Below, one piece after another: positions 1-50,750 of a stretch of 50,750 nucleotides of DNA. The notes under the pieces were generated by a model. That model saw nothing but the letters and a program-made list of their open reading frames with translations. It was not told the DNA's origin and did no database searches. The position numbers and the translations under genes are program-made. Positions within the stretch are counted from its first letter, which is position 1. Each line of letters begins with the position of its first letter. The stretch is from Nitrososphaerota archaeon. GTDB lineage: Archaea; Thermoproteota; Nitrososphaeria; Nitrososphaerales; Nitrosopumilaceae. The DNA lies in assembly GCA_028867785.1 (NCBI GenBank), contig JAGWFS010000002.1, positions 337,504-388,253 on the forward strand, in the 5' to 3' direction.

Positions 1-2
1 AA

Positions 3-428
3 GCAATACAGTGCTTTGACAGGGTATTGGCAATAAATCCAGGCCACATGCCTGCATTGTATAACAAAGGATTGGCATGTGAATCTCTGGATCTATTTGA
101 AGATGCACTGCGATGCTATGATAAAATAATTGAAATTGACGCCAGTTATGGAAATACATTATGCCAAAAGGGCAGGTTGTTATCATCTATTGGAAAACAT
201 GCCGATGCCATAGAATGTTTTGATAATATACTAGCTTCAAGTCCTTCTAATACTAATGCGCTTTATTACAAATCATGCGCCATGCTAAAAGAGGGAAGAA
301 AAGAAGAATCACTTTACATATTGGAAACAATGATATCAATGGATTCTAGATATCGTGATGTCCTAAGGGATGAAAAAGATCTGGAGCAATTCAAAGCTGA
401 CAGCAGATTCATGAACCTGGTAAGGTGA
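3..428 (+). CDS. TPR repeat protein, C-terminal part (5' end outside window)
   Basis: The reading frame is open to the left edge, so only the C-terminal part is present. The peptide shows at least three degenerate 34-residue tetratricopeptide units: 'AIQCFDRVLAINPGH' at the edge, then 'ALRCYDKIIEID' and 'AIECFDNILASSPSN', with the usual small/aromatic spacing. TPR arrays form helical scaffolds for protein binding, so this is probably an adaptor; the partner cannot be told from sequence. The last ~35 residues end in a non-repeat capping helix ('DEKDLEQFKADSRFMNLV'). It is followed by about 150 bases without a gene and then by two-component genes, which need not be functionally linked. Confidence 0.8.
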   Translation, partial: AIQCFDRVLAINPGHMPALYNKGLACESLDLFEDALRCYDKIIEIDASYGNTLCQKGRLLSSIGKHADAIECFDNILASSPSNTNALYYKSCAMLKEGRKEESLYILETMISMDSRYRDVLRDEKDLEQFKADSRFMNLVR

Positions 429-480
429 TGATTAAAAATCATCAATTTTTAACGCTGTACAATATGTTTATTTCAAACAA

Positions 481-498
481 ACAAGATACTATATGGAA
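481..498 (+). promoter_or_regulatory. TATA-like promoter element shared with the gene at 26440
   Basis: ACAAGATACTATATGGAA here matches 17 of 18 bases at 26386-26403 (ACAAGGTACTATATGGAA). Both copies lie about 30-37 bases upstream of a start codon encoding a receiver-type N terminus. The core TACTATATGG looks like an archaeal TATA box. The promoter role is inferred from position and from the shared sequence. Confidence 0.45.
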
Positions 499-527
499 TA
501 TTTCGTAAACAGATTTGGACGTATTAT

Positions 528-578
528 ATGATCCTGAGAATACTTGCCGCAGAAGATAATCATGATTTAGCATGGTGA
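528..578 (+). pseudogene. relic of a response-regulator N terminus (16 codons)
   Basis: ATG at 528 opens a frame reading MILRILAAEDNHDLAW followed by TGA at 576. This is the beta-1/acidic-pair start of a CheY-like receiver and resembles the start of the receiver protein at 26440 (MRILVAEDNQDAA); about 27 of 32 bases match across that stretch. The frame stops before the phosphoacceptor Asp, so it cannot encode a working receiver. It lies directly upstream of the kinase start at 585. It is probably a truncated duplicate or recombination scar; a short upstream ORF that affects kinase translation is an alternative. Confidence 0.5.
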
Positions 579-584
579 AGTGAT

Positions 585-2048
585 ATGAATCATCAAAAAG
601 CAAGCACTAGTTTTAGAATCGGCGCATCGGTTGGCATCATAATATTGATGCTTGGAATTGCCGTATCCCTCAGTGTTTCCATAACCGCAACCATCAGTGA
701 TCAGATGAAAGTGGTTACAAATTTCAACATGCCGCTTGAAAAGATTGAAATTCAAATGATTGATATTCAAAAAAACCAAGAAAGCGCATTGGATGACGCA
801 GTCAAATTCTTACATGCAAATGATACGCAAGGATTACAGCTATCTGAAAATAAATTTCATGCCTATGATAGTCTTATGACAAATCAAATCATACAAGCAA
901 GAGGTATAGCCAACACTGGATTAAACATACTTCCTCAAGAATATGTGAATCTACTTGCAAATTCAGTTTTGGAAAAGATAGACAGTATTGAGAAATCCAA
1001 GACAGAGTACAAACAGATAGCAGATAACGCATTTTCGCTATCTGGTAAAACTGATAATGCCAAACTAGATGGATTTGTTAATGATTTGAAAAATAAAGAA
1101 GTAATACTAGATAGCAGGCAAAACAATCTGTTGTCAGATACAGAATCTTCTTATAAAGACATAGAGGCGTCTGTAGATGAAAATAAGCAAAAATTTCTGA
1201 CACTGGAAATCATAATAGTAATATCCGTTGGGATTATCTCACTTGCATCAGGACACTTTGTCAATCAAATCAACAAGGATTTGAGACAAGAGGTAATCAA
1301 AAAGACACGATCTCTTCAAAAAGCAAATGAAAAACTTCGAAAATTAAACATATTAAAAGACGAATTTATTAGCGCGGCATCACATGAGTTGAAAAGTCCG
1401 CTCAATCCAATATACGGATTTGCAGAATTGGCAAAATGTGGGGATATAGATAAGGAAGATGCTCTTGCAGGAATAGTGAAACAGGCTCATCAGATAGAAG
1501 AAGTAGCAAACAGAATGCTGGATTTAGGAAGAATCGATAACAACAGATTGAATCTGTCAATTGAACGATTCAATTTGACAAAACTCGTATTTGACATATC
1601 AGAAGCGGCGCGAACAAACCTTAATGAAGACGTATCAATAGAGGTTCACTCTCCTGACGATATAGAAATCGAGGCAGATAGAACACGTATCGGTCAAGTC
1701 ATTCGAAACATACTCAATAATTCTATAAAATTCACTCCAAAGGGGCACATACTTGTAACATTATCACTCAATGGTAACAATGTTCGGGTGGGGGTAAGTG
1801 ATACTGGGATTGGAATACATCCAGACATACTTCCAGTGTTATTTGACAAATTTGTTACAAAAAGCCATAGAAAAGAAAACATTGATGGCAACGGCTTGGG
1901 ATTGTACATATGTAAAGGAATCATAACTACACATAATGGAGAGATCCACGCATACAATAATCCAGAAGGTGGAGCTACTGTATTTTTTTCCATTCCATTG
2001 ACACACAGTACAAACAATAAGACAGTTCAGGGATCTCTTCTCAACTAG
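585..2048 (+). CDS. membrane sensor histidine kinase
   Basis: A 487-residue sensor kinase. A transmembrane helix near residues 12-34 and a second near 205-226 bracket an extracytoplasmic helical region of about 165 residues, reminiscent of four-helix-bundle ligand domains. The cytoplasmic part carries a short coiled linker, the HisKA H-box ('SAASHELKSPLNPIYGF', phospho-His near residue 265), the N-box ('NILNNSIKF'), G1 ('SDTGIGI'), F-box ('LFDKF') and G2 ('GNGLGLYI'). All motifs needed for autophosphorylation are present. No HAMP domain is obvious. The gene is immediately followed by a receiver gene, so the two probably form a two-component pair; the stimulus is unknown. Confidence 0.9.
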   Translation: MNHQKASTSFRIGASVGIIILMLGIAVSLSVSITATISDQMKVVTNFNMPLEKIEIQMIDIQKNQESALDDAVKFLHANDTQGLQLSENKFHAYDSLMTNQIIQARGIANTGLNILPQEYVNLLANSVLEKIDSIEKSKTEYKQIADNAFSLSGKTDNAKLDGFVNDLKNKEVILDSRQNNLLSDTESSYKDIEASVDENKQKFLTLEIIIVISVGIISLASGHFVNQINKDLRQEVIKKTRSLQKANEKLRKLNILKDEFISAASHELKSPLNPIYGFAELAKCGDIDKEDALAGIVKQAHQIEEVANRMLDLGRIDNNRLNLSIERFNLTKLVFDISEAARTNLNEDVSIEVHSPDDIEIEADRTRIGQVIRNILNNSIKFTPKGHILVTLSLNGNNVRVGVSDTGIGIHPDILPVLFDKFVTKSHRKENIDGNGLGLYICKGIITTHNGEIHAYNNPEGGATVFFSIPLTHSTNNKTVQGSLLN

Positions 2049-2108
2049 TTGTTTGTACGGCTTGAACAGACTAGCATTAATTTATCAAACATGCAAACAG
2101 ACCATAGC

Positions 2109-2519
2109 ATGGGCCTTCAGATACTTGCAGGCGAAGATAATGAATTTACAGCTTTGCAATACCAAAAAGTGTTTGAAAAAAATCAACACCGCATTACAAT
2201 TGCAAGAGATGGCGAAGAATGCGTAACACAATACAAACTGGCACTAGATAGCTGTTCTCCAGGATTAGATCCATTCGATGTGGTTTTGCTTGATTTTGTA
2301 ATGCCTAAAAAAAATGGCGTACGAGTGGCAAAAGAGATCTTGGATTTGAGACCCCGTCAGAGAATCATATTTGCTTCAGCATTCGGAAATGGTGTTTTGG
2401 ATGATGCCTCTGCCATTCTGAGAAATTCTATAGAGATACTGCAAAAGCCATTTTCGCTAGAGTTTTTGGTCAAAAAAATAGAAAATACCTGCATGTTAAA
2501 AAATCTGCGTGAGGCCTGA
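2109..2519 (+). CDS. single-domain response regulator
   Basis: A receiver domain without an output domain. Motifs visible are the acidic pair in 'LAGEDNEF', the phosphoacceptor in 'VVLLDFVMPKKNG', and the conserved Lys in 'LQKPFS'. The frame is open back to a TTG at 2049, directly after the kinase stop, with ATG codons at 2091 and 2109. I chose 2109 because it gives the normal receiver start (MGLQILAGEDN) seen in the paralogues here. It is the likely phosphotransfer partner of the upstream kinase. With no DNA-binding domain, the output must come from protein-protein contact. Confidence 0.85.
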   Translation: MGLQILAGEDNEFTALQYQKVFEKNQHRITIARDGEECVTQYKLALDSCSPGLDPFDVVLLDFVMPKKNGVRVAKEILDLRPRQRIIFASAFGNGVLDDASAILRNSIEILQKPFSLEFLVKKIENTCMLKNLREA

Positions 2520-2918
2520 TTTTCCACATTGCAATGGCGCATGGTCAGGAATTCCGCAGATTTTATCTGTCATCTCATGAAATACCAGCGTGTTGACGGC
2601 ATATTGAGCATATCATTCCCGAAGCGATGATCAAAAATACAGAAAACATGCCCAAAAACAAAAATTGTAAGTAATACGATCATAAAATTGGCAATTGCAG
2701 AACTTTTTTTGATCAGATTCTTCAGGTTCCTAGTATTTATAGAGATAAAAAAAGAGTACAAACAGATTCTGAAACAATCTCTGGATTTATCAGATGAGAA
2801 CTAGTTGGATAAAGATAACAACAAACCAATATGCACTAGATAACGTCAGAGTCATCCGTGTCGTTCGATAAAGCAAACTGATTAAACAAATATCTTCTTA
2901 TCAAAACTAGAATCGTCA
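2520..2918. other. intergenic region, no supported gene
   Basis: About 400 A+T-rich bases between a plus-strand receiver gene and the 3' end of a minus-strand kinase. A 63-codon minus-strand frame (2570-2761) exists but lacks domain resemblance and a convincing start context. I see no RNA gene or clear repeat. Confidence 0.5.
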
Positions 2919-4013
2919 TCATGTAGTATAAGGAGATGACATTTCATATTTCGGAGATATGTTCTTTGGCAATCTTATCGTAAATATAGTTGGCTTTGAT
3001 CTAACTGATATTGTGCCACCATGTTGTTCCACAATGCTTTTGCAGATTGACAGGCCTAGGCCTGTTCCAGTTTGTTTTGTTGTGAACAGTGGATCAAATA
3101 TTTTTGGAAGTATATCCGTAGGTATTCCAGGTCCGGTGTCTTCAAATTCTAACTGTACACTCGAGCTCAGGTCAATCATCCTAATTTTGATCTCACCTCT
3201 TTCGTCCATAGCTTGGATTGCATTTATGATTAGATTTGAAAAGACGGCTTCAAGCTTCCTAGAGTCACAGTTTACTTGAGTGTCTAAATTCGGTTTTGAT
3301 ATATTTACGTCAGGCGGAACCATTACGCCGGCAATGGAACTGTCAAGAGTTGCAAGAACCGAAGTAGCTTGCAGGATCAAATCTGATCTTTTTACAAAGT
3401 TTAGCACATCGTCTATCTGGTGAGCCATTCGCTGTACTGCCCTATCAAATCTGGTAAAATGCTGCAGTCTTTCTTCTACTCTCATATTTGGTTTGACGCG
3501 CATTATATCCATGGTATTTTTTATTATGGATAGGGGATTTCGCAGATCATGAGCTAATCTTGCTGCCAACTCTCCTATGACGGTGAATTTTGCAGCTTTT
3601 ATCAAATCTTGTGTCTTTTCATCCACTTGTTTTGCAAGAAAGTCACGTTGCATCGAGAGCTCTTTTTCCTTTGAAAGGACTTTGTCAAGTTTTTCTTTTA
3701 GCTCAGTCGTCATCTTGTTATAATGAAATTTTTGTTGTTCTAGTTCACGATTGGATTTTACAAGTTCGTCGTTCTTTTTATTCATGGACGCACTTAGATC
3801 AAGCAAAAAGCCAACCTTGTCCTGCAAATCATGATTGATTTTTGACAAATCTTTGATTTTTTCCATAGATTCTGACGCTAGTTGATTTAGGAGTTTTTCT
3901 TTTTCTTGAAGCTCAGTCTTTGTAGCATCCAGTTCTTTAAAAGCACGTCCAGTTAGAGTGCTCAAATCCTCGACTAGCGAATTTTTTTCAGATGCCGTAG
4001 GCTGCTGTGTCAT
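2919..4013 (-). CDS. soluble histidine kinase with long N-terminal coiled coil
   Basis: A 364-residue kinase with no transmembrane segment. Residues ~1-150 are a charged, heptad-rich coiled coil. The HisKA H-box is 'ARLAHDLRNPLSIIKNT', the N-box 'NLIINAIQAMDERG', G1 'EDTGPGIP' and G2 'TGTGLGLSICK', so the catalytic core looks complete. The H-box of the 'HDLRNPL' type is common in NtrB-like kinases. A kinase with a coiled coil and no sensor domain probably receives its signal through a partner protein. No receiver gene is adjacent; nearby candidates are the receiver at 2109 and the chemotaxis regulators. Confidence 0.88.
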   Translation of the reverse strand: MTQQPTASEKNSLVEDLSTLTGRAFKELDATKTELQEKEKLLNQLASESMEKIKDLSKINHDLQDKVGFLLDLSASMNKKNDELVKSNRELEQQKFHYNKMTTELKEKLDKVLSKEKELSMQRDFLAKQVDEKTQDLIKAAKFTVIGELAARLAHDLRNPLSIIKNTMDIMRVKPNMRVEERLQHFTRFDRAVQRMAHQIDDVLNFVKRSDLILQATSVLATLDSSIAGVMVPPDVNISKPNLDTQVNCDSRKLEAVFSNLIINAIQAMDERGEIKIRMIDLSSSVQLEFEDTGPGIPTDILPKIFDPLFTTKQTGTGLGLSICKSIVEQHGGTISVRSKPTIFTIRLPKNISPKYEMSSPYTT

Positions 4014-4205
4014 CCAACATCTTATACTTGGAAAGAGACATTAACTTTTATGGTTGTGTGAAATGAACGAACATGTTTCAGACAAGTGTCTTTATTTTGG
4101 TTGCATGATCGCTATTATGACTGGGGTTATAACAACATCTGAAAGGTATTCGTATTTTTATCCAATAAACCGATCCGCCTAAAGAAAAAATGAAAAATAC
4201 ACGCT

Positions 4206-4832
4206 TTACCTGAGTTGTGGAGTCCTGGGAATTACAGAGAAATATCTGGTGCACACTTTCCTGTAAAAAAGGATCATGCCAAGAACCTCAAATTGTTCTA
4301 TTAACAATATGGTGTCAAGATTGACAAGCCATCCTCCCATCATGTCATTCATTATTGCATATGTCATTGAGATAATCTGATCAAAACGTGAAAAACCAAA
4401 AACATCACTGCTCTGCGCTTGTAAGATTTTATCCATGTCTTTTACTTGGGACGGGTTGGGATTAGAGTTTGACCATATGATTTGAGAGACTATTTGTTTT
4501 TCATCTAAATATGTTGTATTGCCTCGTTCAATCCACACAAGAGTGCTTCCTAGATAGGCAATCATGAGTAACGATAGTCCTATGGCAAGCACGCCAGATT
4601 TTCCTTTCATTGTTTTGGTCATTTGTGTAATGAATATGTTACCAAAACATCCAAGTTTATTTTTATGAGCAAGAAATGTGATTGCCATGAGAATGGAAGA
4701 TACCAGTCCGAGGCTTCCTATCCAGTGCATCGAAACATAAGTGTAGAAGATCAATCGGATAGGAAGAAATATTCCGGTAACAACTGCAAATACAATTAAT
4801 TTATTTCGAATATCCTCTATTCGAGTATTCAA
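4206..4832 (-). CDS. membrane protein of unknown function
   Basis: A 208-residue protein I do not recognise. Three to four hydrophobic segments are visible, at about residues 12-30, 35-54, 80-97 and a weaker one near 172-190. A ~70-residue polar stretch with 'SNSNPNPSQ' lies between the third and fourth segments and may face outside. The start is TTG at 4832, with a weak GGAA ahead of it. It stands alone between the soluble kinase and cheD, with gaps on both sides, so no operon context helps. No catalytic motif is seen. Confidence 0.6.
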   Translation of the reverse strand: MNTRIEDIRNKLIVFAVVTGIFLPIRLIFYTYVSMHWIGSLGLVSSILMAITFLAHKNKLGCFGNIFITQMTKTMKGKSGVLAIGLSLLMIAYLGSTLVWIERGNTTYLDEKQIVSQIIWSNSNPNPSQVKDMDKILQAQSSDVFGFSRFDQIISMTYAIMNDMMGGWLVNLDTILLIEQFEVLGMILFYRKVCTRYFSVIPRTPQLR

Positions 4833-4967
4833 TTCCTATCATTCCCACAGATATCTCTTCGAAGTAGGTTATTTATTTATCTAAAGCAGTATGTTGGTAT
4901 TACACTCAGAATGTCAGAAATGACATGAAAACAATTTAAGAATAACGAATTTGATTGAAATTTAACC

Positions 4968-5465
4968 TTAGATTGTTTTTTGTGTTTTTTTGAGATTTGA
5001 CACTATTGTCATTTCTCCAGAATGTGGATTGAATATAACCCATCTTCCAAAATTTTCCCCCACATCTTCAGAAATCAGAGGTATGCCATTCTCTTTTAGA
5101 ATTTGTTTTATTGCGGCGATGTTTCTTGTACCAACATTAAATAACCCATTCTCTGATTCGTGAGAAAAAATAGCAGCACCGCCTGCAATTTTTGCCCGTA
5201 TTCTTTTTTTATCTGCTCCCATCTCATTCATTTTATTTATCATGCATGTAAATGCCACATCAGCAAATTTTCCAGCTTCGTCGTTCATTGTATTCTGTTT
5301 ACTGTGAATTTTCTTAGGGAGCATGACATGAGCCATAGCTGCAATTCTAGTTTTGATATCAAAAAGACACATAGCTACACAAGAGCCTACAAACGTTTTC
5401 AATTCATCGGTTTGGTCGTTTACTACTGCTAATTCGCCCATTTTTATTTCAACTACGCAATTCAT
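4968..5465 (-). CDS. cheD: CheD chemoreceptor glutamine deamidase
   Basis: A 165-residue CheD, close to the usual family length. CheD hydrolyses specific glutamine side chains of methyl-accepting chemotaxis receptors to glutamate and is modulated by binding CheC. The catalytic Cys is in 'FVGSCVAMCLFD', the His in 'AMAHVMLPK', and the preceding Thr of the family triad in 'LKTFVGS'. It is the last gene of the minus-strand chemotaxis operon, 12 bases after the CheC-like gene, matching the known CheC-CheD partnership. ATG start at 5465. Confidence 0.92.
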   Translation of the reverse strand: MNCVVEIKMGELAVVNDQTDELKTFVGSCVAMCLFDIKTRIAAMAHVMLPKKIHSKQNTMNDEAGKFADVAFTCMINKMNEMGADKKRIRAKIAGGAAIFSHESENGLFNVGTRNIAAIKQILKENGIPLISEDVGENFGRWVIFNPHSGEMTIVSNLKKTQKTI

Positions 5466-5477
5466 AAAACCATCTTT

Positions 5478-6068
5478 TTATGCTATGAGTTTTTTTGTCT
5501 CTTTTGAATCTTGTATGAGGAGCATTTGCAGTCTGATTCCAGAAATGATACCACTGAATTCTACAGTGGATGCAATTAACATGTCAGATTGATCTGAAAA
5601 ATCTGATATGGTTGCCTCCAACAGGATCCTTAAAGACTCGACAGCAAAGCCGGGTACTGATGAACCCATCTTGTATCCGGTACTGTCAGATATGGCATTA
5701 ATGATTGACGCAGTCAACATGTTTCCCAATTCAGAGATAGATGAAATGATGAGTTTTTCAGATTTATTTGAAATCGAATTTCCAATCAATTTGTCTGCAA
5801 GAGATCTTGATTCATCTTCTAACATGTACCACAGGACACCCATGTGCAAGTCACCATTGCATTTTACGTATACTGCATACATTGGGTTTATTTCCTCAAA
5901 ATCTGAGATTAACAAATTCAAATTTGTAATTGAAAGCGTCTGTGTTTTTTTGATGACGTATTTCACAGGTTCTTCAAGAAGTTTACTAAGCGATGGAATG
6001 GTTTTGGAAATAATGAATGAATCTAAGACGCGATTCAATTGCTGCAAATCATCATGTTCGGATTTCAT
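5478..6068 (-). CDS. cheC: CheC-family CheY-P phosphatase / CheD partner (distal copy)
   Basis: CheC/CheX-type protein. The phosphatase signature is present once in the second half: 'SISELGNMLTASIINA', giving the E-x2-N spacing, with a Pro about 22 residues later in 'SSVPGFA'. The equivalent first-half site ('QQLNRVLDSFI') lacks the E/N pair, so at most one active centre remains. It aligns throughout with the CheC at 7644. The frame extends upstream to ATG 6119, but ATG 6068 has GGGAG seven bases ahead and matches the paralogue's start (MKSEHDDLQQL against MASATLNQTEL). It lies between the degenerate CheY and cheD in the chemotaxis operon. Confidence 0.85.
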   Translation of the reverse strand: MKSEHDDLQQLNRVLDSFIISKTIPSLSKLLEEPVKYVIKKTQTLSITNLNLLISDFEEINPMYAVYVKCNGDLHMGVLWYMLEDESRSLADKLIGNSISNKSEKLIISSISELGNMLTASIINAISDSTGYKMGSSVPGFAVESLRILLEATISDFSDQSDMLIASTVEFSGIISGIRLQMLLIQDSKETKKLIA

Positions 6069-6131
6069 GTCTCGCTCCCAATGTGATATAATTACACTGC
6101 GCCCACTGTAAAATGTCATCTGCCATCGTAG

Positions 6132-6521
6132 TTATCTCGCCCTCATAACTTTGCTTATCGCCATAGCTACGTTTGATCTGTCAAATGGCTTTACTGTGCA
6201 ATCGCTTGCACTAGATTTCATGGCACTCTGCACAATACGTTTTTGTTCTACTGGTGTCACCATGACATCTTTTGCCTTTTGATTTCCCCGTGTGATTGAT
6301 TTTAGGGCTTGGATGCCTTCTGCGTTTGGCATGTTTATGTCAGCGGTAGCAATATCGGGCCTGAGTTGTTTACATGACTCTACTGCAGCAAGCCAGTCTC
6401 CTGCCTTGCATACCTGGGACACAGGATCGTGGGAAATAGGCGCGTCCTTTAAGACAACGCTCATAAATGAAGCATCATTTACAATCAAAATTTTTGACAT
6501 ACTTGTAGAAGACACGGTCAT
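6132..6521 (-). CDS. diverged CheY paralogue (possibly impaired)
   Basis: A 129-residue receiver clearly related to the CheY at 10875; both share 'KPFDRSNVAM' and 'SKILIV'-type ends. The phosphoacceptor Asp (about residue 61, 'TADINMP'), the Thr ('MVTPVEQ') and Lys ('TVKPFD') remain. The first acidic pair has become Asn-Asp ('IVNDAS'), the Tyr/aromatic switch residue is Cys ('SDCTVKP'), and several glycines conserved in the paralogue are replaced (AGDG to AGDW, AGARD to SSASD). This could be a decaying copy or a CheY variant with altered phosphorylation or a phosphate-sink role. It sits in the operon between cheR and the second cheC. Confidence 0.8.
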   Translation of the reverse strand: MTVSSTSMSKILIVNDASFMSVVLKDAPISHDPVSQVCKAGDWLAAVESCKQLRPDIATADINMPNAEGIQALKSITRGNQKAKDVMVTPVEQKRIVQSAMKSSASDCTVKPFDRSNVAMAISKVMRAR

Positions 6522-6693
6522 GTCTCCAGATTAGGTAAATTCCATAATTGATTCTGATAAAGGTATGAGAAGAGGGATGTTTTATGAAAAGTAATGTTGC
6601 CTCTAGATATTTTCAACATGTCCAGGATCATATTTGGGATGGGATGTAATATCAGCACGGTTGTACAATTTGATCAGACAGACAAAATAGGCG

Positions 6694-7560
6694 TCATAGA
6701 TTAGACGTGTTCCAATCTGGTAACTTGTCTGAATGCATCTTTTGATAAATCCTTTCACGCGGCATTATGGGATGAAATAATTTCGCACACTTTCTTCCCA
6801 ACATTGTTTCATCCATTCCAAGTACTAGATATCCACTTTCTTTCAAGCAACGATTGAATTTTTCCATGATTAATTCCTGAGTCTCTTTTTCATAATAAAT
6901 CAATACATTTCTACAAAATATCACGTCATATTGTGTTACATCGCAGGACAAAATATCGCTTACTTTGAAGGTAACTAGATTTTTTATAGATTGCAATACC
7001 TCATATTCTTCAATGTTTTCTGAATTTGATATTTTTTTAAAATTATTTTTTATTATGTTTTCTGGGAGTTTTTCTATATTTTTTGCTGGGTATAGTCCAT
7101 TTTGAGCATACTCAATCGCATTTTTATTGATATCATTTGCAACAATTTCCACGTCAAAGTTTTTTCCAGACGCATATGAAAACATCATGGCTAGAGAATA
7201 TGCTTCTTCCCCAGACGCACATCCCGCACTCCAAATTCTAATTTTGTCTTTAAGTTTCAAATTTGTCAATATTTTTGGAATTATGGAAGATCTAAATTTT
7301 TCATACACTGCAAAATCTCTAAAAAAATCAGTTACGTTGATGGATAAAGATGCAAAAAGTTCCTCAAATTCTCGTCGTTCCCTCTTTAAAATTAAAGCAT
7401 ATTCGTAATAATTGTTTATTTCAAGCATTCTCATTCTTCTGTCTAATCGCCTCTTCATAAAAGCTGGTTTAAACCTCTTGATGTCTGACCCATAGCTTTC
7501 GAATACTTTGCTAAATGTGTCAAGAGACTGCGAATTCAGAGTCAGTTCATTAAGGCTCAA
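6694..7560 (-). CDS. cheR: CheR receptor methyltransferase
   Basis: A 288-residue CheR of normal length. It transfers methyl groups from S-adenosylmethionine to glutamates on chemoreceptors. The helical N-terminal domain (residues ~15-90, with the basic 'MKRRLDRRMRML' helix and 'SINVTDFFRD') precedes the SAM-binding Rossmann domain with 'IWSAGCASGEEAYSLAM' and the catalytic-side motif 'FCRNVLIYY'. The start is TTG at 7560; no better in-frame ATG exists before the conserved helix. It is the sixth position from the 3' end of the chemotaxis operon, between cheC and the CheY paralogue. The extra C-terminal ~15 residues carry no CheW-binding pentapeptide that I can identify. Confidence 0.93.
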   Translation of the reverse strand: MSLNELTLNSQSLDTFSKVFESYGSDIKRFKPAFMKRRLDRRMRMLEINNYYEYALILKRERREFEELFASLSINVTDFFRDFAVYEKFRSSIIPKILTNLKLKDKIRIWSAGCASGEEAYSLAMMFSYASGKNFDVEIVANDINKNAIEYAQNGLYPAKNIEKLPENIIKNNFKKISNSENIEEYEVLQSIKNLVTFKVSDILSCDVTQYDVIFCRNVLIYYEKETQELIMEKFNRCLKESGYLVLGMDETMLGRKCAKLFHPIMPRERIYQKMHSDKLPDWNTSNL

Positions 7561-7643
7561 ATTCTCTTGCCTCGTAGGGAACCATCACCAAAGCATGTCA
7601 TTTCAAGCACCTTTTGGAATAATCGCGATGAGTACAGATAATA

Positions 7644-8243
7644 TCACCGTTTACCATTCAATAGTTTTCTAGCATTATCGTGATCCTGAATTACCAGCAT
7701 ATGTACATGCACCTTGCTATCCACTCCAACAAGTTCTATTTCTGTAGCAATATCACTGACTGGACAAAGAAATTCTGAAACATGTGGTTCAAACAATGTA
7801 GAAAGTGACGTCATTGCAAAGCCAGGAGTTGAAAGATCTACTTTCAATCCAGTGTGATCCGAAAGAGCATTGAAAAATGATCCTGACATGATATTTCCAA
7901 CTTCGGAAATGGCAGATTTTCCCAGTTCGTCCAGAGCATCAACCTTCTCAAGGCACATCAGTTTTGCAGCAATTTGTTTTGCATCAGATTCTGGAATAGA
8001 ATACAGTATTCCCAAACGTATGTCTCCGCCTCCGTGGAGAAATACAGAACACAGAACAATCTCTTTAATGAAATCTTTCAATCCAGCATCTTTGGAAATT
8101 TCTGTATGTGTTTTCTTTATGGTATGTTCTACGGATTCGCCGAGAAGTGATGATAGCGCAGCTGAAGTTTTTTGTGCAATGTATGAGCCCAATATCTTTT
8201 CAAGAGAAACCAATTCAGTTTGATTTAGTGTTGCAGATGCCAT
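7644..8243 (-). CDS. cheC: CheC-family CheY-P phosphatase (proximal copy)
   Basis: A 199-residue CheC-like protein. The second-half signature 'SAISEVGNIMSGSFFNA' has the E-x2-N pair, and a Pro follows about 22 residues later ('LSTPGFA'). The first-half site ('VSLEKILGSYIAQ') is degenerate. CheC proteins dephosphorylate CheY-P weakly and regulate CheD; both partners are encoded in the same operon. It starts 9 bases after the cheA stop, so it is probably co-transcribed and translationally coupled. It is paralogous to the copy at 5478, and the two may form different complexes with CheD and CheY. Confidence 0.85.
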   Translation of the reverse strand: MASATLNQTELVSLEKILGSYIAQKTSAALSSLLGESVEHTIKKTHTEISKDAGLKDFIKEIVLCSVFLHGGGDIRLGILYSIPESDAKQIAAKLMCLEKVDALDELGKSAISEVGNIMSGSFFNALSDHTGLKVDLSTPGFAMTSLSTLFEPHVSEFLCPVSDIATEIELVGVDSKVHVHMLVIQDHDNARKLLNGKR

Positions 8244-8252
8244 TTTATTCCT

Positions 8253-9818
8253 CTATACTAGTAAAGATGGTTCTAGAATTAACGCAACTTTTCCATCTGG
8301 CAATATGGTCGCATCTGAAAATGTTGCTAACGAATTGGACATGCTGTCAAGACGTTTTATTACCACTTCTTGTTCTTTTTCAAGGGAATCTACAATCAAA
8401 CCGTATGATTTTCCATCTTTGTCTACAATCACTATGTTCACCTGAGTATCGCTGCTTTCATCATGTTTGGCATTCAAGCCAAGCGCTTTTGAAGCTCTTA
8501 TTACAGGAACAACATTGTCTCGAAGAGTTATCATCTCTTTCCCATGCACACGTTTTATCTCCTTATTGTCAACAGTGAGCGTGGTTGCAATGCTTGAAAG
8601 TGGAAGAACATACTTCTGATCAGATATGCTGACTAGCAATCCGCCTATTATGGCCAAGCTCATAGGTATGGTTAGTGTAATGGTTGTACCTTGTCCTTTT
8701 TCTGTAGTTATCTTTACATGTCCACCGACATTTCTGACTTGTGTCATCACCACATCCATGCCGACTCCCCTTCCAGATATGTCAGTTACAGTCTTTGCCG
8801 TAGAAAGGCCAGGCATGCCAATTAATTCAGCAATCTGTTCGTCTGACATGTGTGCTAAATCTTCTTGTGATATGATCTTCTTTTCTAGTGCCTTTGTTTT
8901 GACGGCTTCTAGATCAATACCTCTCCCATCATCAATGACGTGAATTTCAACTCTGTCCCCTACACGGCTTGCCTTCAATTGTATTGTTCCGGTTTCAGGC
9001 TTGCCTGATTTTTTTCTTTGATCAGTGGTCTCCAAGCCATGATCAACTGCATTTCTGAGCATGTGTAAAAGAGGATCAGTGATTGCATCAAGCACGGTAC
9101 GATCCAATTCAATACCTGATCCTTCTACCTCCAGCTTGACCTCCTTCCCCAGGGATGTTGAGACATCTCTTACCATCCTGGAAAAACGGTTAAAGATTTG
9201 ATCTATTGGAACTAGTCTAATTTTCATTGTTTGATATTGAATATCAGTGATCAATCGTCCTAGGTTCATGAGTACTTCCACGCCTTCATCAGAATTGTGT
9301 GTTTGTACTACCTGGTCCAACTGCATCTTAGCTATCATCATTTCCCCCACTAAATTTACAAGCGAATCGAGATCTTGCATCTTTACCCTTACAGTTGGCG
9401 ATTTGATTTGTTGCGAAGATGTCGGATCAGTTTCAGAGCCATTTGCCTTAAACTCGTTGGGATTCTTAACATAATTTAGAAACTCATCCAGATCAATCTT
9501 TTTTGTCTCGTCGTTTACTAGTTGTCTTAAATGATCGATTCCAAGAAATATGATATTTCCAAGCTCTGGGGTGATGGTGGTATCTCCTCTTCTGAACTCT
9601 TCAAAAATTCCTTCAATTGTCTTGCATATCTCTCGGATTTGATCATACCCCATTGTGGCAGCCATGCCTTTTAGAGTATGTGCAGATCTAAATACGACGT
9701 CAACGTGCTCCTTTACGTTTGGCTCTTCCTCATATTTCAAAAGATAGCTGTTCAGATTCTCTACATGCTCCAAGGCCTCTTGCACAAACATCTCTCGGTA
9801 TTTGCTGTTTTCAGACAT
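8253..9818 (-). CDS. cheA: CheA chemotaxis histidine kinase, short form lacking P2
   Basis: A 521-residue CheA, shorter than the usual ~650 or more. The Hpt (P1) domain holds the phospho-His near residue 47 in 'SAHTLKGMA'. A short linker (~120-145) then leads directly to the dimerisation domain ('LVNLVGEMMIAKMQLDQ'), the ATP-binding domain ('HMLRNAVDHGLE', 'DDGRGID', 'GRGVGMDVV') and the C-terminal CheW-like P5 domain. A typical P2 CheY/CheB-docking domain is not evident. It autophosphorylates under control of receptor/CheW and passes phosphate to CheY and CheB. Its start overlaps the end of cheB by eight bases, indicating translational coupling. Confidence 0.95.
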   Translation of the reverse strand: MSENSKYREMFVQEALEHVENLNSYLLKYEEEPNVKEHVDVVFRSAHTLKGMAATMGYDQIREICKTIEGIFEEFRRGDTTITPELGNIIFLGIDHLRQLVNDETKKIDLDEFLNYVKNPNEFKANGSETDPTSSQQIKSPTVRVKMQDLDSLVNLVGEMMIAKMQLDQVVQTHNSDEGVEVLMNLGRLITDIQYQTMKIRLVPIDQIFNRFSRMVRDVSTSLGKEVKLEVEGSGIELDRTVLDAITDPLLHMLRNAVDHGLETTDQRKKSGKPETGTIQLKASRVGDRVEIHVIDDGRGIDLEAVKTKALEKKIISQEDLAHMSDEQIAELIGMPGLSTAKTVTDISGRGVGMDVVMTQVRNVGGHVKITTEKGQGTTITLTIPMSLAIIGGLLVSISDQKYVLPLSSIATTLTVDNKEIKRVHGKEMITLRDNVVPVIRASKALGLNAKHDESSDTQVNIVIVDKDGKSYGLIVDSLEKEQEVVIKRLDSMSNSLATFSDATILPDGKVALILEPSLLV

Positions 9819-10872
9819 CTTGTTTTACCACCTTGATTATTTCCTGCGCCAATTCATCGGCATCTACCATCTTGTCAACAGCGTTAAGTTCGCTTGCAGA
9901 CTTGGCCATTCCAAAGACAACTGACGAAGATTTGCTTTGTGCAAGTGTGACACCGAGTCGTTTTTTTATCATTTTCATCCCAAATGCTCCATCTTGGCCC
10001 ATCCCGGACAAGAGTATGCCTATGGCATTGGCTCCAAATGCCTCAGATGCCGAGACCATTGTTACATTAACAGACGGTCTGACTCCAAATCTTTTTGGAC
10101 CGTGGTTCAGTTTTATTCTGCGAGATGACGCAACTTCCATGTGCACGTCTCCTGGTGCAAGCAATGCTACGCCATCCTGTATCAAGTCATTTTCGGCAGC
10201 CTGTCTGACATGTAATTGCGAGACCTCGTCAAGCCTTTCTGCAAAAGACGAGACAAATTCTTTGGACATGTGTTGCACAATTAGAAATCCGGCAGAGATG
10301 TCCTTTGGAATTTCTCGGAGAATGTTTGTTATGACATGTGGAGCTCCGGTTGATGCTCCGATGACTACTACTTTTGATGCTGTCTCATCTGATGCACTGT
10401 TTTTGATAATAGTTGGACGTAGCTTTGAGATAGCTCTTGGAACCAAGACATCAGGATTGGATCTAGAAGCAGTCTCTATTTTTGACACCAGTATGCGCTT
10501 TAGGTTTTGCAGGATCTCGCCGTCATCTTGAGGTACGGCTACAAAGTCAACTGCACCCAGTTCTAGCGAATCAAGGATGATCTTGGCTCCTGATTTGTTG
10601 TAATTACTGACAACGATAATGCTGACCTTTTTTTCTTTCATCACCGTTTCAATAAAGGACAGTCCGTCCATGTTAGGCATTTCAAGATCAAGCAGTATCA
10701 CATCAAGTTTCAAATGTCTGACTTTGCGTAGAGCTTCAAGCCCGTCCCGGGCCGTTTCAACTATTTTTATATTATTTTCGGAAGATAACAAGTCGCGTAA
10801 TAGCTCTATCATGTAGGGAGAATCATTTACTATCATGAGGTTGATCTGATTCCTCTCAGATGCTGTCATCAT
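9811..10872 (-). CDS. cheB: CheB receptor methylesterase/deamidase with atypical receiver
   Basis: A 353-residue CheB: receiver (residues ~10-125) followed by a methylesterase domain (~160-350). The esterase triad is visible as Ser in 'VIGASTGAP', His in 'IVQHMSKEF' and Asp in 'SGMGQDGAF'. The receiver keeps the phosphoacceptor ('ILLDLEMPNMDG', Asp62) and the Ser ('VVSNY'). However, the first acidic pair is Asn-Asp ('MIVNDSPY'), and the usually invariant Lys is replaced by Val ('DFVAVPQ', residue 113). CheB removes receptor methyl groups when activated by CheA. The receiver changes suggest altered activation kinetics. It begins 2 bases after the cheY stop and overlaps cheA. Confidence 0.93.
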   Translation of the reverse strand: MMTASERNQINLMIVNDSPYMIELLRDLLSSENNIKIVETARDGLEALRKVRHLKLDVILLDLEMPNMDGLSFIETVMKEKKVSIIVVSNYNKSGAKIILDSLELGAVDFVAVPQDDGEILQNLKRILVSKIETASRSNPDVLVPRAISKLRPTIIKNSASDETASKVVVIGASTGAPHVITNILREIPKDISAGFLIVQHMSKEFVSSFAERLDEVSQLHVRQAAENDLIQDGVALLAPGDVHMEVASSRRIKLNHGPKRFGVRPSVNVTMVSASEAFGANAIGILLSGMGQDGAFGMKMIKKRLGVTLAQSKSSSVVFGMAKSASELNAVDKMVDADELAQEIIKVVKQDV

Positions 10873-10874
10873 GA

Positions 10875-11258
10875 TTATCTCGCCCTGATGACTTTGCTTA
10901 TCACCATAGCTACGTTGGATCTGTCAAACGGTTTTATCACGTAATCTCGTGCTCCTGCTCTCATGGCATCCTGCACAATGTGTTTTTGTTCAACAGATGT
11001 CACCATGACTACTTTTGCTTTGGAGTTAAACTGCATGATGGCTTTTAGCGCTTGGATTCCATCTGCCTTTGGCATGTTGACATCCATTGTTACTATATCT
11101 GGCTTAACCTGCCTGTACGATTCTACTGCTGCTACGCCATCCCCTGCCTCATAGACTTGAGATACAAGGCCGTGCGATACAAGAATGTCTTTCAAGACAA
11201 CCCTCATAAATGAGGCATCATCCACAATCAGAATTTTTGCCGCGCCGGTTGTAGACAT
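10875..11258 (-). CDS. cheY: CheY chemotaxis response regulator
   Basis: A 127-residue single receiver with all canonical residues: acidic pair 'IVDDAS', phosphoacceptor Asp59 in 'VTMDVNMPKADG', Thr in 'MVTSVEQ', Tyr and Lys in 'RDYVIKPFD'. It carries the signal from CheA to the archaellum motor. In archaea this step normally needs the adaptor CheF, which I do not see in this window. It lies between cheW and cheB with 2-3 base gaps. It is the intact counterpart of the diverged receiver at 6132. Confidence 0.94.
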   Translation of the reverse strand: MSTTGAAKILIVDDASFMRVVLKDILVSHGLVSQVYEAGDGVAAVESYRQVKPDIVTMDVNMPKADGIQALKAIMQFNSKAKVVMVTSVEQKHIVQDAMRAGARDYVIKPFDRSNVAMVISKVIRAR

Positions 11259-11261
11259 GTT

Positions 11262-11744
11262 TTATTTCTCCTGGGGTGAAAAAGACGAATCTTCTTCCAA
11301 AAGTTTTACCACGTCCAAAAGCACAATGAGTTTTCCAGAGGTTTTTGCTATGCCGTTTATGTACTCCAATGACTCAAGACCGCCTGAAAGGTTTGTCTCT
11401 ACCTCTTTTAATGAAATTCGCATGACCTGATCAACTTCGTCAATTAAGAGTCCTGTAAGCTTGCCTTTTACATCAGCTACAAGGATGCGGGCCTTTGGGC
11501 CTGCTTCGCAGCTACTAAAGCCTAGTTTTTCTTTTACGTCAACTACTGGAACTATCATACCTCTTAGATTCATGACCCCCTTGACATAGCTCTTGGCATT
11601 TGGTACCTTGGTGATTGATTCCAGTGGTCGTATCTCCCGTACCTGTTCTATAGACACGCCATAATCTTCTTTCTTGGTTGTTTTTTGATCAACCAAGCTG
11701 AATACCACTACCTGCAAGTTTTCTTTAACAACTGTCTCGCTCAT
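11262..11744 (-). CDS. cheW: CheW coupling protein
   Basis: A 160-residue CheW, of usual length, made of the two SH3-like subdomains. Typical stretches are 'YGVSIEQVREIRPL', 'VKGVMNLRGMIVPVVDVKEKLG' (the LRG(x)I/VPVVD signature) and 'GLLIDEVDQVMRI'. It bridges the receptor hairpin tip and the CheA P5 domain. Its ATG overlaps the stop codon of the upstream receptor gene (TAATG), so receptor and coupler are translationally linked. The C-terminal ~15 residues are acidic and Ser-rich. Confidence 0.95.
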   Translation of the reverse strand: MSETVVKENLQVVVFSLVDQKTTKKEDYGVSIEQVREIRPLESITKVPNAKSYVKGVMNLRGMIVPVVDVKEKLGFSSCEAGPKARILVADVKGKLTGLLIDEVDQVMRISLKEVETNLSGGLESLEYINGIAKTSGKLIVLLDVVKLLEEDSSFSPQEK

Positions 11745-13093
11745 TACTGCACCACTGCCTCCTCACTTACTCTTTGTGAGCCAGATGAATCGGAATCATC
11801 TGGTAGTTTGAATCCAGACGCAATTTTTGAAAGGCCATCTGCCATGCCCGCCATTTTTTGTACTGATGCGGCGATTTCTTGGGTTCCAGCCGTTTGCTGT
11901 TCTGTTGCTGCCGAGGCCTCTTCAGTCGCAGACGCGTTCTGTTCGGAGACTGCTGCGATTTCGGATGCGGCCTTTGATAATTGTTCTATTGCAGTGACTT
12001 GTGAATTAGTAGTATTTGCCACATCTGTCACGTTTACCGATACCTCCTTTACTTTTGTGGCTATCTCGTTGAGGGCCTTTAATGCCTTGTCTATGACAAG
12101 CCTTCCTTCAGATATTTCCTTACTGCCGCCTTCTATGCTCTGTACTGTAGATTTTGCGTCATCCTGAATTTGTTTTATTAGGCCGTCTATTTCTTCAGAT
12201 GATTTGGCAGAGCCCTCTGCGAGTCTTTTTACCTCATCAGCTACTACGGCAAATCCTCTTCCTGCCTCACCTGCACGGGCTGCTTCAATGGCAGCATTCA
12301 ATGCAAGCAGGTTTGTCTGGTCGGCAATTTTTCGTATGACTTCCAAAACTGCTGTAATTTCACTGCTCCTGTCGGCCAACTCTTTGATCTTTTTAGATGA
12401 TTCTTTAGTCACGCTGATTATCTTTGACATTCTAAAGTCCGCTTCCGATGCAGATTTCGAACCACTCTCTGATATGATGCCTACTTCTCTAGTAAGATCA
12501 GATGTCATGCTGGCTTTTAATGCAAGGTCTTTCATGTCTTTTGTGAGCTTTGTTACCACTTTGCTAGTTTGTTCCAACTCTTGTGCTTGGGTCTGTGAGC
12601 CTTTTGATATCTGCTGAATTGTGGAAGAAATTTGCTGTACTGACGAATTCATTTGTTCGGTAGAAGAAACGATCTGGTCTGAATTGGAAGCAACCAAGGT
12701 CGAGCTATCCCTTACTTGCATTACCAATTGCCTCAGGTTGGCTACCATGTTGTTAAACGCCAGAGTTAATTTGCCAAGTTCGTCGTTTGATTTTGACTCT
12801 ACGATACCAACAGTGAGATCCCCCTGACCTATTTTTTCTGCCATCGTTGCCATTCTAAGTATCGGTCTTGTGAAAGAACGTGCCACAAAATAAGCAGGTA
12901 TTCCTACCACTGCCTGCATTATCATTCCTGTTACGATATAACGCATAGCATCATCGGTACCGGCGTGTCCCCCTGCAGAATAGCTGGAAAAGGAGACAGT
13001 TGCTATCGAGATGGCAGATGCCACATTTACCATTGCGTTGATTTTTGTTTTTAGTCCTATTTTGAAGAATTTTCCCATGTTCATTTGTGTCAT
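11744..13093 (-). CDS. methyl-accepting chemotaxis protein with minimal ectodomain
   Basis: First gene of the chemotaxis operon. Two transmembrane helices (about residues 20-40 and 52-74 from the chosen start) are separated by only ~15 residues, so there is no periplasmic ligand domain. A HAMP domain follows ('[20 protein letters not shown]'), then a long methylation/coiled-coil helix and the invariant hairpin tip ('[20 protein letters not shown]'). Such receptors often sense the membrane state, internal signals or a partner transducer. The frame opens at GTG 13126; I prefer ATG 13093 because the first 11 residues are not receptor-like. No C-terminal CheR-docking pentapeptide is evident. Confidence 0.92.
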
Positions 13094-13213
13094 AATTTTT
13101 ATTGGATGTACCAATAATATGTTCACGTGTGTTTGAATTGATCATACACAAAAACTTGTACCGTATTTTAGGACGGAATTAGGTTATTGAATAATTGTAG
13201 AAAAGAGTATTGC

Positions 13214-13477
13214 CTACTCTTTCATGCGGTCGAGATTTCCCCTTAACTCCTGCTCGACTTCCATTGCGCGCAGCTTCGAGTTGACAATATTGTGAAGCAA
13301 CTCTTCATCGTGCCTCGCCAGTGCCCTTTCTTCCAGTCTCACCAGCTCTTTTTTCACGTATTCTATATGCGACAACCCCCATCTGTATCCGTCCTCCTTG
13401 CTTAATGGCTCCGTTTCTTGCATTCTTAGAGCATCCCATATCCCTTCAAATGGGCGGTCCTTGGAGATATCAGGCAT
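13214..13477 (-). CDS. small charged helical protein, unknown
   Basis: An 87-residue protein (MPDISKDRPFEGIWDALRM...) rich in Glu, Arg and Leu, predicted to be mostly helical with a possible coiled coil in its second half. I do not recognise the family. The frame runs back to a TTG at 13486; ATG 13477 is preferred. A TATA-like 'GTATATAAAA' lies on the same strand near 13522-13531. It sits just upstream of the chemotaxis operon and downstream of the soluble receptor, in the same direction, so a role as a chemotaxis accessory is possible but unsupported by homology. Confidence 0.6.
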   Translation of the reverse strand: MPDISKDRPFEGIWDALRMQETEPLSKEDGYRWGLSHIEYVKKELVRLEERALARHDEELLHNIVNSKLRAMEVEQELRGNLDRMKE

Positions 13478-13603
13478 CACTGCCAATTCTGCGACCGAGA
13501 ATTAAAACGATTGGGAGTGTTTTTTATATACTGCGGCACCGTTCTGATTCTTCCCTGTCTTGGGACTGCCTGCTTCAGTCTTGCTGTATCTAGGTAAGAA
13601 TAA

Positions 13604-14737
13604 TCAAGACTGGAGATTCTGAATAAGAAGAGAATGCCACTGGGAAGAATATGTCTCATATCCGGGAGAAAATGCGTGCGCTATGCAGCATTTTTCATCT
13701 TTGTATTCGGACACCGCAAATCCTTTCTTCTGGCTAAATAGATCGTTTTTACCTAGGAATTCAATTGTCTCCTCGAGTTCAAGATCTTTAGAGTCTGCAA
13801 GCAGCAGGCCATTCTTATCTACTATGCAAATTCTCGTTCTGTCCTTTTCTTCATCAGATATTGGAACGCCTTTTACGATGTTTTGTGCCAAGTCCTGCCA
13901 GCGAAATATGCCACCAAGTATGCCCAGAACTTGCCCGTTCTGGTCTCCATGTTCTCTTATTGTGCAGGAAAACACGAGACTGAGATCATTATTGACCATT
14001 GGGCATTTGCTGACTGTCTGAAATCCAAACTCTTTTCCGCTGTTGGTCTTCATTGCACTGGCAAACCATTCTGTGTTTTTTACATTCATGCCGACTGATC
14101 TATATGTCTCAGGTTTTCCATTTGCAACTATGTTTCCATCCAGATCGCACAAGACCAAGTCAAAATAAACAGTATAAGAATTCAATATGATGCCCATCCG
14201 TCTTGTTACTATATCGTACACTTCATTGGTCTTCAATGATAACGCGTTAACAACACTGTCATCGGTTGCCCACCAGCGTACATCGCATGATCTTTCATAC
14301 AGGTTTCTATCAATCAAATCAATGTTAGTCAGCGCAAGATCAGAAAGCCTGGTTCCTCTGACATTTGTAGCCTGTGTCTTTATGAGATTTCCCAGTTCGT
14401 CTATGGAGTCCCTGCTCTCATTTCTCATTTTCTTACTTACCACTCCGATCTTGCCCGAAAGATCGTTCATTTGTTCGGCAACAACTGAAAATGCCTTTCC
14501 AGCCATACCGGCCCTGCTTGCCTCAATTCTTGCATTGATTGCAATCATGTGCGTTTGCCCGTTCAATCGTTCTATCTCGCCTATTGCCGATTCTACTTTG
14601 CCTGCAAGAATCTCTGACAATTCTGCAACTCTTTCAAGCGTAAAGCTGCCGCCTTTTCCTTTTGCAGTGCTGGATTCTTGTAGCAGTGAGGTTGGCTTTG
14701 ACATGTTACTCATCCTAATCCACTTACTAGAAGACAA
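13604..14737 (-). CDS. soluble MCP-like receptor with C-terminal Cache-like domain (inverted order)
   Basis: A 377-residue protein without transmembrane segments. Near the N terminus (residues ~60-105) is a chemoreceptor signalling tip ('MIAINARIEASRAGMAGKAF', then 'SVVAEQMNDLSGKI'), the part that binds CheW/CheA. The C-terminal two thirds (~165-375) look like a PAS/Cache sensor, with 'DLVLCDLDGNIVANGKPE', 'NTEWFASAMKTNSG' and 'ICIVDKNGLLLADSKD' typical of double-Cache strands. Normal receptors place Cache outside the membrane and N-terminal to the signalling hairpin; here the order is reversed and everything is cytoplasmic. It probably senses an internal metabolite and feeds the adjacent Che system. 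Start at ATG 14737; ATGs at residues 8 and 12 are alternatives. Confidence 0.8.
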   Translation of the reverse strand: MSSSKWIRMSNMSKPTSLLQESSTAKGKGGSFTLERVAELSEILAGKVESAIGEIERLNGQTHMIAINARIEASRAGMAGKAFSVVAEQMNDLSGKIGVVSKKMRNESRDSIDELGNLIKTQATNVRGTRLSDLALTNIDLIDRNLYERSCDVRWWATDDSVVNALSLKTNEVYDIVTRRMGIILNSYTVYFDLVLCDLDGNIVANGKPETYRSVGMNVKNTEWFASAMKTNSGKEFGFQTVSKCPMVNNDLSLVFSCTIREHGDQNGQVLGILGGIFRWQDLAQNIVKGVPISDEEKDRTRICIVDKNGLLLADSKDLELEETIEFLGKNDLFSQKKGFAVSEYKDEKCCIAHAFSPGYETYSSQWHSLLIQNLQS

Positions 14738-14963
14738 TCAGAGTCTTATAGAATGACGTATGTTTGATGCAAACATACAGAGGATGATTGCCGCATTACT
14801 CTACTGGGTTGAAATAAGTCAGTATGCACGAGCGGTAGTATATAGAATAGGTTAGAATCTAACATAGTTTGTGCCAATTTAGCATCGTTTTTTGCCCATT
14901 CATTCTGCGTCTCCTCACACCATGTTTTGCAAGATAGTTTGTTCAATACAGACAGACTTGTCC

Positions 14964-14970
14964 ATAATAC
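14964..14970 (+). promoter_or_regulatory. TATA-like box of first archaellin gene
   Basis: ATAATAC lies 31-25 bases before the archaellin ATG. The same ATAATAC occurs at nearly the same distance before the second copy, although the upstream sequences are otherwise unrelated. This spacing fits a leaderless archaeal transcript. Confidence 0.45.
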
Positions 14971-14987
14971 TCACCCGTACTTTAAAC

Positions 14988-15691
14988 ACAACCAATGAAC
15001 TCATCAAGACGTCGAACTCGTCGTGGAGTCATGGGTATAGAAGCTGCAATTGTTATGATTGCATTTGTAATAGTAGCTGCAGCTCTAGCATTCGTTGTAC
15101 TCAACATGGGTTTCTCGACTACACAAAAGGCAAAGATGGCAGTAGTCTCAAGTCAGACCGAAGCAAGTAGTGCACTAGAGATTGCCGGCAAGGTCACAGG
15201 TATAGGATTCCCAGCCAGTGGAGTGCTCAACGCCACCATCATACCAATCAAGGTTGCAAGTGGCGGAGATGCAGTCAACCTAAGTCCGACCCTTACCGAC
15301 ATCAAGTACTACAGCAATACAGTACGATACGACAACATCTATTCAAGCAAGTGCTTGCTGACATCTGCAACATATGGAAACGTAACAGGAGCGTTCAATG
15401 CAGCCGTATCAGCAACCTGCATCGACAAGGCGCCAATAAGCGGTGCTGCCACACCAGGTGCTCCGACCCATACACAGGCTATGATCTACTGGGATGTCGC
15501 AGGCGGCGTTCCGCTCAACGGCATACTTAGTGAGGGACAGCATGCAAACGTTGCAATAGCATACCAAAGCTCAGACAGACCAAGTGCACTTGACAACATC
15601 AAGGCAGAGATCATCGTACCAACCGGCTCTGCACTGACTATCGAGAGACAGGTACCGTCAGTGACTACAAACATAGTTGATCTAGGATAGG
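14988..15691 (+). repeat. 704-bp direct repeat, copy 1 (archaellin gene)
   Basis: The sequence from seven bases before the archaellin ATG to one base after its stop recurs at 16933-17636 with no difference that I could see. Flanks diverge immediately on both sides. The two copies are offset by 1,945 bases and bracket the cupredoxin gene. Confidence 0.9.
14995..15690 (+). CDS. flaB: archaellin (major archaellum filament protein), copy 1
   Basis: A 231-residue archaellin. A class III (type IV pilin-like) signal peptide, MNSSRRRTRRG, is followed by the hydrophobic helix 'VMGIEAAIVMIAFVIV'; cleavage by the prepilin peptidase FlaK/PibD is expected after Gly11. The rest is a beta-rich, Thr/Ser-rich globular domain that forms the filament surface. 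The product is 100% identical to the copy at 16940. A strong T-run follows the gene, so this copy is probably a monocistronic, highly expressed unit, while copy 2 leads the fla operon. The identical DNA implies very recent duplication or ongoing gene conversion. Confidence 0.94.
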   Translation: MNSSRRRTRRGVMGIEAAIVMIAFVIVAAALAFVVLNMGFSTTQKAKMAVVSSQTEASSALEIAGKVTGIGFPASGVLNATIIPIKVASGGDAVNLSPTLTDIKYYSNTVRYDNIYSSKCLLTSATYGNVTGAFNAAVSATCIDKAPISGAATPGAPTHTQAMIYWDVAGGVPLNGILSEGQHANVAIAYQSSDRPSALDNIKAEIIVPTGSALTIERQVPSVTTNIVDLG

Positions 15692-15712
15692 TCACAAACT
15701 TATTCTAGAAAC

Positions 15713-15727
15713 TTTTTCTTTTTTTTT
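15713..15727 (+). terminator. T-rich terminator after archaellin copy 1
   Basis: A 15-base stretch with 14 T residues begins 23 bases after the archaellin stop. Archaeal RNA polymerase terminates at such runs. It would separate archaellin copy 1 from the cupredoxin gene. Confidence 0.55.
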
Positions 15728-15867
15728 ACTAAAATTACAGATATTATTTTAAATCTTCAAAAGTATGTCCGCGGTCAATACCGTACTAGAATACTAGCAG
15801 AGTGGCCTGCTTGTAAGTTTAATTTGAACAAGCTTGTTTTTATTTCAGGCAAATATGCCGTAGAGCC

Positions 15868-16863
15868 ATGGATCTGCGCTACGTCGCAATTTTTTCAATT
15901 GGTTTAATGTTATTTTTATCATCCCATGCCGCACTCGCCGATAATAATTCCGGCATATCGTGGAAGATAGCCTTTAAGAAAAACGGAACAAGTGCAAACA
16001 GTACAATCTTTTGGCCTCCAGAACTACAGGCAAGACAAGGCGACATGATAACATGGATGAATAATGATACCACGGCTCATACCATCACAAGCGGTGTGAC
16101 GGAGCATCTGAATTACTCCGGCAAGGTATTTGATAGCGGGGTTTTAAGCCCGGGACAGGAATATTCCTTCAAAATTCCGTCCGGAGTCTGGTCTGCATAT
16201 TACTATTTTTGCAGAATTCATCCGTGGATGACTGGAAAAATCGATGTAAGCGACGCATACCTTGGAAAATCTCCAATATCTACAATCTCAACTGACAAAA
16301 ACTCCTACTCCAGCGGTGATACCATGCAAATATCAGGAATTGTAAACGATACTTCACAGATAATGCCGTTGACAATACAAATATTCGATAGCCAAAGGAA
16401 CATGGTTTTTTCAGACAGGACCAACCTATTAAGCGATGATAGTTTTATGTACAAATTAAAAGTCACAAACACTGTCTTCAAGACATCAGGAATATACAAG
16501 ATCAAAGGATATTATGGATTTCCCGCTACTGTGACAGACGTTAATTTTTTCTTTAACGGTCAAAATCAGAATTCTACAAACACAAATTCTGATTCCTACA
16601 AGATCCCGTACTGGGTGAAGAACACCGCCAAATGGTGGTCTCAAAACCAGATTAGCGACAATGACTTTATCAAAGGCATCCAGTTCCTAATCACAACAGG
16701 GGATTTGAAGACAAATATGCCTGCTCATGCATCGATGAAGACCAACATCATTCCAACATGGGTTAAAAGCACCGCTGGATGGTGGGCAGACGGTACAATA
16801 TCGGATGCAGATTTCATTTCAAGCATACAATATCTCATAGATCATGGCATAATCAATGTTTGA
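15868..16863 (+). CDS. secreted plastocyanin-like copper protein with C-terminal paired repeats
   Basis: A 331-residue exported protein with a Sec signal peptide (residues 1-25, 'FLSSHAALAD'). Residues ~30-125 form a type I copper (cupredoxin) domain with ligands His71 ('TTAHTIT'), Cys115, His118 and Met121 ('FCRIHPWMTG'). A ~110-residue Ig-like beta domain follows ('TDKNSYSSGDTMQISG'). The C terminus has two ~30-residue copies of a motif: 'IPYWVKNTAKWW...ISDNDFI' and 'IPTWVKSTAGWW...ISDADFI'. Small blue copper proteins are abundant electron carriers in ammonia-oxidising archaea. A TATA-like TTTTTATTT lies ~28 bases upstream of the ATG. Its placement between identical archaellin genes is unusual and may be incidental. 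Confidence 0.88.
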   Translation: MDLRYVAIFSIGLMLFLSSHAALADNNSGISWKIAFKKNGTSANSTIFWPPELQARQGDMITWMNNDTTAHTITSGVTEHLNYSGKVFDSGVLSPGQEYSFKIPSGVWSAYYYFCRIHPWMTGKIDVSDAYLGKSPISTISTDKNSYSSGDTMQISGIVNDTSQIMPLTIQIFDSQRNMVFSDRTNLLSDDSFMYKLKVTNTVFKTSGIYKIKGYYGFPATVTDVNFFFNGQNQNSTNTNSDSYKIPYWVKNTAKWWSQNQISDNDFIKGIQFLITTGDLKTNMPAHASMKTNIIPTWVKSTAGWWADGTISDADFISSIQYLIDHGIINV

Positions 16864-16909
16864 CATGATGAAAAAATCTCATGTTTGATCATAACAAACA
16901 TACTCGAGA

Positions 16910-16916
16910 ATAATAC
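16910..16916 (+). promoter_or_regulatory. TATA-like box of second archaellin / fla operon
   Basis: ATAATAC 30-24 bases before the archaellin ATG, matching the element before copy 1 although the surrounding bases differ. It is the likely promoter of the archaellum operon. Confidence 0.45.
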
Positions 16917-16932
16917 GTCACAAAATCCTATT

Positions 16933-17636
16933 ACAACCAATGAACTCATCAAGACGTCGAACTCGTCGTGGAGTCATGGGTATAGAAGCTGCAATTGTTA
17001 TGATTGCATTTGTAATAGTAGCTGCAGCTCTAGCATTCGTTGTACTCAACATGGGTTTCTCGACTACACAAAAGGCAAAGATGGCAGTAGTCTCAAGTCA
17101 GACCGAAGCAAGTAGTGCACTAGAGATTGCCGGCAAGGTCACAGGTATAGGATTCCCAGCCAGTGGAGTGCTCAACGCCACCATCATACCAATCAAGGTT
17201 GCAAGTGGCGGAGATGCAGTCAACCTAAGTCCGACCCTTACCGACATCAAGTACTACAGCAATACAGTACGATACGACAACATCTATTCAAGCAAGTGCT
17301 TGCTGACATCTGCAACATATGGAAACGTAACAGGAGCGTTCAATGCAGCCGTATCAGCAACCTGCATCGACAAGGCGCCAATAAGCGGTGCTGCCACACC
17401 AGGTGCTCCGACCCATACACAGGCTATGATCTACTGGGATGTCGCAGGCGGCGTTCCGCTCAACGGCATACTTAGTGAGGGACAGCATGCAAACGTTGCA
17501 ATAGCATACCAAAGCTCAGACAGACCAAGTGCACTTGACAACATCAAGGCAGAGATCATCGTACCAACCGGCTCTGCACTGACTATCGAGAGACAGGTAC
17601 CGTCAGTGACTACAAACATAGTTGATCTAGGATAGG
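16933..17636 (+). repeat. 704-bp direct repeat, copy 2 (archaellin gene)
   Basis: Second copy of the direct repeat at 14988-15691. Homology ends one base after the stop codon, just before the ribosome-binding site of the next gene. Confidence 0.9.
16940..17635 (+). CDS. flaB: archaellin (major archaellum filament protein), copy 2
   Basis: Identical in every residue to the archaellin at 14995, with the same class III signal peptide and predicted cleavage after Gly11. Here no terminator follows; the next gene starts 11 bases after the stop with a GGAG ribosome-binding site. This copy therefore heads the polycistronic archaellum operon (flaB-flaX/DE-flaG-F-H-I-J). Most archaea with several archaellins use diverged copies for hook-like and filament segments; identical copies suggest a gene-dosage role instead. 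Confidence 0.94.
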   Translation: MNSSRRRTRRGVMGIEAAIVMIAFVIVAAALAFVVLNMGFSTTQKAKMAVVSSQTEASSALEIAGKVTGIGFPASGVLNATIIPIKVASGGDAVNLSPTLTDIKYYSNTVRYDNIYSSKCLLTSATYGNVTGAFNAAVSATCIDKAPISGAATPGAPTHTQAMIYWDVAGGVPLNGILSEGQHANVAIAYQSSDRPSALDNIKAEIIVPTGSALTIERQVPSVTTNIVDLG

Positions 17637-17646
17637 AGAAAGTGAC

Positions 17647-18864
17647 ATGGGAATAATCACTGCCAATCCACTTTTTTTACTTGCAAGGATATCAAAAAAT
17701 ACACGAATTTTCGTAGCGGCAAGCATAATATCTTGCTATGGCCTGTTTTTGTACGAACTGTTTCCGGAATATATTTTCATTCCGACATTGTCGCTGCTCT
17801 ATTTTGCGCTACCATCTATTGTAATAGCCATCGCACTTGTGATATTGCCAAGGATGTTGTCAAAAGACGCCCAAACACAGCAGCAAGACATCATCGGATT
17901 GTCAGAGCAAATGTCTCAACCGCAGTTTGAGACAGTTTCAATGGAAAATGCAAAAGAACAAGGCATGATTTTGCCAGACAGTAATGTTATCGTCGAGCCC
18001 CAAAATGCAGTTCAAGGCCAGATGGCAGGGCTTGAAGCTGTAAACTCGGCAACAATTCCAACTCCGGCTGTCGACGAGACTGCCGTCCAAGACATGGTGT
18101 CAAGAGCCACGGAGTCCGTACAGAAGGATAACTTGAGACTGCAAGACACGATAACTGACCTGAGAAACGAAGTAAATACAATCAAAGATAGCATGAATTC
18201 CCTAGTATCAACAGTAGAGTCTTCCTTGACTGATCTCAAATCGTTCCAGGCGGAGCTTGCAAACCCGTTAAATTTTATGCGAAAGTACTTTGATTCCATT
18301 GATATCAAGTCACTGTCTGATCCGACCCTTCCCCTGCACATAGAACAGATGCCTCCATCAGACTCGGTACAGAGTACAAATGCCGAGAAAACCGAGTCTG
18401 ACATGGTCAAAACGGAGGCATTGGACAGCAACACGATGAGCAAAGAAGGCATGCAAGACCAGATTGTGAAAAATAAGGACATTAGCGATATGCCTGCAAA
18501 CGACCCACAAGTGCTGACATTTAAGCAAATGCTTGGTGGAAAGCTCACTTTGGGCAAATTAATGACAACTGTATCTCTTATGGAGGAAATCCTGCAAACA
18601 TTAGGAAGGGACTCCATAGACGTATTAATTGATCAATGCAAGCTCATGGGGCTAAACCCGGAAGATGAGCACATTGTCTATAACGTAGTCAACATGATGG
18701 ACAAGTCGGGTTTGTCTGTTAGCGACACACTGATCATGTTATACAAGTTTGGCAAAGTAATGGGCATGAATGACAGAGAATCGGATTTGATTTATGCAAA
18801 GTTAATGATGAATCAAGGTAAAAATCATGATAATGTGTTAACAGTGGAAAAGAAGGCCGGGTAA
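17647..18864 (+). CDS. archaellum membrane/coiled-coil protein, FlaX- or FlaD/E-like
   Basis: A 405-residue protein placed exactly where crenarchaea have flaX and euryarchaea have flaC/D/E. Two hydrophobic helices (about residues 20-38 and 45-67) are followed by a low-complexity polar stretch, a coiled coil (~150-205, 'DTITDLRNEVNTIKDSMNSL') and a C-terminal helical domain (~290-390). The segment 'LMEEILQTLGRDSIDVLIDQ' followed by 'CKLMGLNPED' faintly resembles the FlaD/E signature (Trp-rich in euryarchaea, with '..LDYY..IGWI'), but the Trp residues are missing. In crenarchaea FlaX forms the ring round the motor; in euryarchaea FlaC/D/E receive the CheY/CheF signal. This protein may combine both. 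GGAG precedes the ATG. Confidence 0.7.
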   Translation: MGIITANPLFLLARISKNTRIFVAASIISCYGLFLYELFPEYIFIPTLSLLYFALPSIVIAIALVILPRMLSKDAQTQQQDIIGLSEQMSQPQFETVSMENAKEQGMILPDSNVIVEPQNAVQGQMAGLEAVNSATIPTPAVDETAVQDMVSRATESVQKDNLRLQDTITDLRNEVNTIKDSMNSLVSTVESSLTDLKSFQAELANPLNFMRKYFDSIDIKSLSDPTLPLHIEQMPPSDSVQSTNAEKTESDMVKTEALDSNTMSKEGMQDQIVKNKDISDMPANDPQVLTFKQMLGGKLTLGKLMTTVSLMEEILQTLGRDSIDVLIDQCKLMGLNPEDEHIVYNVVNMMDKSGLSVSDTLIMLYKFGKVMGMNDRESDLIYAKLMMNQGKNHDNVLTVEKKAG

Positions 18865-19338
18865 ATGGCATCTGCGGTTTTCACGGAGGCAATACTGATA
18901 ATAGCCTCAGTAATAGTGGCTGCCGGACTTGCAGGCATGGTGATGACAAAGGTTGGCTCGTTCCAATCAACCTTTACGCAAACTACAGAGAATCAGAAGC
19001 AAACTGTCCTGACAAGCATCAAACTGATCTACATCACGAATGCGACAAAAACCAGCGTCAACGCGTGGGTAAAAAATGTCGGTTCCTATCCTATCACTAG
19101 TCCCACAAATACCGACGTATATTTTGGTCAGATTAATCAAATGCAGAGGATACCGTATGTCTACCCATCATCAGGGCTATCTTGGGCATTTTCAAATCCA
19201 GTGTCAGTTTGGAATCAGGTAGATACATTACAGATAAACATTTCAAATCTGCCTACAATTCAATGTGCCTCGACATATGATCTTCAGATAACTACCCCAA
19301 ATGGAGTAAGTGATCAGCAATTTACAAGATTCTGTTGA
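18865..19338 (+). CDS. flaG: archaellum stator protein FlaG
   Basis: A 157-residue protein with an N-terminal hydrophobic helix ('EAILIIASVIVAAGLAGMVM') resembling the archaellin helix, followed by a beta-sandwich domain ('VNAWVKNVGSYPITSPTNTD'). This matches FlaG, which with FlaF forms a complex anchored to the S-layer. It starts directly at the stop of the preceding gene (TAAATG). A short C-terminal tail ends in Cys. The assignment rests on the fold pattern plus the conserved gene order G-F-H-I-J. Confidence 0.85.
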   Translation: MASAVFTEAILIIASVIVAAGLAGMVMTKVGSFQSTFTQTTENQKQTVLTSIKLIYITNATKTSVNAWVKNVGSYPITSPTNTDVYFGQINQMQRIPYVYPSSGLSWAFSNPVSVWNQVDTLQINISNLPTIQCASTYDLQITTPNGVSDQQFTRFC

Positions 19339-19354
19339 TAAAGGATGAGGCGGA

Positions 19355-19879
19355 ATGGGACTAAGCATTGCAATTTCTGGTGGCATCGTGATTTTCTCCA
19401 TAATCTACGCCATGATGTCTTTTTCCACCGTAGTGGATGACGCCACAAAGATAAGTACCTCCCAGACCCAGATGTCAAACAACCTGTTTTCACGGTTGCA
19501 GACAAACATAAGCATTTCAAGCTTGCATGACAATAGAGGCGCAGGCCCGGCCACTTTTAAAATCAATGACACTGGAAACACTGTACTGTGGAACTACAAC
19601 AGCTTTGACGTGATTGTAACATATCAGGAAAACGCCACAAACAATCCGATTCTGACTGAAATCCTAAAGTATGCAAACACTTGCTCCGGACTAGCTGCCG
19701 GCCAATGGTGCATCTTGCAGATTCAAAACGACAACATCCATCCAGGAATGCTTGATCCAAGCGAGGTTGCTGTGATAAACGCACAGCCGTCAAATCCAAC
19801 CTTGGGAGGCGGCATCTTTACGGTAGAATTTGGGACAGATAACGGAGTTACGACTTCGAGTTCGGTGAAAACAACATGA
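19355..19879 (+). CDS. flaF: archaellum stator protein FlaF
   Basis: A 174-residue protein with an N-terminal membrane helix ('ISGGIVIFSIIYAMMSF') and an extracytoplasmic beta-sandwich ('GPATFKINDTGNTVLWNYNS'). FlaF binds S-layer protein and FlaG, acting as the stator. Two Cys residues ('NTCSGL...QWCILQ') may form a disulphide outside the cell. A purine-rich GGATGAGG ribosome-binding site lies just before the ATG. Its end overlaps the start of flaH by four bases. Confidence 0.87.
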   Translation: MGLSIAISGGIVIFSIIYAMMSFSTVVDDATKISTSQTQMSNNLFSRLQTNISISSLHDNRGAGPATFKINDTGNTVLWNYNSFDVIVTYQENATNNPILTEILKYANTCSGLAAGQWCILQIQNDNIHPGMLDPSEVAVINAQPSNPTLGGGIFTVEFGTDNGVTTSSSVKTT

Positions 19880-20577
19880 TAAAGACAGTACCCACGAGCA
19901 ATGAAGAAGTAGACAGACAATTAGCAGGAGGCATACCCACCCCTTGCCTCATGCTGATAGAAGGCGAGCACGGAACCGGAAAAAGCGCCCTTACCGCACA
20001 GTTCATCAAGGGAATGCTAAACCAGGACATGAAAGTTCTATGCATTACGGAAAACACAGTAAAAGACTATATTGAAAAGATGAAGACAATCACCTTCAAT
20101 TTTACCAAACCGTTTTTGCAAAACAAATTCACAATACTGCCGCTGCATGTGTACGGTGCAATGTGGTCTGAACGGCAATCATCCTTCCTGCTACCCGTAA
20201 TTGGCCGATACATCAGCAGTAATGCAAAGAAATGTGATGTCGTGGCAATAGATTCCATATCTCTCTTGACTATGTATTCTAATGCAGATCAAATTCTTGA
20301 TTTTCTCACAAGAATCAAACACTTGGTATCAATTGGCATGTCCATCATACTTACCATGCACGCAACATCAATTCCCGAAGACGTTGCACTAAGAATCAAA
20401 TCAGCATGCGACGTCTACTTTTCCCTCAGCACATCCAGCATAGGAGGCAAGTCGGTCAAGATCATGAAAGTAATAAAAATGATAGGTTCCACATCGCAGG
20501 CAGAGCCATCTTTTGCATTCGAGGTGGATACCAACTTTGGAATAAAGATTGTGCCAATATCAACGGCAAACGCTTGA
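19876..20577 (+). CDS. flaH: archaellum motor ATP-binding protein FlaH
   Basis: A 233-residue RecA/KaiC-like protein. Walker A is 'EGEHGTGKSAL' and Walker B 'VVAIDSISLL'. The C-terminal 'FEVDTNFGIKIVPIS' strand is typical of FlaH. FlaH binds ATP at the base of the motor and regulates FlaI. Its length is normal. The ATG overlaps flaF (ATGATAA), giving coupled translation. Its stop lies 33 bases before the likely flaI TTG codon. Confidence 0.93.
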   Translation: MIKTVPTSNEEVDRQLAGGIPTPCLMLIEGEHGTGKSALTAQFIKGMLNQDMKVLCITENTVKDYIEKMKTITFNFTKPFLQNKFTILPLHVYGAMWSERQSSFLLPVIGRYISSNAKKCDVVAIDSISLLTMYSNADQILDFLTRIKHLVSIGMSIILTMHATSIPEDVALRIKSACDVYFSLSTSSIGGKSVKIMKVIKMIGSTSQAEPSFAFEVDTNFGIKIVPISTANA

Positions 20578-20610
20578 GAGGAGTACAGGCATGGCGTACA
20601 AAAAAACAGG
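20576..20610 (+). promoter_or_regulatory. flaI ribosome-binding site and slippery start region
   Basis: GAGAGGAG at 20576-20583 is an excellent Shine-Dalgarno match, placed seven bases before ATG 20591. That ATG reads MAYKKTGCGLQ and stops. A run of seven A follows the third codon. Slipping back one base there gives MAYKKNRLWFAVSFNV and joins the flaI frame. Without slipping, flaI must start at TTG 20611 or GTG 20623, both badly placed for the SD. Confidence 0.5.
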
Positions 20611-22293
20611 TTGTGGTTTGCAGTGAGCTTTAACGTATCACTAGTAAAAGACAAAAAGTTTGCCGAGGCCTTGAGAAAATCATCCCACCTGTACAATTAT
20701 CTGGCAACCTATGTCGAAAGGGGAAACCCGATTCCAATCTACACTGAAAAACTAGAGGGCGAGCACAAGAAACTCAGAGAACCCAACCTGATCTATCCCA
20801 TATCTGACACCACGTACATACACGTCAACCCGCACTCAAACTCTGCCGACGGGTTTGTGGAATATTCAATAATTGAACCAGACGAGCCAGACAGGACACT
20901 GATGGATAATGCAGACAGACTGTTCGCGCTGCATGCCGGTGCCATGGATCCTCCAGTTGAGCTTACGGAGCGATTCAACATGATGGACCAATACCTGGAC
21001 AAAACCATGTCAGTCAACAACAGTCCTGTAGATTATTCTAAAATTGATGTGACAAAGATGAAGCACCTTCCGGTTTACGAGAAAGACGTTGTAAACCTAA
21101 AGTATCATTTTTTAAGGAGAAGGGCTGGCATGGGACTGCTTGACCCGTTCTTGACAGACCCTCATCTTGAGGACATTTCAGTGGTAGGTGCTGGAAACAT
21201 GTACGTGATACATAAAATGTTCGGAGCTCTCAAGTGTCCGGTATTTCTCAGCGTTGAAGAAATAGATGATCTCATAATTAGCATGTCGGAGCAGTTTGGA
21301 AAGACTGTATCTCACGCAAAACCTGTCATAGATGCCACTCTGCCGGAAGGTTCCAGAATCAACATAGTATTTGGCAAGGATGTGAGCAGAAAGGGAACAA
21401 ATGCGACAATCAGAAGGTTTGCAAGCACGCCTCTTTCCATAACCCAGATACTCCCAAGCAAGACCCTCAATTCCACAGAGGCTGCATACCTGTGGATGAT
21501 GATGTCAGAGGGCATGAGCGTCTTCATCAACGGCGAGACGGCATCTGGAAAAACAACCACAATGATGGCGCTGACTGCATTCATTCCTTCCAACTGGAAG
21601 ATAGTAAGTATCGAGGACACACCTGAGCTTACGCTGCCGCACTCCAACTGGATTAGCGAGGTCACGAGGGATACTGGAAATCCTAACTCAAGTGTGACCA
21701 TGTTTGATCTTCTAAGGGCGGCTCTAAGACAGAGGCCAAATTACATATTTGTTGGAGAGATAAGGGCGGCAGAGGCCAACGTTGCATTTCAGGCAATGCA
21801 GACAGGCCATCCCGTCGTAAGTACGTTTCACGCAGCCAACATGACTGCATTGATACAGAGAATTACCAACCCCCCCATGAACATACCAAAGACCAACGTG
21901 GAAAACCTGAACATTGCGTTATTTCAGGCCGCGGTTACAGGCCCCGATGGAAAGAGAGTGAGAAGGGTGCTATCAATCAACGAAATTCTCGGATACAACC
22001 CGGAAGGAAACAACGTAATGTTCATCCCGGTTTTCAACTGGGATCCCGGCGAAGACGCGGTAAAGTTCCGGGGAAAGGGAAGTAGTGCCCTGTTTATTTC
22101 CAAAATGCTTGAAAAAAGGGGCATGTCAAGAAAAGACGAGGTCCTCTTGTATGAAGAGCTTGCAATGAGGGCCAAGATTCTGGACAAGATGGTAGAAAAA
22201 AAGATCTTCAACTTCTATGATGTCTACGATTCCATATCGCGCTGCAGAGATATTGGTTTGGATGCCTTCATGAAGGAGCTTGATATGCTGTGA
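20611..22293 (+). CDS. flaI: archaellum motor/assembly ATPase FlaI
   Basis: A 560-residue secretion-type ATPase. It powers both filament assembly and rotation. The N-terminal domain includes 'DPFLTDPHLEDISVVG'; the catalytic core has Walker A 'NGETASGKTTT', the Asp box 'SIEDTPEL', Walker B 'IFVGEIRAAEA' and the His box 'STFHAAN'. All catalytic elements are intact. The frame is open from 20578 with no in-frame ATG; TTG 20611 is the first conventional start. An SD-ATG pair sits in the neighbouring frame before a run of seven A, so the true N terminus is probably MAYKK-NRLWF through a -1 slip or an A-tract sequence error. GTGA overlaps the next gene. Confidence 0.92.
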   Translation: MWFAVSFNVSLVKDKKFAEALRKSSHLYNYLATYVERGNPIPIYTEKLEGEHKKLREPNLIYPISDTTYIHVNPHSNSADGFVEYSIIEPDEPDRTLMDNADRLFALHAGAMDPPVELTERFNMMDQYLDKTMSVNNSPVDYSKIDVTKMKHLPVYEKDVVNLKYHFLRRRAGMGLLDPFLTDPHLEDISVVGAGNMYVIHKMFGALKCPVFLSVEEIDDLIISMSEQFGKTVSHAKPVIDATLPEGSRINIVFGKDVSRKGTNATIRRFASTPLSITQILPSKTLNSTEAAYLWMMMSEGMSVFINGETASGKTTTMMALTAFIPSNWKIVSIEDTPELTLPHSNWISEVTRDTGNPNSSVTMFDLLRAALRQRPNYIFVGEIRAAEANVAFQAMQTGHPVVSTFHAANMTALIQRITNPPMNIPKTNVENLNIALFQAAVTGPDGKRVRRVLSINEILGYNPEGNNVMFIPVFNWDPGEDAVKFRGKGSSALFISKMLEKRGMSRKDEVLLYEELAMRAKILDKMVEKKIFNFYDVYDSISRCRDIGLDAFMKELDML

Positions 22294-23795
22294 AGCAAAA
22301 GACAACCTTAAAGGAAAAACTTGCATCGATTAAGAAGGCTGACGACGAGTTTGTTTACTTTGTGGCATTTCTTTATGCGCTTTCTACAGGAGAGGTCGGA
22401 TCAGTCGACCTGATAAAAACGGCACAGTCTTCCGGTTATGGAAAATACTCCAACACGTTCAAGGATGTCTTCAGGCTCGGCGTAGGATGGGGATACGGTC
22501 TTGCAAAGTCATGCGAGATGATCGCAGCAAAGTTTCCAGACAACACTGACCAGATGAAGCAGCTCCTAGTAAAACTGGCCCAAGTCATACGGCTTGGAGA
22601 CGAGCTGAGAATATTCTTTACAGACGAAATATCTGCCACCATACATAATTTTACGATAAGATACGAACGTAGTTTGGAGACGCAGAAGCTCTTTCTCGAG
22701 ATGTTTTACACAATCTCATCCACTGCAGTCTTTATGATATCTGGAAATTCCATCATGACCATGCTCATGGGCAGTACAGATTCCCAGTCTGTGTTTACCA
22801 TCTCGTTTATTAGCGTAATTGCGAGCATGGGGTCGTTTATCTTTATCATGTATATGATATTTCCAAGGGACAGGATAGCCGTTGGGGACAACGAAAAGAC
22901 CAAGAAGTTCAGGAAGCTTCTCTACATGTCTATTGGCATGGGAGCATCCATCGGTATTGTGCTATCCGTCATGAACGTCATTCCTCTACCATTGGTGGCT
23001 GTCATTGCCACTGCCCCCCTGTTCATTCCAGGATACTATGCCAAGAGGATGGAATCAGACCTGCAAGCTCTTGAAGAGTGGTACCCGTCATTTGTCCGAC
23101 ATTTTGGGGAGATATACATGATGGTGGGATCAATTGGGCAGACACTTGACGCCGTACTCAGAAGCAACTTTGGCCCGCTTCAGAAGCAGATAATTGCTTT
23201 CAAGAACCGAATAAAGAACAGAATCAATCCAAACACAGGATTCAATCTATTCTCACAGGAGGCAGGTACGGCAGTCATAATGGCAGGAAATACAATAATG
23301 GCAAATGCCATGCAAAAAGGCTCAAACATGAACGAGGTTGGCAACAAAATTTCCGAGATATCATTAAAACTAAATGAGCTCAGGGCAAAAAGGAGACAGA
23401 CATCAAGGACGTTTGAGACCATTGTCTTGGTGCTACACGCTCTTACTATGGCAATATTTGGCCTGATGAACAAACTTATCGAGATATTTCACACCATGAT
23501 TTCCAGCACCCAGATCTCAAACAATGCCATAACTTTGAGCCCCATCGATCCTCATTTCATGGCAATGATGATGCCGTTTGTCATATTGATTACATCTGCC
23601 ATCAACGGCTTGGCAATCAAAGTCGGACAGGGAGGGCTTTTCAAGACAGTATGGTTCAACATAGCCATGCTTACTGCACTAGGCGGTGTAGCAATGTATG
23701 GAACAACGATGGCACTATCAAAGTTCCTGGAAAACCACATACTGGACATATCCACCACCAGTACCCACATGGTGCTCTTTTTGAAACTGTTTTGA
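22290..23795 (+). CDS. flaJ: archaellum membrane platform protein FlaJ
   Basis: A 501-residue polytopic membrane protein of the T2SSF/TadC family. Two cytoplasmic four-helix domains (about residues 40-130 and 255-370) alternate with transmembrane clusters (~145-190, ~212-245, ~375-500). FlaJ anchors FlaI and the growing filament. The start is GTG at 22290, overlapping the flaI stop (GTGA). It is the last gene of the archaellum operon; a convergent receiver gene begins 42 bases downstream on the other strand. Confidence 0.93.
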   Translation: MKQKTTLKEKLASIKKADDEFVYFVAFLYALSTGEVGSVDLIKTAQSSGYGKYSNTFKDVFRLGVGWGYGLAKSCEMIAAKFPDNTDQMKQLLVKLAQVIRLGDELRIFFTDEISATIHNFTIRYERSLETQKLFLEMFYTISSTAVFMISGNSIMTMLMGSTDSQSVFTISFISVIASMGSFIFIMYMIFPRDRIAVGDNEKTKKFRKLLYMSIGMGASIGIVLSVMNVIPLPLVAVIATAPLFIPGYYAKRMESDLQALEEWYPSFVRHFGEIYMMVGSIGQTLDAVLRSNFGPLQKQIIAFKNRIKNRINPNTGFNLFSQEAGTAVIMAGNTIMANAMQKGSNMNEVGNKISEISLKLNELRAKRRQTSRTFETIVLVLHALTMAIFGLMNKLIEIFHTMISSTQISNNAITLSPIDPHFMAMMMPFVILITSAINGLAIKVGQGGLFKTVWFNIAMLTALGGVAMYGTTMALSKFLENHILDISTTSTHMVLFLKLF

Positions 23796-23837
23796 ATTAT
23801 GATGACTTTGTTTTAGTATAGTATGTGGAAAATCAGG

Positions 23838-24254
23838 TCATCTGAACTGCGTTTGTGGTATGGATTTTGTAAGCAGGCTGTTTATTGTTTGTAACACTTG
23901 TTTCATGTCAAATGGCTTGTATATTATGGCATCTGCTTTCAATTTCGCTAGGCCATCCACTGTCTCTGTTCTTACGTCACCAGTTATCATTACCAGTATG
24001 GCATGAGGATTAATTTGTCGTATTTTTCGAAGTACGTAAAAACCGTCGTATCCTGGCATCATGACATCTGAAAACACCAGATCTGGGAAGATCTTTTGAT
24101 ACATTTCGACGCCCTGATTTCCATCAAAGGCCTTCCCAAGCACCTTGACATCGCAAATTTCTAGAAATTCTGCAAAAAGGTTCACCGTGTCCTCATCGTC
24201 GTCCACTACTATGGCGGTACATCCCTTCTTTGAGACCTTGCCTATGTCTAGCAT
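23838..24254 (-). CDS. single-domain response regulator
   Basis: A 138-residue receiver with acidic residues 'IVVDDDED', phosphoacceptor Asp in 'LVFSDVMMPGYDG', Thr in 'MITGDVR' and Lys in 'IIYKPFD': a complete active site. The C-terminal tail ('KSIPQTQFR') is short and there is no output domain. It is convergent with flaJ and divergent from purK. It may act as an extra CheY-like signal to the archaellum or be served by an orphan kinase elsewhere; the evidence does not decide. Confidence 0.88.
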   Translation of the reverse strand: MLDIGKVSKKGCTAIVVDDDEDTVNLFAEFLEICDVKVLGKAFDGNQGVEMYQKIFPDLVFSDVMMPGYDGFYVLRKIRQINPHAILVMITGDVRTETVDGLAKLKADAIIYKPFDMKQVLQTINSLLTKSIPQTQFR

Positions 24255-24364
24255 GCTGGAGATACTCTCTCCATATTTCTAATATTAGATAGGTTGTCAT
24301 TTTTAAACAAACAAAACAGAAAGTTTCACACTATCCGGCAGAACAGTCTCCAAAAAGGTAACTA

Positions 24365-24373
24365 TTTTTAAAA
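24365..24373 (+). promoter_or_regulatory. TATA box of purK
   Basis: TTTTTAAAA lies 25-17 bases before the purK ATG, suiting a leaderless transcript starting at or next to the ATG. Confidence 0.5.
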
Positions 24374-24389
24374 GTGCGTACGAACCTGC

Positions 24390-25544
24390 ATGGTGCCAAA
24401 AATTCTTGGAATAATAGGCGGAGGCCAGCTTGGGATGATGCTGGCCGAGGCGGCAAAGAACATGCCAGAACACATATCCAAAGTCATAGTTTTAGACCCG
24501 ACGGAAAACTGTCCAGCAGCAAGAGTGGGGGCAGAGCAGATTGTCGCAGATTTCAAAGACAAAAATGCCATAGAAAAACTGGCTGCGAAATCGGACATGA
24601 TCACATATGAAATAGAATCAGGAAATAGCATGGTGTTAGAATCACTGGATGCTTCAGTATCTGTAAATCCGTCTCCTGCAACACTTAGGATTATTCAAGA
24701 CAAGTTTGCACAGAAAACATTTCTAAAAGACAATGGTATCCCAGTACCAGAGTTTCTCCCAATAGAGTCACTGTCAGATCTGAAAGATAAAACACCGGCA
24801 TTTGGATATCCGGTTCTCCTAAAGGCAAGGCGTGATGCATATGATGGCAGAGGAAATTTCAAGATAGAAAAAAAAGACCAGATAGAACCGGCATACAAAC
24901 TGTTTGAAGACAGGCAGATGATGATTGAGAGGTGGATCAATTTTAAGATGGAAGTGTCTGTAATTGCGGCACGTAATACTAGTGGCGAGATCACCACATA
25001 TCCAGTTGTAGAGAACATCCACAAGGAAAACATACTGGAGATGACCATAGCTCCTGCAAGAGTAGACCAAACAGTAACAAAAAATGCAGAAGACATTGCA
25101 AAAAAGACCATGGAGGTACTACACGGGGCTGGTGTTTTCGGCATAGAGATGTTTGTAACCTCTGATGACCAAGTGTTGATTAACGAGATAGCACCAAGGG
25201 TGCACAACTCTGGACACCACACGTTACAGTCAAGTGAGACATCACAATTTGAACAGCATCTTAGAGCAATACTGGGCCTTTCTTTAGGGAGCACCAGACT
25301 GAGGCACTATGCAGTCATGCGCAACATACTTGGGCCAAAAGACTTTGTTGGCAAATACAAGCCTATAACCATGCCAAAAAAAGACGGAGTCTATTTGAAG
25401 ATGTACAACAAGGACGAAGCCAAGCCTCAGCGCAAACTCGGGCACATCAATGTAATAGACGTCAAAGATACAAAAGACATCAGCATGCTCATCGGCAGTG
25501 CCAATCAAGCAAGGGATTCGATAAGATTTGAACAATTAACATAG
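24390..25544 (+). CDS. purK: N5-carboxyaminoimidazole ribonucleotide synthase
   Basis: A 384-residue ATP-grasp enzyme of normal length. PurK makes N5-CAIR from AIR, bicarbonate and ATP in purine synthesis. The N-terminal Rossmann motif is 'GIIGGGQLGMMLAEAA'; ATP-grasp features include 'PVLLKARRDAYDGRGNF', 'MIERWINFKMEVSV' and the metal-binding 'GVFGIEMFV...VLINEIAPRVHNSGH'. The start may be ATG 24390 or GTG 24393. Its partner purE lies 2.4 kb downstream on the same strand, separated by two unrelated genes. Confidence 0.95.
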   Translation: MVPKILGIIGGGQLGMMLAEAAKNMPEHISKVIVLDPTENCPAARVGAEQIVADFKDKNAIEKLAAKSDMITYEIESGNSMVLESLDASVSVNPSPATLRIIQDKFAQKTFLKDNGIPVPEFLPIESLSDLKDKTPAFGYPVLLKARRDAYDGRGNFKIEKKDQIEPAYKLFEDRQMMIERWINFKMEVSVIAARNTSGEITTYPVVENIHKENILEMTIAPARVDQTVTKNAEDIAKKTMEVLHGAGVFGIEMFVTSDDQVLINEIAPRVHNSGHHTLQSSETSQFEQHLRAILGLSLGSTRLRHYAVMRNILGPKDFVGKYKPITMPKKDGVYLKMYNKDEAKPQRKLGHINVIDVKDTKDISMLIGSANQARDSIRFEQLT

Positions 25545-25546
25545 GA

Positions 25547-26110
25547 TTATTTTTTTGCTGCAAGAGCGTAAACGCCTCCTGTCCCGTAGGCAATGGCTAT
25601 CATGAGTCTTGATACTATCACTGCAACTGTCTGGTTTGATACAAATGACGTATCAATAAAGACAGCCATTGGAATTGCGGCAAGGGCCATGACGCCAACT
25701 ATTATTTGCTCATGATTGGAAAGACCGCTGAATTTTTTCATGAATATGTATGTGGAGGTGTTTCCAAGACCTATGCCAAACAATATCAGGTATTGATACA
25801 TGGATGGAAACGCCCCTATCGCAGCAAAGGGTGCTGCCCAGCAAAGCCCATTAATGGCCTTTATTGGGCGAGACCATGTGACGCTATTTTTCATCCTGCC
25901 CCTTATTGATTGAAGTACGTGCCTGAATCTGCCAAAGATTGCGCCAAATGTCACTGCAAAGCTGCCAAGCCATATCACTGCATAAAAATAAAGAGGACTG
26001 GAATGCGCAAATGCAACCTCGCTTAGAACTGAGGCTGTGCCGACAGATATCGCAACCCCCACAAACAGCAGCCCAAAGGCACGCCTTACTTCAAGCGGAG
26101 AGTTTTGCAT
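25547..26110 (-). CDS. membrane protein of unknown function
   Basis: A 187-residue protein with about five hydrophobic helices (near residues 10-30, 40-60, 88-108, 135-155 and 160-182), linked by a basic loop ('GRFRHVLQSIRGRMKN'). I do not recognise the family. The basic loop is probably cytoplasmic. It ends two bases from the end of purK on the opposite strand. No catalytic motif is visible. Confidence 0.7.
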   Translation of the reverse strand: MQNSPLEVRRAFGLLFVGVAISVGTASVLSEVAFAHSSPLYFYAVIWLGSFAVTFGAIFGRFRHVLQSIRGRMKNSVTWSRPIKAINGLCWAAPFAAIGAFPSMYQYLILFGIGLGNTSTYIFMKKFSGLSNHEQIIVGVMALAAIPMAVFIDTSFVSNQTVAVIVSRLMIAIAYGTGGVYALAAKK

Positions 26111-26439
26111 GGCGAGTGATGGAACACGCTTTCATATAATTTAAAAGCCTGAATCCTACCAACCTGTCAAATCTCATCCAGGGTTAAGATTTATCGATAA
26201 TTCAGGCGCTTGCAGGCCACTTGTCAAATCCTGTCTTTGTTTTACTGCCATACAAACTGTAGCTCCAAGATTTCCAGTACAAAACATCAAGTACGGGGGA
26301 TTACGGCATTGGCGAGGAGTCGGCGGAGCTTGCCTGCAAACAAAGCGCATTTTTCAGCTCTGCACAATGCGTTTGTTCTAGACAGACAAGGTACTATATG
26401 GAAACGCCCTGCATGCAAATCAGATAAAGCTTGGGTGGT
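26111..26439. other. intergenic region with promoter element for the gene at 26440
   Basis: About 330 bases between divergent genes. The only feature I can support is the promoter-like ACAAGGTACTATATGGAA at 26386-26403, shared with the element at 481-498. Open frames on both strands here have no domain resemblance. Confidence 0.5.
26386..26403 (+). promoter_or_regulatory. TATA-like promoter element shared with 481-498
   Basis: 17 of 18 bases match the element upstream of the receiver relic at 528. It lies 37 bases before ATG 26440. The shared unit of promoter plus receiver start suggests a duplicated 5' region. Confidence 0.45.
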
Positions 26440-27765
26440 ATGAGAATACTTGTCGCCGAAGACAATCAGGACGCAGCCGACATATACAAAAGTACACTTG
26501 AAAATAGGGGCCATATAGTTACAATGGCAAGAGACGGCGGCAGATGCCTTCAAACATATTTTGATCACATGAAAAAAAATGATCATGGAATACTTTTTGA
26601 TGTAATAATATTAGATCAGCAAATGCCCGACATGAGCGGCATAGATGTTGCCAAGGAAATTCAGAGGGCCAACCCAAAACAGAGAATAATCTTCATTACT
26701 GGATACGGGGTTGAGATTTTCGAAAAATTGAAGGACCTCAAAGAAAAAGTCGAGATCATGAACAAACCGCTTGCATTAAAAGCATTAATTGCTCAAATTG
26801 AGGGATATTCGACACAAAAAGAGGATGGGCCTCACATGAAAACTGGCAATGAGGCTCACAAGAGACCGGCAAATCTACAACCATCAGAGACGCACAAGAT
26901 GAACTCTAACCAGTTACTTGATTACGTACCACCTGAAGAGATCGTCAATAGGATCAGAAGGGAAAACATGGTACTGCATGGTAGTACGGCAGTAAAAAAA
27001 TCAAAACCAAAGATTAATGCAAAAAATATGCTTAAAGCAGAATTTATTGCACTGCCAGTACTTGCAGTCCTGTTTTTCTACGCAATTGACAACTATTATC
27101 AATCTAACCAGTTTGGCATTTTTCCATATGTCATGGCAAGTTATTCCGTGGAGGATCTTCAGGGTCAAACAAGCGCCGTTCATCACTGGCATATTGCCAA
27201 AGAAACCCCTTTAACGGTAAGCATAGTGAACCTAGGCAACCTAAGCCAAGAAAAAGTCAACATTATCAAAGATTCCATCCTTTCAACAGACGTATTGCAC
27301 GTTGACAATTCATTTCTTGGCGGAATTGTATCAGGTAAAAAATCAGAATATTTCATAGGTTGGAAAGGAGCGCTAGATGTGATAAATGACACAAAGTTTT
27401 ACATACCAAATCAATTCAATATCGTAGACTCGCCTAACAGCCCAAGTCAGATTGCGATATTTTTATCAAATAGTAAAAACCCAGATGGCTACTCTGCATA
27501 TACAAAGATGGTTGTGGCTAATTCTCAGATCTTGAAATCTTTTATTACCATTTATGATGCAGACAAGTTTTCTGACATCCAGCTTGCAGAAATATCAAGG
27601 CATGAGTTTGGCCGTGCCTTGGGCCTTGGGAATTCTAATGGATCTCAAGATGTCATGAATGATACGATTCAGGCAAATCACCAGTACATATCAGAGTGCG
27701 ATGTTGCTGCAATACAGTCGTTGTATGACGGAAACATTCAGAACAAATGGTCCTGCGATACCTGA
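26440..27765 (+). CDS. receiver domain fused through a membrane helix to a matrixin-like domain with incomplete zinc site
   Basis: A 441-residue fusion. Residues 1-120 are a CheY-like receiver: 'VAEDNQDA', phosphoacceptor in 'VIILDQQMPDMSG', Thr in 'FITGYG' and Lys in 'IMNKPLA'. A ~80-residue basic linker leads to one transmembrane helix ('FIALPVLAVLFFYAI', about residues 207-221). The remaining ~215 residues would lie outside. Their end reads 'EISRHEFGRALGLGNSNGS' then 'DVMND', the frame of a matrixin metalloprotease (HExxHxxGxxH plus Met-turn) with the second and third zinc His replaced by Arg and Asn. So it is probably catalytically dead. It may relay phosphorylation to an extracellular binding function. 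The frame also offers TTG 26431; ATG 26440 is preferred. Confidence 0.75.
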   Translation: MRILVAEDNQDAADIYKSTLENRGHIVTMARDGGRCLQTYFDHMKKNDHGILFDVIILDQQMPDMSGIDVAKEIQRANPKQRIIFITGYGVEIFEKLKDLKEKVEIMNKPLALKALIAQIEGYSTQKEDGPHMKTGNEAHKRPANLQPSETHKMNSNQLLDYVPPEEIVNRIRRENMVLHGSTAVKKSKPKINAKNMLKAEFIALPVLAVLFFYAIDNYYQSNQFGIFPYVMASYSVEDLQGQTSAVHHWHIAKETPLTVSIVNLGNLSQEKVNIIKDSILSTDVLHVDNSFLGGIVSGKKSEYFIGWKGALDVINDTKFYIPNQFNIVDSPNSPSQIAIFLSNSKNPDGYSAYTKMVVANSQILKSFITIYDADKFSDIQLAEISRHEFGRALGLGNSNGSQDVMNDTIQANHQYISECDVAAIQSLYDGNIQNKWSCDT

Positions 27766-27870
27766 AAGGTCAACGTGACTCAGAAACATACCAAAGGTCA
27801 TGATTTTGACATGATTTTCTTGAAGAGGTCTTACTCTACCGTTATCTAGACGGATGTTTTCCATAAAACC

Positions 27871-27880
27871 TTTATTAAAA
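27871..27880 (+). promoter_or_regulatory. TATA box of purE
   Basis: TTTATTAAAA centred 25 bases before GTG 27900. This spacing favours a leaderless purE mRNA starting at 27900 over the earlier GTG at 27885, which would lie inside the untranscribed promoter. Confidence 0.5.
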
Positions 27881-27899
27881 TTCAGTGCTGCATGAACTT

Positions 27900-28472
27900 G
27901 TGACCTATTCAAAAAAGCCCCTTGTTGGAATCATCATGGGTTCAAGCTCAGACAGCAAGGTCATGCATTCTGCAGCCGTGGTTCTAGACGAGTTTGGCGT
28001 CAAGCACGAGGACCAGATTGTATCAGCCCACCGAACTCCAACCAGACTCTCAGACTATGCAAGACATGCAGAAATCGAGGGGTTCAGGGTGATAATTGCA
28101 GGAGCGGGAGGATCAGCCCACCTTCCAGGAATGGTTGCGTCGCATACCATGGTTCCGGTGATAGGGGTACCGATAATGGTGTATAACGACAGGGGCCACT
28201 CGGACAGATTCAAGTTTTCTGCCTTTGGCGGGCTGGATTCTTTATTATCCATATCTGAAATGCCGACGGGATCACCTGTTGTGACCGTGGGGGTGAACAA
28301 GGCTGCAAATGCCGGGCTTTACGCAGTCAAGGTTCTGGCAAACGAGTTTCCAGATCTCAAGAAAAAATTAAAGACATACAAGGAAGAGCAGCACAGGTCA
28401 GTCATCAGGGAATCAGACGAACTGCGCAAGATGGGACTGGCCCGATTCACAAGTAAGAAATTTAAAAAATAA
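27900..28472 (+). CDS. purE: N5-carboxyaminoimidazole ribonucleotide mutase
   Basis: A ~190-residue class I PurE, which moves the carboxyl group of N5-CAIR to give CAIR. Characteristic segments are 'VGIIMGSSSDSKVM', 'VSAHRTPTRLSDYA' (substrate-binding SAHRTP), 'GAGGSAHLPGMVASHT' and 'PVIGVPI'. The C-terminal ~25 residues are a basic tail ('MGLARFTSKKFKK') longer than in many bacteria. The start is GTG; I prefer 27900 because of the TATA spacing. It works directly after PurK, whose gene is on the same strand upstream. Confidence 0.95.
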   Translation: MTYSKKPLVGIIMGSSSDSKVMHSAAVVLDEFGVKHEDQIVSAHRTPTRLSDYARHAEIEGFRVIIAGAGGSAHLPGMVASHTMVPVIGVPIMVYNDRGHSDRFKFSAFGGLDSLLSISEMPTGSPVVTVGVNKAANAGLYAVKVLANEFPDLKKKLKTYKEEQHRSVIRESDELRKMGLARFTSKKFKK

Positions 28473-28481
28473 AATCCTGTT

Positions 28482-29759
28482 CTAGGCCTTGAGATTCGAT
28501 ATTTGCACCAGGTGTCTTGAAAAATATATCGGATAGATTTCTCCAGTTCCCGGATGAGTGTAATTCCATCTTTTATCGTCAGGGTTGATTTTTGTGAACT
28601 GCTCTGCAAACTCGGAAGAGAGCAGCCCATATGCTGCACTGCCAATCGTTGTTTGATTTGGCTGGGCAAGCGGCAGTATTTTGGATGCTATTGTGATGCT
28701 GTGTCCAATCAAATCCGGATCCGAACCGAGAAAGACTATCCTGTTCTTTCCCGCATCAATGCCTATTCTCACACTGATGGTCGGCAGACCAAGGCTTGCA
28801 AAGATTGGATTGATGGAATATTTTATCAGCATATTCATCGAGTTTGCGCATCTTACGGCATTTTCTGCCATGTTTCCAAATTCCTTGAGCTCTGGAAAGA
28901 AGGCAATCACCGCGTCTCCCGCGTACTTTAACACAAATCCTGCATGTTTTGACACTATGACAGACATTTCCTCTGAGAATACCTTGATGAGGCCCGAGAG
29001 CTCCTCTGAGCTGAGAAGCGTTGCAAGCTTTGTAGAGCCCACTATGTCCACATACAGGACTGCAACATTGATTTCCTGCTCCGGCCACAGGCTGAGAAAC
29101 CTGCTTGCGACGTATTTTAGAAAAGCCTGGGAATACGAATCAGACATTTTCATCTTATACAGGGAAAAGTTTCTCTTCACCCTGGTCATGCTCTCTATTA
29201 CTACGGCGTCATCGGCAGAAAGAATCTGGAACCTCTCAATAGGTTTGACATGGTATATCACGGACTCCAGCACGTTTAGCGGGACAAACTTCTTCTCAAG
29301 TACGTCATAGTACCCCTTTTCGCCCTCAATTTGCGGAGGCACAACCTTCATGTTTTCGGTAGCAAAGCCAAACGGAAAAGACGTGTTCTGGTTCTTGGCA
29401 GCGGTCAGTATGACGCCATCATACTCGTTTAGGGCCAGTGCCTGCTCATTTTCCACCCCGGAGCCGATATCTATCACCCGGGATACCTGGAATATGGTAA
29501 TCTTGCCTGTTTTTGAGTTTGATTTTAGTATCTCAACCACGTCGTTTTCAATGTTGTCTGGAACTGTCACCTGCACAACATACTTGTCCTGAAACTCCGA
29601 GCGGTACATCTCCGTGCCTTTTGCGGCATGAACTTTCGAGCCAACGCCTTTCCCCCTTCCCCTGACCTTTGATACGTTCACAGATACGTCTATTATCCTA
29701 AGCGCGTCGCTTACGCCCATCAGATCATTTCTAGGAACTTCTGCCTCAATTCGTATCAT
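28482..29759 (-). CDS. PII-like domain fused to a class III nucleotide cyclase domain
   Basis: A 425-residue protein. Residues ~1-105 resemble PII signal proteins (GlnB/GlnK): 'VSVNVSKVRGRGKGVG' then 'KGTEMYRSEF' in T-loop position, 'YVVQVTVPDN', and 'SKTGKITIFQVSRVIDIGSG' as the B/C-loop and final strand. Residues ~228-375 are a class III adenylate/guanylate cyclase domain: first metal Asp238 in 'YVDIVGSTK', Lys278 and second metal Asp282 in 'LKYAGDAVIAF', and 'SVRIGIDAG'. The transition-state Asn and Arg positions read Thr356 and Lys360 ('IGHSITIASK'), so activity may be altered. No transmembrane helix. It could convert nitrogen or energy status into a cyclic nucleotide signal. Convergent with purE. 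Confidence 0.78.
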   Translation of the reverse strand: MIRIEAEVPRNDLMGVSDALRIIDVSVNVSKVRGRGKGVGSKVHAAKGTEMYRSEFQDKYVVQVTVPDNIENDVVEILKSNSKTGKITIFQVSRVIDIGSGVENEQALALNEYDGVILTAAKNQNTSFPFGFATENMKVVPPQIEGEKGYYDVLEKKFVPLNVLESVIYHVKPIERFQILSADDAVVIESMTRVKRNFSLYKMKMSDSYSQAFLKYVASRFLSLWPEQEINVAVLYVDIVGSTKLATLLSSEELSGLIKVFSEEMSVIVSKHAGFVLKYAGDAVIAFFPELKEFGNMAENAVRCANSMNMLIKYSINPIFASLGLPTISVRIGIDAGKNRIVFLGSDPDLIGHSITIASKILPLAQPNQTTIGSAAYGLLSSEFAEQFTKINPDDKRWNYTHPGTGEIYPIYFSRHLVQISNLKA

Positions 29760-29883
29760 TAGTCCGGTCTAGGTCAAATGCCACATCTGCCAAATTTAAA
29801 TCAGCGTGTGATTTTCATTGCTGTCTTGCAGATATCGCTCTGAAAGATTTACACTGGATGAAATGGATTTGAATCGATGTTTT

Positions 29884-30534
29884 TCATGCAGTGATCTTGT
29901 CATAATGACTTTGTATGCCAACAAGCTGCAAAATAGTGCTTTGTGCCATGGCCTCACTTGTAGGCAGTACCCTCACCATCACCTTGTTTTTTTCTATCCT
30001 TATGACAATGCTTTCAAAGATGGATTTGTATTTTGTCACTTTCTTGCCATCATGCATTGACACAAAGCCCTGAGGCATCAGCATGCCGTTTTGAATCAGT
30101 GTGTTAACCTTTCTGTATCCGGATGTTTGCGGGATGTTGTTCATGCTTAGAATATCCGAGATTACTCTAGGCTCGTCAAGAACCGTGTTCAGTATGTTCT
30201 TTTTCTCATAATCGCCGACAGATTCAAGGATTATCCTGGAAAGAACCGCGTCTTCTACCGTGAACCAGTTTCTGTCATTTTGTTTGTTTTCCTCAAATGT
30301 GACTATCCTGTCTATTAGCTGTTTTTCAATTGCATCAGTCTTGCTGCCGTACAGTTCTTTCAAGGCAAAATCAAGCTTTTGAAAGTCACCGATTGCCTCG
30401 CTTATTGTCATCCCGTATTTTTCAGATATTACATCCCTTATCTTTGACAGTATTTTCTCTCCAAGTGCGCTTTTTACGGTATCTTCAAAGGACTGTCCAA
30501 TTAGCGCATCAAGGCCTGACATGACATGATACAT
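29884..30534 (-). CDS. predicted winged-helix transcription regulator
   Basis: A 216-residue protein. The N-terminal half is helical and charged. Residues ~115-180 look like a winged helix: 'NILNTVLDEPRVISDILSMN', a recognition-helix stretch 'IPQTSGYRKVNTLIQNGML', and a wing 'KVTKYKSIFESIVIRIEKNK'. I know no exact family name. It may start at ATG 30522 (MSGLDALIG) rather than 30534. It lies between the PII-cyclase and a TrmB regulator, all on the minus strand but with gaps, so separate promoters are possible. Confidence 0.65.
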   Translation of the reverse strand: MYHVMSGLDALIGQSFEDTVKSALGEKILSKIRDVISEKYGMTISEAIGDFQKLDFALKELYGSKTDAIEKQLIDRIVTFEENKQNDRNWFTVEDAVLSRIILESVGDYEKKNILNTVLDEPRVISDILSMNNIPQTSGYRKVNTLIQNGMLMPQGFVSMHDGKKVTKYKSIFESIVIRIEKNKVMVRVLPTSEAMAQSTILQLVGIQSHYDKITA

Positions 30535-30602
30535 TGTTCCAATATGGATAAAATCGCAGGCGTGTAAGAAAATATGACAACAGACAGGTACGGGTCAGAG
30601 TT

Positions 30603-31454
30603 TCAGGTAAAGTATCTTGAGCTGGACCAGATGTATCCAAACAGCAGCTTTAACGTGTAGACCATGGATAGGGAATCAGTCCACATTGCAAAGATGTCCT
30701 GCGATGGCTTGCTCGGGCTTGTCATAAACAGCAGCAGCTCGTCATCGTCTTTTATGATAAAGCACAGCTCTTCTTTTATTTTGAGCGGCATTTTTTTTGC
30801 CATGTCCTTTAGCTTCCCCTTGAAGATGTACGGGGTATTTTTCGAGGAGGACGATATTAGCTGCGATTCCGCCCCCGAGTCCTCGATTCTTTCCAGAAAT
30901 CCCGAATGATAGAACTTCATAAAGTCCTTCTCGGATGCAAGTATCTGGATGGATTTTTTGGAGTTGCCTATCATGTCGCCTATCTTGCTTGTCATCTGGT
31001 TTATGCCCTGGAGCATCTGGAACTTGCCGTCCTTGACGTAATCCTGTTTTATGTCATATCCCGGAATTGCACTCCACAGCTCAACTAGGCTTTTTTCCTG
31101 GGTCTCCAACTGCCTTACCCTCTCTTTTTCAGCGTTGATGAGGGATCCTATGGCCTTCTCCAGCGGCAGGGCCGTGAACTTGATCGGGTGCTCAAATGAT
31201 GCAAGTGCTATGCCCCTGTTTTGCAGGTTTGCAAGAAGATGATATGTCTCAGTTCTTGGAATCTTCAGGGACTTGCTGACCTGTGTTGCCGTGCTGGGTC
31301 CTGACTTTTCCAGAAATAGAAATACCTTTGACTGGTTGGATGTAAGCCCGAACTTTGACAGCTCGATTTTTAGCTTCTCAAGCAGCATTTCATAGTCATA
31401 TGAGGTGGGCTCCATGCTGTTCATCACAGAATATGACGCCATGTCGATAACCAT
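30603..31454 (-). CDS. TrmB-family transcription regulator
   Basis: A 283-residue TrmB-type regulator. The N-terminal winged helix (residues ~28-95) contains 'LSKFGLTSNQSKVFLFLEKS', 'ATQVSKSLKIPRTETYHLLA' and 'LQNRGIALASF'. A coiled segment ('NAEKERVRQLETQEKSLVEL') and a C-terminal effector-like domain follow ('SEKDFMKFYHSGFLERIEDS'). Proteins of this group are expanded in thaumarchaea; ligands are mostly unknown. A paralogue at 47289 aligns along its whole length. ATG 31454 is used; ATG at residue 14 is an alternative. Confidence 0.88.
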   Translation of the reverse strand: MVIDMASYSVMNSMEPTSYDYEMLLEKLKIELSKFGLTSNQSKVFLFLEKSGPSTATQVSKSLKIPRTETYHLLANLQNRGIALASFEHPIKFTALPLEKAIGSLINAEKERVRQLETQEKSLVELWSAIPGYDIKQDYVKDGKFQMLQGINQMTSKIGDMIGNSKKSIQILASEKDFMKFYHSGFLERIEDSGAESQLISSSSKNTPYIFKGKLKDMAKKMPLKIKEELCFIIKDDDELLLFMTSPSKPSQDIFAMWTDSLSMVYTLKLLFGYIWSSSRYFT

Positions 31455-31665
31455 CTAGTATCAACAGACACTGACGGGTCTTAGCAATCTGCGTGTAATT
31501 GAATATTACATACAAAAAACATGTTTGTAATTTCAATGGTTTGGCCCTCAATTTTCTGCCTTGTCTCAACTCACCCATACGATATCTTTTTGAAACAATG
31601 CCTGGTACGCAAAACTAATCTTGAAGCCTAAAGACCGTTAGAAGCAAAGTCTACACTCCAGTCAT

Positions 31666-31750
31666 CGGCGAGTACGGGATTTGAACCCGTGTGTCAGAAC
31701 CGACTTGAGATTTTCAGCCTCATGAATTAGTTTTGCTATCCGATCTCACA
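31666..31750 (-). tRNA. tRNA-like element (degenerate or atypical; anticodon loop reads GAA)
   Basis: Minus strand. A perfect T-arm is present (ACGGG-TTCAAAT-CCCGT), followed by a 3' acceptor strand ACTCGCC. An anticodon arm TGAGG-CTGAAAA-TCTCA gives anticodon GAA (Phe). Between them are 15 bases that can fold as a small variable arm (GTC...GAC), which is unusual for tRNA-Phe. The D-arm region lacks the GG of the loop, and the 5' acceptor (TGTGAGA) pairs at only five of seven positions. It could be a pseudo-tRNA, an intron-altered tRNA or an integration scar. CCA is not encoded. Confidence 0.4.
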
Positions 31751-31790
31751 CTTTCTTTACACCGTAAATCAGCATAAGAGGAAACACTAA

Positions 31791-31798
31791 CATTATTA
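31791..31798 (+). promoter_or_regulatory. TATA-like box of the coiled-coil gene at 31821
   Basis: CATTATTA lies 30-23 bases before ATG 31821, consistent with leaderless transcription. Confidence 0.35.
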
Positions 31799-31820
31799 GA
31801 CCTGAAACCCAACCAGAAAT

Positions 31821-32075
31821 ATGGCAATAAAGGGTTTGATGAAAGAACTTGAAACCTTCATCCTACCGCAACTCAACGCGATAAAGGGAGAGATTAAGGC
31901 ACTCGACACCAAGATAGATTCTACAAACAACAGGATAGACTCCCTGAGAAACGAAATGAATATGCTTGACAGAAAACTGACCACAGAGATACGTGCTCTA
32001 TCCGAAAAGATAGACATAATAAAAGACATGGAACAGCTAAAATCCAAAGTTGCCCAGTTAGAAGCCCGGCATTAA
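31821..32075 (+). CDS. small coiled-coil protein
   Basis: An 84-residue protein that is almost entirely a heptad-repeat coiled coil ('IKGEIKALDTKIDSTNNRID', 'LDRKLTTEIRALSEKIDIIK'). I recognise no named family, although short proteins of this type are common in archaeal genomes and often multimerise or cap larger assemblies. It has a TATA-like box at the right distance and stands alone between the tRNA-like element and the minus-strand surface/pilus locus. Confidence 0.7.
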   Translation: MAIKGLMKELETFILPQLNAIKGEIKALDTKIDSTNNRIDSLRNEMNMLDRKLTTEIRALSEKIDIIKDMEQLKSKVAQLEARH

Positions 32076-32275
32076 GCGAGCCTCCGGCCATCTTTCTTGT
32101 TACTGAAACCGTGGTTGTGATCTTTATGATGTTGCAGATGATTCATCAGAATTTGTTCCAGTGGTCACTGGCATTTTTTGAAGGCATCTCCCCGTTCATG
32201 TTAGACAGAGGTGAAAAGATCGAAAAAAAGTCTTTACATCGCATCGTTCAGATACTAGTATCGTGTAAAAAACGT

Positions 32276-34951
32276 CTATCGCTCGTGTGAGCCCGAGGTC
32301 TTTCCCATCATTCCGGAAAACCTTTCTGCAATGTTGATTCTTTCTGATATTCCTTCAAGCATGTTCTTCTTTTTCAAGACCAGAAATGCCGCGGCTGCCG
32401 CACCTGGAATTATGAATAAGATCGGGTTCAGGCCCATTACCGTAAAGCTGCTTGACTGGGAACTGCCCTGCGTGGTCTGCCCGGGGGAAGCGGCCGGCAA
32501 CAGAGGCTGATTGATGCCTACCTGTTTGGTGGCAGTAACTGTCTGGTACGGCCCTCCTCCTACGCTTGCCTGTATCTTGACTGTATTTGGATCATCGGTA
32601 ATCAACGAGATGGCGGCCTTGCCGTCCTTGTCAGTCAGCAAGTCCTTGTTCTTGATTGCTGCCCCCGCTACTGTCCAGTCAACATGTAGGCCAGCAACAG
32701 GGGAATCGTTGTAGGTAGCTGTTACGGTCGCAGTCAGAGGGGAGTTGTTATCGGCATGATCGTCAGAGATAATGCTTACAACTGGGGTAAAGCTTGTTAC
32801 GGATACGTCAAATTTGGACAGAGGAAGTTCGTCTGCAAGTACTGCCACTTCTGCGGTGCCAGAACCGCTCGAATGGGCGTCAAATGTGGCATAGTAGGAA
32901 CCTTTCTTGATTTGTACATTGTCAGGGACATCAAGTATTGACGGGTTGCTTGAAACAAGTTTTAGGTCAGTGTCCTTGTCTGCCAGTATCGGAAGCTGCT
33001 TGTCATCGAGCAATTCGATTGAAAACAGCAACGCGTTATTTGAAAAAATTTGGTCCGGATATCCAAGCATCATGCTGCTTGGTTTTGATTGCGATCCTGT
33101 TACAGTAAAGCTTGATGAATAGTCAGGAGTTGTGATTGCAATGTTCTGAGTTCCGCTTTTTAGTAGAGTCTCATCAGAAAGAAATATCGGCTCTCCCTTT
33201 GTAACTGTCAGTTGTATCGGTGATATGGATTCCTGCGGAGAGATCAGCGCCGCAAAGTCGTTCTTGAATGAACTAAGAGCTCCATTATTTGTAGTATAAA
33301 CTGCCAGCGGGAATGTAGTATCAGGCAAGACCGTTGCAAGCAGCGAATCGGCTACCAGTCCTGATGTTGTCTGTGATGGTGCAACAATAACTGGCGTTAT
33401 TTGCTGCGGACTGTCTGAAACAACATTGAGTGTTACTGGATTTGCGGCATTACCAACTTTGGCAAAGACAAGCGCGGACTGGGCGCCATATCCCATTTCC
33501 ACATTTGATATGGACACGGTGGATGGATCAGATGAATCCATCAAGAATGAGAGGTCAGATTTTGCAATTAAGGGATATCCTTTTGAATCCTTCAGGGCCA
33601 TGACGCCAATCAGGTTATTTCCTCCTGTCGTAAGGATTGGAAGTGGATAGAAACATGGAGTTTTGTCATCTAAAACTACATTTTGTGGAAAAGCTACGAT
33701 TTGTACCTGCGTGGTAGATAATGGAAATGGTGACGGTATAGAACATAGGGAATTTGTTGCACTGCTTGAGCTTGACACACTGCTGGTAGTTGTCGATGTG
33801 CCACTGGCACTTGTTGTGCTGCCTGTAGTTGTGGCGGTAGTAGATGTGGTGCCGCTAGAAGTCGTTGTGCTGCTTATAGTTGTCGAACCACCAGATGTAG
33901 TGATACTGGTTGTAATTGTGGCACTAGTAGGAACTGTACTAATTACATAGCCCGGAGCCGAAATATCGACATTAAATGTAGCGTTTATACCTGAAATAAA
34001 ATTAACTGGCGTGTACCCCCAGTAAGTGCCTTTCTTGATGACTATGTCATCATTTACTTGTACCGGAGAATTTTGATCACTTGTGTTAATGTTTGCTGAG
34101 CTTTCAAAGTCTCTTGGTAAATCCGTGGCATTGACAAGACGAACTGAAACTGGAATGTCATTTTTAGCTATAACGGGGTTGCCAGAGGCATCATGTAGTT
34201 GCACTATCACATAGGTTTCGGTATTTTTATGGTCGTTAACTACTGGCGGATACGCATAAGCTTGCAGTGTATACTGCACAACACCATTACTAACTGTAAC
34301 CGACGTCGACACTGGCTGCATCGAGGGGGCTGACGCATAGATCTTGGCATTGCCAGAATTCATTACAACGAATTTTTCAGTGGCAAAATACGAGCCCTGT
34401 TTTATTGTCATCTGGTTTTCTGCCAGTCCCGCAATGGTACTATCTGATACGCTGAGCTTTATTGGCGTGTCCGAGGATACCGGAGTTGGAACACCGTTAG
34501 AGTTGACAGTTTCCACCGACACATAGCCTGCATTTGGCCCTGATGTCGAAAAAGTTTGTGGGGTGGCCTTGATCAAAAGAGCCGTCGGGGCTTCAGAATC
34601 CGAATATATGGTAACTGGGAGCTCAAGCGAGGCAAAATCTGGCGCTGCCATGTTGATTGTTGCCTGGCCTGCATTCAGCGCACTGATTTTTATGTTAAAG
34701 ACATTGTGGATGTCGTCTCTTTCCACGCCGAGAATCTGGACTATAGATGAGTCAGACGAGGTAGCCACTAGATTGTCTACGGTATCGTTAAAATTCTTTG
34801 GATAGACCTGGATTATTCCGTCCGTACCTGCAATCATCTTGTTTGGCACAAGCGTTGTATCCAGCTGGTTTCCACTGTCTGCAAAGACATAGTGTGGAAG
34901 AACTGCCAACATGACAAGCAAGACAGGTATGAGATATCTCAAATTATTCAT
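32276..34951 (-). CDS. large secreted, membrane-anchored surface protein with Ig-like repeats
   Basis: An 891-residue surface protein. A signal peptide (residues 1-25, 'VMLAVLPHYVFAD') is followed by repeated ~90-residue beta-sandwich units; recurring phrases such as 'IKQGSYFATEKF', 'IKKGTYWGYTPV' and 'IKKGSYYATFDAH' mark equivalent strands. Residues ~345-400 form a Ser/Thr linker, probably O-glycosylated. A later Ig-like module carries 'DGKAAISLITDDPNTVKI'. Near the C terminus is one transmembrane helix ('ILFIIPGAAAAAFLVL') with a basic cytoplasmic tail. It lies just downstream of the FlaJ-like gene with a 52-base gap, so it may be an adhesin or cell-wall partner of the pilus. Confidence 0.82.
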   Translation of the reverse strand: MNNLRYLIPVLLVMLAVLPHYVFADSGNQLDTTLVPNKMIAGTDGIIQVYPKNFNDTVDNLVATSSDSSIVQILGVERDDIHNVFNIKISALNAGQATINMAAPDFASLELPVTIYSDSEAPTALLIKATPQTFSTSGPNAGYVSVETVNSNGVPTPVSSDTPIKLSVSDSTIAGLAENQMTIKQGSYFATEKFVVMNSGNAKIYASAPSMQPVSTSVTVSNGVVQYTLQAYAYPPVVNDHKNTETYVIVQLHDASGNPVIAKNDIPVSVRLVNATDLPRDFESSANINTSDQNSPVQVNDDIVIKKGTYWGYTPVNFISGINATFNVDISAPGYVISTVPTSATITTSITTSGGSTTISSTTTSSGTTSTTATTTGSTTSASGTSTTTSSVSSSSSATNSLCSIPSPFPLSTTQVQIVAFPQNVVLDDKTPCFYPLPILTTGGNNLIGVMALKDSKGYPLIAKSDLSFLMDSSDPSTVSISNVEMGYGAQSALVFAKVGNAANPVTLNVVSDSPQQITPVIVAPSQTTSGLVADSLLATVLPDTTFPLAVYTTNNGALSSFKNDFAALISPQESISPIQLTVTKGEPIFLSDETLLKSGTQNIAITTPDYSSSFTVTGSQSKPSSMMLGYPDQIFSNNALLFSIELLDDKQLPILADKDTDLKLVSSNPSILDVPDNVQIKKGSYYATFDAHSSGSGTAEVAVLADELPLSKFDVSVTSFTPVVSIISDDHADNNSPLTATVTATYNDSPVAGLHVDWTVAGAAIKNKDLLTDKDGKAAISLITDDPNTVKIQASVGGGPYQTVTATKQVGINQPLLPAASPGQTTQGSSQSSSFTVMGLNPILFIIPGAAAAAFLVLKKKNMLEGISERINIAERFSGMMGKTSGSHER

Positions 34952-35003
34952 ATGTAACTGCAGAGTCGATATAAGAGGCGGTATGACTTGGCAAGTGACA
35001 TAC

Positions 35004-36467
35004 TCACTTAGGCTGCAAGATAGCCCCTATGTTTATCACGTGAAGCTGTATCATCCCTATTGCAGCCATGCTGATTATCGTAAGCAGCATCGAATACATG
35101 AATCCGCCTGAATATGCGCCTTTTGTTATCTTTCCGATGAAAAGGCCGGCAAGCCAAGCCTGGGCAATTATTGCAATTGAGACCACGTCAAGCAGGTTGT
35201 CTGACGCGCCGGAGATTTGGGTCCCGTTGTTGTGAACCAGGTTTTTTGCCACATTAATATCTGTAAAAGAGTCTATCGTAAGCAGCGTGGTAAATCCGGT
35301 AATTATAATCAGCATGAAGCCGACCATCACGTACGGCTGGAGCATGTCGCGCTTGGTCTTGGTAATGTTGTGAATCTTTTCGCTGGCATCTGCAAGCGAG
35401 TCAAGGGTATTGACGTTGCCTCCACCAGACGATATTATCTCAAACAGTATCCTGAAGGTAATCAGCACCTGAAAGTTTTTGACCTCCTTGTAAAGCGACT
35501 CGAAGATGCTTGCAAGTGGAATCCCCCATTCCAACTTGTTTGCAATTGTATTTGCTACAATGTTAAATGACTTGAAGTCTTTACGCTTGCATGCGTGTAT
35601 TATGCATTTTTCAGGCCCCATGCCGGCCTTTCTTGCCTCTGTAATGTCCCTGAGAATCTGCGGCGTTGCGGCCTCTGCGTGAAGGTTTGCCACGTAGATC
35701 TTGTTGAACCTGAGAGCCGGCCAGACAGAGCCTGCAGCAAGAGAGCACCCAAGGATGTAGGCATTGATGCTCAAGCCTGAAAATACGTTACTTGCAATCA
35801 ATATCATTCCTGCCAGAAAAGGAGGCAGCATGAACTTCAGCAGTTTTTTCATCTCAATCTCCTGAATGTTTGAGCGGTTCATGTTCTGCACCATCTTCAT
35901 AAATGCAATCGAGATTACGGGCGAGAAGATAAGAAGAAGATACGGCGGCTGGGAGCTGTTTGTACTGCCGGAACCTGTCATCGGGTTTGAGCCTATGGCT
36001 GCAACCAGGATGAATACTGCAAGTATTACAATCTGCATCGTCAGCCAGGCGTGAACAACCCCGCTCAGCTTCTCGACAGACTGTTTTTCTGCACTCTCAA
36101 GCCTTTCATAGGAGCTTGACATTTTGCTTTTCAGATAGTTGATTACGTTTCCGCCGCTCTGGATGGCAGAGACATAGCCGCCAAGAAACTCGCCTAGGCC
36201 TCTGGATGACGGCTTGTCCTTTGCCTCGCCCAGCGCAGTTAGGGGGTCTATGCCAAGCAGGTCAATTCGTTTTAGAATCTTGAGGGTTTCTGTCTGGATT
36301 ATCGGCAGGAGGTTAAGATCTCTTATTTTTTGCAGTATCGTATACGGCCCAAACCCGCTGGAGGCAAGAAGTGATACAATCGTTATGAAATATGGTATCT
36401 CGCGTTCTATCTTTTTGTTCTGTTTTTTTTCGTATTCTGCCTGGTCAAGTTTTTTTAAGGAAAGCAA
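35004..36467 (-). CDS. type IV pilus membrane platform protein (FlaJ/TadC-like)
   Basis: A 487-residue polytopic protein with two T2SSF units: cytoplasmic helical bundles near residues 20-125 ('YFITIVSLLASSGFGPYTIL') and 250-350 ('DITEARKAGMGPEKCIIHAC'), and membrane helices around 145-165, 180-195, 222-260, 368-385 and 425-485. It is homologous in design to FlaJ but belongs to a second filament system. The start is TTG 36467, with GGAG nine bases ahead, directly after the ATPase stop. An ATG at 36472 is out of frame and stops at once. Confidence 0.88.
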   Translation of the reverse strand: MLSLKKLDQAEYEKKQNKKIEREIPYFITIVSLLASSGFGPYTILQKIRDLNLLPIIQTETLKILKRIDLLGIDPLTALGEAKDKPSSRGLGEFLGGYVSAIQSGGNVINYLKSKMSSSYERLESAEKQSVEKLSGVVHAWLTMQIVILAVFILVAAIGSNPMTGSGSTNSSQPPYLLLIFSPVISIAFMKMVQNMNRSNIQEIEMKKLLKFMLPPFLAGMILIASNVFSGLSINAYILGCSLAAGSVWPALRFNKIYVANLHAEAATPQILRDITEARKAGMGPEKCIIHACKRKDFKSFNIVANTIANKLEWGIPLASIFESLYKEVKNFQVLITFRILFEIISSGGGNVNTLDSLADASEKIHNITKTKRDMLQPYVMVGFMLIIITGFTTLLTIDSFTDINVAKNLVHNNGTQISGASDNLLDVVSIAIIAQAWLAGLFIGKITKGAYSGGFMYSMLLTIISMAAIGMIQLHVINIGAILQPK

Positions 36468-36468
36468 G

Positions 36469-38016
36469 TCATCTGGCTCCTGCTTCCATCTTCTGCATCA
36501 GCGAGTCCGGGTCCCTATAGTATTTTCCTACAATTTCTGCCACCTTTTTGTAATTGCGGATGTCGCTTTCAAGCATCCACTTTATAATCAAGATTCTCTT
36601 CTGGTACTCGTCTGTTATCTCCCTCAGATCGCGCCCTGTCGCATCTGCCATCCTCTTGAACATGATGCTGTCTTGCAGGTCGTCGTCAAAATAATCCGTC
36701 TTTGGGTTCCATGAAAAGGCAGCGTGTGATGACTCGGACGAGACAATCTCGGATACCGCTATGGCCCGCCTGCTGCTCTGACCCGTTGCGTTTTCCTTTA
36801 CCCTCTTGATTACAACGGCGCAGTTCATGAGAGAAATGTATGCGGGAGGAATGTCCATCGGTTTTTGCTGCAGTCTCTTTACTGCCGATTCAAGGCTGTC
36901 TGCGTGCATTGTACAGAGTCCGCCGTGTCCTGTTGCCATGGCCTGGAACATGACATAGGCTTCCGAGCCCCTGATTTCTCCCACTACAATGTAATCCGGC
37001 CTGTGTCTCACACCGGCCTTGATAAGATCATACATGCCAATCTCTCCCTCCCCTCCTAGGCCAAAACCGCTTCTTGAGACAAGCGTGAACCAGTTCTCGT
37101 GGTTTATGTTTATCTCAGCCACGTCCTCGACTGAGAAGATCTTGTAGTCCGGGTGGACGAGTCCCGTGATTGCATTCAATATCGTGGTCTTGCCGCTGCC
37201 CGTAGCTCCTATTATTATAAATGACATTTTTGATTCGATAAGCATCCACAGATAGGCTGCAATCTGGAGGCTTATTGTGCCAAATTTTATCAAGTCAATT
37301 ACAGTATACGGGTCCTCCTTGAACTTTCGTATAGTAAAGCTTGTGCCCTTTGGGGTCACCTCCTTTTGGTAGAGGACGGAGATTCGGTGGTTTCCCTGCA
37401 GTGCAAGGTCCGAAATTGGAAATGCGGAGCTGATGTGCTTTCCCGCCCGGAAGACTATTCTTGACACGAATGCGTTGAGGTTTTCATGAGATTGGTATCT
37501 GATGTTGGTCGGGATGCTGTCATAGTTCCGGTGCCAGATGAATATGGGCTTGTCGATTCCGCTGCAGCTAATGTCCTCTATGCTGACATCATGCATCAGC
37601 GGGTCTATGATGCCAAACCCATTGACGTCGCGCCTGAGGTAGTACTTTACCTTCTCCATGCCAGCACTTGACTTGTCTGAGAAGATCTTTTCGTTCTCCT
37701 TTAGGACCATATTTAGCTGGTCGTCAAAACTGTGGTTGTTTTTTATACCAGTAGGGGACTCGAGGCTTTCCTCGATAAGACGGTGCAGTTTCTGGAAAAT
37801 TGCTGTCTCCTCTGGATTAAGTTTTGACTCGTCTACAAAATAGAGATATGTTGATTTTTCTGTATTGTACAGTATGTTGACATAGCTAAATGGTGGCTGC
37901 AACGGGTAATTTTTGACAATTTCATATCCCAGAGGAATTCTGGTCTGATCCTCATCTATGACTTGGCTTGCAAGAAAGCTCTCGGTCTCGTTTGTTTGTC
38001 TTGTCTTGTCTTTCAT
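36469..38016 (-). CDS. type IV pilus assembly ATPase (FlaI/GspE-like)
   Basis: A 515-residue secretion ATPase: Walker A 'IIGATGSGKTTIL', Asp box 'SVEDVAEI', Walker B 'YIVVGEIRGSEAY', and His box 'CTMHADS'. The N-terminal domain carries 'GIIDPLMHDVSIEDISCSG'. It is paralogous to FlaI at 20611, but paired with its own FlaJ-like protein and pilin, so it drives a pilus rather than the archaellum. ATG 38016 has a strong GGAGGATGA ribosome-binding site. The upstream pilin gene is separated by a hairpin/T-run, which should reduce ATPase expression relative to pilin. Confidence 0.92.
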   Translation of the reverse strand: MKDKTRQTNETESFLASQVIDEDQTRIPLGYEIVKNYPLQPPFSYVNILYNTEKSTYLYFVDESKLNPEETAIFQKLHRLIEESLESPTGIKNNHSFDDQLNMVLKENEKIFSDKSSAGMEKVKYYLRRDVNGFGIIDPLMHDVSIEDISCSGIDKPIFIWHRNYDSIPTNIRYQSHENLNAFVSRIVFRAGKHISSAFPISDLALQGNHRISVLYQKEVTPKGTSFTIRKFKEDPYTVIDLIKFGTISLQIAAYLWMLIESKMSFIIIGATGSGKTTILNAITGLVHPDYKIFSVEDVAEININHENWFTLVSRSGFGLGGEGEIGMYDLIKAGVRHRPDYIVVGEIRGSEAYVMFQAMATGHGGLCTMHADSLESAVKRLQQKPMDIPPAYISLMNCAVVIKRVKENATGQSSRRAIAVSEIVSSESSHAAFSWNPKTDYFDDDLQDSIMFKRMADATGRDLREITDEYQKRILIIKWMLESDIRNYKKVAEIVGKYYRDPDSLMQKMEAGAR

Positions 38017-38026
38017 TTGTCATCCT

Positions 38027-38067
38027 CCAAAAATAAAAAAGAAAGGAGTTTGGGCATTTTTTGGCCC
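38027..38067 (-). terminator. hairpin and T-run between pilin and ATPase genes
   Basis: On the minus strand, just after the pilin stop, GGGC and GCCC (arms at 38064-38067 and 38052-38055) can pair over an eight-base loop. A U-rich tract follows (38027-38046). It probably acts as a partial terminator giving abundant pilin mRNA and less of the assembly genes. Confidence 0.5.
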
Positions 38068-38069
38068 TC

Positions 38070-38765
38070 TTAAGATTCGGCTTGTATGGTGACTGACTGT
38101 GGTGAACCTACGCTGCCAGAGTAGATTGCAACATTGCTGTTGGAACCACCATCAACTGTACTCAAGACTCCGATAGGAATTTCAAAGTACACGACTGCTT
38201 TTTCTCCCGGCTTCAATGAGATTGGTCCAGACGCTTGTGCTAAGCACAGTGTTGGTGGTGCAGCGCTACCTTCATTTCCGAATTCATTGATATAGAATTG
38301 GGCTGCAGAAGGGGTGACGCAGTTAATAACAGATGGATTGTTCGTTCCTTTATACGACTTCATCTCACCCGCAAATCCAGCGGTACCTGTACCATTGGTA
38401 GTACCCGTGTAGTTCAACTGAGATTGAAGGTTTGCAGTAGTTACGTCATTCGGATTGCTGTCAAAAAACCAGTTTGCATATGGTACCTGAGTACCACGTA
38501 CGCTAATCTGGTCTACTGACAGTATCTTGTCTCCGCTGTTTCTTATCTCTGCTGCTCCCCATGCATAGGTTGTAGTCATGCCCTTTGTTGCATTCACCCA
38601 CACATGAACACCTTGTACGGTAAGACCCGAGCTTTGCGAGTTTGTCTGGAAGAGGCTCGTACCAAACAGTACAACACCAGTTCCAAGAACAACTGTTGCC
38701 ACCAAGATTATCAGTGTGGCCAGCACTGCGCTGATTGCCTTTCTGTTCTTTGTTTTAAGGAACAT
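38070..38765 (-). CDS. type IV pilin-like protein (probable major pilin)
   Basis: A 231-residue secreted subunit. The class III signal peptide MFLKTKNRKA precedes the helix 'ISAVLATLIILVATVVLGTG', with predicted cleavage after Ala10. The rest is a beta-rich domain with Asn-Xaa-Ser/Thr sites ('NYTGTTNGTG'). It is the first gene of the second filament operon (pilin-ATPase-platform). A 16-bp palindrome lies immediately before the ATG, and a terminator-like hairpin follows the stop. Not an archaellin: the helix and the signal sequence differ from those at 14995. Confidence 0.85.
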   Translation of the reverse strand: MFLKTKNRKAISAVLATLIILVATVVLGTGVVLFGTSLFQTNSQSSGLTVQGVHVWVNATKGMTTTYAWGAAEIRNSGDKILSVDQISVRGTQVPYANWFFDSNPNDVTTANLQSQLNYTGTTNGTGTAGFAGEMKSYKGTNNPSVINCVTPSAAQFYINEFGNEGSAAPPTLCLAQASGPISLKPGEKAVVYFEIPIGVLSTVDGGSNSNVAIYSGSVGSPQSVTIQAES

Positions 38766-38766
38766 C

Positions 38767-38782
38767 TTACCAGAATTGGTAA
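38767..38782 (-). promoter_or_regulatory. palindrome directly upstream of the pilin start codon
   Basis: TTACCAGAATTGGTAA has 6-base inverted arms (TTACCA/TGGTAA) and ends one base before the pilin ATG. It may be a regulator binding site or an RNA hairpin masking the start. Confidence 0.4.
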
Positions 38783-38817
38783 CAACCGGGTTATGTGATC
38801 TAGTATGTATTTTTCAC

Positions 38818-40401
38818 TTACATATCCGAGGCTGCAGCACGATAGGCAGTGATGAACTTGGCCACAAGCTGCTTCAGGTCGGTTCCCCGTGCACTGTTTC
38901 TGAATCTCTTTGATGTAGTCTTTGAAACGCCTATTGCCACCAGAGTGATTCCCGACATCTCGACCTTTTTTGCAATCTTTGAAAACTGTTCCTGAATCCT
39001 TCCATATCCGGAGGCGTGCCCGTCAGTAATCACAAAAAGATATTTCTTCTCCCTCTGGTCTGCAGCAAGCATTTTGTATGATAATTCAATTGCATCCGGC
39101 AGTAACGACAGACCACTGTTTTGCAAGCCGCCAAGTCTTGCCTGTACCCGCTGGCCATACTTTTCCCTGAAATCCTTTAGTACATGAAAGTGGTTGTCAA
39201 AGCTGTACATGGACCACGCATCGCTCCTCCCCGTAAGCTCGTTTGCCGCCTCTGCAACACATATCGCAAATTCCTTGATGTGATCAAACCGTAGGCGCAT
39301 GCTTGCGCTCTTGTCTATCAAAATCACCCAGGCCTCTTCTGCCCTCCTGTCCTCATTGTGTTCAAAAACTTCAGTTAGCCTTCCTTTTGATGCGATTGCT
39401 TGTATTGCCATTTGCATGTCGACAATTCCGACCTCGTCTGTTTTTGGTGAATCGGTCAAATTTACAATCATCCTGATTTGTTGCCGAATCCGTCGCAGCA
39501 TTGGAAGTATGTTCTCCCTGATCCTGACAAATTCCGGAAGGTCTTCTGGCGATAGTCCTATGGAATCAAAATGAAGTCCTTTCAGATGGCGCCCGTATTG
39601 TTTGAGAAGCCTGATCCTTGATTGTTCGCTTGCTTCCCACAACTCGTCCAGCTTGTATACCATTTCGCTGAATTTATCATCAAATTGAAACTCCATGGTT
39701 ATTTTTTTAGGAAGTATTATGCCGGTGTCATTATCATAAGATTCGCAATATGGAAGCCTTGTTTTGGGCAGTAATTGACGGTTTTTGTAGAGCAAATCTG
39801 CAACTTCCAGCACTTTTTTCTCGTAACTGGCATCACCAATTTCCATCGAGTTTATTGATGCTCTTATTTTGTTTAACATATTTTGGTCCTTGATGTCACA
39901 CGGTTTTGGAATAGTTTTGTAGCAATTACTGGTTTTAGGAATACTGTTTCCCAGTTCAGCAAATTTGTCGTTTATTTCCAGCATGTTCTTCCAGATTTCT
40001 GGACATGCGGACAAAAAGTATCTTTCAACAACCAGATCTTCAATGAAATCTATTACTCCAATACAGATTTCACGGGTCTTGTTTTTCATCCATTTTTTAT
40101 ACATGCCATATCTGGAGACTGCCGCATGGGCGGCAAGATGATAAACTGATGCCAGAAAAAGAGACCAGAGATTATACCTCTGATCAGTAGTGTCTTCAAA
40201 TACAAAACCCTCGAAAAAAAACATTTCATTTTTGAATCTTGGCAGTGGCATGACAAGTGACATTTCTGGAAAACGGCTTATCATGGGATGGTCTATTTTT
40301 CTCGAGAATGTAAGATTGACTAGTTCGGGTTTTTTCTGTGCAAACTTGCCGAATACATCATACACGTACGCAAAAAAATCATCGTCCTTTTCCAGATTCA
40401 A
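38818..40401 (-). CDS. VWA-domain protein (NorD/CoxE-like), partner of MoxR-type ATPase
   Basis: A 527-residue protein whose C-terminal ~190 residues form a von Willebrand A domain: MIDAS 'ILIDKSASM', a 'GLQNSGLSLLPDA' loop and 'VITDGHASG'. The N-terminal ~330 residues are helical, like NorD-type proteins. Such proteins work with MoxR-family AAA ATPases to insert cofactors or remodel complexes. The start TTG 40401 overlaps the stop of the ATPase gene (TTGA), indicating coupled translation. It ends 52 bases upstream of the pilin gene on the same strand, so a link to filament or surface-complex maturation is possible but not shown. Confidence 0.85.
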   Translation of the reverse strand: MNLEKDDDFFAYVYDVFGKFAQKKPELVNLTFSRKIDHPMISRFPEMSLVMPLPRFKNEMFFFEGFVFEDTTDQRYNLWSLFLASVYHLAAHAAVSRYGMYKKWMKNKTREICIGVIDFIEDLVVERYFLSACPEIWKNMLEINDKFAELGNSIPKTSNCYKTIPKPCDIKDQNMLNKIRASINSMEIGDASYEKKVLEVADLLYKNRQLLPKTRLPYCESYDNDTGIILPKKITMEFQFDDKFSEMVYKLDELWEASEQSRIRLLKQYGRHLKGLHFDSIGLSPEDLPEFVRIRENILPMLRRIRQQIRMIVNLTDSPKTDEVGIVDMQMAIQAIASKGRLTEVFEHNEDRRAEEAWVILIDKSASMRLRFDHIKEFAICVAEAANELTGRSDAWSMYSFDNHFHVLKDFREKYGQRVQARLGGLQNSGLSLLPDAIELSYKMLAADQREKKYLFVITDGHASGYGRIQEQFSKIAKKVEMSGITLVAIGVSKTTSKRFRNSARGTDLKQLVAKFITAYRAAASDM

Positions 40402-41420
40402 GGCCCGGCTACTTTGCGGATTATTTTGCGGACCATGTCCTGAACATCAAGGTCGTCGCTTGTGAGTGCAACGATGGTTTCTTCGGCGGCATCCCTCAGC
40501 GCGGTACCATCGTGTATCAGCCTGGCCCAGTTTATCAAATCCCCGACAGAAGGACCGTATGGAATCTCGCCTGACTTGTACTGGGTTCTAAGCTCCGCCC
40601 CAACCCGCACTATCTTTTCGGCGTCATCCCTTCCTATTTCCGCTTTCTTTTCCACAAGGTCAACCTCCTTTTCGTCAATCTTTTGTCCCACGCTCATATA
40701 GTCAAAGTTCAGCCAGACGCTCATTCTTCGCCTCATTGCGGCGTTGATTGGTTTTGTTCCGGCAAACTCCGACGAGACAGGATTCATGCTTATTATCAAA
40801 AATGCATCATTGTGACGCGATATTACCTCGTTGTCCTTTTCAGTCAGTACCATGTGGCCCCTCTGGTCAAGTATAGGGTTGAGCCTTGTTGCGATATCCT
40901 GCTTCATCATGTTGGCCTCGTCAAGATACAGTATTCCGCCATGCCTGCACCATGACGTAATCAATCCGTCTATCCAATTCTCCTTTCCAAGGCCGACATA
41001 TCTTCCAAAGAGGTCAAAGACTGACGTCTGCAGGCCGCAGTTTATCTCCCACAACGGCAGCCCGCCAAGCTCTGCCACAAGATATACAATGTGGGTCTTG
41101 CCTGTTCCGCTCGGGCCGATAAGTGCGCACTGCCTGAAGAAGGCAAGCGACCTTGCAATCCTTTCCACGTAGCGCTCTCCGTTGTCAAGGTATGGCGGAG
41201 TATTTCTCGGTATGAGCTCCGAGATGTCGGACGAAAAGGAGAATTTGTACGGGTCCAGGTATTTTTTGATGTCATAGTTTTTTGAAAGCTCGCTGTTTTT
41301 CTTGAATTTTGATACATGTATGTTTAGCGAAAAGTTCTCGTTGCTTACCTTTGATGTGCTGACCTCCTTCATCTGGTGCCCCGGCTCAAGATCCCTGTTG
41401 TTCACAAGGTTCGTGTGCAA
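40398..41420 (-). CDS. MoxR-type AAA+ ATPase (NorQ/CbbQ/GvpN-like)
   Basis: A 340-residue AAA+ ATPase: Walker A 'LIGPSGTGKTHIV', Walker B 'GGILYLDEANMM', sensor 1 'FLIISMNPVSSEFAG' and the Arg finger region 'NAAMRRRMSVW'. The C-terminal lid domain is present. MoxR ATPases with VWA partners act as chaperones that activate metalloenzymes or assemble complexes. The frame opens at TTG 41420; ATG 41372 (MKEVSTSK) is a plausible alternative with purine-rich sequence ahead. It is first in a two-gene unit with the VWA gene and is divergent from the SecB-like gene. Confidence 0.88.
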   Translation of the reverse strand: MHTNLVNNRDLEPGHQMKEVSTSKVSNENFSLNIHVSKFKKNSELSKNYDIKKYLDPYKFSFSSDISELIPRNTPPYLDNGERYVERIARSLAFFRQCALIGPSGTGKTHIVYLVAELGGLPLWEINCGLQTSVFDLFGRYVGLGKENWIDGLITSWCRHGGILYLDEANMMKQDIATRLNPILDQRGHMVLTEKDNEVISRHNDAFLIISMNPVSSEFAGTKPINAAMRRRMSVWLNFDYMSVGQKIDEKEVDLVEKKAEIGRDDAEKIVRVGAELRTQYKSGEIPYGPSVGDLINWARLIHDGTALRDAAEETIVALTSDDLDVQDMVRKIIRKVAGP

Positions 41421-41500
41421 CTGCGTCTAATCACGTGTGATATGTACCATCAAACTACAGACAGGGGGTTAAGTTTTCAGATTCATTCTAGACATGTGGC

Positions 41501-42034
41501 ATGCGTCAGAGTGTGGAGATAAACTCGTTTTTGGTAACAAAGCTAAAAGATGACAGCCCGTTTGCAAAATACGACATTGAGGCCTCGATAGACGAGGTGG
41601 AAAACGAGGAGGGCAGCGTCAGGCTGAGATACAAGTTTGTCCTGCTCTCAAACCCGACAAATGTAAAGATAAGCATGGATGGTTTTGCAACTGTTTATGG
41701 AAATGCACAGGAAATGGCAGATCATCTTGGCAATGACGAGAAAAACATACCGCGCGTTGTAAACTCGCTGTATCAGGAGATCTTTCCATTCATATACATA
41801 ACATCAAAGACCATGCAGATACCGTGTCCTGCCTACAGGCTGGCAGACATTGCAAAAACAGGCCAGCACAGCATGACACAAGCCTTGGAGAAAGACGAAG
41901 AAAAACATGTCAAGACAGAGTTATTGAACGATATAAAAATAGCAGACGACATTACAGATACTGAAAAGCAGACTGATGGAGAGATCGAAGCTTCCCAGTC
42001 CCTAATCCAAGAGCAGAAGATACGCACGGTTTAG
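41501..42034 (+). CDS. possible SecB-like chaperone fold protein
   Basis: A 177-residue soluble acidic protein. Residues ~1-115 alternate beta strands ('SVRLRYKFVLLSNPTNVKI') and end with 'SLYQEIFPFIYITSKTMQIP' and 'CPAYRLADI'. This resembles the end of SecB ('..LFPYaRe.I......FPpl.L') and of archaeal SecB-like proteins. The C-terminal ~60 residues are a charged tail. If SecB-like, it would hold unfolded proteins for export. It is followed five bases later by two pilin-like genes, which fits such a role. The assignment is tentative. Confidence 0.5.
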   Translation: MRQSVEINSFLVTKLKDDSPFAKYDIEASIDEVENEEGSVRLRYKFVLLSNPTNVKISMDGFATVYGNAQEMADHLGNDEKNIPRVVNSLYQEIFPFIYITSKTMQIPCPAYRLADIAKTGQHSMTQALEKDEEKHVKTELLNDIKIADDITDTEKQTDGEIEASQSLIQEQKIRTV

Positions 42035-42038
42035 CAAT

Positions 42039-42560
42039 ATGTCTGACAGCACTAGATTCAACAAAAAGAATCTGACAGGGTTTAGAGTTTCCTGCAGAAG
42101 GGGTCTGGCTACTATTGTAACAACAGCGTTAATGCTGACAACTGTCGCAGTTCTCGGCAGTGCGTTAGTTGCATGGTCAAACGGCAATCTCAAGGTCTTT
42201 GAGACTGCGTTATCCACTACGGCATCAAATGATACCAACAAAATCACCGAGAGTGTGTCCATAGAAAATATCGTATTTTGTCACAGCTGCAACACTACAA
42301 ATGGCAACAACGTCATAAACGTGACCCTGACAAATACCGGAACCGTCGGGGCTACAGTAAGCCAGATTCAGGTCAATGGTACGGCCATAAAAAATTATGC
42401 CAAGAGGACTATCCTGCCCACAAATATTTTGCCGCAAAACTCGTACACTATAGCTGCGCAGCTTTCAGCAGGTACTATATGGAAGAGCAAGAGTCCTGAT
42501 ACAGTCACAGTAACTACCGCAAGAGGTTCAATATACACAACACAGGCGGCACCACCATGA
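42039..42560 (+). CDS. pilin/archaellin-like secreted protein
   Basis: A 173-residue protein with an internal class III signal: a basic N region ending 'RVSCRRG' is followed by 'LATIVTTALMLTTVAVLGSA', with likely cleavage after Gly22. The mature part is a small beta-sandwich ('VINVTLTNTGTVGATVSQIQ'), similar in style to FlaG and minor pilins. A 'CHSC' pair may make a disulphide. It overlaps the next gene by four bases. It probably forms part of a pilus or a surface structure. Confidence 0.75.
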   Translation: MSDSTRFNKKNLTGFRVSCRRGLATIVTTALMLTTVAVLGSALVAWSNGNLKVFETALSTTASNDTNKITESVSIENIVFCHSCNTTNGNNVINVTLTNTGTVGATVSQIQVNGTAIKNYAKRTILPTNILPQNSYTIAAQLSAGTIWKSKSPDTVTVTTARGSIYTTQAAPP

Positions 42561-43861
42561 GAACAAGAAGAGGAATTGCCAGCGTGGTCGGAATGGTTTT
42601 TGCCATAATTGCACTGACAACCACCATAGCATACATCTCATACAGCATGGGAATCCTGAATAACTTTAATCAATCTGTACTTGTAAAGAATCAACAACTT
42701 ACAGATGTGGACAAGGAAAAGTTCCAGATCTCAAGTGTGACTGTCCCTAACGGGAAGCTCGATGTAACAGTAGCAAATACTGGCAGCCTGCCAATCCAGT
42801 TTACAAAAATGTGGATTCAAAATACCAGTGCTACTGACTGGGCAAACAGCTATGTTCCAACAAACAATATGGTGTCACCGGGAGGAGTTTTGACAAATAT
42901 CGGCCAAAACATACCGGTAAGTATCAATCCTGCAAATTCTTACAATGTCAAGCTTGTTACATCAAGAGGAAACACACAGCAGTTCACTATGAATTCAATA
43001 GGTGCTGCACCTGTGAATATTCAATTCTATGCATTTCCATCTGCCATTCCTAGCGGATATACAACTGAGTTAGTCATGATAGTAACTAATAATCAGTCAA
43101 GCACATTAGTTAACATTACACCACAAATTTCCAAATGGACAGGTACTCCCTCACCATCTAACGCCGCATGTACCCCCAGCGTAACATCAAGTCCACCAAG
43201 TGTTAGCACTTTAGCACCAGGCAGTACTGCAGTCTTCAAGTGGGATTTGAAAATAATTGGAAATCCCAATCAATTTTGTACGTATGCAGCATCACTTCAA
43301 AATGGATTCCCAGGCAATACTGCTTCGACTACTGCTACTGTGAAATCAATAACAGCAACATCTAGTAATTGGTCTACAACATGGGGTATCCTATCCATCA
43401 ATTATACTTCTTTACAATACGCCCAGAATGGAGGATCGTCGTGGACTAATAACTGGTCAGTCCCTTGTAGTAATGGAGGCAATGGCGCATGCAAAAACAC
43501 TGATGTTTGGAGGATGTCTATTACTAACAATGATCCCACTAGATCATTTATCCTCAATGGGAATACCACGCTGATTGCTTTTAGTTCTTTCCCTGGAAGT
43601 AATACTGCAACTCAATTCTTCATCATAAATAATAATTATCCTTCAATACATCCATATCCTACAAATGGCCAAACCATTCCTGCCAATTCTACGGTAACAG
43701 TTTACTTTGGGACTAACTCAGCAGGCGGTTCTAATCCTCAATCTCTTCCCAGTACAGGACAATTTGCCGTATCGATCTTAACGTTTGGTTACTGGGATTC
43801 TATTGCGTCCAATAACTTTTTTGGACAAAATATACCATATGAAGGAATAATATCTTCTTAG
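42557..43861 (+). CDS. large pilin-like surface protein (possible pilus adhesin)
   Basis: A 434-residue protein with a short class III signal (MRTRRG) followed by 'IASVVGMVFAIIALTTTIAY'. The first mature domain resembles minor pilins ('KLDVTVANTGSLPIQFTKMW'); a further ~270 residues of Ser/Thr/Asn-rich beta structure include several Trp residues and Asn-Xaa-Thr/Ser sites. Its size and the pilin-type start suggest a tip adhesin or minor pilin. ATG overlaps the upstream pilin-like gene (ATGA), so they are co-translated. Confidence 0.75.
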   Translation: MRTRRGIASVVGMVFAIIALTTTIAYISYSMGILNNFNQSVLVKNQQLTDVDKEKFQISSVTVPNGKLDVTVANTGSLPIQFTKMWIQNTSATDWANSYVPTNNMVSPGGVLTNIGQNIPVSINPANSYNVKLVTSRGNTQQFTMNSIGAAPVNIQFYAFPSAIPSGYTTELVMIVTNNQSSTLVNITPQISKWTGTPSPSNAACTPSVTSSPPSVSTLAPGSTAVFKWDLKIIGNPNQFCTYAASLQNGFPGNTASTTATVKSITATSSNWSTTWGILSINYTSLQYAQNGGSSWTNNWSVPCSNGGNGACKNTDVWRMSITNNDPTRSFILNGNTTLIAFSSFPGSNTATQFFIINNNYPSIHPYPTNGQTIPANSTVTVYFGTNSAGGSNPQSLPSTGQFAVSILTFGYWDSIASNNFFGQNIPYEGIISS

Positions 43862-43969
43862 ATTAACAATAACGGTATAATTACATTGTGAATTTTGCAA
43901 CCTAACTAAGAATAAAGAATGCAAAGGTTAGGATGCATGAATGTAATTCCAAGTTACATACACACCTTC

Positions 43970-43979
43970 TTTATCTAAA
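43970..43979 (+). promoter_or_regulatory. TATA box of gene at 44000
   Basis: TTTATCTAAA lies 30-21 bases before ATG 44000, the spacing of a leaderless archaeal promoter. Confidence 0.5.
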
Positions 43980-43999
43980 AAAACCCATTTTTTGGTACA

Positions 44000-44494
44000 A
44001 TGACAGCGGAAGCTAACGTAGGCGACGACGATCTAGCCTCTGCAGTAAGGTCCATGGAGGAGCTAGTCGACGAGGCAGTGCAGGTCTACGAACTGGAAAA
44101 GGAAAAGTCCAACGTGACAGACGACCTGTACAACTCGCTAAAAATCATCACCGCATACCTTGGCTTTTCCATTGATTTGGATCCAAGAATCCTGAGCCTT
44201 CCAGAAAATTCCAGGGCCACGCTTACCCCAGTTCTGGATATAATCATAATAAAACCGGATTACAAATCAGAGCAAAAGAGATTTGATCAGCTTGCACTGG
44301 ACGAGGCAGCCAAGGTCCTGCAGTATGCCATACCGCAGGTAATCAGCCTGGCAAGATCAGACAGGATCGCAAAGGGCAAAAAACTGTCATTTTTGCGGGA
44401 GAGCACAAAGGCGTTAAAGCGGCTCCCCGGAACCAATGCAGAGGAGATGCTGATAGGAAACGAGTCACTTCACTTTGAAAAGGCAGGCAGCTAG
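44000..44494 (+). CDS. hypothetical acidic helical protein
   Basis: A 164-residue soluble protein, acidic at the N terminus (MTAEANVGDDDLASAV) and mostly helical, with a central hydrophobic segment 'ATLTPVLDIIIIKPDY' that looks like a buried strand. I recognise no family. It has a well-placed TATA box and is followed after two bases by the gene at 44497, so the pair forms an operon. No membrane segment or catalytic motif is seen. Confidence 0.7.
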   Translation: MTAEANVGDDDLASAVRSMEELVDEAVQVYELEKEKSNVTDDLYNSLKIITAYLGFSIDLDPRILSLPENSRATLTPVLDIIIIKPDYKSEQKRFDQLALDEAAKVLQYAIPQVISLARSDRIAKGKKLSFLRESTKALKRLPGTNAEEMLIGNESLHFEKAGS

Positions 44495-44496
44495 AC

Positions 44497-45033
44497 ATGG
44501 AAGAAGGAAAATTAATGTCATTTAGTAACATTGTGACGTTCAAGTCAGCACTAGAAAAGGATCTGGAGGAACTAAAACAGAGATCAGAGGCATATTCCAA
44601 TACAATCGGGGAAAAACTTAGAACAAACGAATCATCTAACGAATCAGATCTTTCCGACCTTAGAGAAAAGATTGCAGAGCCTGCAGACCCCAAGAAAAAA
44701 AAGTCGGTAAAAAAGAAGGACCAGAAAGACAGCTGGCACGACATGGGCGGAGTCTTCATCTATGACGGAATCGGGCTGAGGGGAGAACTCGAGATTTGCT
44801 TCAAGGCCCTGGAAGACGCAAAATCACGAATGGAAAAACTGCAAAAGATCAAAGATTCGGTAGACGGCCTTGTTTCAAGAGGAGTCAAAAAAGACCTTGG
44901 CTGCACGGCTTTTCTTGGCCGCGACTTGCTCCTGGACATGGCATTTACAAAACCGTCGTCCCCACACACCAAGTTCGCATACAGGTCCGTGTTCAAAACC
45001 GGCATAGAACACCCAAGTGAGATCAGAATTTGA
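44497..45033 (+). CDS. hypothetical protein with coiled coil and Lys-rich linker
   Basis: A 178-residue protein. The N-terminal ~60 residues are a coiled coil ('LEKDLEELKQRSEAYSN'), followed by a basic linker ('DPKKKKSVKKKDQKD') and a folded C-terminal domain with 'DMGGVFIYDGIGLRGELEIC' and 'KDLGCTAFLGRDLLLDMAFT'. Not recognised. It is co-transcribed with the gene at 44000. ATG 44497 follows the previous stop; ATG 44515 is an alternative start. Confidence 0.7.
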   Translation: MEEGKLMSFSNIVTFKSALEKDLEELKQRSEAYSNTIGEKLRTNESSNESDLSDLREKIAEPADPKKKKSVKKKDQKDSWHDMGGVFIYDGIGLRGELEICFKALEDAKSRMEKLQKIKDSVDGLVSRGVKKDLGCTAFLGRDLLLDMAFTKPSSPHTKFAYRSVFKTGIEHPSEIRI

Positions 45034-45150
45034 TTTTGTGTACAGATTGTTTTATGGCTTGTACCATAAGCTGGTTTTCACCATACCGAGATACACAATA
45101 GCACCAAGACTGATTGTTACAATGGAGGGACATCCTGCTGGAGGGACAGT

Positions 45151-45978
45151 GTGAAAAGACGTTCATCTGCGGAACAATGTGTAATTTTGTATTACAAACA
45201 AGTTGATATTAATTTTCTTCCAGTCGATCATATAATGAGACTCGGGTGGACAGTTGGAGGCGCCATACTTGCAATTTTTTCAGTTACATCATATTTTTAT
45301 GCACCAGGTTTTCTGTCCCAATCGGCACACAGTTTCGTCTCCTCTATGACAGGTGGCAATTCCCTAAGTAGCGTGACAATGCTGCACCAGATGGGGTATC
45401 CGCATCTCAGTGTCATAATATCTGCCAGCCAGTATCTGCTGATAGGGCTGGCCTTGACTGGAACCGGCTTTGCAGGATTTGGATTGGTGGCAAAAAAGGT
45501 TTCAAAACCAGTGATCTTAAAAGTGGTTGCAGACCAATCAGCGGATGAGTTAGGCCCACACCAGAAAAACACAGAGATAAAAAAGACAGAGACGGTCCAA
45601 GACGACAAACAAGTGCCTTCTGAAATGGTAAATAACGTTCTTACAAAACTAGAGACCCAGCTTAGAGACATCAAGACAGGCTATGAAAGCCACAGGCAGA
45701 CAATCGAGGATGAAAAAAAGAGCCTTGAACAAAAAGAGAGAGAACGCATGGCAAAGATCATAACTGCCGGCGAGGTCTTGATAAAAGAGATCACTCCCGA
45801 TAGATTCGAGGAGAGGGCGAGGTACTACATCGGATTGAAAAACGATGAGACTGGACAACCAATAGATCTGTCACTGCTTGCAGAAAAATTTGAAAAAATG
45901 AAAAAGATGCTGGACTCCAAGGGAAAATGTGAGCTTACTCAAAACGAGTATGACAGTTTCAAAAGATTCCTAGATTGA
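45151..45978 (+). CDS. membrane protein with C-terminal coiled coil, unknown
   Basis: A 275-residue protein. Two transmembrane helices (about residues 32-50 and 88-112) flank a ~40-residue external loop. The cytoplasmic part has a coiled coil ('LETQLRDIKTGYESHRQTIE') and a small helical end ('ARYYIGLKNDETGQPIDLSL'). Two starts compete. GTG 45151 has a strong GGAGGG five bases ahead. ATG 45235 (MRLGWTVGG) begins right before the first membrane helix and has a TATA-like GATATTAAT about 27 bases upstream. Both could be used. The family is not recognised. Confidence 0.65.
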   Translation: MKRRSSAEQCVILYYKQVDINFLPVDHIMRLGWTVGGAILAIFSVTSYFYAPGFLSQSAHSFVSSMTGGNSLSSVTMLHQMGYPHLSVIISASQYLLIGLALTGTGFAGFGLVAKKVSKPVILKVVADQSADELGPHQKNTEIKKTETVQDDKQVPSEMVNNVLTKLETQLRDIKTGYESHRQTIEDEKKSLEQKERERMAKIITAGEVLIKEITPDRFEERARYYIGLKNDETGQPIDLSLLAEKFEKMKKMLDSKGKCELTQNEYDSFKRFLD

Positions 45979-46355
45979 ATGTTTTAGGAAAATTTCAGGT
46001 TAACAAAATCCATAACTGTTTTCCAAAAAAGGAGAATTATTTATCAAAATCAGATCAGGAACCATTCTCATTTCCACTAGTGGCAGATGGTATTTTTATA
46101 CATCACAGAGTGTATTACACCAGTAGAGAAATGGTCCGCGAACTTGCACTCAACCACAAAGGCATCACGTTTTCTGAGGCATTCACAGAATATCTTTCAG
46201 ACATAACACTTGAAGTCGAGGCAATCAAGCTGCGCTCCCTGAAAAGCGACATAAAGGGCATAAACGAGCACCTGGCCAGAATTGAAAACACCTTGTGGGA
46301 TATTGCCAATGCCAAGCTGGCGCTGGCCGAAAGAATCAATCGCACCTCAGATTAG
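45975..46355 (+). CDS. small helical protein, start uncertain
   Basis: The frame is open from TTG 45975, overlapping the previous gene, to 46355. The convincing protein-like part begins at or before ATG 46131: 'ALNHKGITFSEAFTEYLSDI', then a heptad-like segment 'LKSDIKGINEHLARIENTLW'. TTTTTATA at 46093-46100 could be a TATA box for the shorter form. No family recognised; the coiled-coil part suggests oligomerisation. Confidence 0.5.
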   Translation: MNVLGKFQVNKIHNCFPKKENYLSKSDQEPFSFPLVADGIFIHHRVYYTSREMVRELALNHKGITFSEAFTEYLSDITLEVEAIKLRSLKSDIKGINEHLARIENTLWDIANAKLALAERINRTSD

Positions 46356-46442
46356 GGCTGCAATGGATTCCAGTCAACATTTCTGGCAGACGCATAAAGA
46401 TGGAATGTGAGATTTTGTCTAGAACGCGGCAGCAGAGTGGTC

Positions 46443-46805
46443 CTAATCAATCTCCAGAACATCTTTTTTCATCCTATTCTTAATTTGTTGATAAAACTGC
46501 GGAATCGTTTTTGCCACAACTCCAATAATGTCATGGTGTCTGGTCCAGACTATCTTATCCACGATTACTCTACTTTCGTTAATTCTTTCCAATGATCCGC
46601 TCAGCAGGTTCTTGGTTTCTATTTTCAACACATACGGACTTGTAGGATTTGTTGTTATTGCAAGACAGAGACATCCAATAGTGTTCTGATGTAGCAAATT
46701 TTTGGAGATTACGAGCCAAGGACGAGGTTTAATTTCCTGCCCTTCTATGATTTGCTGGGCAATCTTGACAATATCGCCAGGTTGCAGACTAGCTGGATTT
46801 TTCAT
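46443..46805 (-). CDS. PemK/MazF-family toxin-like protein
   Basis: A 120-residue protein with the layout of PemK/MazF endoribonucleases: 'LQPGDIVKIAQQI' at the start, 'KPRPWLVISKNLLHQ', the strand 'IGCLCLAITTNPTS', and 'SRVIVDKIVWTRHHDIIGVV' near the end. These toxins cut mRNA and are held inactive by a cognate antitoxin. A short frame ending inside its first codons (46789-46920) is the natural antitoxin candidate. The catalytic Arg ('PRPWLVIS' region) and Ser/Thr ('ITTNP') positions are present. Confidence 0.78.
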   Translation of the reverse strand: MKNPASLQPGDIVKIAQQIIEGQEIKPRPWLVISKNLLHQNTIGCLCLAITTNPTSPYVLKIETKNLLSGSLERINESRVIVDKIVWTRHHDIIGVVAKTIPQFYQQIKNRMKKDVLEID

Positions 46806-46920
46806 TCGTTTCGTTATCAGAAATCTCTTTCATAACTCTTTTTGATAGAAGTTCTATATCCCTCTCAGCAGGGTCTTCTACCTGATCTCTTTCTTTCTTG
46901 GACTTTACTGCTCGTTGCAC
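46789..46920 (-). CDS. candidate short antitoxin partner of the PemK-like toxin
   Basis: A 43-residue frame (GTG 46920 to TAG 46789) overlapping the toxin start by 17 bases. The same frame continues upstream as 'NRQNLSQYVQRAVKSKKERD', which resembles the second helix of ribbon-helix-helix antitoxins, but no standard start codon exists there and a TAA closes the frame. So the DNA-binding strand is missing or the start is unusual. The acidic/basic remainder ('ERDIELLSKRVMKEISDNE') would be the toxin-binding tail. Confidence 0.45.
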   Translation of the reverse strand: MQRAVKSKKERDQVEDPAERDIELLSKRVMKEISDNETNEKSS

Positions 46921-47240
46921 GTATTGTGATAGGTTTTGTCGGTTATTAATGATACGCTCCGTGCCAATTTACCACACAGGATTCTCTGAGATACTCTTTT
47001 TGATCCAAGTCCTTTTCGTACTCCCGCTCGATATAAAACCTGTACAGATACTTGACACAAGGAAATACCCTGAATTTTCAAGCATGCCACAAAAATATCT
47101 TTTGATGTTTTAGAGTTACATCGATCACAAGTGTAAGTTGCAGATACAACAGTGTATCAGATCTCAGATATCATGCAACCAGATACAAACGCAGGCAAGT
47201 GCTGCTCATTTGTTTTAAATTTTTCTGAGAACTCTTACTG
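46921..47240. other. intergenic region, no firm gene
   Basis: About 320 bases upstream of the TrmB gene. It contains a start-less open stretch on the minus strand (ending at TAA 46946-46948) and a TATA-like GTTTTAAATT near 47212-47221. I see no RNA gene. Confidence 0.4.
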
Positions 47241-47288
47241 ATGAATACATCCCGTTGGTTATATTGCAGTATCAGATCCACTCTCTAG
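47241..47288 (+). other. possible 15-codon leader ORF before the TrmB gene
   Basis: ATG 47241 lies ~25 bases after the TATA-like GTTTTAAATT and reads MNTSRWLYCSIRSTL, stopping with TAG exactly one codon before the TrmB TTG at 47289. It could be a leaderless regulatory peptide or coincidence. Confidence 0.3.
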
Positions 47289-48140
47289 TTGCAGGACCAA
47301 GAAATAACACCAGTCTTTCTCTCGGATTCCGAATCCAGACTATATCCGTACAAAGTAAAGATGGAGCAGATAAAAGCAGAGCTTCTAAAGTTCGGTCTAA
47401 GTCAGAACCAGGCCAAGGTATTCATCTATCTTGGCAAGTATGGCCCAAGGAGTGCCCCGGAGGTATCAAAGGCACTTGACATACCAAGAACCGAGACGTA
47501 TTTCATCATCAATACGTTACAAAACAAGGGGATTGTGACTGCAGAGTTTTCCACGCCCGTACGATATTCGACGCTGCCAATAGGCGATGCGATTGTAACG
47601 CTGGTAAAATCCGAACAGGAAAAGGTAAAGATCCTGGCAATGCAAGAACAGGAACTCACTGAATTGTGGAACGGCATTCCGGCTTTCATAGTGGAGACAA
47701 GCGAGACAAGAAAGGAAAAGATGCAGATGCTCCAGGGTACGCCACAAATCAACAACAAGATCAAAAATATCATAGGCCAGACGCGGGAAGAGATACTTCT
47801 TTTTTGCACCGAAAAAGACTTGGCAAGATTTTATCATGCTGATTTTCTTGAATTGCTATCAAGCTCGACTGCAGACTTTAAGATCATAGTTTCACCTACT
47901 CAGAGAATGCCAGAGCATGCCAAGGAGATAGACAAAAACAAGATAAGAGCAATGCCTGGCGGCAGATGGGGGAACCTGTGTTTTTTGGTTCGAGACTCTG
48001 ACGAGGTCCTGTTCTTCCTCAGAAACTCCGATCATCCGTCACACAACGTCTTTGCCATGTGGGCAGACTCGTCTTCGTTGATTGCCTCCATGCACATGCT
48101 GTTTGAGCTCTGCTGGACGAATTCAGAAAGCATGTACTAA
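47289..48140 (+). CDS. TrmB-family transcription regulator (second copy)
   Basis: A 283-residue paralogue of the regulator at 30603. The winged helix contains 'LLKFGLSQNQAKVFIYLGKY' and 'APEVSKALDIPRTETYFIIN', followed by 'LQNKGIVTAEFSTPVRYSTL'. The effector-like domain retains 'TEKDLARFYHADFLELLSSS' and 'NVFAMWADSSSLIASMHMLF'. The start may be TTG 47289, directly after a 15-codon ORF, or ATG 47361 (MEQIKAELLKFG), which begins the conserved domain. The ligand is unknown. Confidence 0.87.
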   Translation: MQDQEITPVFLSDSESRLYPYKVKMEQIKAELLKFGLSQNQAKVFIYLGKYGPRSAPEVSKALDIPRTETYFIINTLQNKGIVTAEFSTPVRYSTLPIGDAIVTLVKSEQEKVKILAMQEQELTELWNGIPAFIVETSETRKEKMQMLQGTPQINNKIKNIIGQTREEILLFCTEKDLARFYHADFLELLSSSTADFKIIVSPTQRMPEHAKEIDKNKIRAMPGGRWGNLCFLVRDSDEVLFFLRNSDHPSHNVFAMWADSSSLIASMHMLFELCWTNSESMY

Positions 48141-48337
48141 CCCCATTGACATATCAAACGTTCATACTTTTTTGGTTTCAAGATAAGTACAGCAGAGCGT
48201 AACTTTGATAATTAGGAATGGTAACAAGACAACAAAGTAATTCCATCCTGTCCCTTTGAAAGCCTGGTTCTACTGTGTAACTTGCATCAAGTTTTTACAA
48301 CTTGCATAAGATTTCTCAATGTAAGATATCCCATGTT

Positions 48338-49540
48338 TTAGACCATATTCAGCCTCAGATACTCTCGAACAATCTTGTCACGTATACTGTATGCAGTACC
48401 TTCCTTGACAGCGAGATCGGTCTTGACAAGCTCGTTCATGTATGGCACTACAGACGTGGTTGAGATGCCAAGTGCTTTTCCAATCTCAGAATATGACAGC
48501 CCCGTCTGTGATAAGGCGAGTTTTATCAGAATTGCTTTTAGCATCGGTCCTCCCTGCGCTGTTGCAATGTCTTCTGCAAGCACATACTCGGCATAGAGTC
48601 GCAGACTGCCCACAGACGATGTTATCAGGTCTTGGAATACAGACGAGATCTTCTTTTTTGGCTCCCATCCTTCTGCAAGTGCCATCAGGTAATATGGCTG
48701 CCCTCCCACCAGATCATATGCGCTGGATGCAGTCTTGTTGTCCTGTCTTTGTCCCTTTGCGTCAAGATATGCGTTGAACAGTATCATAGAATTTTTCTTG
48801 TCCATCTCTCCAACACCGATTTGTGTAAAATGCTGGAACAGTGAAGACTTGCCGCCTGACAGTATGGAACGAAGAAGATGCACGTGTGAACCGCATACAA
48901 TGTAAGATACGCTGTCCCCTCGTTCCTGAATCACGCTTCGAAACAAGTCGAGTATGTTCTTGAGTCCTCGGTAGCGATGAAGGTTGACAATGTCTTGGAA
49001 CTCATCCAGAATCATTACAAACCTGATGCCATTTTTTTCTGCAAGTGCGTTTGCAGTCTTGAAGACGGCAAGAAACATGTGCATGTAATCAATGTCTTTT
49101 TCCGCAAACTCTAGCTTTGGCATTATGCCAATATCTCCAGACGGCGAGTTTGTAATCTCCATTCCAATCCCTTTGATCCTCTTTGAAGAAAGTGCCTCGG
49201 CTATCTTTCCTACGGGGTCAAGTGACCAGGTCTTTGCCTTTATTCTTTCCAGCCTTCCCAGTTTTTTCAAATACGCGTTAAAGATGGCTGCTTGCAGGTT
49301 GACCAGAAATGATTTCGGATCTCCAAGATATTTTTTGACGTCAAAGTATACGACAACTGTCTTGTCACCCTTTGACAAGATATGGGCTGCCTTGGTGAGA
49401 ATCGATGATTTCCCAATTCTTCGGTATCCGATTACTGCTAGGTTGTAGTTTATCCTTGACCTCATCTTGGAAACTATGGCGTTTACCTCGCTGTCCCTGT
49501 CCACCAGTTCATCTGGTGAGGCCGGTTTTCCTATCTGCAT
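48338..49540 (-). CDS. archaeal AAA ATPase with C-terminal winged helix
   Basis: A ~400-residue member of the archaeal ATPase (ATPase_2) family. Walker A 'VIGYRRIGKSSILTKAA' and Walker B 'RFVMILDEFQDIV' are intact; 'SYIVCGSHVHLLRSIL' matches the sensor strand, and 'GQPYYLMALAEGW' is typical of the lid. The C-terminal ~70 residues form a winged helix ('SQTGLSYSEIGKALGISTTS'). These ATPases are often linked to mobile or stress loci; the function is unclear. ATG 49540 is chosen over TTG 49546. Its promoter is covered by tandem palindromic repeats, suggesting autoregulation through the winged helix. Confidence 0.85.
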   Translation of the reverse strand: MQIGKPASPDELVDRDSEVNAIVSKMRSRINYNLAVIGYRRIGKSSILTKAAHILSKGDKTVVVYFDVKKYLGDPKSFLVNLQAAIFNAYLKKLGRLERIKAKTWSLDPVGKIAEALSSKRIKGIGMEITNSPSGDIGIMPKLEFAEKDIDYMHMFLAVFKTANALAEKNGIRFVMILDEFQDIVNLHRYRGLKNILDLFRSVIQERGDSVSYIVCGSHVHLLRSILSGGKSSLFQHFTQIGVGEMDKKNSMILFNAYLDAKGQRQDNKTASSAYDLVGGQPYYLMALAEGWEPKKKISSVFQDLITSSVGSLRLYAEYVLAEDIATAQGGPMLKAILIKLALSQTGLSYSEIGKALGISTTSVVPYMNELVKTDLAVKEGTAYSIRDKIVREYLRLNMV

Positions 49541-49550
49541 GTGCAAACAT

Positions 49551-49580
49551 ATAAGATTTCTTATATATAAGATTTCTTAT
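49551..49580 (-). promoter_or_regulatory. tandem palindromic repeats overlapping the TATA box of the AAA ATPase gene
   Basis: ATAAGATTTCTTAT occurs at 49551-49564 and again at 49567-49580, a 16-base period. Each copy is an inverted repeat (ATAAG/CTTAT). The TATATA between the copies is centred about 26 bases upstream of ATG 49540, where a TATA box should be. This has the form of an operator blocking or recruiting at the promoter. Confidence 0.6.
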
Positions 49581-49751
49581 ATGATATGACAAATCGTCAA
49601 TAGTTTCTACACATGGCATTTTGAAAAACGACAGACATTCCAGGATCCACACCGCCCCCCACGCAAGGAAACGCATTACGATACATGATCGGCATGAAAA
49701 AACTCTGCATGCATTCCAGTATATTCACGAACTACAAAATGGCCATGTCAA

Positions 49752-50393
49752 ATGAATACTGCATTATCCGCATTTTCAGGTCAACAAGAGGACGTCCTGA
49801 AAATGGTTTCTGTGGCTAGTTTTAATTATCCGCAAAGGCAGGAAAAAATGTTGGAAATCAAGGACATTTTATACCAGGCAATTTCCGAGTATCAGGAAAA
49901 AAGAATACTTTCAGACATTGCCCAGGGCGAGAGTACGGATGCAATAAATGCCATCTTCAGCCACTGCGTATCACACCTTGACAAGATCGATGGAAGCAGG
50001 CAATCTGTGCTGGGCTCTCTTGCAGAAGGGCTGACTCACTATTTGTTGACCCTGGCAATGATCCCAAGCCAGAGAAAGACGTCCTTCCAGTCAGTTGATA
50101 TCGATGTTGCCATACCTGACGCCAGAACGCTTTCCACAAGTCCGGAAGAGGTAGTCATCATGTATTTCCCAAAGACTGACGAGCTGCAGACAATAAATGA
50201 AAACTTGGACAGACTAAGAAAGATTCAGCCAAAATCTGACAACATATGGCTTGTGGCTGACAGGCCGATTCCTGTGGATGCCAAGGTGTATACGCTTGAC
50301 AGGGAGCAGTTCAGCTTTGCAAGAATAATAAATGACCTTGTAAGCTTTACGGCAGGCAAGAAACAGTCAAAACTGAAAATCTTCAGGATATGA
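49752..50393 (+). CDS. hypothetical protein
   Basis: A 213-residue soluble protein. The N-terminal ~110 residues are helical ('EKMLEIKDILYQAISEYQEK'). The C-terminal half alternates strands and helices ('FQSVDIDVAIPDARTL', 'EEVVIMYFPKTDEL', 'NIWLVADRPIPVDA', 'KVYTLDREQFSF'), like a small alpha/beta domain. Not recognised. Its 3' end overlaps the convergent bioD gene by about 11 bases. Confidence 0.7.
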   Translation: MNTALSAFSGQQEDVLKMVSVASFNYPQRQEKMLEIKDILYQAISEYQEKRILSDIAQGESTDAINAIFSHCVSHLDKIDGSRQSVLGSLAEGLTHYLLTLAMIPSQRKTSFQSVDIDVAIPDARTLSTSPEEVVIMYFPKTDELQTINENLDRLRKIQPKSDNIWLVADRPIPVDAKVYTLDREQFSFARIINDLVSFTAGKKQSKLKIFRI

Positions 50394-50750
50394 GTGCGTT
50401 CAGGTCTATGTTTTTTTCCACAATGCCTGCCATTACCTCGGGCTTTTGATAGTCCCTTACAAAAGGAATCGTACCAAGTATCGGAAGGCCTGTGACTTCA
50501 TGTAAAGTAGAAGGCGCGTTTCTTTCCGCAGGTGTTCCGTTCTCGTCAAAATAATTGATTACCAGCCCCTTTACCGGGATCTCGTATTTTCTGCACATCT
50601 CAATTGTCATGACTGTATGGTTTATCGTGCCAAGAGTCGAGCGTGTCACAACAATCGTCTCAAGTCCCATTTGTTTTATCATGTCTGCTACAAAGAAATC
50701 CCTTGTAATCGGGGTCATTATTCCCCCGATTCCCTCCACAAGCACCATTT
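50383..50750 (-). CDS. bioD: dethiobiotin synthetase, C-terminal part (5' end outside window)
   Basis: The frame is open at the right edge. The visible ~121 residues match BioD, the ATP-dependent enzyme that closes the ureido ring of dethiobiotin in biotin synthesis: 'LVEGIGGIMTPITRDFFVAD' (active-site EG.GG segment), 'LETIVVTRSTLGTINHTVMT' (LGtiNHt signature) and 'VKGLVINYFDE'. The P-loop lies beyond the window. It is convergent with the hypothetical gene at 49752. Confidence 0.9.
   Translation of the reverse strand, partial: MVLVEGIGGIMTPITRDFFVADMIKQMGLETIVVTRSTLGTINHTVMTIEMCRKYEIPVKGLVINYFDENGTPAERNAPSTLHEVTGLPILGTIPFVRDYQKPEVMAGIVEKNIDLNALIS

Follow-up and report, generated by a model that had tools for sequence, protein, structure and literature searches.

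Introduction

Going by the sections of the published accounts that deal with it, concerted evolution of filament genes is already known in bacteria, and the archaellin case described here is an addition to it (PMC6053082, PMC5126078, PMC8535712). The flagellin genes flaA and flaB of Campylobacter share 95% identity and are under sigma-28 and sigma-54 control (passage in PMC5126078), and their concerted evolution is credited to Meinersmann and Hiett (2000), as cited in a passage of PMC8535712. More generally, Wang and Chen (2018) reported long-lasting recurrent concerted evolution in prokaryotes (PMC6053082). The seven archaeal genes in that study come without exception from methanogens; archaellin is not in the part of its table available to us. 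Other archaea have up to nine archaellin paralogues (passage in PMC4858521), and a pair of alternating archaellin subunits is known (PMC8821640).

The locus that we describe belongs to Ca. Nitrosotalea, a genus of soil archaea. Like flaA/flaB, it has two near-identical filament genes with different promoters, and as in multi-archaellin operons elsewhere, several archaellin genes lie at or near the archaellum operon. Bacterial flagellin, however, is an unrelated protein of an unrelated machine, and unlike flaA/flaB, the Nitrosotalea pair encloses a cupredoxin gene and its identity ends at the coding sequence. With the cases of Wang and Chen, as far as the sections at hand describe them, it shares duplicates that are closer within a genome than between species, in several species; it differs from them in the intervening gene and the position-specific flanks, which argue against re-duplication. 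We found no earlier report of archaellin gene conversion in the open-licence literature, subscription papers being outside this coverage.

Results

Two identical archaellin genes flank a cupredoxin gene

The window analysed is a stretch of 50,750 nucleotides. Comparing it with itself, we found a maximal ungapped run of 704 bp present twice with 0 differences, comprising 7 bp 5' of the ATG, an entire 231-codon gene and 1 bp 3' of the stop. The bases adjoining the run differ at both ends and divergence is immediate outside it. Such an exact match is far beyond chance, and the window holds no other repeat of at least 40 bp. In the whole assembly (2,545,500 bases, 327 contigs), these two are the only DNA matches to the repeat, both on contig C222. 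The initial annotation, which had reported two base-identical archaellin copies around a cupredoxin gene with flanks differing at once, was right in this. The features of the locus are:

13604..14737, − strand: chemoreceptor-like gene on the outer flank of copy 1 (MCPsignal over cut-off; same neighbour in relatives)
14938..14958, + strand: conserved upstream box TTTGNTCA-N6-ACANACT, copy 1 (exact pattern match; at about −56 in relatives)
14964..14970, + strand: ATAATAC, TATA-box-like, copy 1 (−31 from the ATG; equivalent element in relatives)
14988..15691, + strand: repeat copy 1 (704 bp, identical to 16933-17636)
14995..15690, + strand: archaellin gene copy 1, 231 aa (open reading frame; PF01917, 81 bits; TIGR02537 archaellin/pilin N-terminal domain; predicted fold; class III signal)
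15713..15727, + strand: T-rich run just 3' of copy 1 (from the sequence; T-rich stretches also after non-last copies in relatives)
15868..16863, + strand: cupredoxin-domain protein, 331 aa, between the archaellin copies (PF00127, 27.5 bits against a cut-off of 21.2)
16884..16904, + strand: conserved upstream box, copy 2 (exact pattern match)
16910..16916, + strand: ATAATAC, TATA-box-like, copy 2 (−30 from the ATG)
16933..17636, + strand: repeat copy 2 (704 bp)
16940..17635, + strand: archaellin gene copy 2, 231 aa, first gene of the archaellum operon (open reading frame; the next one starts 11 bp after the stop)
17647..18864, + strand: 405-aa open reading frame in the position of ArlC/D/E (named by position; very weak ArlX match, E 0.21)
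18865..19338, + strand: ArlG-like (PF01917; ArlG model 40.6 bits, under that model's cut-off)
19355..19879, + strand: ArlF-like (PF22201 and ArlF, both under cut-off)
19876..20577, + strand: ArlH (NF004723 FlaH, over cut-off)
20611..22293, + strand: ArlI motor ATPase (NF058587, 593 bits, over cut-off)
22290..23795, + strand: ArlJ platform protein (NF004705, 571 bits, over cut-off)

Both copies are archaellins by PF01917 (81 bits against a cut-off of 29.5) and by the N-terminal class III signal model TIGR02537 (38.3 bits against 20), and a class III cleavage motif, RRGVMG/IE, was spotted by eye. The predicted structure (pLDDT 86.5) has a long N-terminal helix at residues 10-58, and its best match in the PDB is the A. 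pernix filament 7txi (E 1.1e-15, TM 0.62/0.72); the modelled fold thus matches solved archaellum filaments, and the identity is also backed by the solved structures that the family matches. The motor genes adjoin the archaellin, with ArlH, ArlI and ArlJ models over their cut-offs at 19876-23795. As for the frame in the position of ArlC/D/E, FlaC/D/E can diverge strongly (passage in PMC4858521). The side opposite the operon carries chemotaxis genes, including CheA-, CheB-, CheW- and CheY-like proteins and chemoreceptors.

The arrangement is shared among Nitrosotalea species

The source assembly (G000) is in 327 contigs, and assemblers of short reads can write the same consensus in both places, masking a few differences. 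Among the relatives, G041 (Ca. Nitrosotalea devanaterra, LN890280.1) and G006 are single-contig genomes, G017 (Ca. Nitrosotalea sp. TS) is a draft and G014 is Ca. Nitrosotalea bavarica. G000, G017, G006 and G041 all show the gene order chemoreceptor, archaellin(s), cupredoxin, archaellin, operon, with orthologues of the cupredoxin gene in the same place (74% in G017, 52% in G006 and 53% in G041). G006 has five archaellins and G041 four: in both, type A comprises the outer two and type B the tandem copies between them, and the outer copies are identical or nearly so across almost the entire gene, in G006 despite starts some 4.6 kb apart. A closer query found no cupredoxin orthologue in the archaellin-bearing drafts G018, G045, G049 and G014, which may reflect variation in layout or the loss of a short inner contig. 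Since four species share the layout together with position-specific flanks (see below), the two-position duplication is older than the divergence of the Nitrosotalea species sampled.

Coding sequences group by genome and flanks by position

Four genomes show both positions in full; we compared their outer copies as six quartets and scored informative sites as grouping copies by genome, by position or in the third pattern (in that order):

Gene: 145:0:0, 79:2:0, 240:0:0, 241:0:0, 215:0:0, 213:0:0
100 bp upstream: 2:13:0, 4:18:0, 3:9:3, 3:12:2, 1:13:4, 2:11:3
100 bp downstream: 0:22:0, 0:32:3, 3:17:1, 1:13:6, 3:16:2, 4:17:1

For G000 and G017, genome and position claim 145 and 0 sites in the gene, 2 and 13 upstream, and 0 and 22 downstream. 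The coding sequence follows the genome and the flanks follow the position. An identity matrix of the flanks also groups them by position (shuffled sequences average 0.58, with a maximum of 0.65-0.67). The downstream signal is partly due to the coding nature of the next gene. In the G006/G041 quartet, 2 of the 81 in-gene informative sites follow position, and homogenisation there stops short of the first codons.

Each copy is nearer to its paralogue than to its orthologues, and synonymous sites are homogenised too. Within genomes, dS is 0.01 for the outer pair of G006, 0.04 for that of G041 and 0.05 for the G017 pair, while it ranges from 0.3 to 1.6 between species and from 0.36 to 0.60 between types A and B within G006 and G041. 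Between the G000 copies, none of about 173 synonymous sites has changed, which by the rule of three places their distance below about 0.017, against synonymous distances of 0.89 to G017 and about 1.4-1.6 to G006 and G041. If the assembly is right, the last homogenisation in G000 falls within roughly the last 2% of the G000-G017 divergence.

Flanks grouped by position and coding sequences grouped by genome mean an old duplication with recent identity. We consider it very likely that an old duplication has undergone recurrent homogenisation of its coding sequences within each genome by gene conversion, i.e. concerted evolution.

Identical copies break assemblies

The source assembly being in 327 contigs, and identical repeats being hard to resolve, the assembler could have written one gene twice or merged two diverged genes into a single consensus. 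Contigs of relatives do break at the archaellin: a contig end falls within it in 10 of the 17 genomes with a match, while ArlI, a longer gene of the same operon, is cut in 1 of 18 (Fisher p 0.0009; the two sets of genomes overlap without being identical). The ArlI count takes genomes with a match of at least 80% identity; the gene is split in G002, and a frame break inside a contig of G017 was scored as not cut. Four contigs of G049 have an end in archaellin: one pair has exactly 77 bp of the gene start in common and the other pair exactly 77 bp of the gene end, and they diverge just outside the coding sequence, as expected from an assembler with 77-base words meeting identical, gene-bounded copies. 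No full cupredoxin orthologue adjoins the archaellin on these contig ends (the best match in G049, at 33%, is on another contig), so the second copy may sit elsewhere in that genome. An artefact in G000 is nevertheless very improbable, apart from a few differences that may have been collapsed there, given that conserved flanks specific to each copy are present, as they are in the single-contig genomes G006 and G041 with their near-identical outer copies.

Related promoters precede both copies

Both genes have the same promoter layout, in which the box precedes the ATG by about 56 bp and a TATA-like element by about 30 bp. The exact box has 2 matches in the G000 assembly, both at the archaellin genes. 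Allowing one mismatch gave 4 forward and 4 reverse matches, the same as a reversed-pattern control (4 + 4), so that only the two exact matches are meaningful. A version of the box with a 7-base spacer was rejected, having no match at the archaellin promoters; the spacer is 6 bases. The upstream regions of 20 copies show variants of TTTGNTCA-N6-ACANACT followed by a TATA-like element, at a nearly fixed distance from the ATG; N-terminal fragments of G002, G003 and G004, for which the motif gave no usable start, are omitted from this set. One-base shifts blur the ungapped consensus, and the rows of G007 and G048 are anchored four bases early in the alignment, whose printed consensus understates conservation. 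Two promoter forms, GATCA in last copies and GTTCA in first copies, each recur across species. The box might be the site of a regulator, and the T-rich run at 15713..15727 is a probable terminator; copy 1 is probably its own transcription unit.

The two copies have separate but mutually related promoters, with the same box and TATA spacing. These look inherited with the old duplication and not acquired separately by a new copy. The idea that each copy had been built into its own promoter holds for the distinct promoters and fails for the separate acquisition, as the promoters are related and conserved by position across species. The ATAATAC noted earlier is indeed before both copies, though at 31 and 30 bp from the ATG instead of at one distance.

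The same flanks bear on a very recent tandem duplication of one archaellin in this species only. It would readily give 0 differences over 704 bp, but it would be expected to bring flanking DNA along, while here the flanks differ at once; moreover, the two positions, their neighbours and their position-specific flanks also exist in G017, G006 and G041. We reject such an event as very improbable, unless each species came by the common layout on its own. The initial annotation had left open recent duplication or gene conversion, and the position-specific flanks and homogenised coding sequences of the relatives speak for conversion and against recent duplication.

Two one-copy relatives resemble a crossover product

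Recombination between the copies had been predicted to delete the cupredoxin gene and one archaellin, and this form was found in two metagenome assemblies, G007 and G048. Both have a single archaellin between chemoreceptor and operon. Its upstream DNA is closer to that of copy 1 of G006 (0.82 and 0.79 for G007 and G048) than to that of the last copy (0.65 and 0.63), and its downstream DNA is closer to that of the last copy (0.88 and 0.78) than to that of copy 1 (0.60 and 0.59). Neither genome yielded a cupredoxin orthologue, the best matches being partial paralogues at 42-43% identity. In a tree of 18 rows, with G001 and G003 under half filled and the outgroup G025 on a very long branch, G007 and G048 branch from within multi-copy species, with support of 95/92 and 95/95, which implies two losses. 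The case for the predicted crossover deletion product is strong, if not final, both being metagenome assemblies and G007 being 76% complete, with a lost inner segment possible there.

Differences between copies cluster in one part of the gene

The G000 copies being identical, we assessed clustering in three pairs from relatives. The G017 copies have 30 differences, all at nt 200-593, and a longest identical run of 199 of 693 nt (p 0.0013, 10,000 shuffles). Copies 2 and 3 of G041 have 35 differences at nt 378-591 (longest run 377 of 690; 0 of 10,000 shuffles), and copies 2 and 3 of G006 have 10 at nt 435-475 (434 of 690; p 0.0005). These near-identical copies differ only in codons 67-198, most densely around codons 137-160 in all three pairs, directly after a helix predicted at residues 130-139 of the archaellin model. 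We infer that codons ~137-160 are a surface part escaping homogenisation, probably located on the filament surface.

Among the type B copies of G006 and G041, nt 408-480 have 0 genome-type, 0 ABAB and 3 ABBA sites, and 25 otherwise variable ones; elsewhere in the gene, genome-type sites number 29 (nt 1-377) and 11 (nt 601-690), and sites of the other two types are absent. Variants of this island common to both species were considered and rejected, as there was no clear sharing in that stretch.

The concentration of differences in one shared part of the gene in three genomes would also suit a cassette system, in which a specific recombinase or silent donors swap archaellin variants for surface variation. 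Yet the assembly holds no further archaellin DNA, no recombinase was seen by eye among the open reading frames at 9-24 kb, and there are no inverted repeats of at least 40 bp within the window, leaving such a system with hardly any probability.

Whole-gene homogenisation looks special to Nitrosotalea

We compared 25 archaellin pairs at 15 loci, namely a Nitrosotalea sp. TS control (L099, 0.957) and 14 loci outside the genus. In the latter (24 pairs), copies are 66-79% identical and have at most 119 exact bases in common, the longer exact matches lying near the gene start; unlike in Nitrosotalea, they are not homogenised over the gene. Old copies diverging without conversion, the outcome named as evidence against the initial annotation, thus fit the multi-copy loci compared elsewhere and were not seen in Nitrosotalea. 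The outside loci were picked by eye for two full-length copies, fragments being omitted, and assembly-breaking identical copies were missed. As far as this sample goes, homogenisation of the entire gene seems peculiar to Nitrosotalea; the breakage of assemblies at identical copies biases the sample. Least probable of all is that selection on the DNA or codon sequence keeps copies alike without exchange: the near-start stretch is the best-matching part of paralogues from other genera (with at most 119 bp matching exactly), but silent sites vary freely between species (dS 0.3-1.6) and between types A and B (0.36-0.60).

Discussion

Under concerted evolution, recombination between the archaellin copies would repeatedly homogenise the coding sequences in each genome. 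The exchange tract would be limited to the coding sequence because the promoters and the downstream DNA diverged long ago and would not pair any more. We would expect the exchange to be a RadA-dependent, non-crossover conversion, with an occasional crossover giving the one-copy form of G007 and G048. Its purpose may be to make much of one filament protein from two promoters, that of a stand-alone gene and that at the head of the motor operon.

A more speculative and rather doubtful extension would give the Nitrosotalea archaellin two roles, stand-alone "bulk" genes that have a promoter box and terminator of their own and a motor-coupled operon copy, with conversion fixing the core and freeing the surface patch (~codons 137-160), and the cupredoxin gene acting as a brake. 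If this were true, the filament surface could change fast, for instance against viruses, while the polymer stays compatible; a crossover removing a copy would also remove the cupredoxin gene, hence the brake.

Within the genus, the identity of the copies explains archaellin-related assembly breaks, and archaellins are under-counted in metagenomes as a result. For gene conversion in an ammonia-oxidising archaeon, the locus offers a clean case from nature, in which the flanks serve as built-in controls and single-contig genomes are available for testing. It raises the question of why the filament genes of Nitrosotalea are kept identical while related genera let theirs diverge.

Additional observations around archaellin genes and the archaellum operon

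In the source assembly of the window (G000), an intergenic, nearly palindromic sequence resembling the archaellin promoter box, the conserved element lying ~56 bp before the ATG, is found at L044:1821-1843 (G000:C222:331820-331842). In a pattern search it differed from the box by one mismatch on either strand, and a 297-aa ORF begins ~90 bp downstream. At one mismatch, a control pattern yielded as many matches as the real one, and hence this resemblance may be due to chance.

Among the other genomes compared, the draft of Ca. Nitrosotalea sp. TS (G017) carries a frameshift in each of ArlI (motor ATPase), ArlJ (platform protein) and the 405-aa ORF that stands in place of ArlC/D/E (L033, ~7786-13947); these are probably assembly indel errors and not real decay. 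In G047, a type B archaellin gene stands alone under its own promoter, apart from the operon (L090:4333-5085), near genes for a cupredoxin-like protein and a universal-stress-like protein (named by eye). The inner archaellins of the single-contig genome G006 are arrayed in tandem with a 902-bp unit (L032:7577-10073); genes 1 and 3 of this array are identical, and 10 sites, all within 41 bp, set gene 2 apart from them.

Follow-up and report, generated by a model that had tools for sequence, protein, structure and literature searches.

The window analyzed here, a stretch of 50,750 nucleotides from a Nitrososphaerota archaeon, contains a gene at 26440-27765 (+) encoding a 441 amino acid protein in which a receiver domain, a linker, a transmembrane (TM) helix and a predicted exported pseudo-matrixin domain follow one another on a single chain. 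The open reading frame begins with an ATG at 26440, with a TTG in frame at 26431, and its stop codon ends at 27765. It lies between two genes that we take, from general sequence knowledge, to be purK-like (24390-25544, +) and purE-like (27936-28472, +). The gene after purE encodes a class III nucleotidyl cyclase (28482-29759, -; PF00211, 2.4e-9) with an N-terminus resembling the nitrogen regulator P-II (PF00543, 5.3e-5, just below the cut-off); this may be a cyclase that senses nitrogen in an ammonia oxidiser. Elsewhere in the window, two archaellin- or pilin-like genes separated by one gene (14995-15690 and 16940-17635, +) are identical at 231/231 residues, which could be explained by a duplication of recent date, by gene conversion or by an effect of the assembly.

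Domain layout and second occurrence of the fusion

The receiver domain (aa 1-124; 26440-26811, +) matches the Pfam family Response_reg (PF00072) at aa 3-120 with an E-value of 3.9e-16 and 59.6 bits, compared with a curated cut-off of 30.2. By direct reading, all phosphorylation residues are retained, namely E7/D8, the phospho-acceptor D59 (codon 26614-26616), T87 and K109. The following linker (26812-27030, +) is modeled with low confidence; towards its end it can be aligned with the juxtamembrane coiled-coil found in TM-matrixins that are not fused. A single TM helix (about aa 198-220; 27031-27099, +) comes next, its cytoplasmic side rich in lysine. Because KKSKPKINAKNMLK precedes this one hydrophobic helix, the N-terminus is predicted to lie inside, which would place the receiver in the cytoplasm and the matrixin-fold domain outside the cell. 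In a full-length AlphaFold2 model the receiver, the TM helix and the ectodomain core are folded while the linker is not; given the overall pTM of 0.46, we leave the domain arrangement unclaimed.

The ectodomain (aa 221-441; 27100-27762, +) was assigned through a structure model and fold matches. Pfam detects Peptidase_M10 at aa 375-429 (E-value 5.2e-7; 30.1 bits, cut-off 24), and the AlphaFold2 model of the ectodomain (pLDDT 83, pTM 0.84) has karilysin (4r3v) as its best structural match in Foldseek and VIA-align (Z 15.5, rmsd 3.2, 161 aligned residues), with MMP-9 at a Z of about 14-15. The sequence HEFGRALGLGN (27601-27633, +) retains His-1 and the catalytic Glu of the matrixin zinc motif HExxHxxGxxH/D, to which it does not conform, with Arg in place of His-2 and Asn in place of His-3. 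It is followed by the Met-turn DVMND (27649-27663, +). Proteolysis by this domain is predicted to be absent, judging from the lost ligands. A sequence-only reading of the window had described an intact receiver ahead of one membrane helix and an exported domain with the layout of a matrixin zinc site, two of its three His lost. Pfam, the individual residues and the predicted topology bear out this description, and a fold unrelated to metzincins is excluded by the structural matches.

Searching 200 genomes from the taxonomic family, and then 37 from the genus, turned up one further fusion, which brings the count to 2/37 genus genomes. The second fusion, from the independently assembled genome G151, shares the purK-purE insertion site and the neighbors of the window gene, has HEFGHALGLSN and QNMVQD at the positions of the zinc motif and Met-turn, and is 66-68% identical to the window protein in the ectodomain and 66% in the receiver. 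An assembly fusion is ruled out, as gene and flanks are common to two independent assemblies. The earlier reading had held that orthologues split into two genes would expose such an artefact. The split literally exists, receiver and matrixin being separate in nearly all relatives, but it is no sign of misassembly in a fusion carried by two genomes; the split state is probably older than the fusion. We lean slightly towards viewing the protein as a natural fusion of two pathway partners, through which a signal from inside the cell would pass via the membrane helix to the exported matrixin-fold domain.

The TM-matrixin family and its zinc site

The window protein belongs to a family of TM-matrixins, having a homologous ectodomain after the TM helix that is 50-65% identical to the nearest members in the genus; tree support for this placement is 98/97 and 100/99. 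A profile of the family finds matches in 67/131 good genomes of the taxonomic family, covering 10/20 genera with up to nine copies per genome. Outside the taxonomic family, only three genomes, all of the same order, match at E<=1e-15. NCBIfam has no specific name for these proteins.

The three-His zinc motif is intact in 81 of 95 catalogued family members and incomplete in 14. Zinc ligands have been lost more than once, and the fusion is not the cause, since unfused relatives have undergone such losses as well: the nearest membrane-anchored paralogue in the window genome, itself unfused, reads HEFGNALGFPH and has lost His-2, six further losses fall in one sub-clade of unfused genus genes, four occur in multi-TM forms and one elsewhere. 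The multi-TM matrixin proteins are encoded as divergent pairs with one zinc-intact and one degenerate copy (L044, L068, L110 and L112). Whether ligands were missing throughout the orthologues or in the window alone had been posed as alternatives, and neither describes the family. A search for an active paralogue had also been suggested; the nearest membrane-anchored candidate in the window genome is itself degenerate while the sister genome G151 has an intact one.

These gene pairs bear on a model in which the dead matrixin associates with an active one or holds it in check, much as iRhoms act as pseudo-enzyme partners of rhomboids, the balance being set by the receiver. G151, where a zinc-intact unfused TM-matrixin accompanies the dead fusion, and the four sampled loci with divergent active and dead multi-TM genes fit such an arrangement. 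The window genome fits it poorly, as its only other membrane-anchored family paralogue is the His-2-deficient protein and intact motifs are kept only in more distant matrixins. We regard this model as quite unlikely, and a signal relayed across the membrane within the fusion itself remains our preferred reading.

The dead ectodomain is under purifying selection, though relaxed relative to its unfused paralogue. In pairwise GY94 comparisons between the two fusion genomes, where some dS values exceed 1 and exact omegas are soft, omega is 0.18 for the fused receiver (LRT against 1: 25.9), 0.36 for the linker and TM helix (LRT 9.6) and 0.26 for the zinc-degenerate ectodomain (LRT 41.7), compared with 0.12 for the unfused ectodomain, 0.09 for purK and 0.07 for the kinase. 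A decaying pseudogene is ruled out by omegas well below 1 in both receiver and ectodomain. The sequence-only reading had gone further and suggested a pseudo-protease as a new signaling output. A real and constrained dead domain is found here, but the family is mostly zinc-intact and the pseudo-protease represents a derived branch.

The same values can be set against the view that the protein is merely a membrane-tethered receiver, its ectodomain a vestigial anchor and its receiver a cytoplasmic phosphate sink or competitor for the kinase and a further receiver (receiver C, below). The lost zinc site and the roughly twofold relaxation of the ectodomain relative to the unfused paralogue would agree with this, as would the prevalence of stand-alone receivers, which account for 172/224 thaumarchaeal regulators in the 2018 archaeal census (PMC5847659). 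A vestigial anchor would however not be expected to show an omega significantly below 1, to retain the fold residues and a near-invariant Cys pair, or to be as conserved between the two fusions (68% identity) as the receiver (66%). We consider a mere tether unlikely, though the least so of the alternatives weighed here, and continue to favor an ectodomain that receives a signal from inside.

Origin of the fused parts and receiver linkage

The conserved locus in relatives comprises a TrmB-like gene, a large surface protein, a CBS protein, the TM-matrixin and, tail to tail with it, receiver A, followed by a beta-propeller protein, a TPR-like protein, receiver B, a histidine kinase and receiver C, with chemotaxis genes farther on; the TrmB-like and TPR-like genes are presumably what these names imply, assigned as they were from general sequence knowledge. 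The direct neighbor of the matrixin in the ancestral locus is thus receiver A and not B, a point against the coupling proposed here. The fused receiver is nevertheless of class B. Its identity to single class B receivers is mostly 57-69%, compared with 48-54% to the second copy of a tandem B pair in some genomes, about 45-48% to class A and about 37-42% to class C. The receiver tree places the fused receivers with class B (90/99) and apart from A and C, although it joins the two to each other only at 89/60, and they carry the signature residues of class B. Tree and signature residues together rule out an origin from the neighboring class A or C.

Class B receivers of relatives are stand-alone proteins encoded directly upstream of the histidine kinase gene on the same strand. 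In both fusion genomes this receiver is missing between the TPR gene and the kinase, leaving an empty site of 156 bp in the window (429-584) and about 125 bp at L032. The membrane histidine kinase beside the empty site (585-2048, +), with HisKA and HATPase_c domains and the H-box SHELKSP, is likely cognate to the fused receiver because receiver B directly precedes it in relatives; the partner kinase for which the earlier reading had proposed a search may thus have been located through gene order. The stand-alone receiver C (2091-2519, +) is the downstream partner of this kinase. Beside the chemotaxis genes of the window, a second CheY-like gene (6132-6521, -) has VND instead of VDD in the acidic pocket while the phospho-acceptor Asp, the Thr and the Lys are apparently retained. 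A soluble-looking protein (13604-14713, -) carries a short N-terminal MCP signaling stretch followed by a weak dCache match, reversing the usual order.

In the ectodomain tree, the fused ectodomains pair at 100/100 and fall within the clade (98/97) formed by the ancestral TM-matrixin of the genus. As both fusion genomes retain the unfused ancestral protein, the fusion ectodomain represents a copy, in agreement with its place in the tree. The shared insertion site and the empty B site suggest as the simplest history a single transfer of receiver B into the purK-purE gap and its fusion to a duplicated matrixin.

Linkage of TM-matrixins to receivers extends beyond the fusion. We sampled 57 loci, selected either solely on their matrixin part or with no regard to neighbors, with regions at fixed round coordinates serving as controls. 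In 38 of these loci (35 on the same strand) the TM-matrixin has a receiver gene no more than 300 bp away, compared with 0/78 control genes; the Fisher p of 1e-19 is uncorrected for shared ancestry and overstates independence, the loci being related. Kinase genes are found within 1.5 kb in 22/57 loci. Despite this relatedness of the loci, several arrangements, with the receiver upstream and overlapping, upstream at 5-9 bp, downstream at 52 bp, downstream and overlapping, or tail to tail, appear repeatedly across different clades of the ectodomain tree. Against a general coupling, the remaining 19/57 loci lack a receiver gene within the 300 bp range; among them are the multi-TM and Cache-like types as well as a clade whose members come from several genera. 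At L114 (2879-4657, +), the N-terminal part of a 592-aa TM-matrixin resembles, by eye only, an extracellular Cache-type sensor.

Fourteen TM-matrixins match a histidine-kinase profile in their cytoplasmic N-terminus with an intact H-box (e.g. NHELRTPLVPI), apparently without an ATPase domain. Four of them (L095, L096, L103 and L104) were run against Pfam, which lists HisKA at E-values of 4.2e-9 to 4.1e-12 and no HATPase_c. A receiver gene precedes most HisKA forms by 5-9 bp, and in many cases a kinase gene is close by. The HisKA domain puts a phospho-acceptor or docking module on one chain with an exported protease domain.

Fusion and gene neighborhood argue by guilt by association for coupling of receiver and matrixin. 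They indicate functional linkage, not its direction, and the ectodomain might feed the receiver instead, binding an extracellular ligand and changing receiver behavior inside. Receptors normally signal outside-in, and HisKA takes the place of a sensor kinase's transmitter on some TM-matrixins. Against this, the HisKA forms examined contain no HATPase, and most family members keep an intact catalytic motif for which a pure ligand sensor would have no need. Such a sensor appears improbable to us, the most so of the readings considered, and signaling outwards from the receiver is developed below.

Proposed signaling route and comparison with known systems

We propose that D59 of the cytoplasmic receiver accepts a phosphate from a histidine kinase, for which the protein encoded at 585-2048 is the most likely candidate. 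Phosphorylation would alter receiver dimerisation, and this change would travel along the juxtamembrane helix and on via the one membrane helix, so that the matrixin-fold domain, placed outside the cell by the predicted topology, would shift its pairing or exposure. It is possible that phosphorylation sets the position or clustering of the pseudo-protease. Most relatives would divide this task between two proteins, a stand-alone receiver and an apparently active matrixin anchored in the membrane, which often bears HisKA on its inner side; for the family, the usual outcome would be regulated proteolysis outside the cell. The branch of the window protein has lost the zinc site but kept the fold, and there the domain probably works by binding, either to a substrate on the surface or to a partner that is catalytically active. 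For the family as a whole, we see an even chance that these genes constitute two-component pathways with an exported matrixin output driven by receiver or HisKA, of which the window protein would be a one-piece, phosphorylation-controlled binder.

Few targets of thaumarchaeal stand-alone receivers are known, and the recurrent pairing with TM-matrixins offers a concrete target for many of them. The fusion serves as a natural experiment, pointing to one receiver class and one kinase. If the proposal is true, extracellular proteolysis would be a direct, non-transcriptional two-component output in globally important nitrifiers. In the open-access literature we found no report linking a matrixin or metalloprotease to a response regulator, a receiver or Nitrosopumilus. 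Adamalysin and matrixin genes are noted in sponge-associated Nitrosopumilus, and we saw no signaling link mentioned with them (PMC6697440). The 2018 census describes HisKA proteins without HATPase, mainly from other archaea, and a REC-BcsA protein; the words 'peptidase' and 'protease' are absent from its main text, and we saw no exported matrixin-fold output described there (PMC5847659).

The window protein shares with matrixins such as karilysin (M10A) the predicted fold (Z 15.5), the position of the HExxH helix and the Met-turn, but it lacks two zinc ligands, is membrane-anchored and has a cytoplasmic receiver attached. Bidirectional signaling by GacS/RetS also lets a cytoplasmic event alter the extracellular domain of a two-component protein; there the ligand affinity of a sensor kinase is tuned, whereas here a matrixin fold lies outside (PMC12148439). 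Inside-out control of proteolysis is known in bacteria from LapD-LapG, which responds to another signal: similar to our proposal, a cytoplasmic signal crosses the membrane via a receptor and controls proteolysis beyond the inner membrane (PMC3032545, PMC3032553). The degenerate GGDEF/EAL c-di-GMP module and the HAMP domain of LapD type are absent from the fusion, for which Pfam at E<=1 gives one sub-threshold match besides the receiver and the matrixin. The signal that LapD senses is c-di-GMP, and the protease it recruits is a distinct periplasmic protein (PMC3032545, PMC3032553), whereas in the family described here the cytoplasmic modules are a receiver or HisKA and the membrane protein itself contains the protease fold.

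Follow-up and report, generated by a model that had tools for sequence, protein, structure and literature searches.

PII proteins of the GlnB/GlnK type are homotrimers with a ligand cleft between the subunits; the T-loop serves as their contact element, positions 7, 29 and 64 (GlnB numbering) line the adenine pocket, and the glnK gene adjoins amtB. Gln39 is a direct Mg/2-oxoglutarate ligand, and binding of 2-oxoglutarate has been assigned to this residue together with MgATP (PMC3198391), while the TGxxGDGKI motif has been called essential for ATP binding in PII (PMC4316997). A review (PMC10432482) classes the Amt-linked PII proteins of ammonia-oxidizing archaea among glnK/glnB-type regulators. 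SbtB and PstA retain a PII core from which the classical ATP/2-oxoglutarate residues are gone and use other signals; both are separate short proteins with loop structures of their own. Among class III nucleotide cyclases, a Lys/Asp pair specifies ATP, and Ma1120, in which Ala takes the place of the transition-state Asn and the Arg is kept, is an active enzyme (PMC4215837). Here we describe an archaeal gene that places a PII-like domain in front of a class III cyclase domain in a single chain. Both domains are known, and their combination is new relative to the open-licence papers searched, which contained neither a PII-cyclase combination nor, as the preliminary description of this DNA had supposed, any archaeal system of such a type.

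The gene lies in a window of 50,750 nucleotides, by which we mean the whole stretch of DNA analysed, from a genome of the genus Candidatus Nitrosotalea, ammonia-oxidizing archaea of acid soils; one of the orthologues of the gene comes from Nitrosotalea sp. TS. It is an uninterrupted open reading frame of 425 amino acids on the minus strand (28482..29759) with Pfam matches to P-II and Guanylate_cyc, and all features of the gene given below lie on this strand. The PII-like domain comprises residues 1-105 (29445..29759) and, by alignment, contains a T-loop at residues 36-59 (GKGVGSKVHAAKGTEMYRSEFQDK; 29583..29654) and a truncated B-loop at residues 82-90 (SKTGKITIF; 29490..29516), five residues shorter than the QTGKIGDGKIF of GlnB. 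It is followed by a linker and middle segment, hereafter MID (residues 106-228; 29076..29444), to which no Pfam family could be matched, and by the class III nucleotide cyclase domain (residues 229-415; 28515..29075), delimited by Pfam, PDB matches and orthologue alignment. Comparison of upstream sequences revealed a TATA-like box (TTTAAATTT; 29792..29800) approximately 37 nt upstream of the ATG, the TTAAATT core of which is found at this distance in all 11 orthologues of the fusion gene. Elsewhere in the window, an open reading frame on the plus strand (26431-27765) combines a response-regulator receiver, a hydrophobic stretch and a matrixin-like (Peptidase_M10) domain; among the syntenic loci a clear counterpart of this frame was seen only in L037 (61%).

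Across 37 Nitrosotalea genomes, 19 of which are at least 90% complete, the full-length fusion was present in 23, including 15 of the 19 more complete ones. A broken copy was counted in genome G203; the broken copy of Nitrosotalea sp. TS (L047:3447-4714), split into separate open reading frames by either sequencing error or genuine decay, was treated as an exception. Outside the genus no fusion was seen among the listed matches to 200 sampled genomes of the class, the relatives there being cyclases without a PII domain. The full-length copies are 71-96% identical across the genus and every segment shows far more synonymous than non-synonymous change, from which it follows that the reading frame is, as judged by comparison, more than a chance occurrence. 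Where dS was unsaturated, dN/dS relative to the window copy was approximately 0.02-0.04, the PII part included, with a single linker value of 0.07, and the fusion is thus under strong purifying selection. An assembly artefact, a pseudogene or a chance reading frame was rejected on the grounds that the fusion is intact in 23 genomes and strongly selected.

The N-terminal domain has the PII fold. Pfam P-II (PF00543) matched residues 2-98, scoring 23.9 bits (E 5e-5) in one search and 28.1 bits in another against a cut-off of 25 bits, and residues 1-112 matched E. coli GlnB (E 1.3e-6). In an AlphaFold2 model of residues 1-112 the beta-alpha-beta-beta-alpha-beta core exceeded a pLDDT of 90, the T-loop and the last residues being uncertain, and all 50 Foldseek matches listed for this model were PII or GlnK proteins (TM up to 0.81 at 1.9 A; E 9e-8). 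The full-length model, built from 11 close orthologues, was of low confidence (pLDDT 42, pTM 0.27); the domain arrangement was not read from it, and our structural statements rest on the separate model of residues 1-112. Of 80 archaeal PII sequences that were aligned, 75 (22 fused and 53 stand-alone) have a B-loop lacking five residues relative to GlnB, and the fused domains formed one clade inside this subfamily. For the stand-alone members an Amt gene lies within 1.5 kb in 30 of 32 loci, Nitrosopumilaceae and Nitrososphaeraceae included, much as glnK neighbours amtB. The PII domain of the fusion is therefore placed, by its sequence, in a subfamily of ammonia-oxidizing archaea normally encoded beside Amt.

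The domain resembles GlnB/GlnK in its fold, its T-loop and an overall identity of approximately 30%, but it differs at the residues that bind the classical ligands and in carrying a C-terminal cyclase. In the alignment of the 22 fusions, Gln39 is replaced by Thr, Gly or Phe; the TGxxGDGK B-loop is not intact, owing to the five-residue deletion common to all 75 subfamily members; the C-loop arginines Arg101 and Arg103 are missing from all 22 fused domains; and the adenine-pocket residues I7, T29 and V64 have become Glu, Asn and Thr in every one. Loss of Gln39 and of the C-loop Arg pair, like that of the five B-loop residues, is a trait of the subfamily, to which the fused copies add the exchanges in the adenine pocket. 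The canonical-type PII proteins of the same genome retain TGxxG(D/E)GK. With Gln39, the ATP motif and the C-loop arginines lost and the adenine pocket changed, classical sensing of ATP and 2-oxoglutarate by the fused domain is unlikely, and, since two defining ligand features of the PII family, the TGxxGDGK B-loop for ATP and Gln39 with Lys58 for 2-oxoglutarate, are not preserved intact, the domain should be called PII-like. The preliminary description had rightly recognized that this thaumarchaeal chain joins a PII fold to a class III cyclase, and the structure prediction against GlnK that it proposed recovered that fold; of the B-loop it reported, the TGKI is real but its surroundings are five residues short, and its proposal that the domain senses 2-oxoglutarate and adenine nucleotides finds no support in these residues. 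A cyclase switched allosterically by MgATP/ADP and 2-oxoglutarate, which would join nitrogen and energy status to cAMP, can still point to the clear fold and to the retained equivalents of GlnB Lys58 (K59; Lys in 21 fusions, Arg in one) and Lys90, but in view of the losses listed above we regard it as very improbable.

The former adenine pocket could instead have been re-specified. Residues E7, N28 and T65 are invariant in the fusions and absent from the stand-alone relatives, apart from a single Thr at position 64, as would be expected if the cleft between subunits had been remodelled and the PII-like core now sensed a different small molecule, such as cAMP, the product, in a feedback loop, or some other metabolite. 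The PII-like protein SbtB offers a precedent for cAMP sensing (Selim 2018, cited in PMC10117731). The sequence, however, names no ligand, SbtB itself differs in sequence, and the exchanges could merely reflect packing; we consider this explanation unlikely.

The T-loop has fared differently. It is of full length, in contrast to the loops of SbtB and PstA, and almost invariant across the 22 fusions, VHAAKGT and RSE being fully so; it is thus under constraint while the classical sensor features have been lost. Moreover, the fusion occurs together with a particular Amt. At L117:13191-15266 two tandem short-B-loop PII-like genes, P1 and P2, lie beside the Amt1 gene, and in each of the 19 genomes of at least 90% completeness the fusion, P1 and P2, and Amt1 were either all present (15 genomes, with Amt1 87-100% identical to the copy in the genome of the window) or all absent (G097, G106, G116 and G125), with no mixed cases; Amt2 was retained in all four of the latter. 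In G116 and G097 the empty site is intact between o193 and purE, and with these flanking genes in place the absence of the fusion is real. Placed on gene trees, the pattern requires four changes of presence or absence with Amt2 and five with PurK, three of them on well-supported branches; a sign test gave p 0.25, three or four independent changes being too few for significance. The fusion adjoins purE in convergent orientation, by which an operon with purE was rejected, and the Amt1-P1-P2 cluster is approximately 68 kb away, so that fusion and cluster are not linked as an operon. In genome G129 a separate MID-cyclase gene and a gene for a GvpD/KaiC-like ATPase are clustered with P1, P2 and Amt1, which makes it plausible that the fusion arose from an Amt1-P1-P2-MID-cyclase cluster of this kind. 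The pair of Amt and PII-like genes is also present in other genera without the fusion.

These observations bear on whether the PII-like domain might be a scaffold only, serving trimerization or localization, with the cyclase either unregulated by it or regulated via MID. Such a role would fit the loss of the classical ligand sites and the frequent occurrence, in other genera, of stand-alone MID-cyclases that lack a PII domain and lie beside other genes. A mere scaffold would need neither a nearly invariant T-loop nor joint retention and loss with Amt1 and P1/P2, and we judge this role decidedly improbable.

Turning to the C-terminal part, Pfam Guanylate_cyc (PF00211) covers residues 229-388 above its cut-off (E 2.4e-9), and class III cyclases in the PDB match with an E-value of 2e-9. 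The metal-binding residues D238 and D282 are invariant in the orthologues, and the base-specifying pair K278/D349 is the standard Lys/Asp of adenylate cyclases. At the positions of the transition-state Asn and Arg, the canonical pair is replaced by T356 and K360, likewise invariant in the orthologues, which by sequence makes the domain a class III member with an atypical transition-state pair. In these respects it shares with Spirulina CyaC and Pseudomonas CyaB the catalytic domain, the two metal Asp and the base-specifying Lys/Asp (Lys/Thr in CyaC), and departs from them in the Thr/Lys pair and in a sensor of PII fold, not GAF, PAS or receiver. The metal and base-specifying residues are Asp, Lys, Asp, Asp (DKDD) throughout the 46 relatives examined, whose Asn position is occupied by Ser, Thr or Asn and whose Arg position by Lys; the exchange of Arg for Lys is accordingly, on this alignment, a trait of the whole family and not a sign of decay of the fusion gene. 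The cyclase is probably of the adenylate type, with cAMP as its likely product.

Both metal Asp and the Thr/Lys pair had been read correctly in the preliminary description, although the pair is not special to this protein. Neither outcome that this description had named as refuting it was obtained, the N-terminus having a PII fold and the cyclase with its two metal Asp being conserved in the orthologues. The idea of an unusual product has been weakened by the standard ATP pair, and that of lost activity survives in part, as Thr and Lys in place of Asn and Arg could lower or abolish catalysis. If the domain were catalytically dead, it would act as a nucleotide-binding signalling scaffold, a pseudo-cyclase, a possibility in keeping with the Thr/Lys exchange and with our failure to find a CNB-type cAMP receptor (PF00027) in the genome of the window. 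The metal Asp and the Lys/Asp pair are nevertheless invariant among the 46 relatives, Lys preserves the charge of Arg, and Ma1120 is active with Ala for Asn, though it retains its Arg; we consider a dead cyclase rather improbable.

Archaeal class III cyclases have been considered rare (PMC8646023), yet 155 of the 200 genomes sampled from the class contain a match to the fusion protein, mostly to its cyclase part. From residue ~126 onward MID is common to the stand-alone MID-cyclase proteins of other Nitrososphaeria, which over residues ~126-415 are 34-52% identical to the fusion and carry the same DKDD..K catalytic set, but are without the PII domain and often lie beside a GvpD/KaiC-like ATPase gene, once beside an H-NOX gene. 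In several genera the stand-alone MID-cyclase genes adjoin this ATPase gene or lie within approximately 2 kb of it (L118, L119, L122, L123, L124, L126). As a shared effector the ATPase was rejected, being absent from the genome of the window at an E-value of 1e-30. PF00027 was found in 15 of 150 class genomes, none of those listed belonging to Nitrosotalea. The H-NOX (Haem-NO-binding) gene (PF07700, E 2.7e-23) is located in Nitrosotalea genome G106, directly upstream of genes for a stand-alone MID-cyclase and for a GvpD/KaiC-like ATPase on the same strand (L118:6798-9891, minus strand); its product contains IHKEV, NPP and YHSSLR, the last resembling Y-x-S-x-R with the Arg one place late, and H-NOX was detected in three of the 200 class genomes, all three Nitrosotalea. 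On contig C283 of the genome of the window (L057:317-2655) two neighbouring cyclase-like genes were observed, the second a frame of 470 amino acids with an extra C-terminal part.

The reading that we favour, at somewhat less than even confidence, is that the fusion is a cyclase of the cAMP type which protein contact couples to the Amt1/PII-like system. The PII-like domain would then be a protein-contact module and not a sensor of 2-oxoglutarate and ATP. The protein may form a trimer through its PII core, perhaps mixed with the stand-alone paralogues P1 and P2, and the conserved T-loop may touch Amt1 or Amt1-bound P1/P2; this contact would govern the frequency with which the cyclase domains associate and produce cAMP, and the cell could thereby convert the transport or supply of ammonium into a second-messenger signal. 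A previously undescribed second-messenger pathway of Nitrosotalea, in which a PII-like domain no longer responsive to 2-oxoglutarate or ATP reads the state of the ammonium transporter and directs cAMP synthesis within its own chain, with a non-CNB receptor for the product, is conceivable but doubtful.

Ammonia-oxidizing archaea live on ammonium, yet little is known of the way in which they sense it; the open-licence literature searched held no cyclic-nucleotide pathway linked to ammonium sensing in these organisms. The presence and absence of the fusion together with Amt1 suggests that in archaea the uptake of ammonium is connected with a second messenger in a way not described before. The fusion also suggests that the Amt-linked PII proteins of ammonia-oxidizing archaea, for all their glnK/glnB-type label, are without the classical 2-oxoglutarate/ATP residues and merit re-examination. 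It unites an ATP-type cyclase with an Amt-linked PII-like domain in the same polypeptide, and the question may thus be put to a single purified protein.
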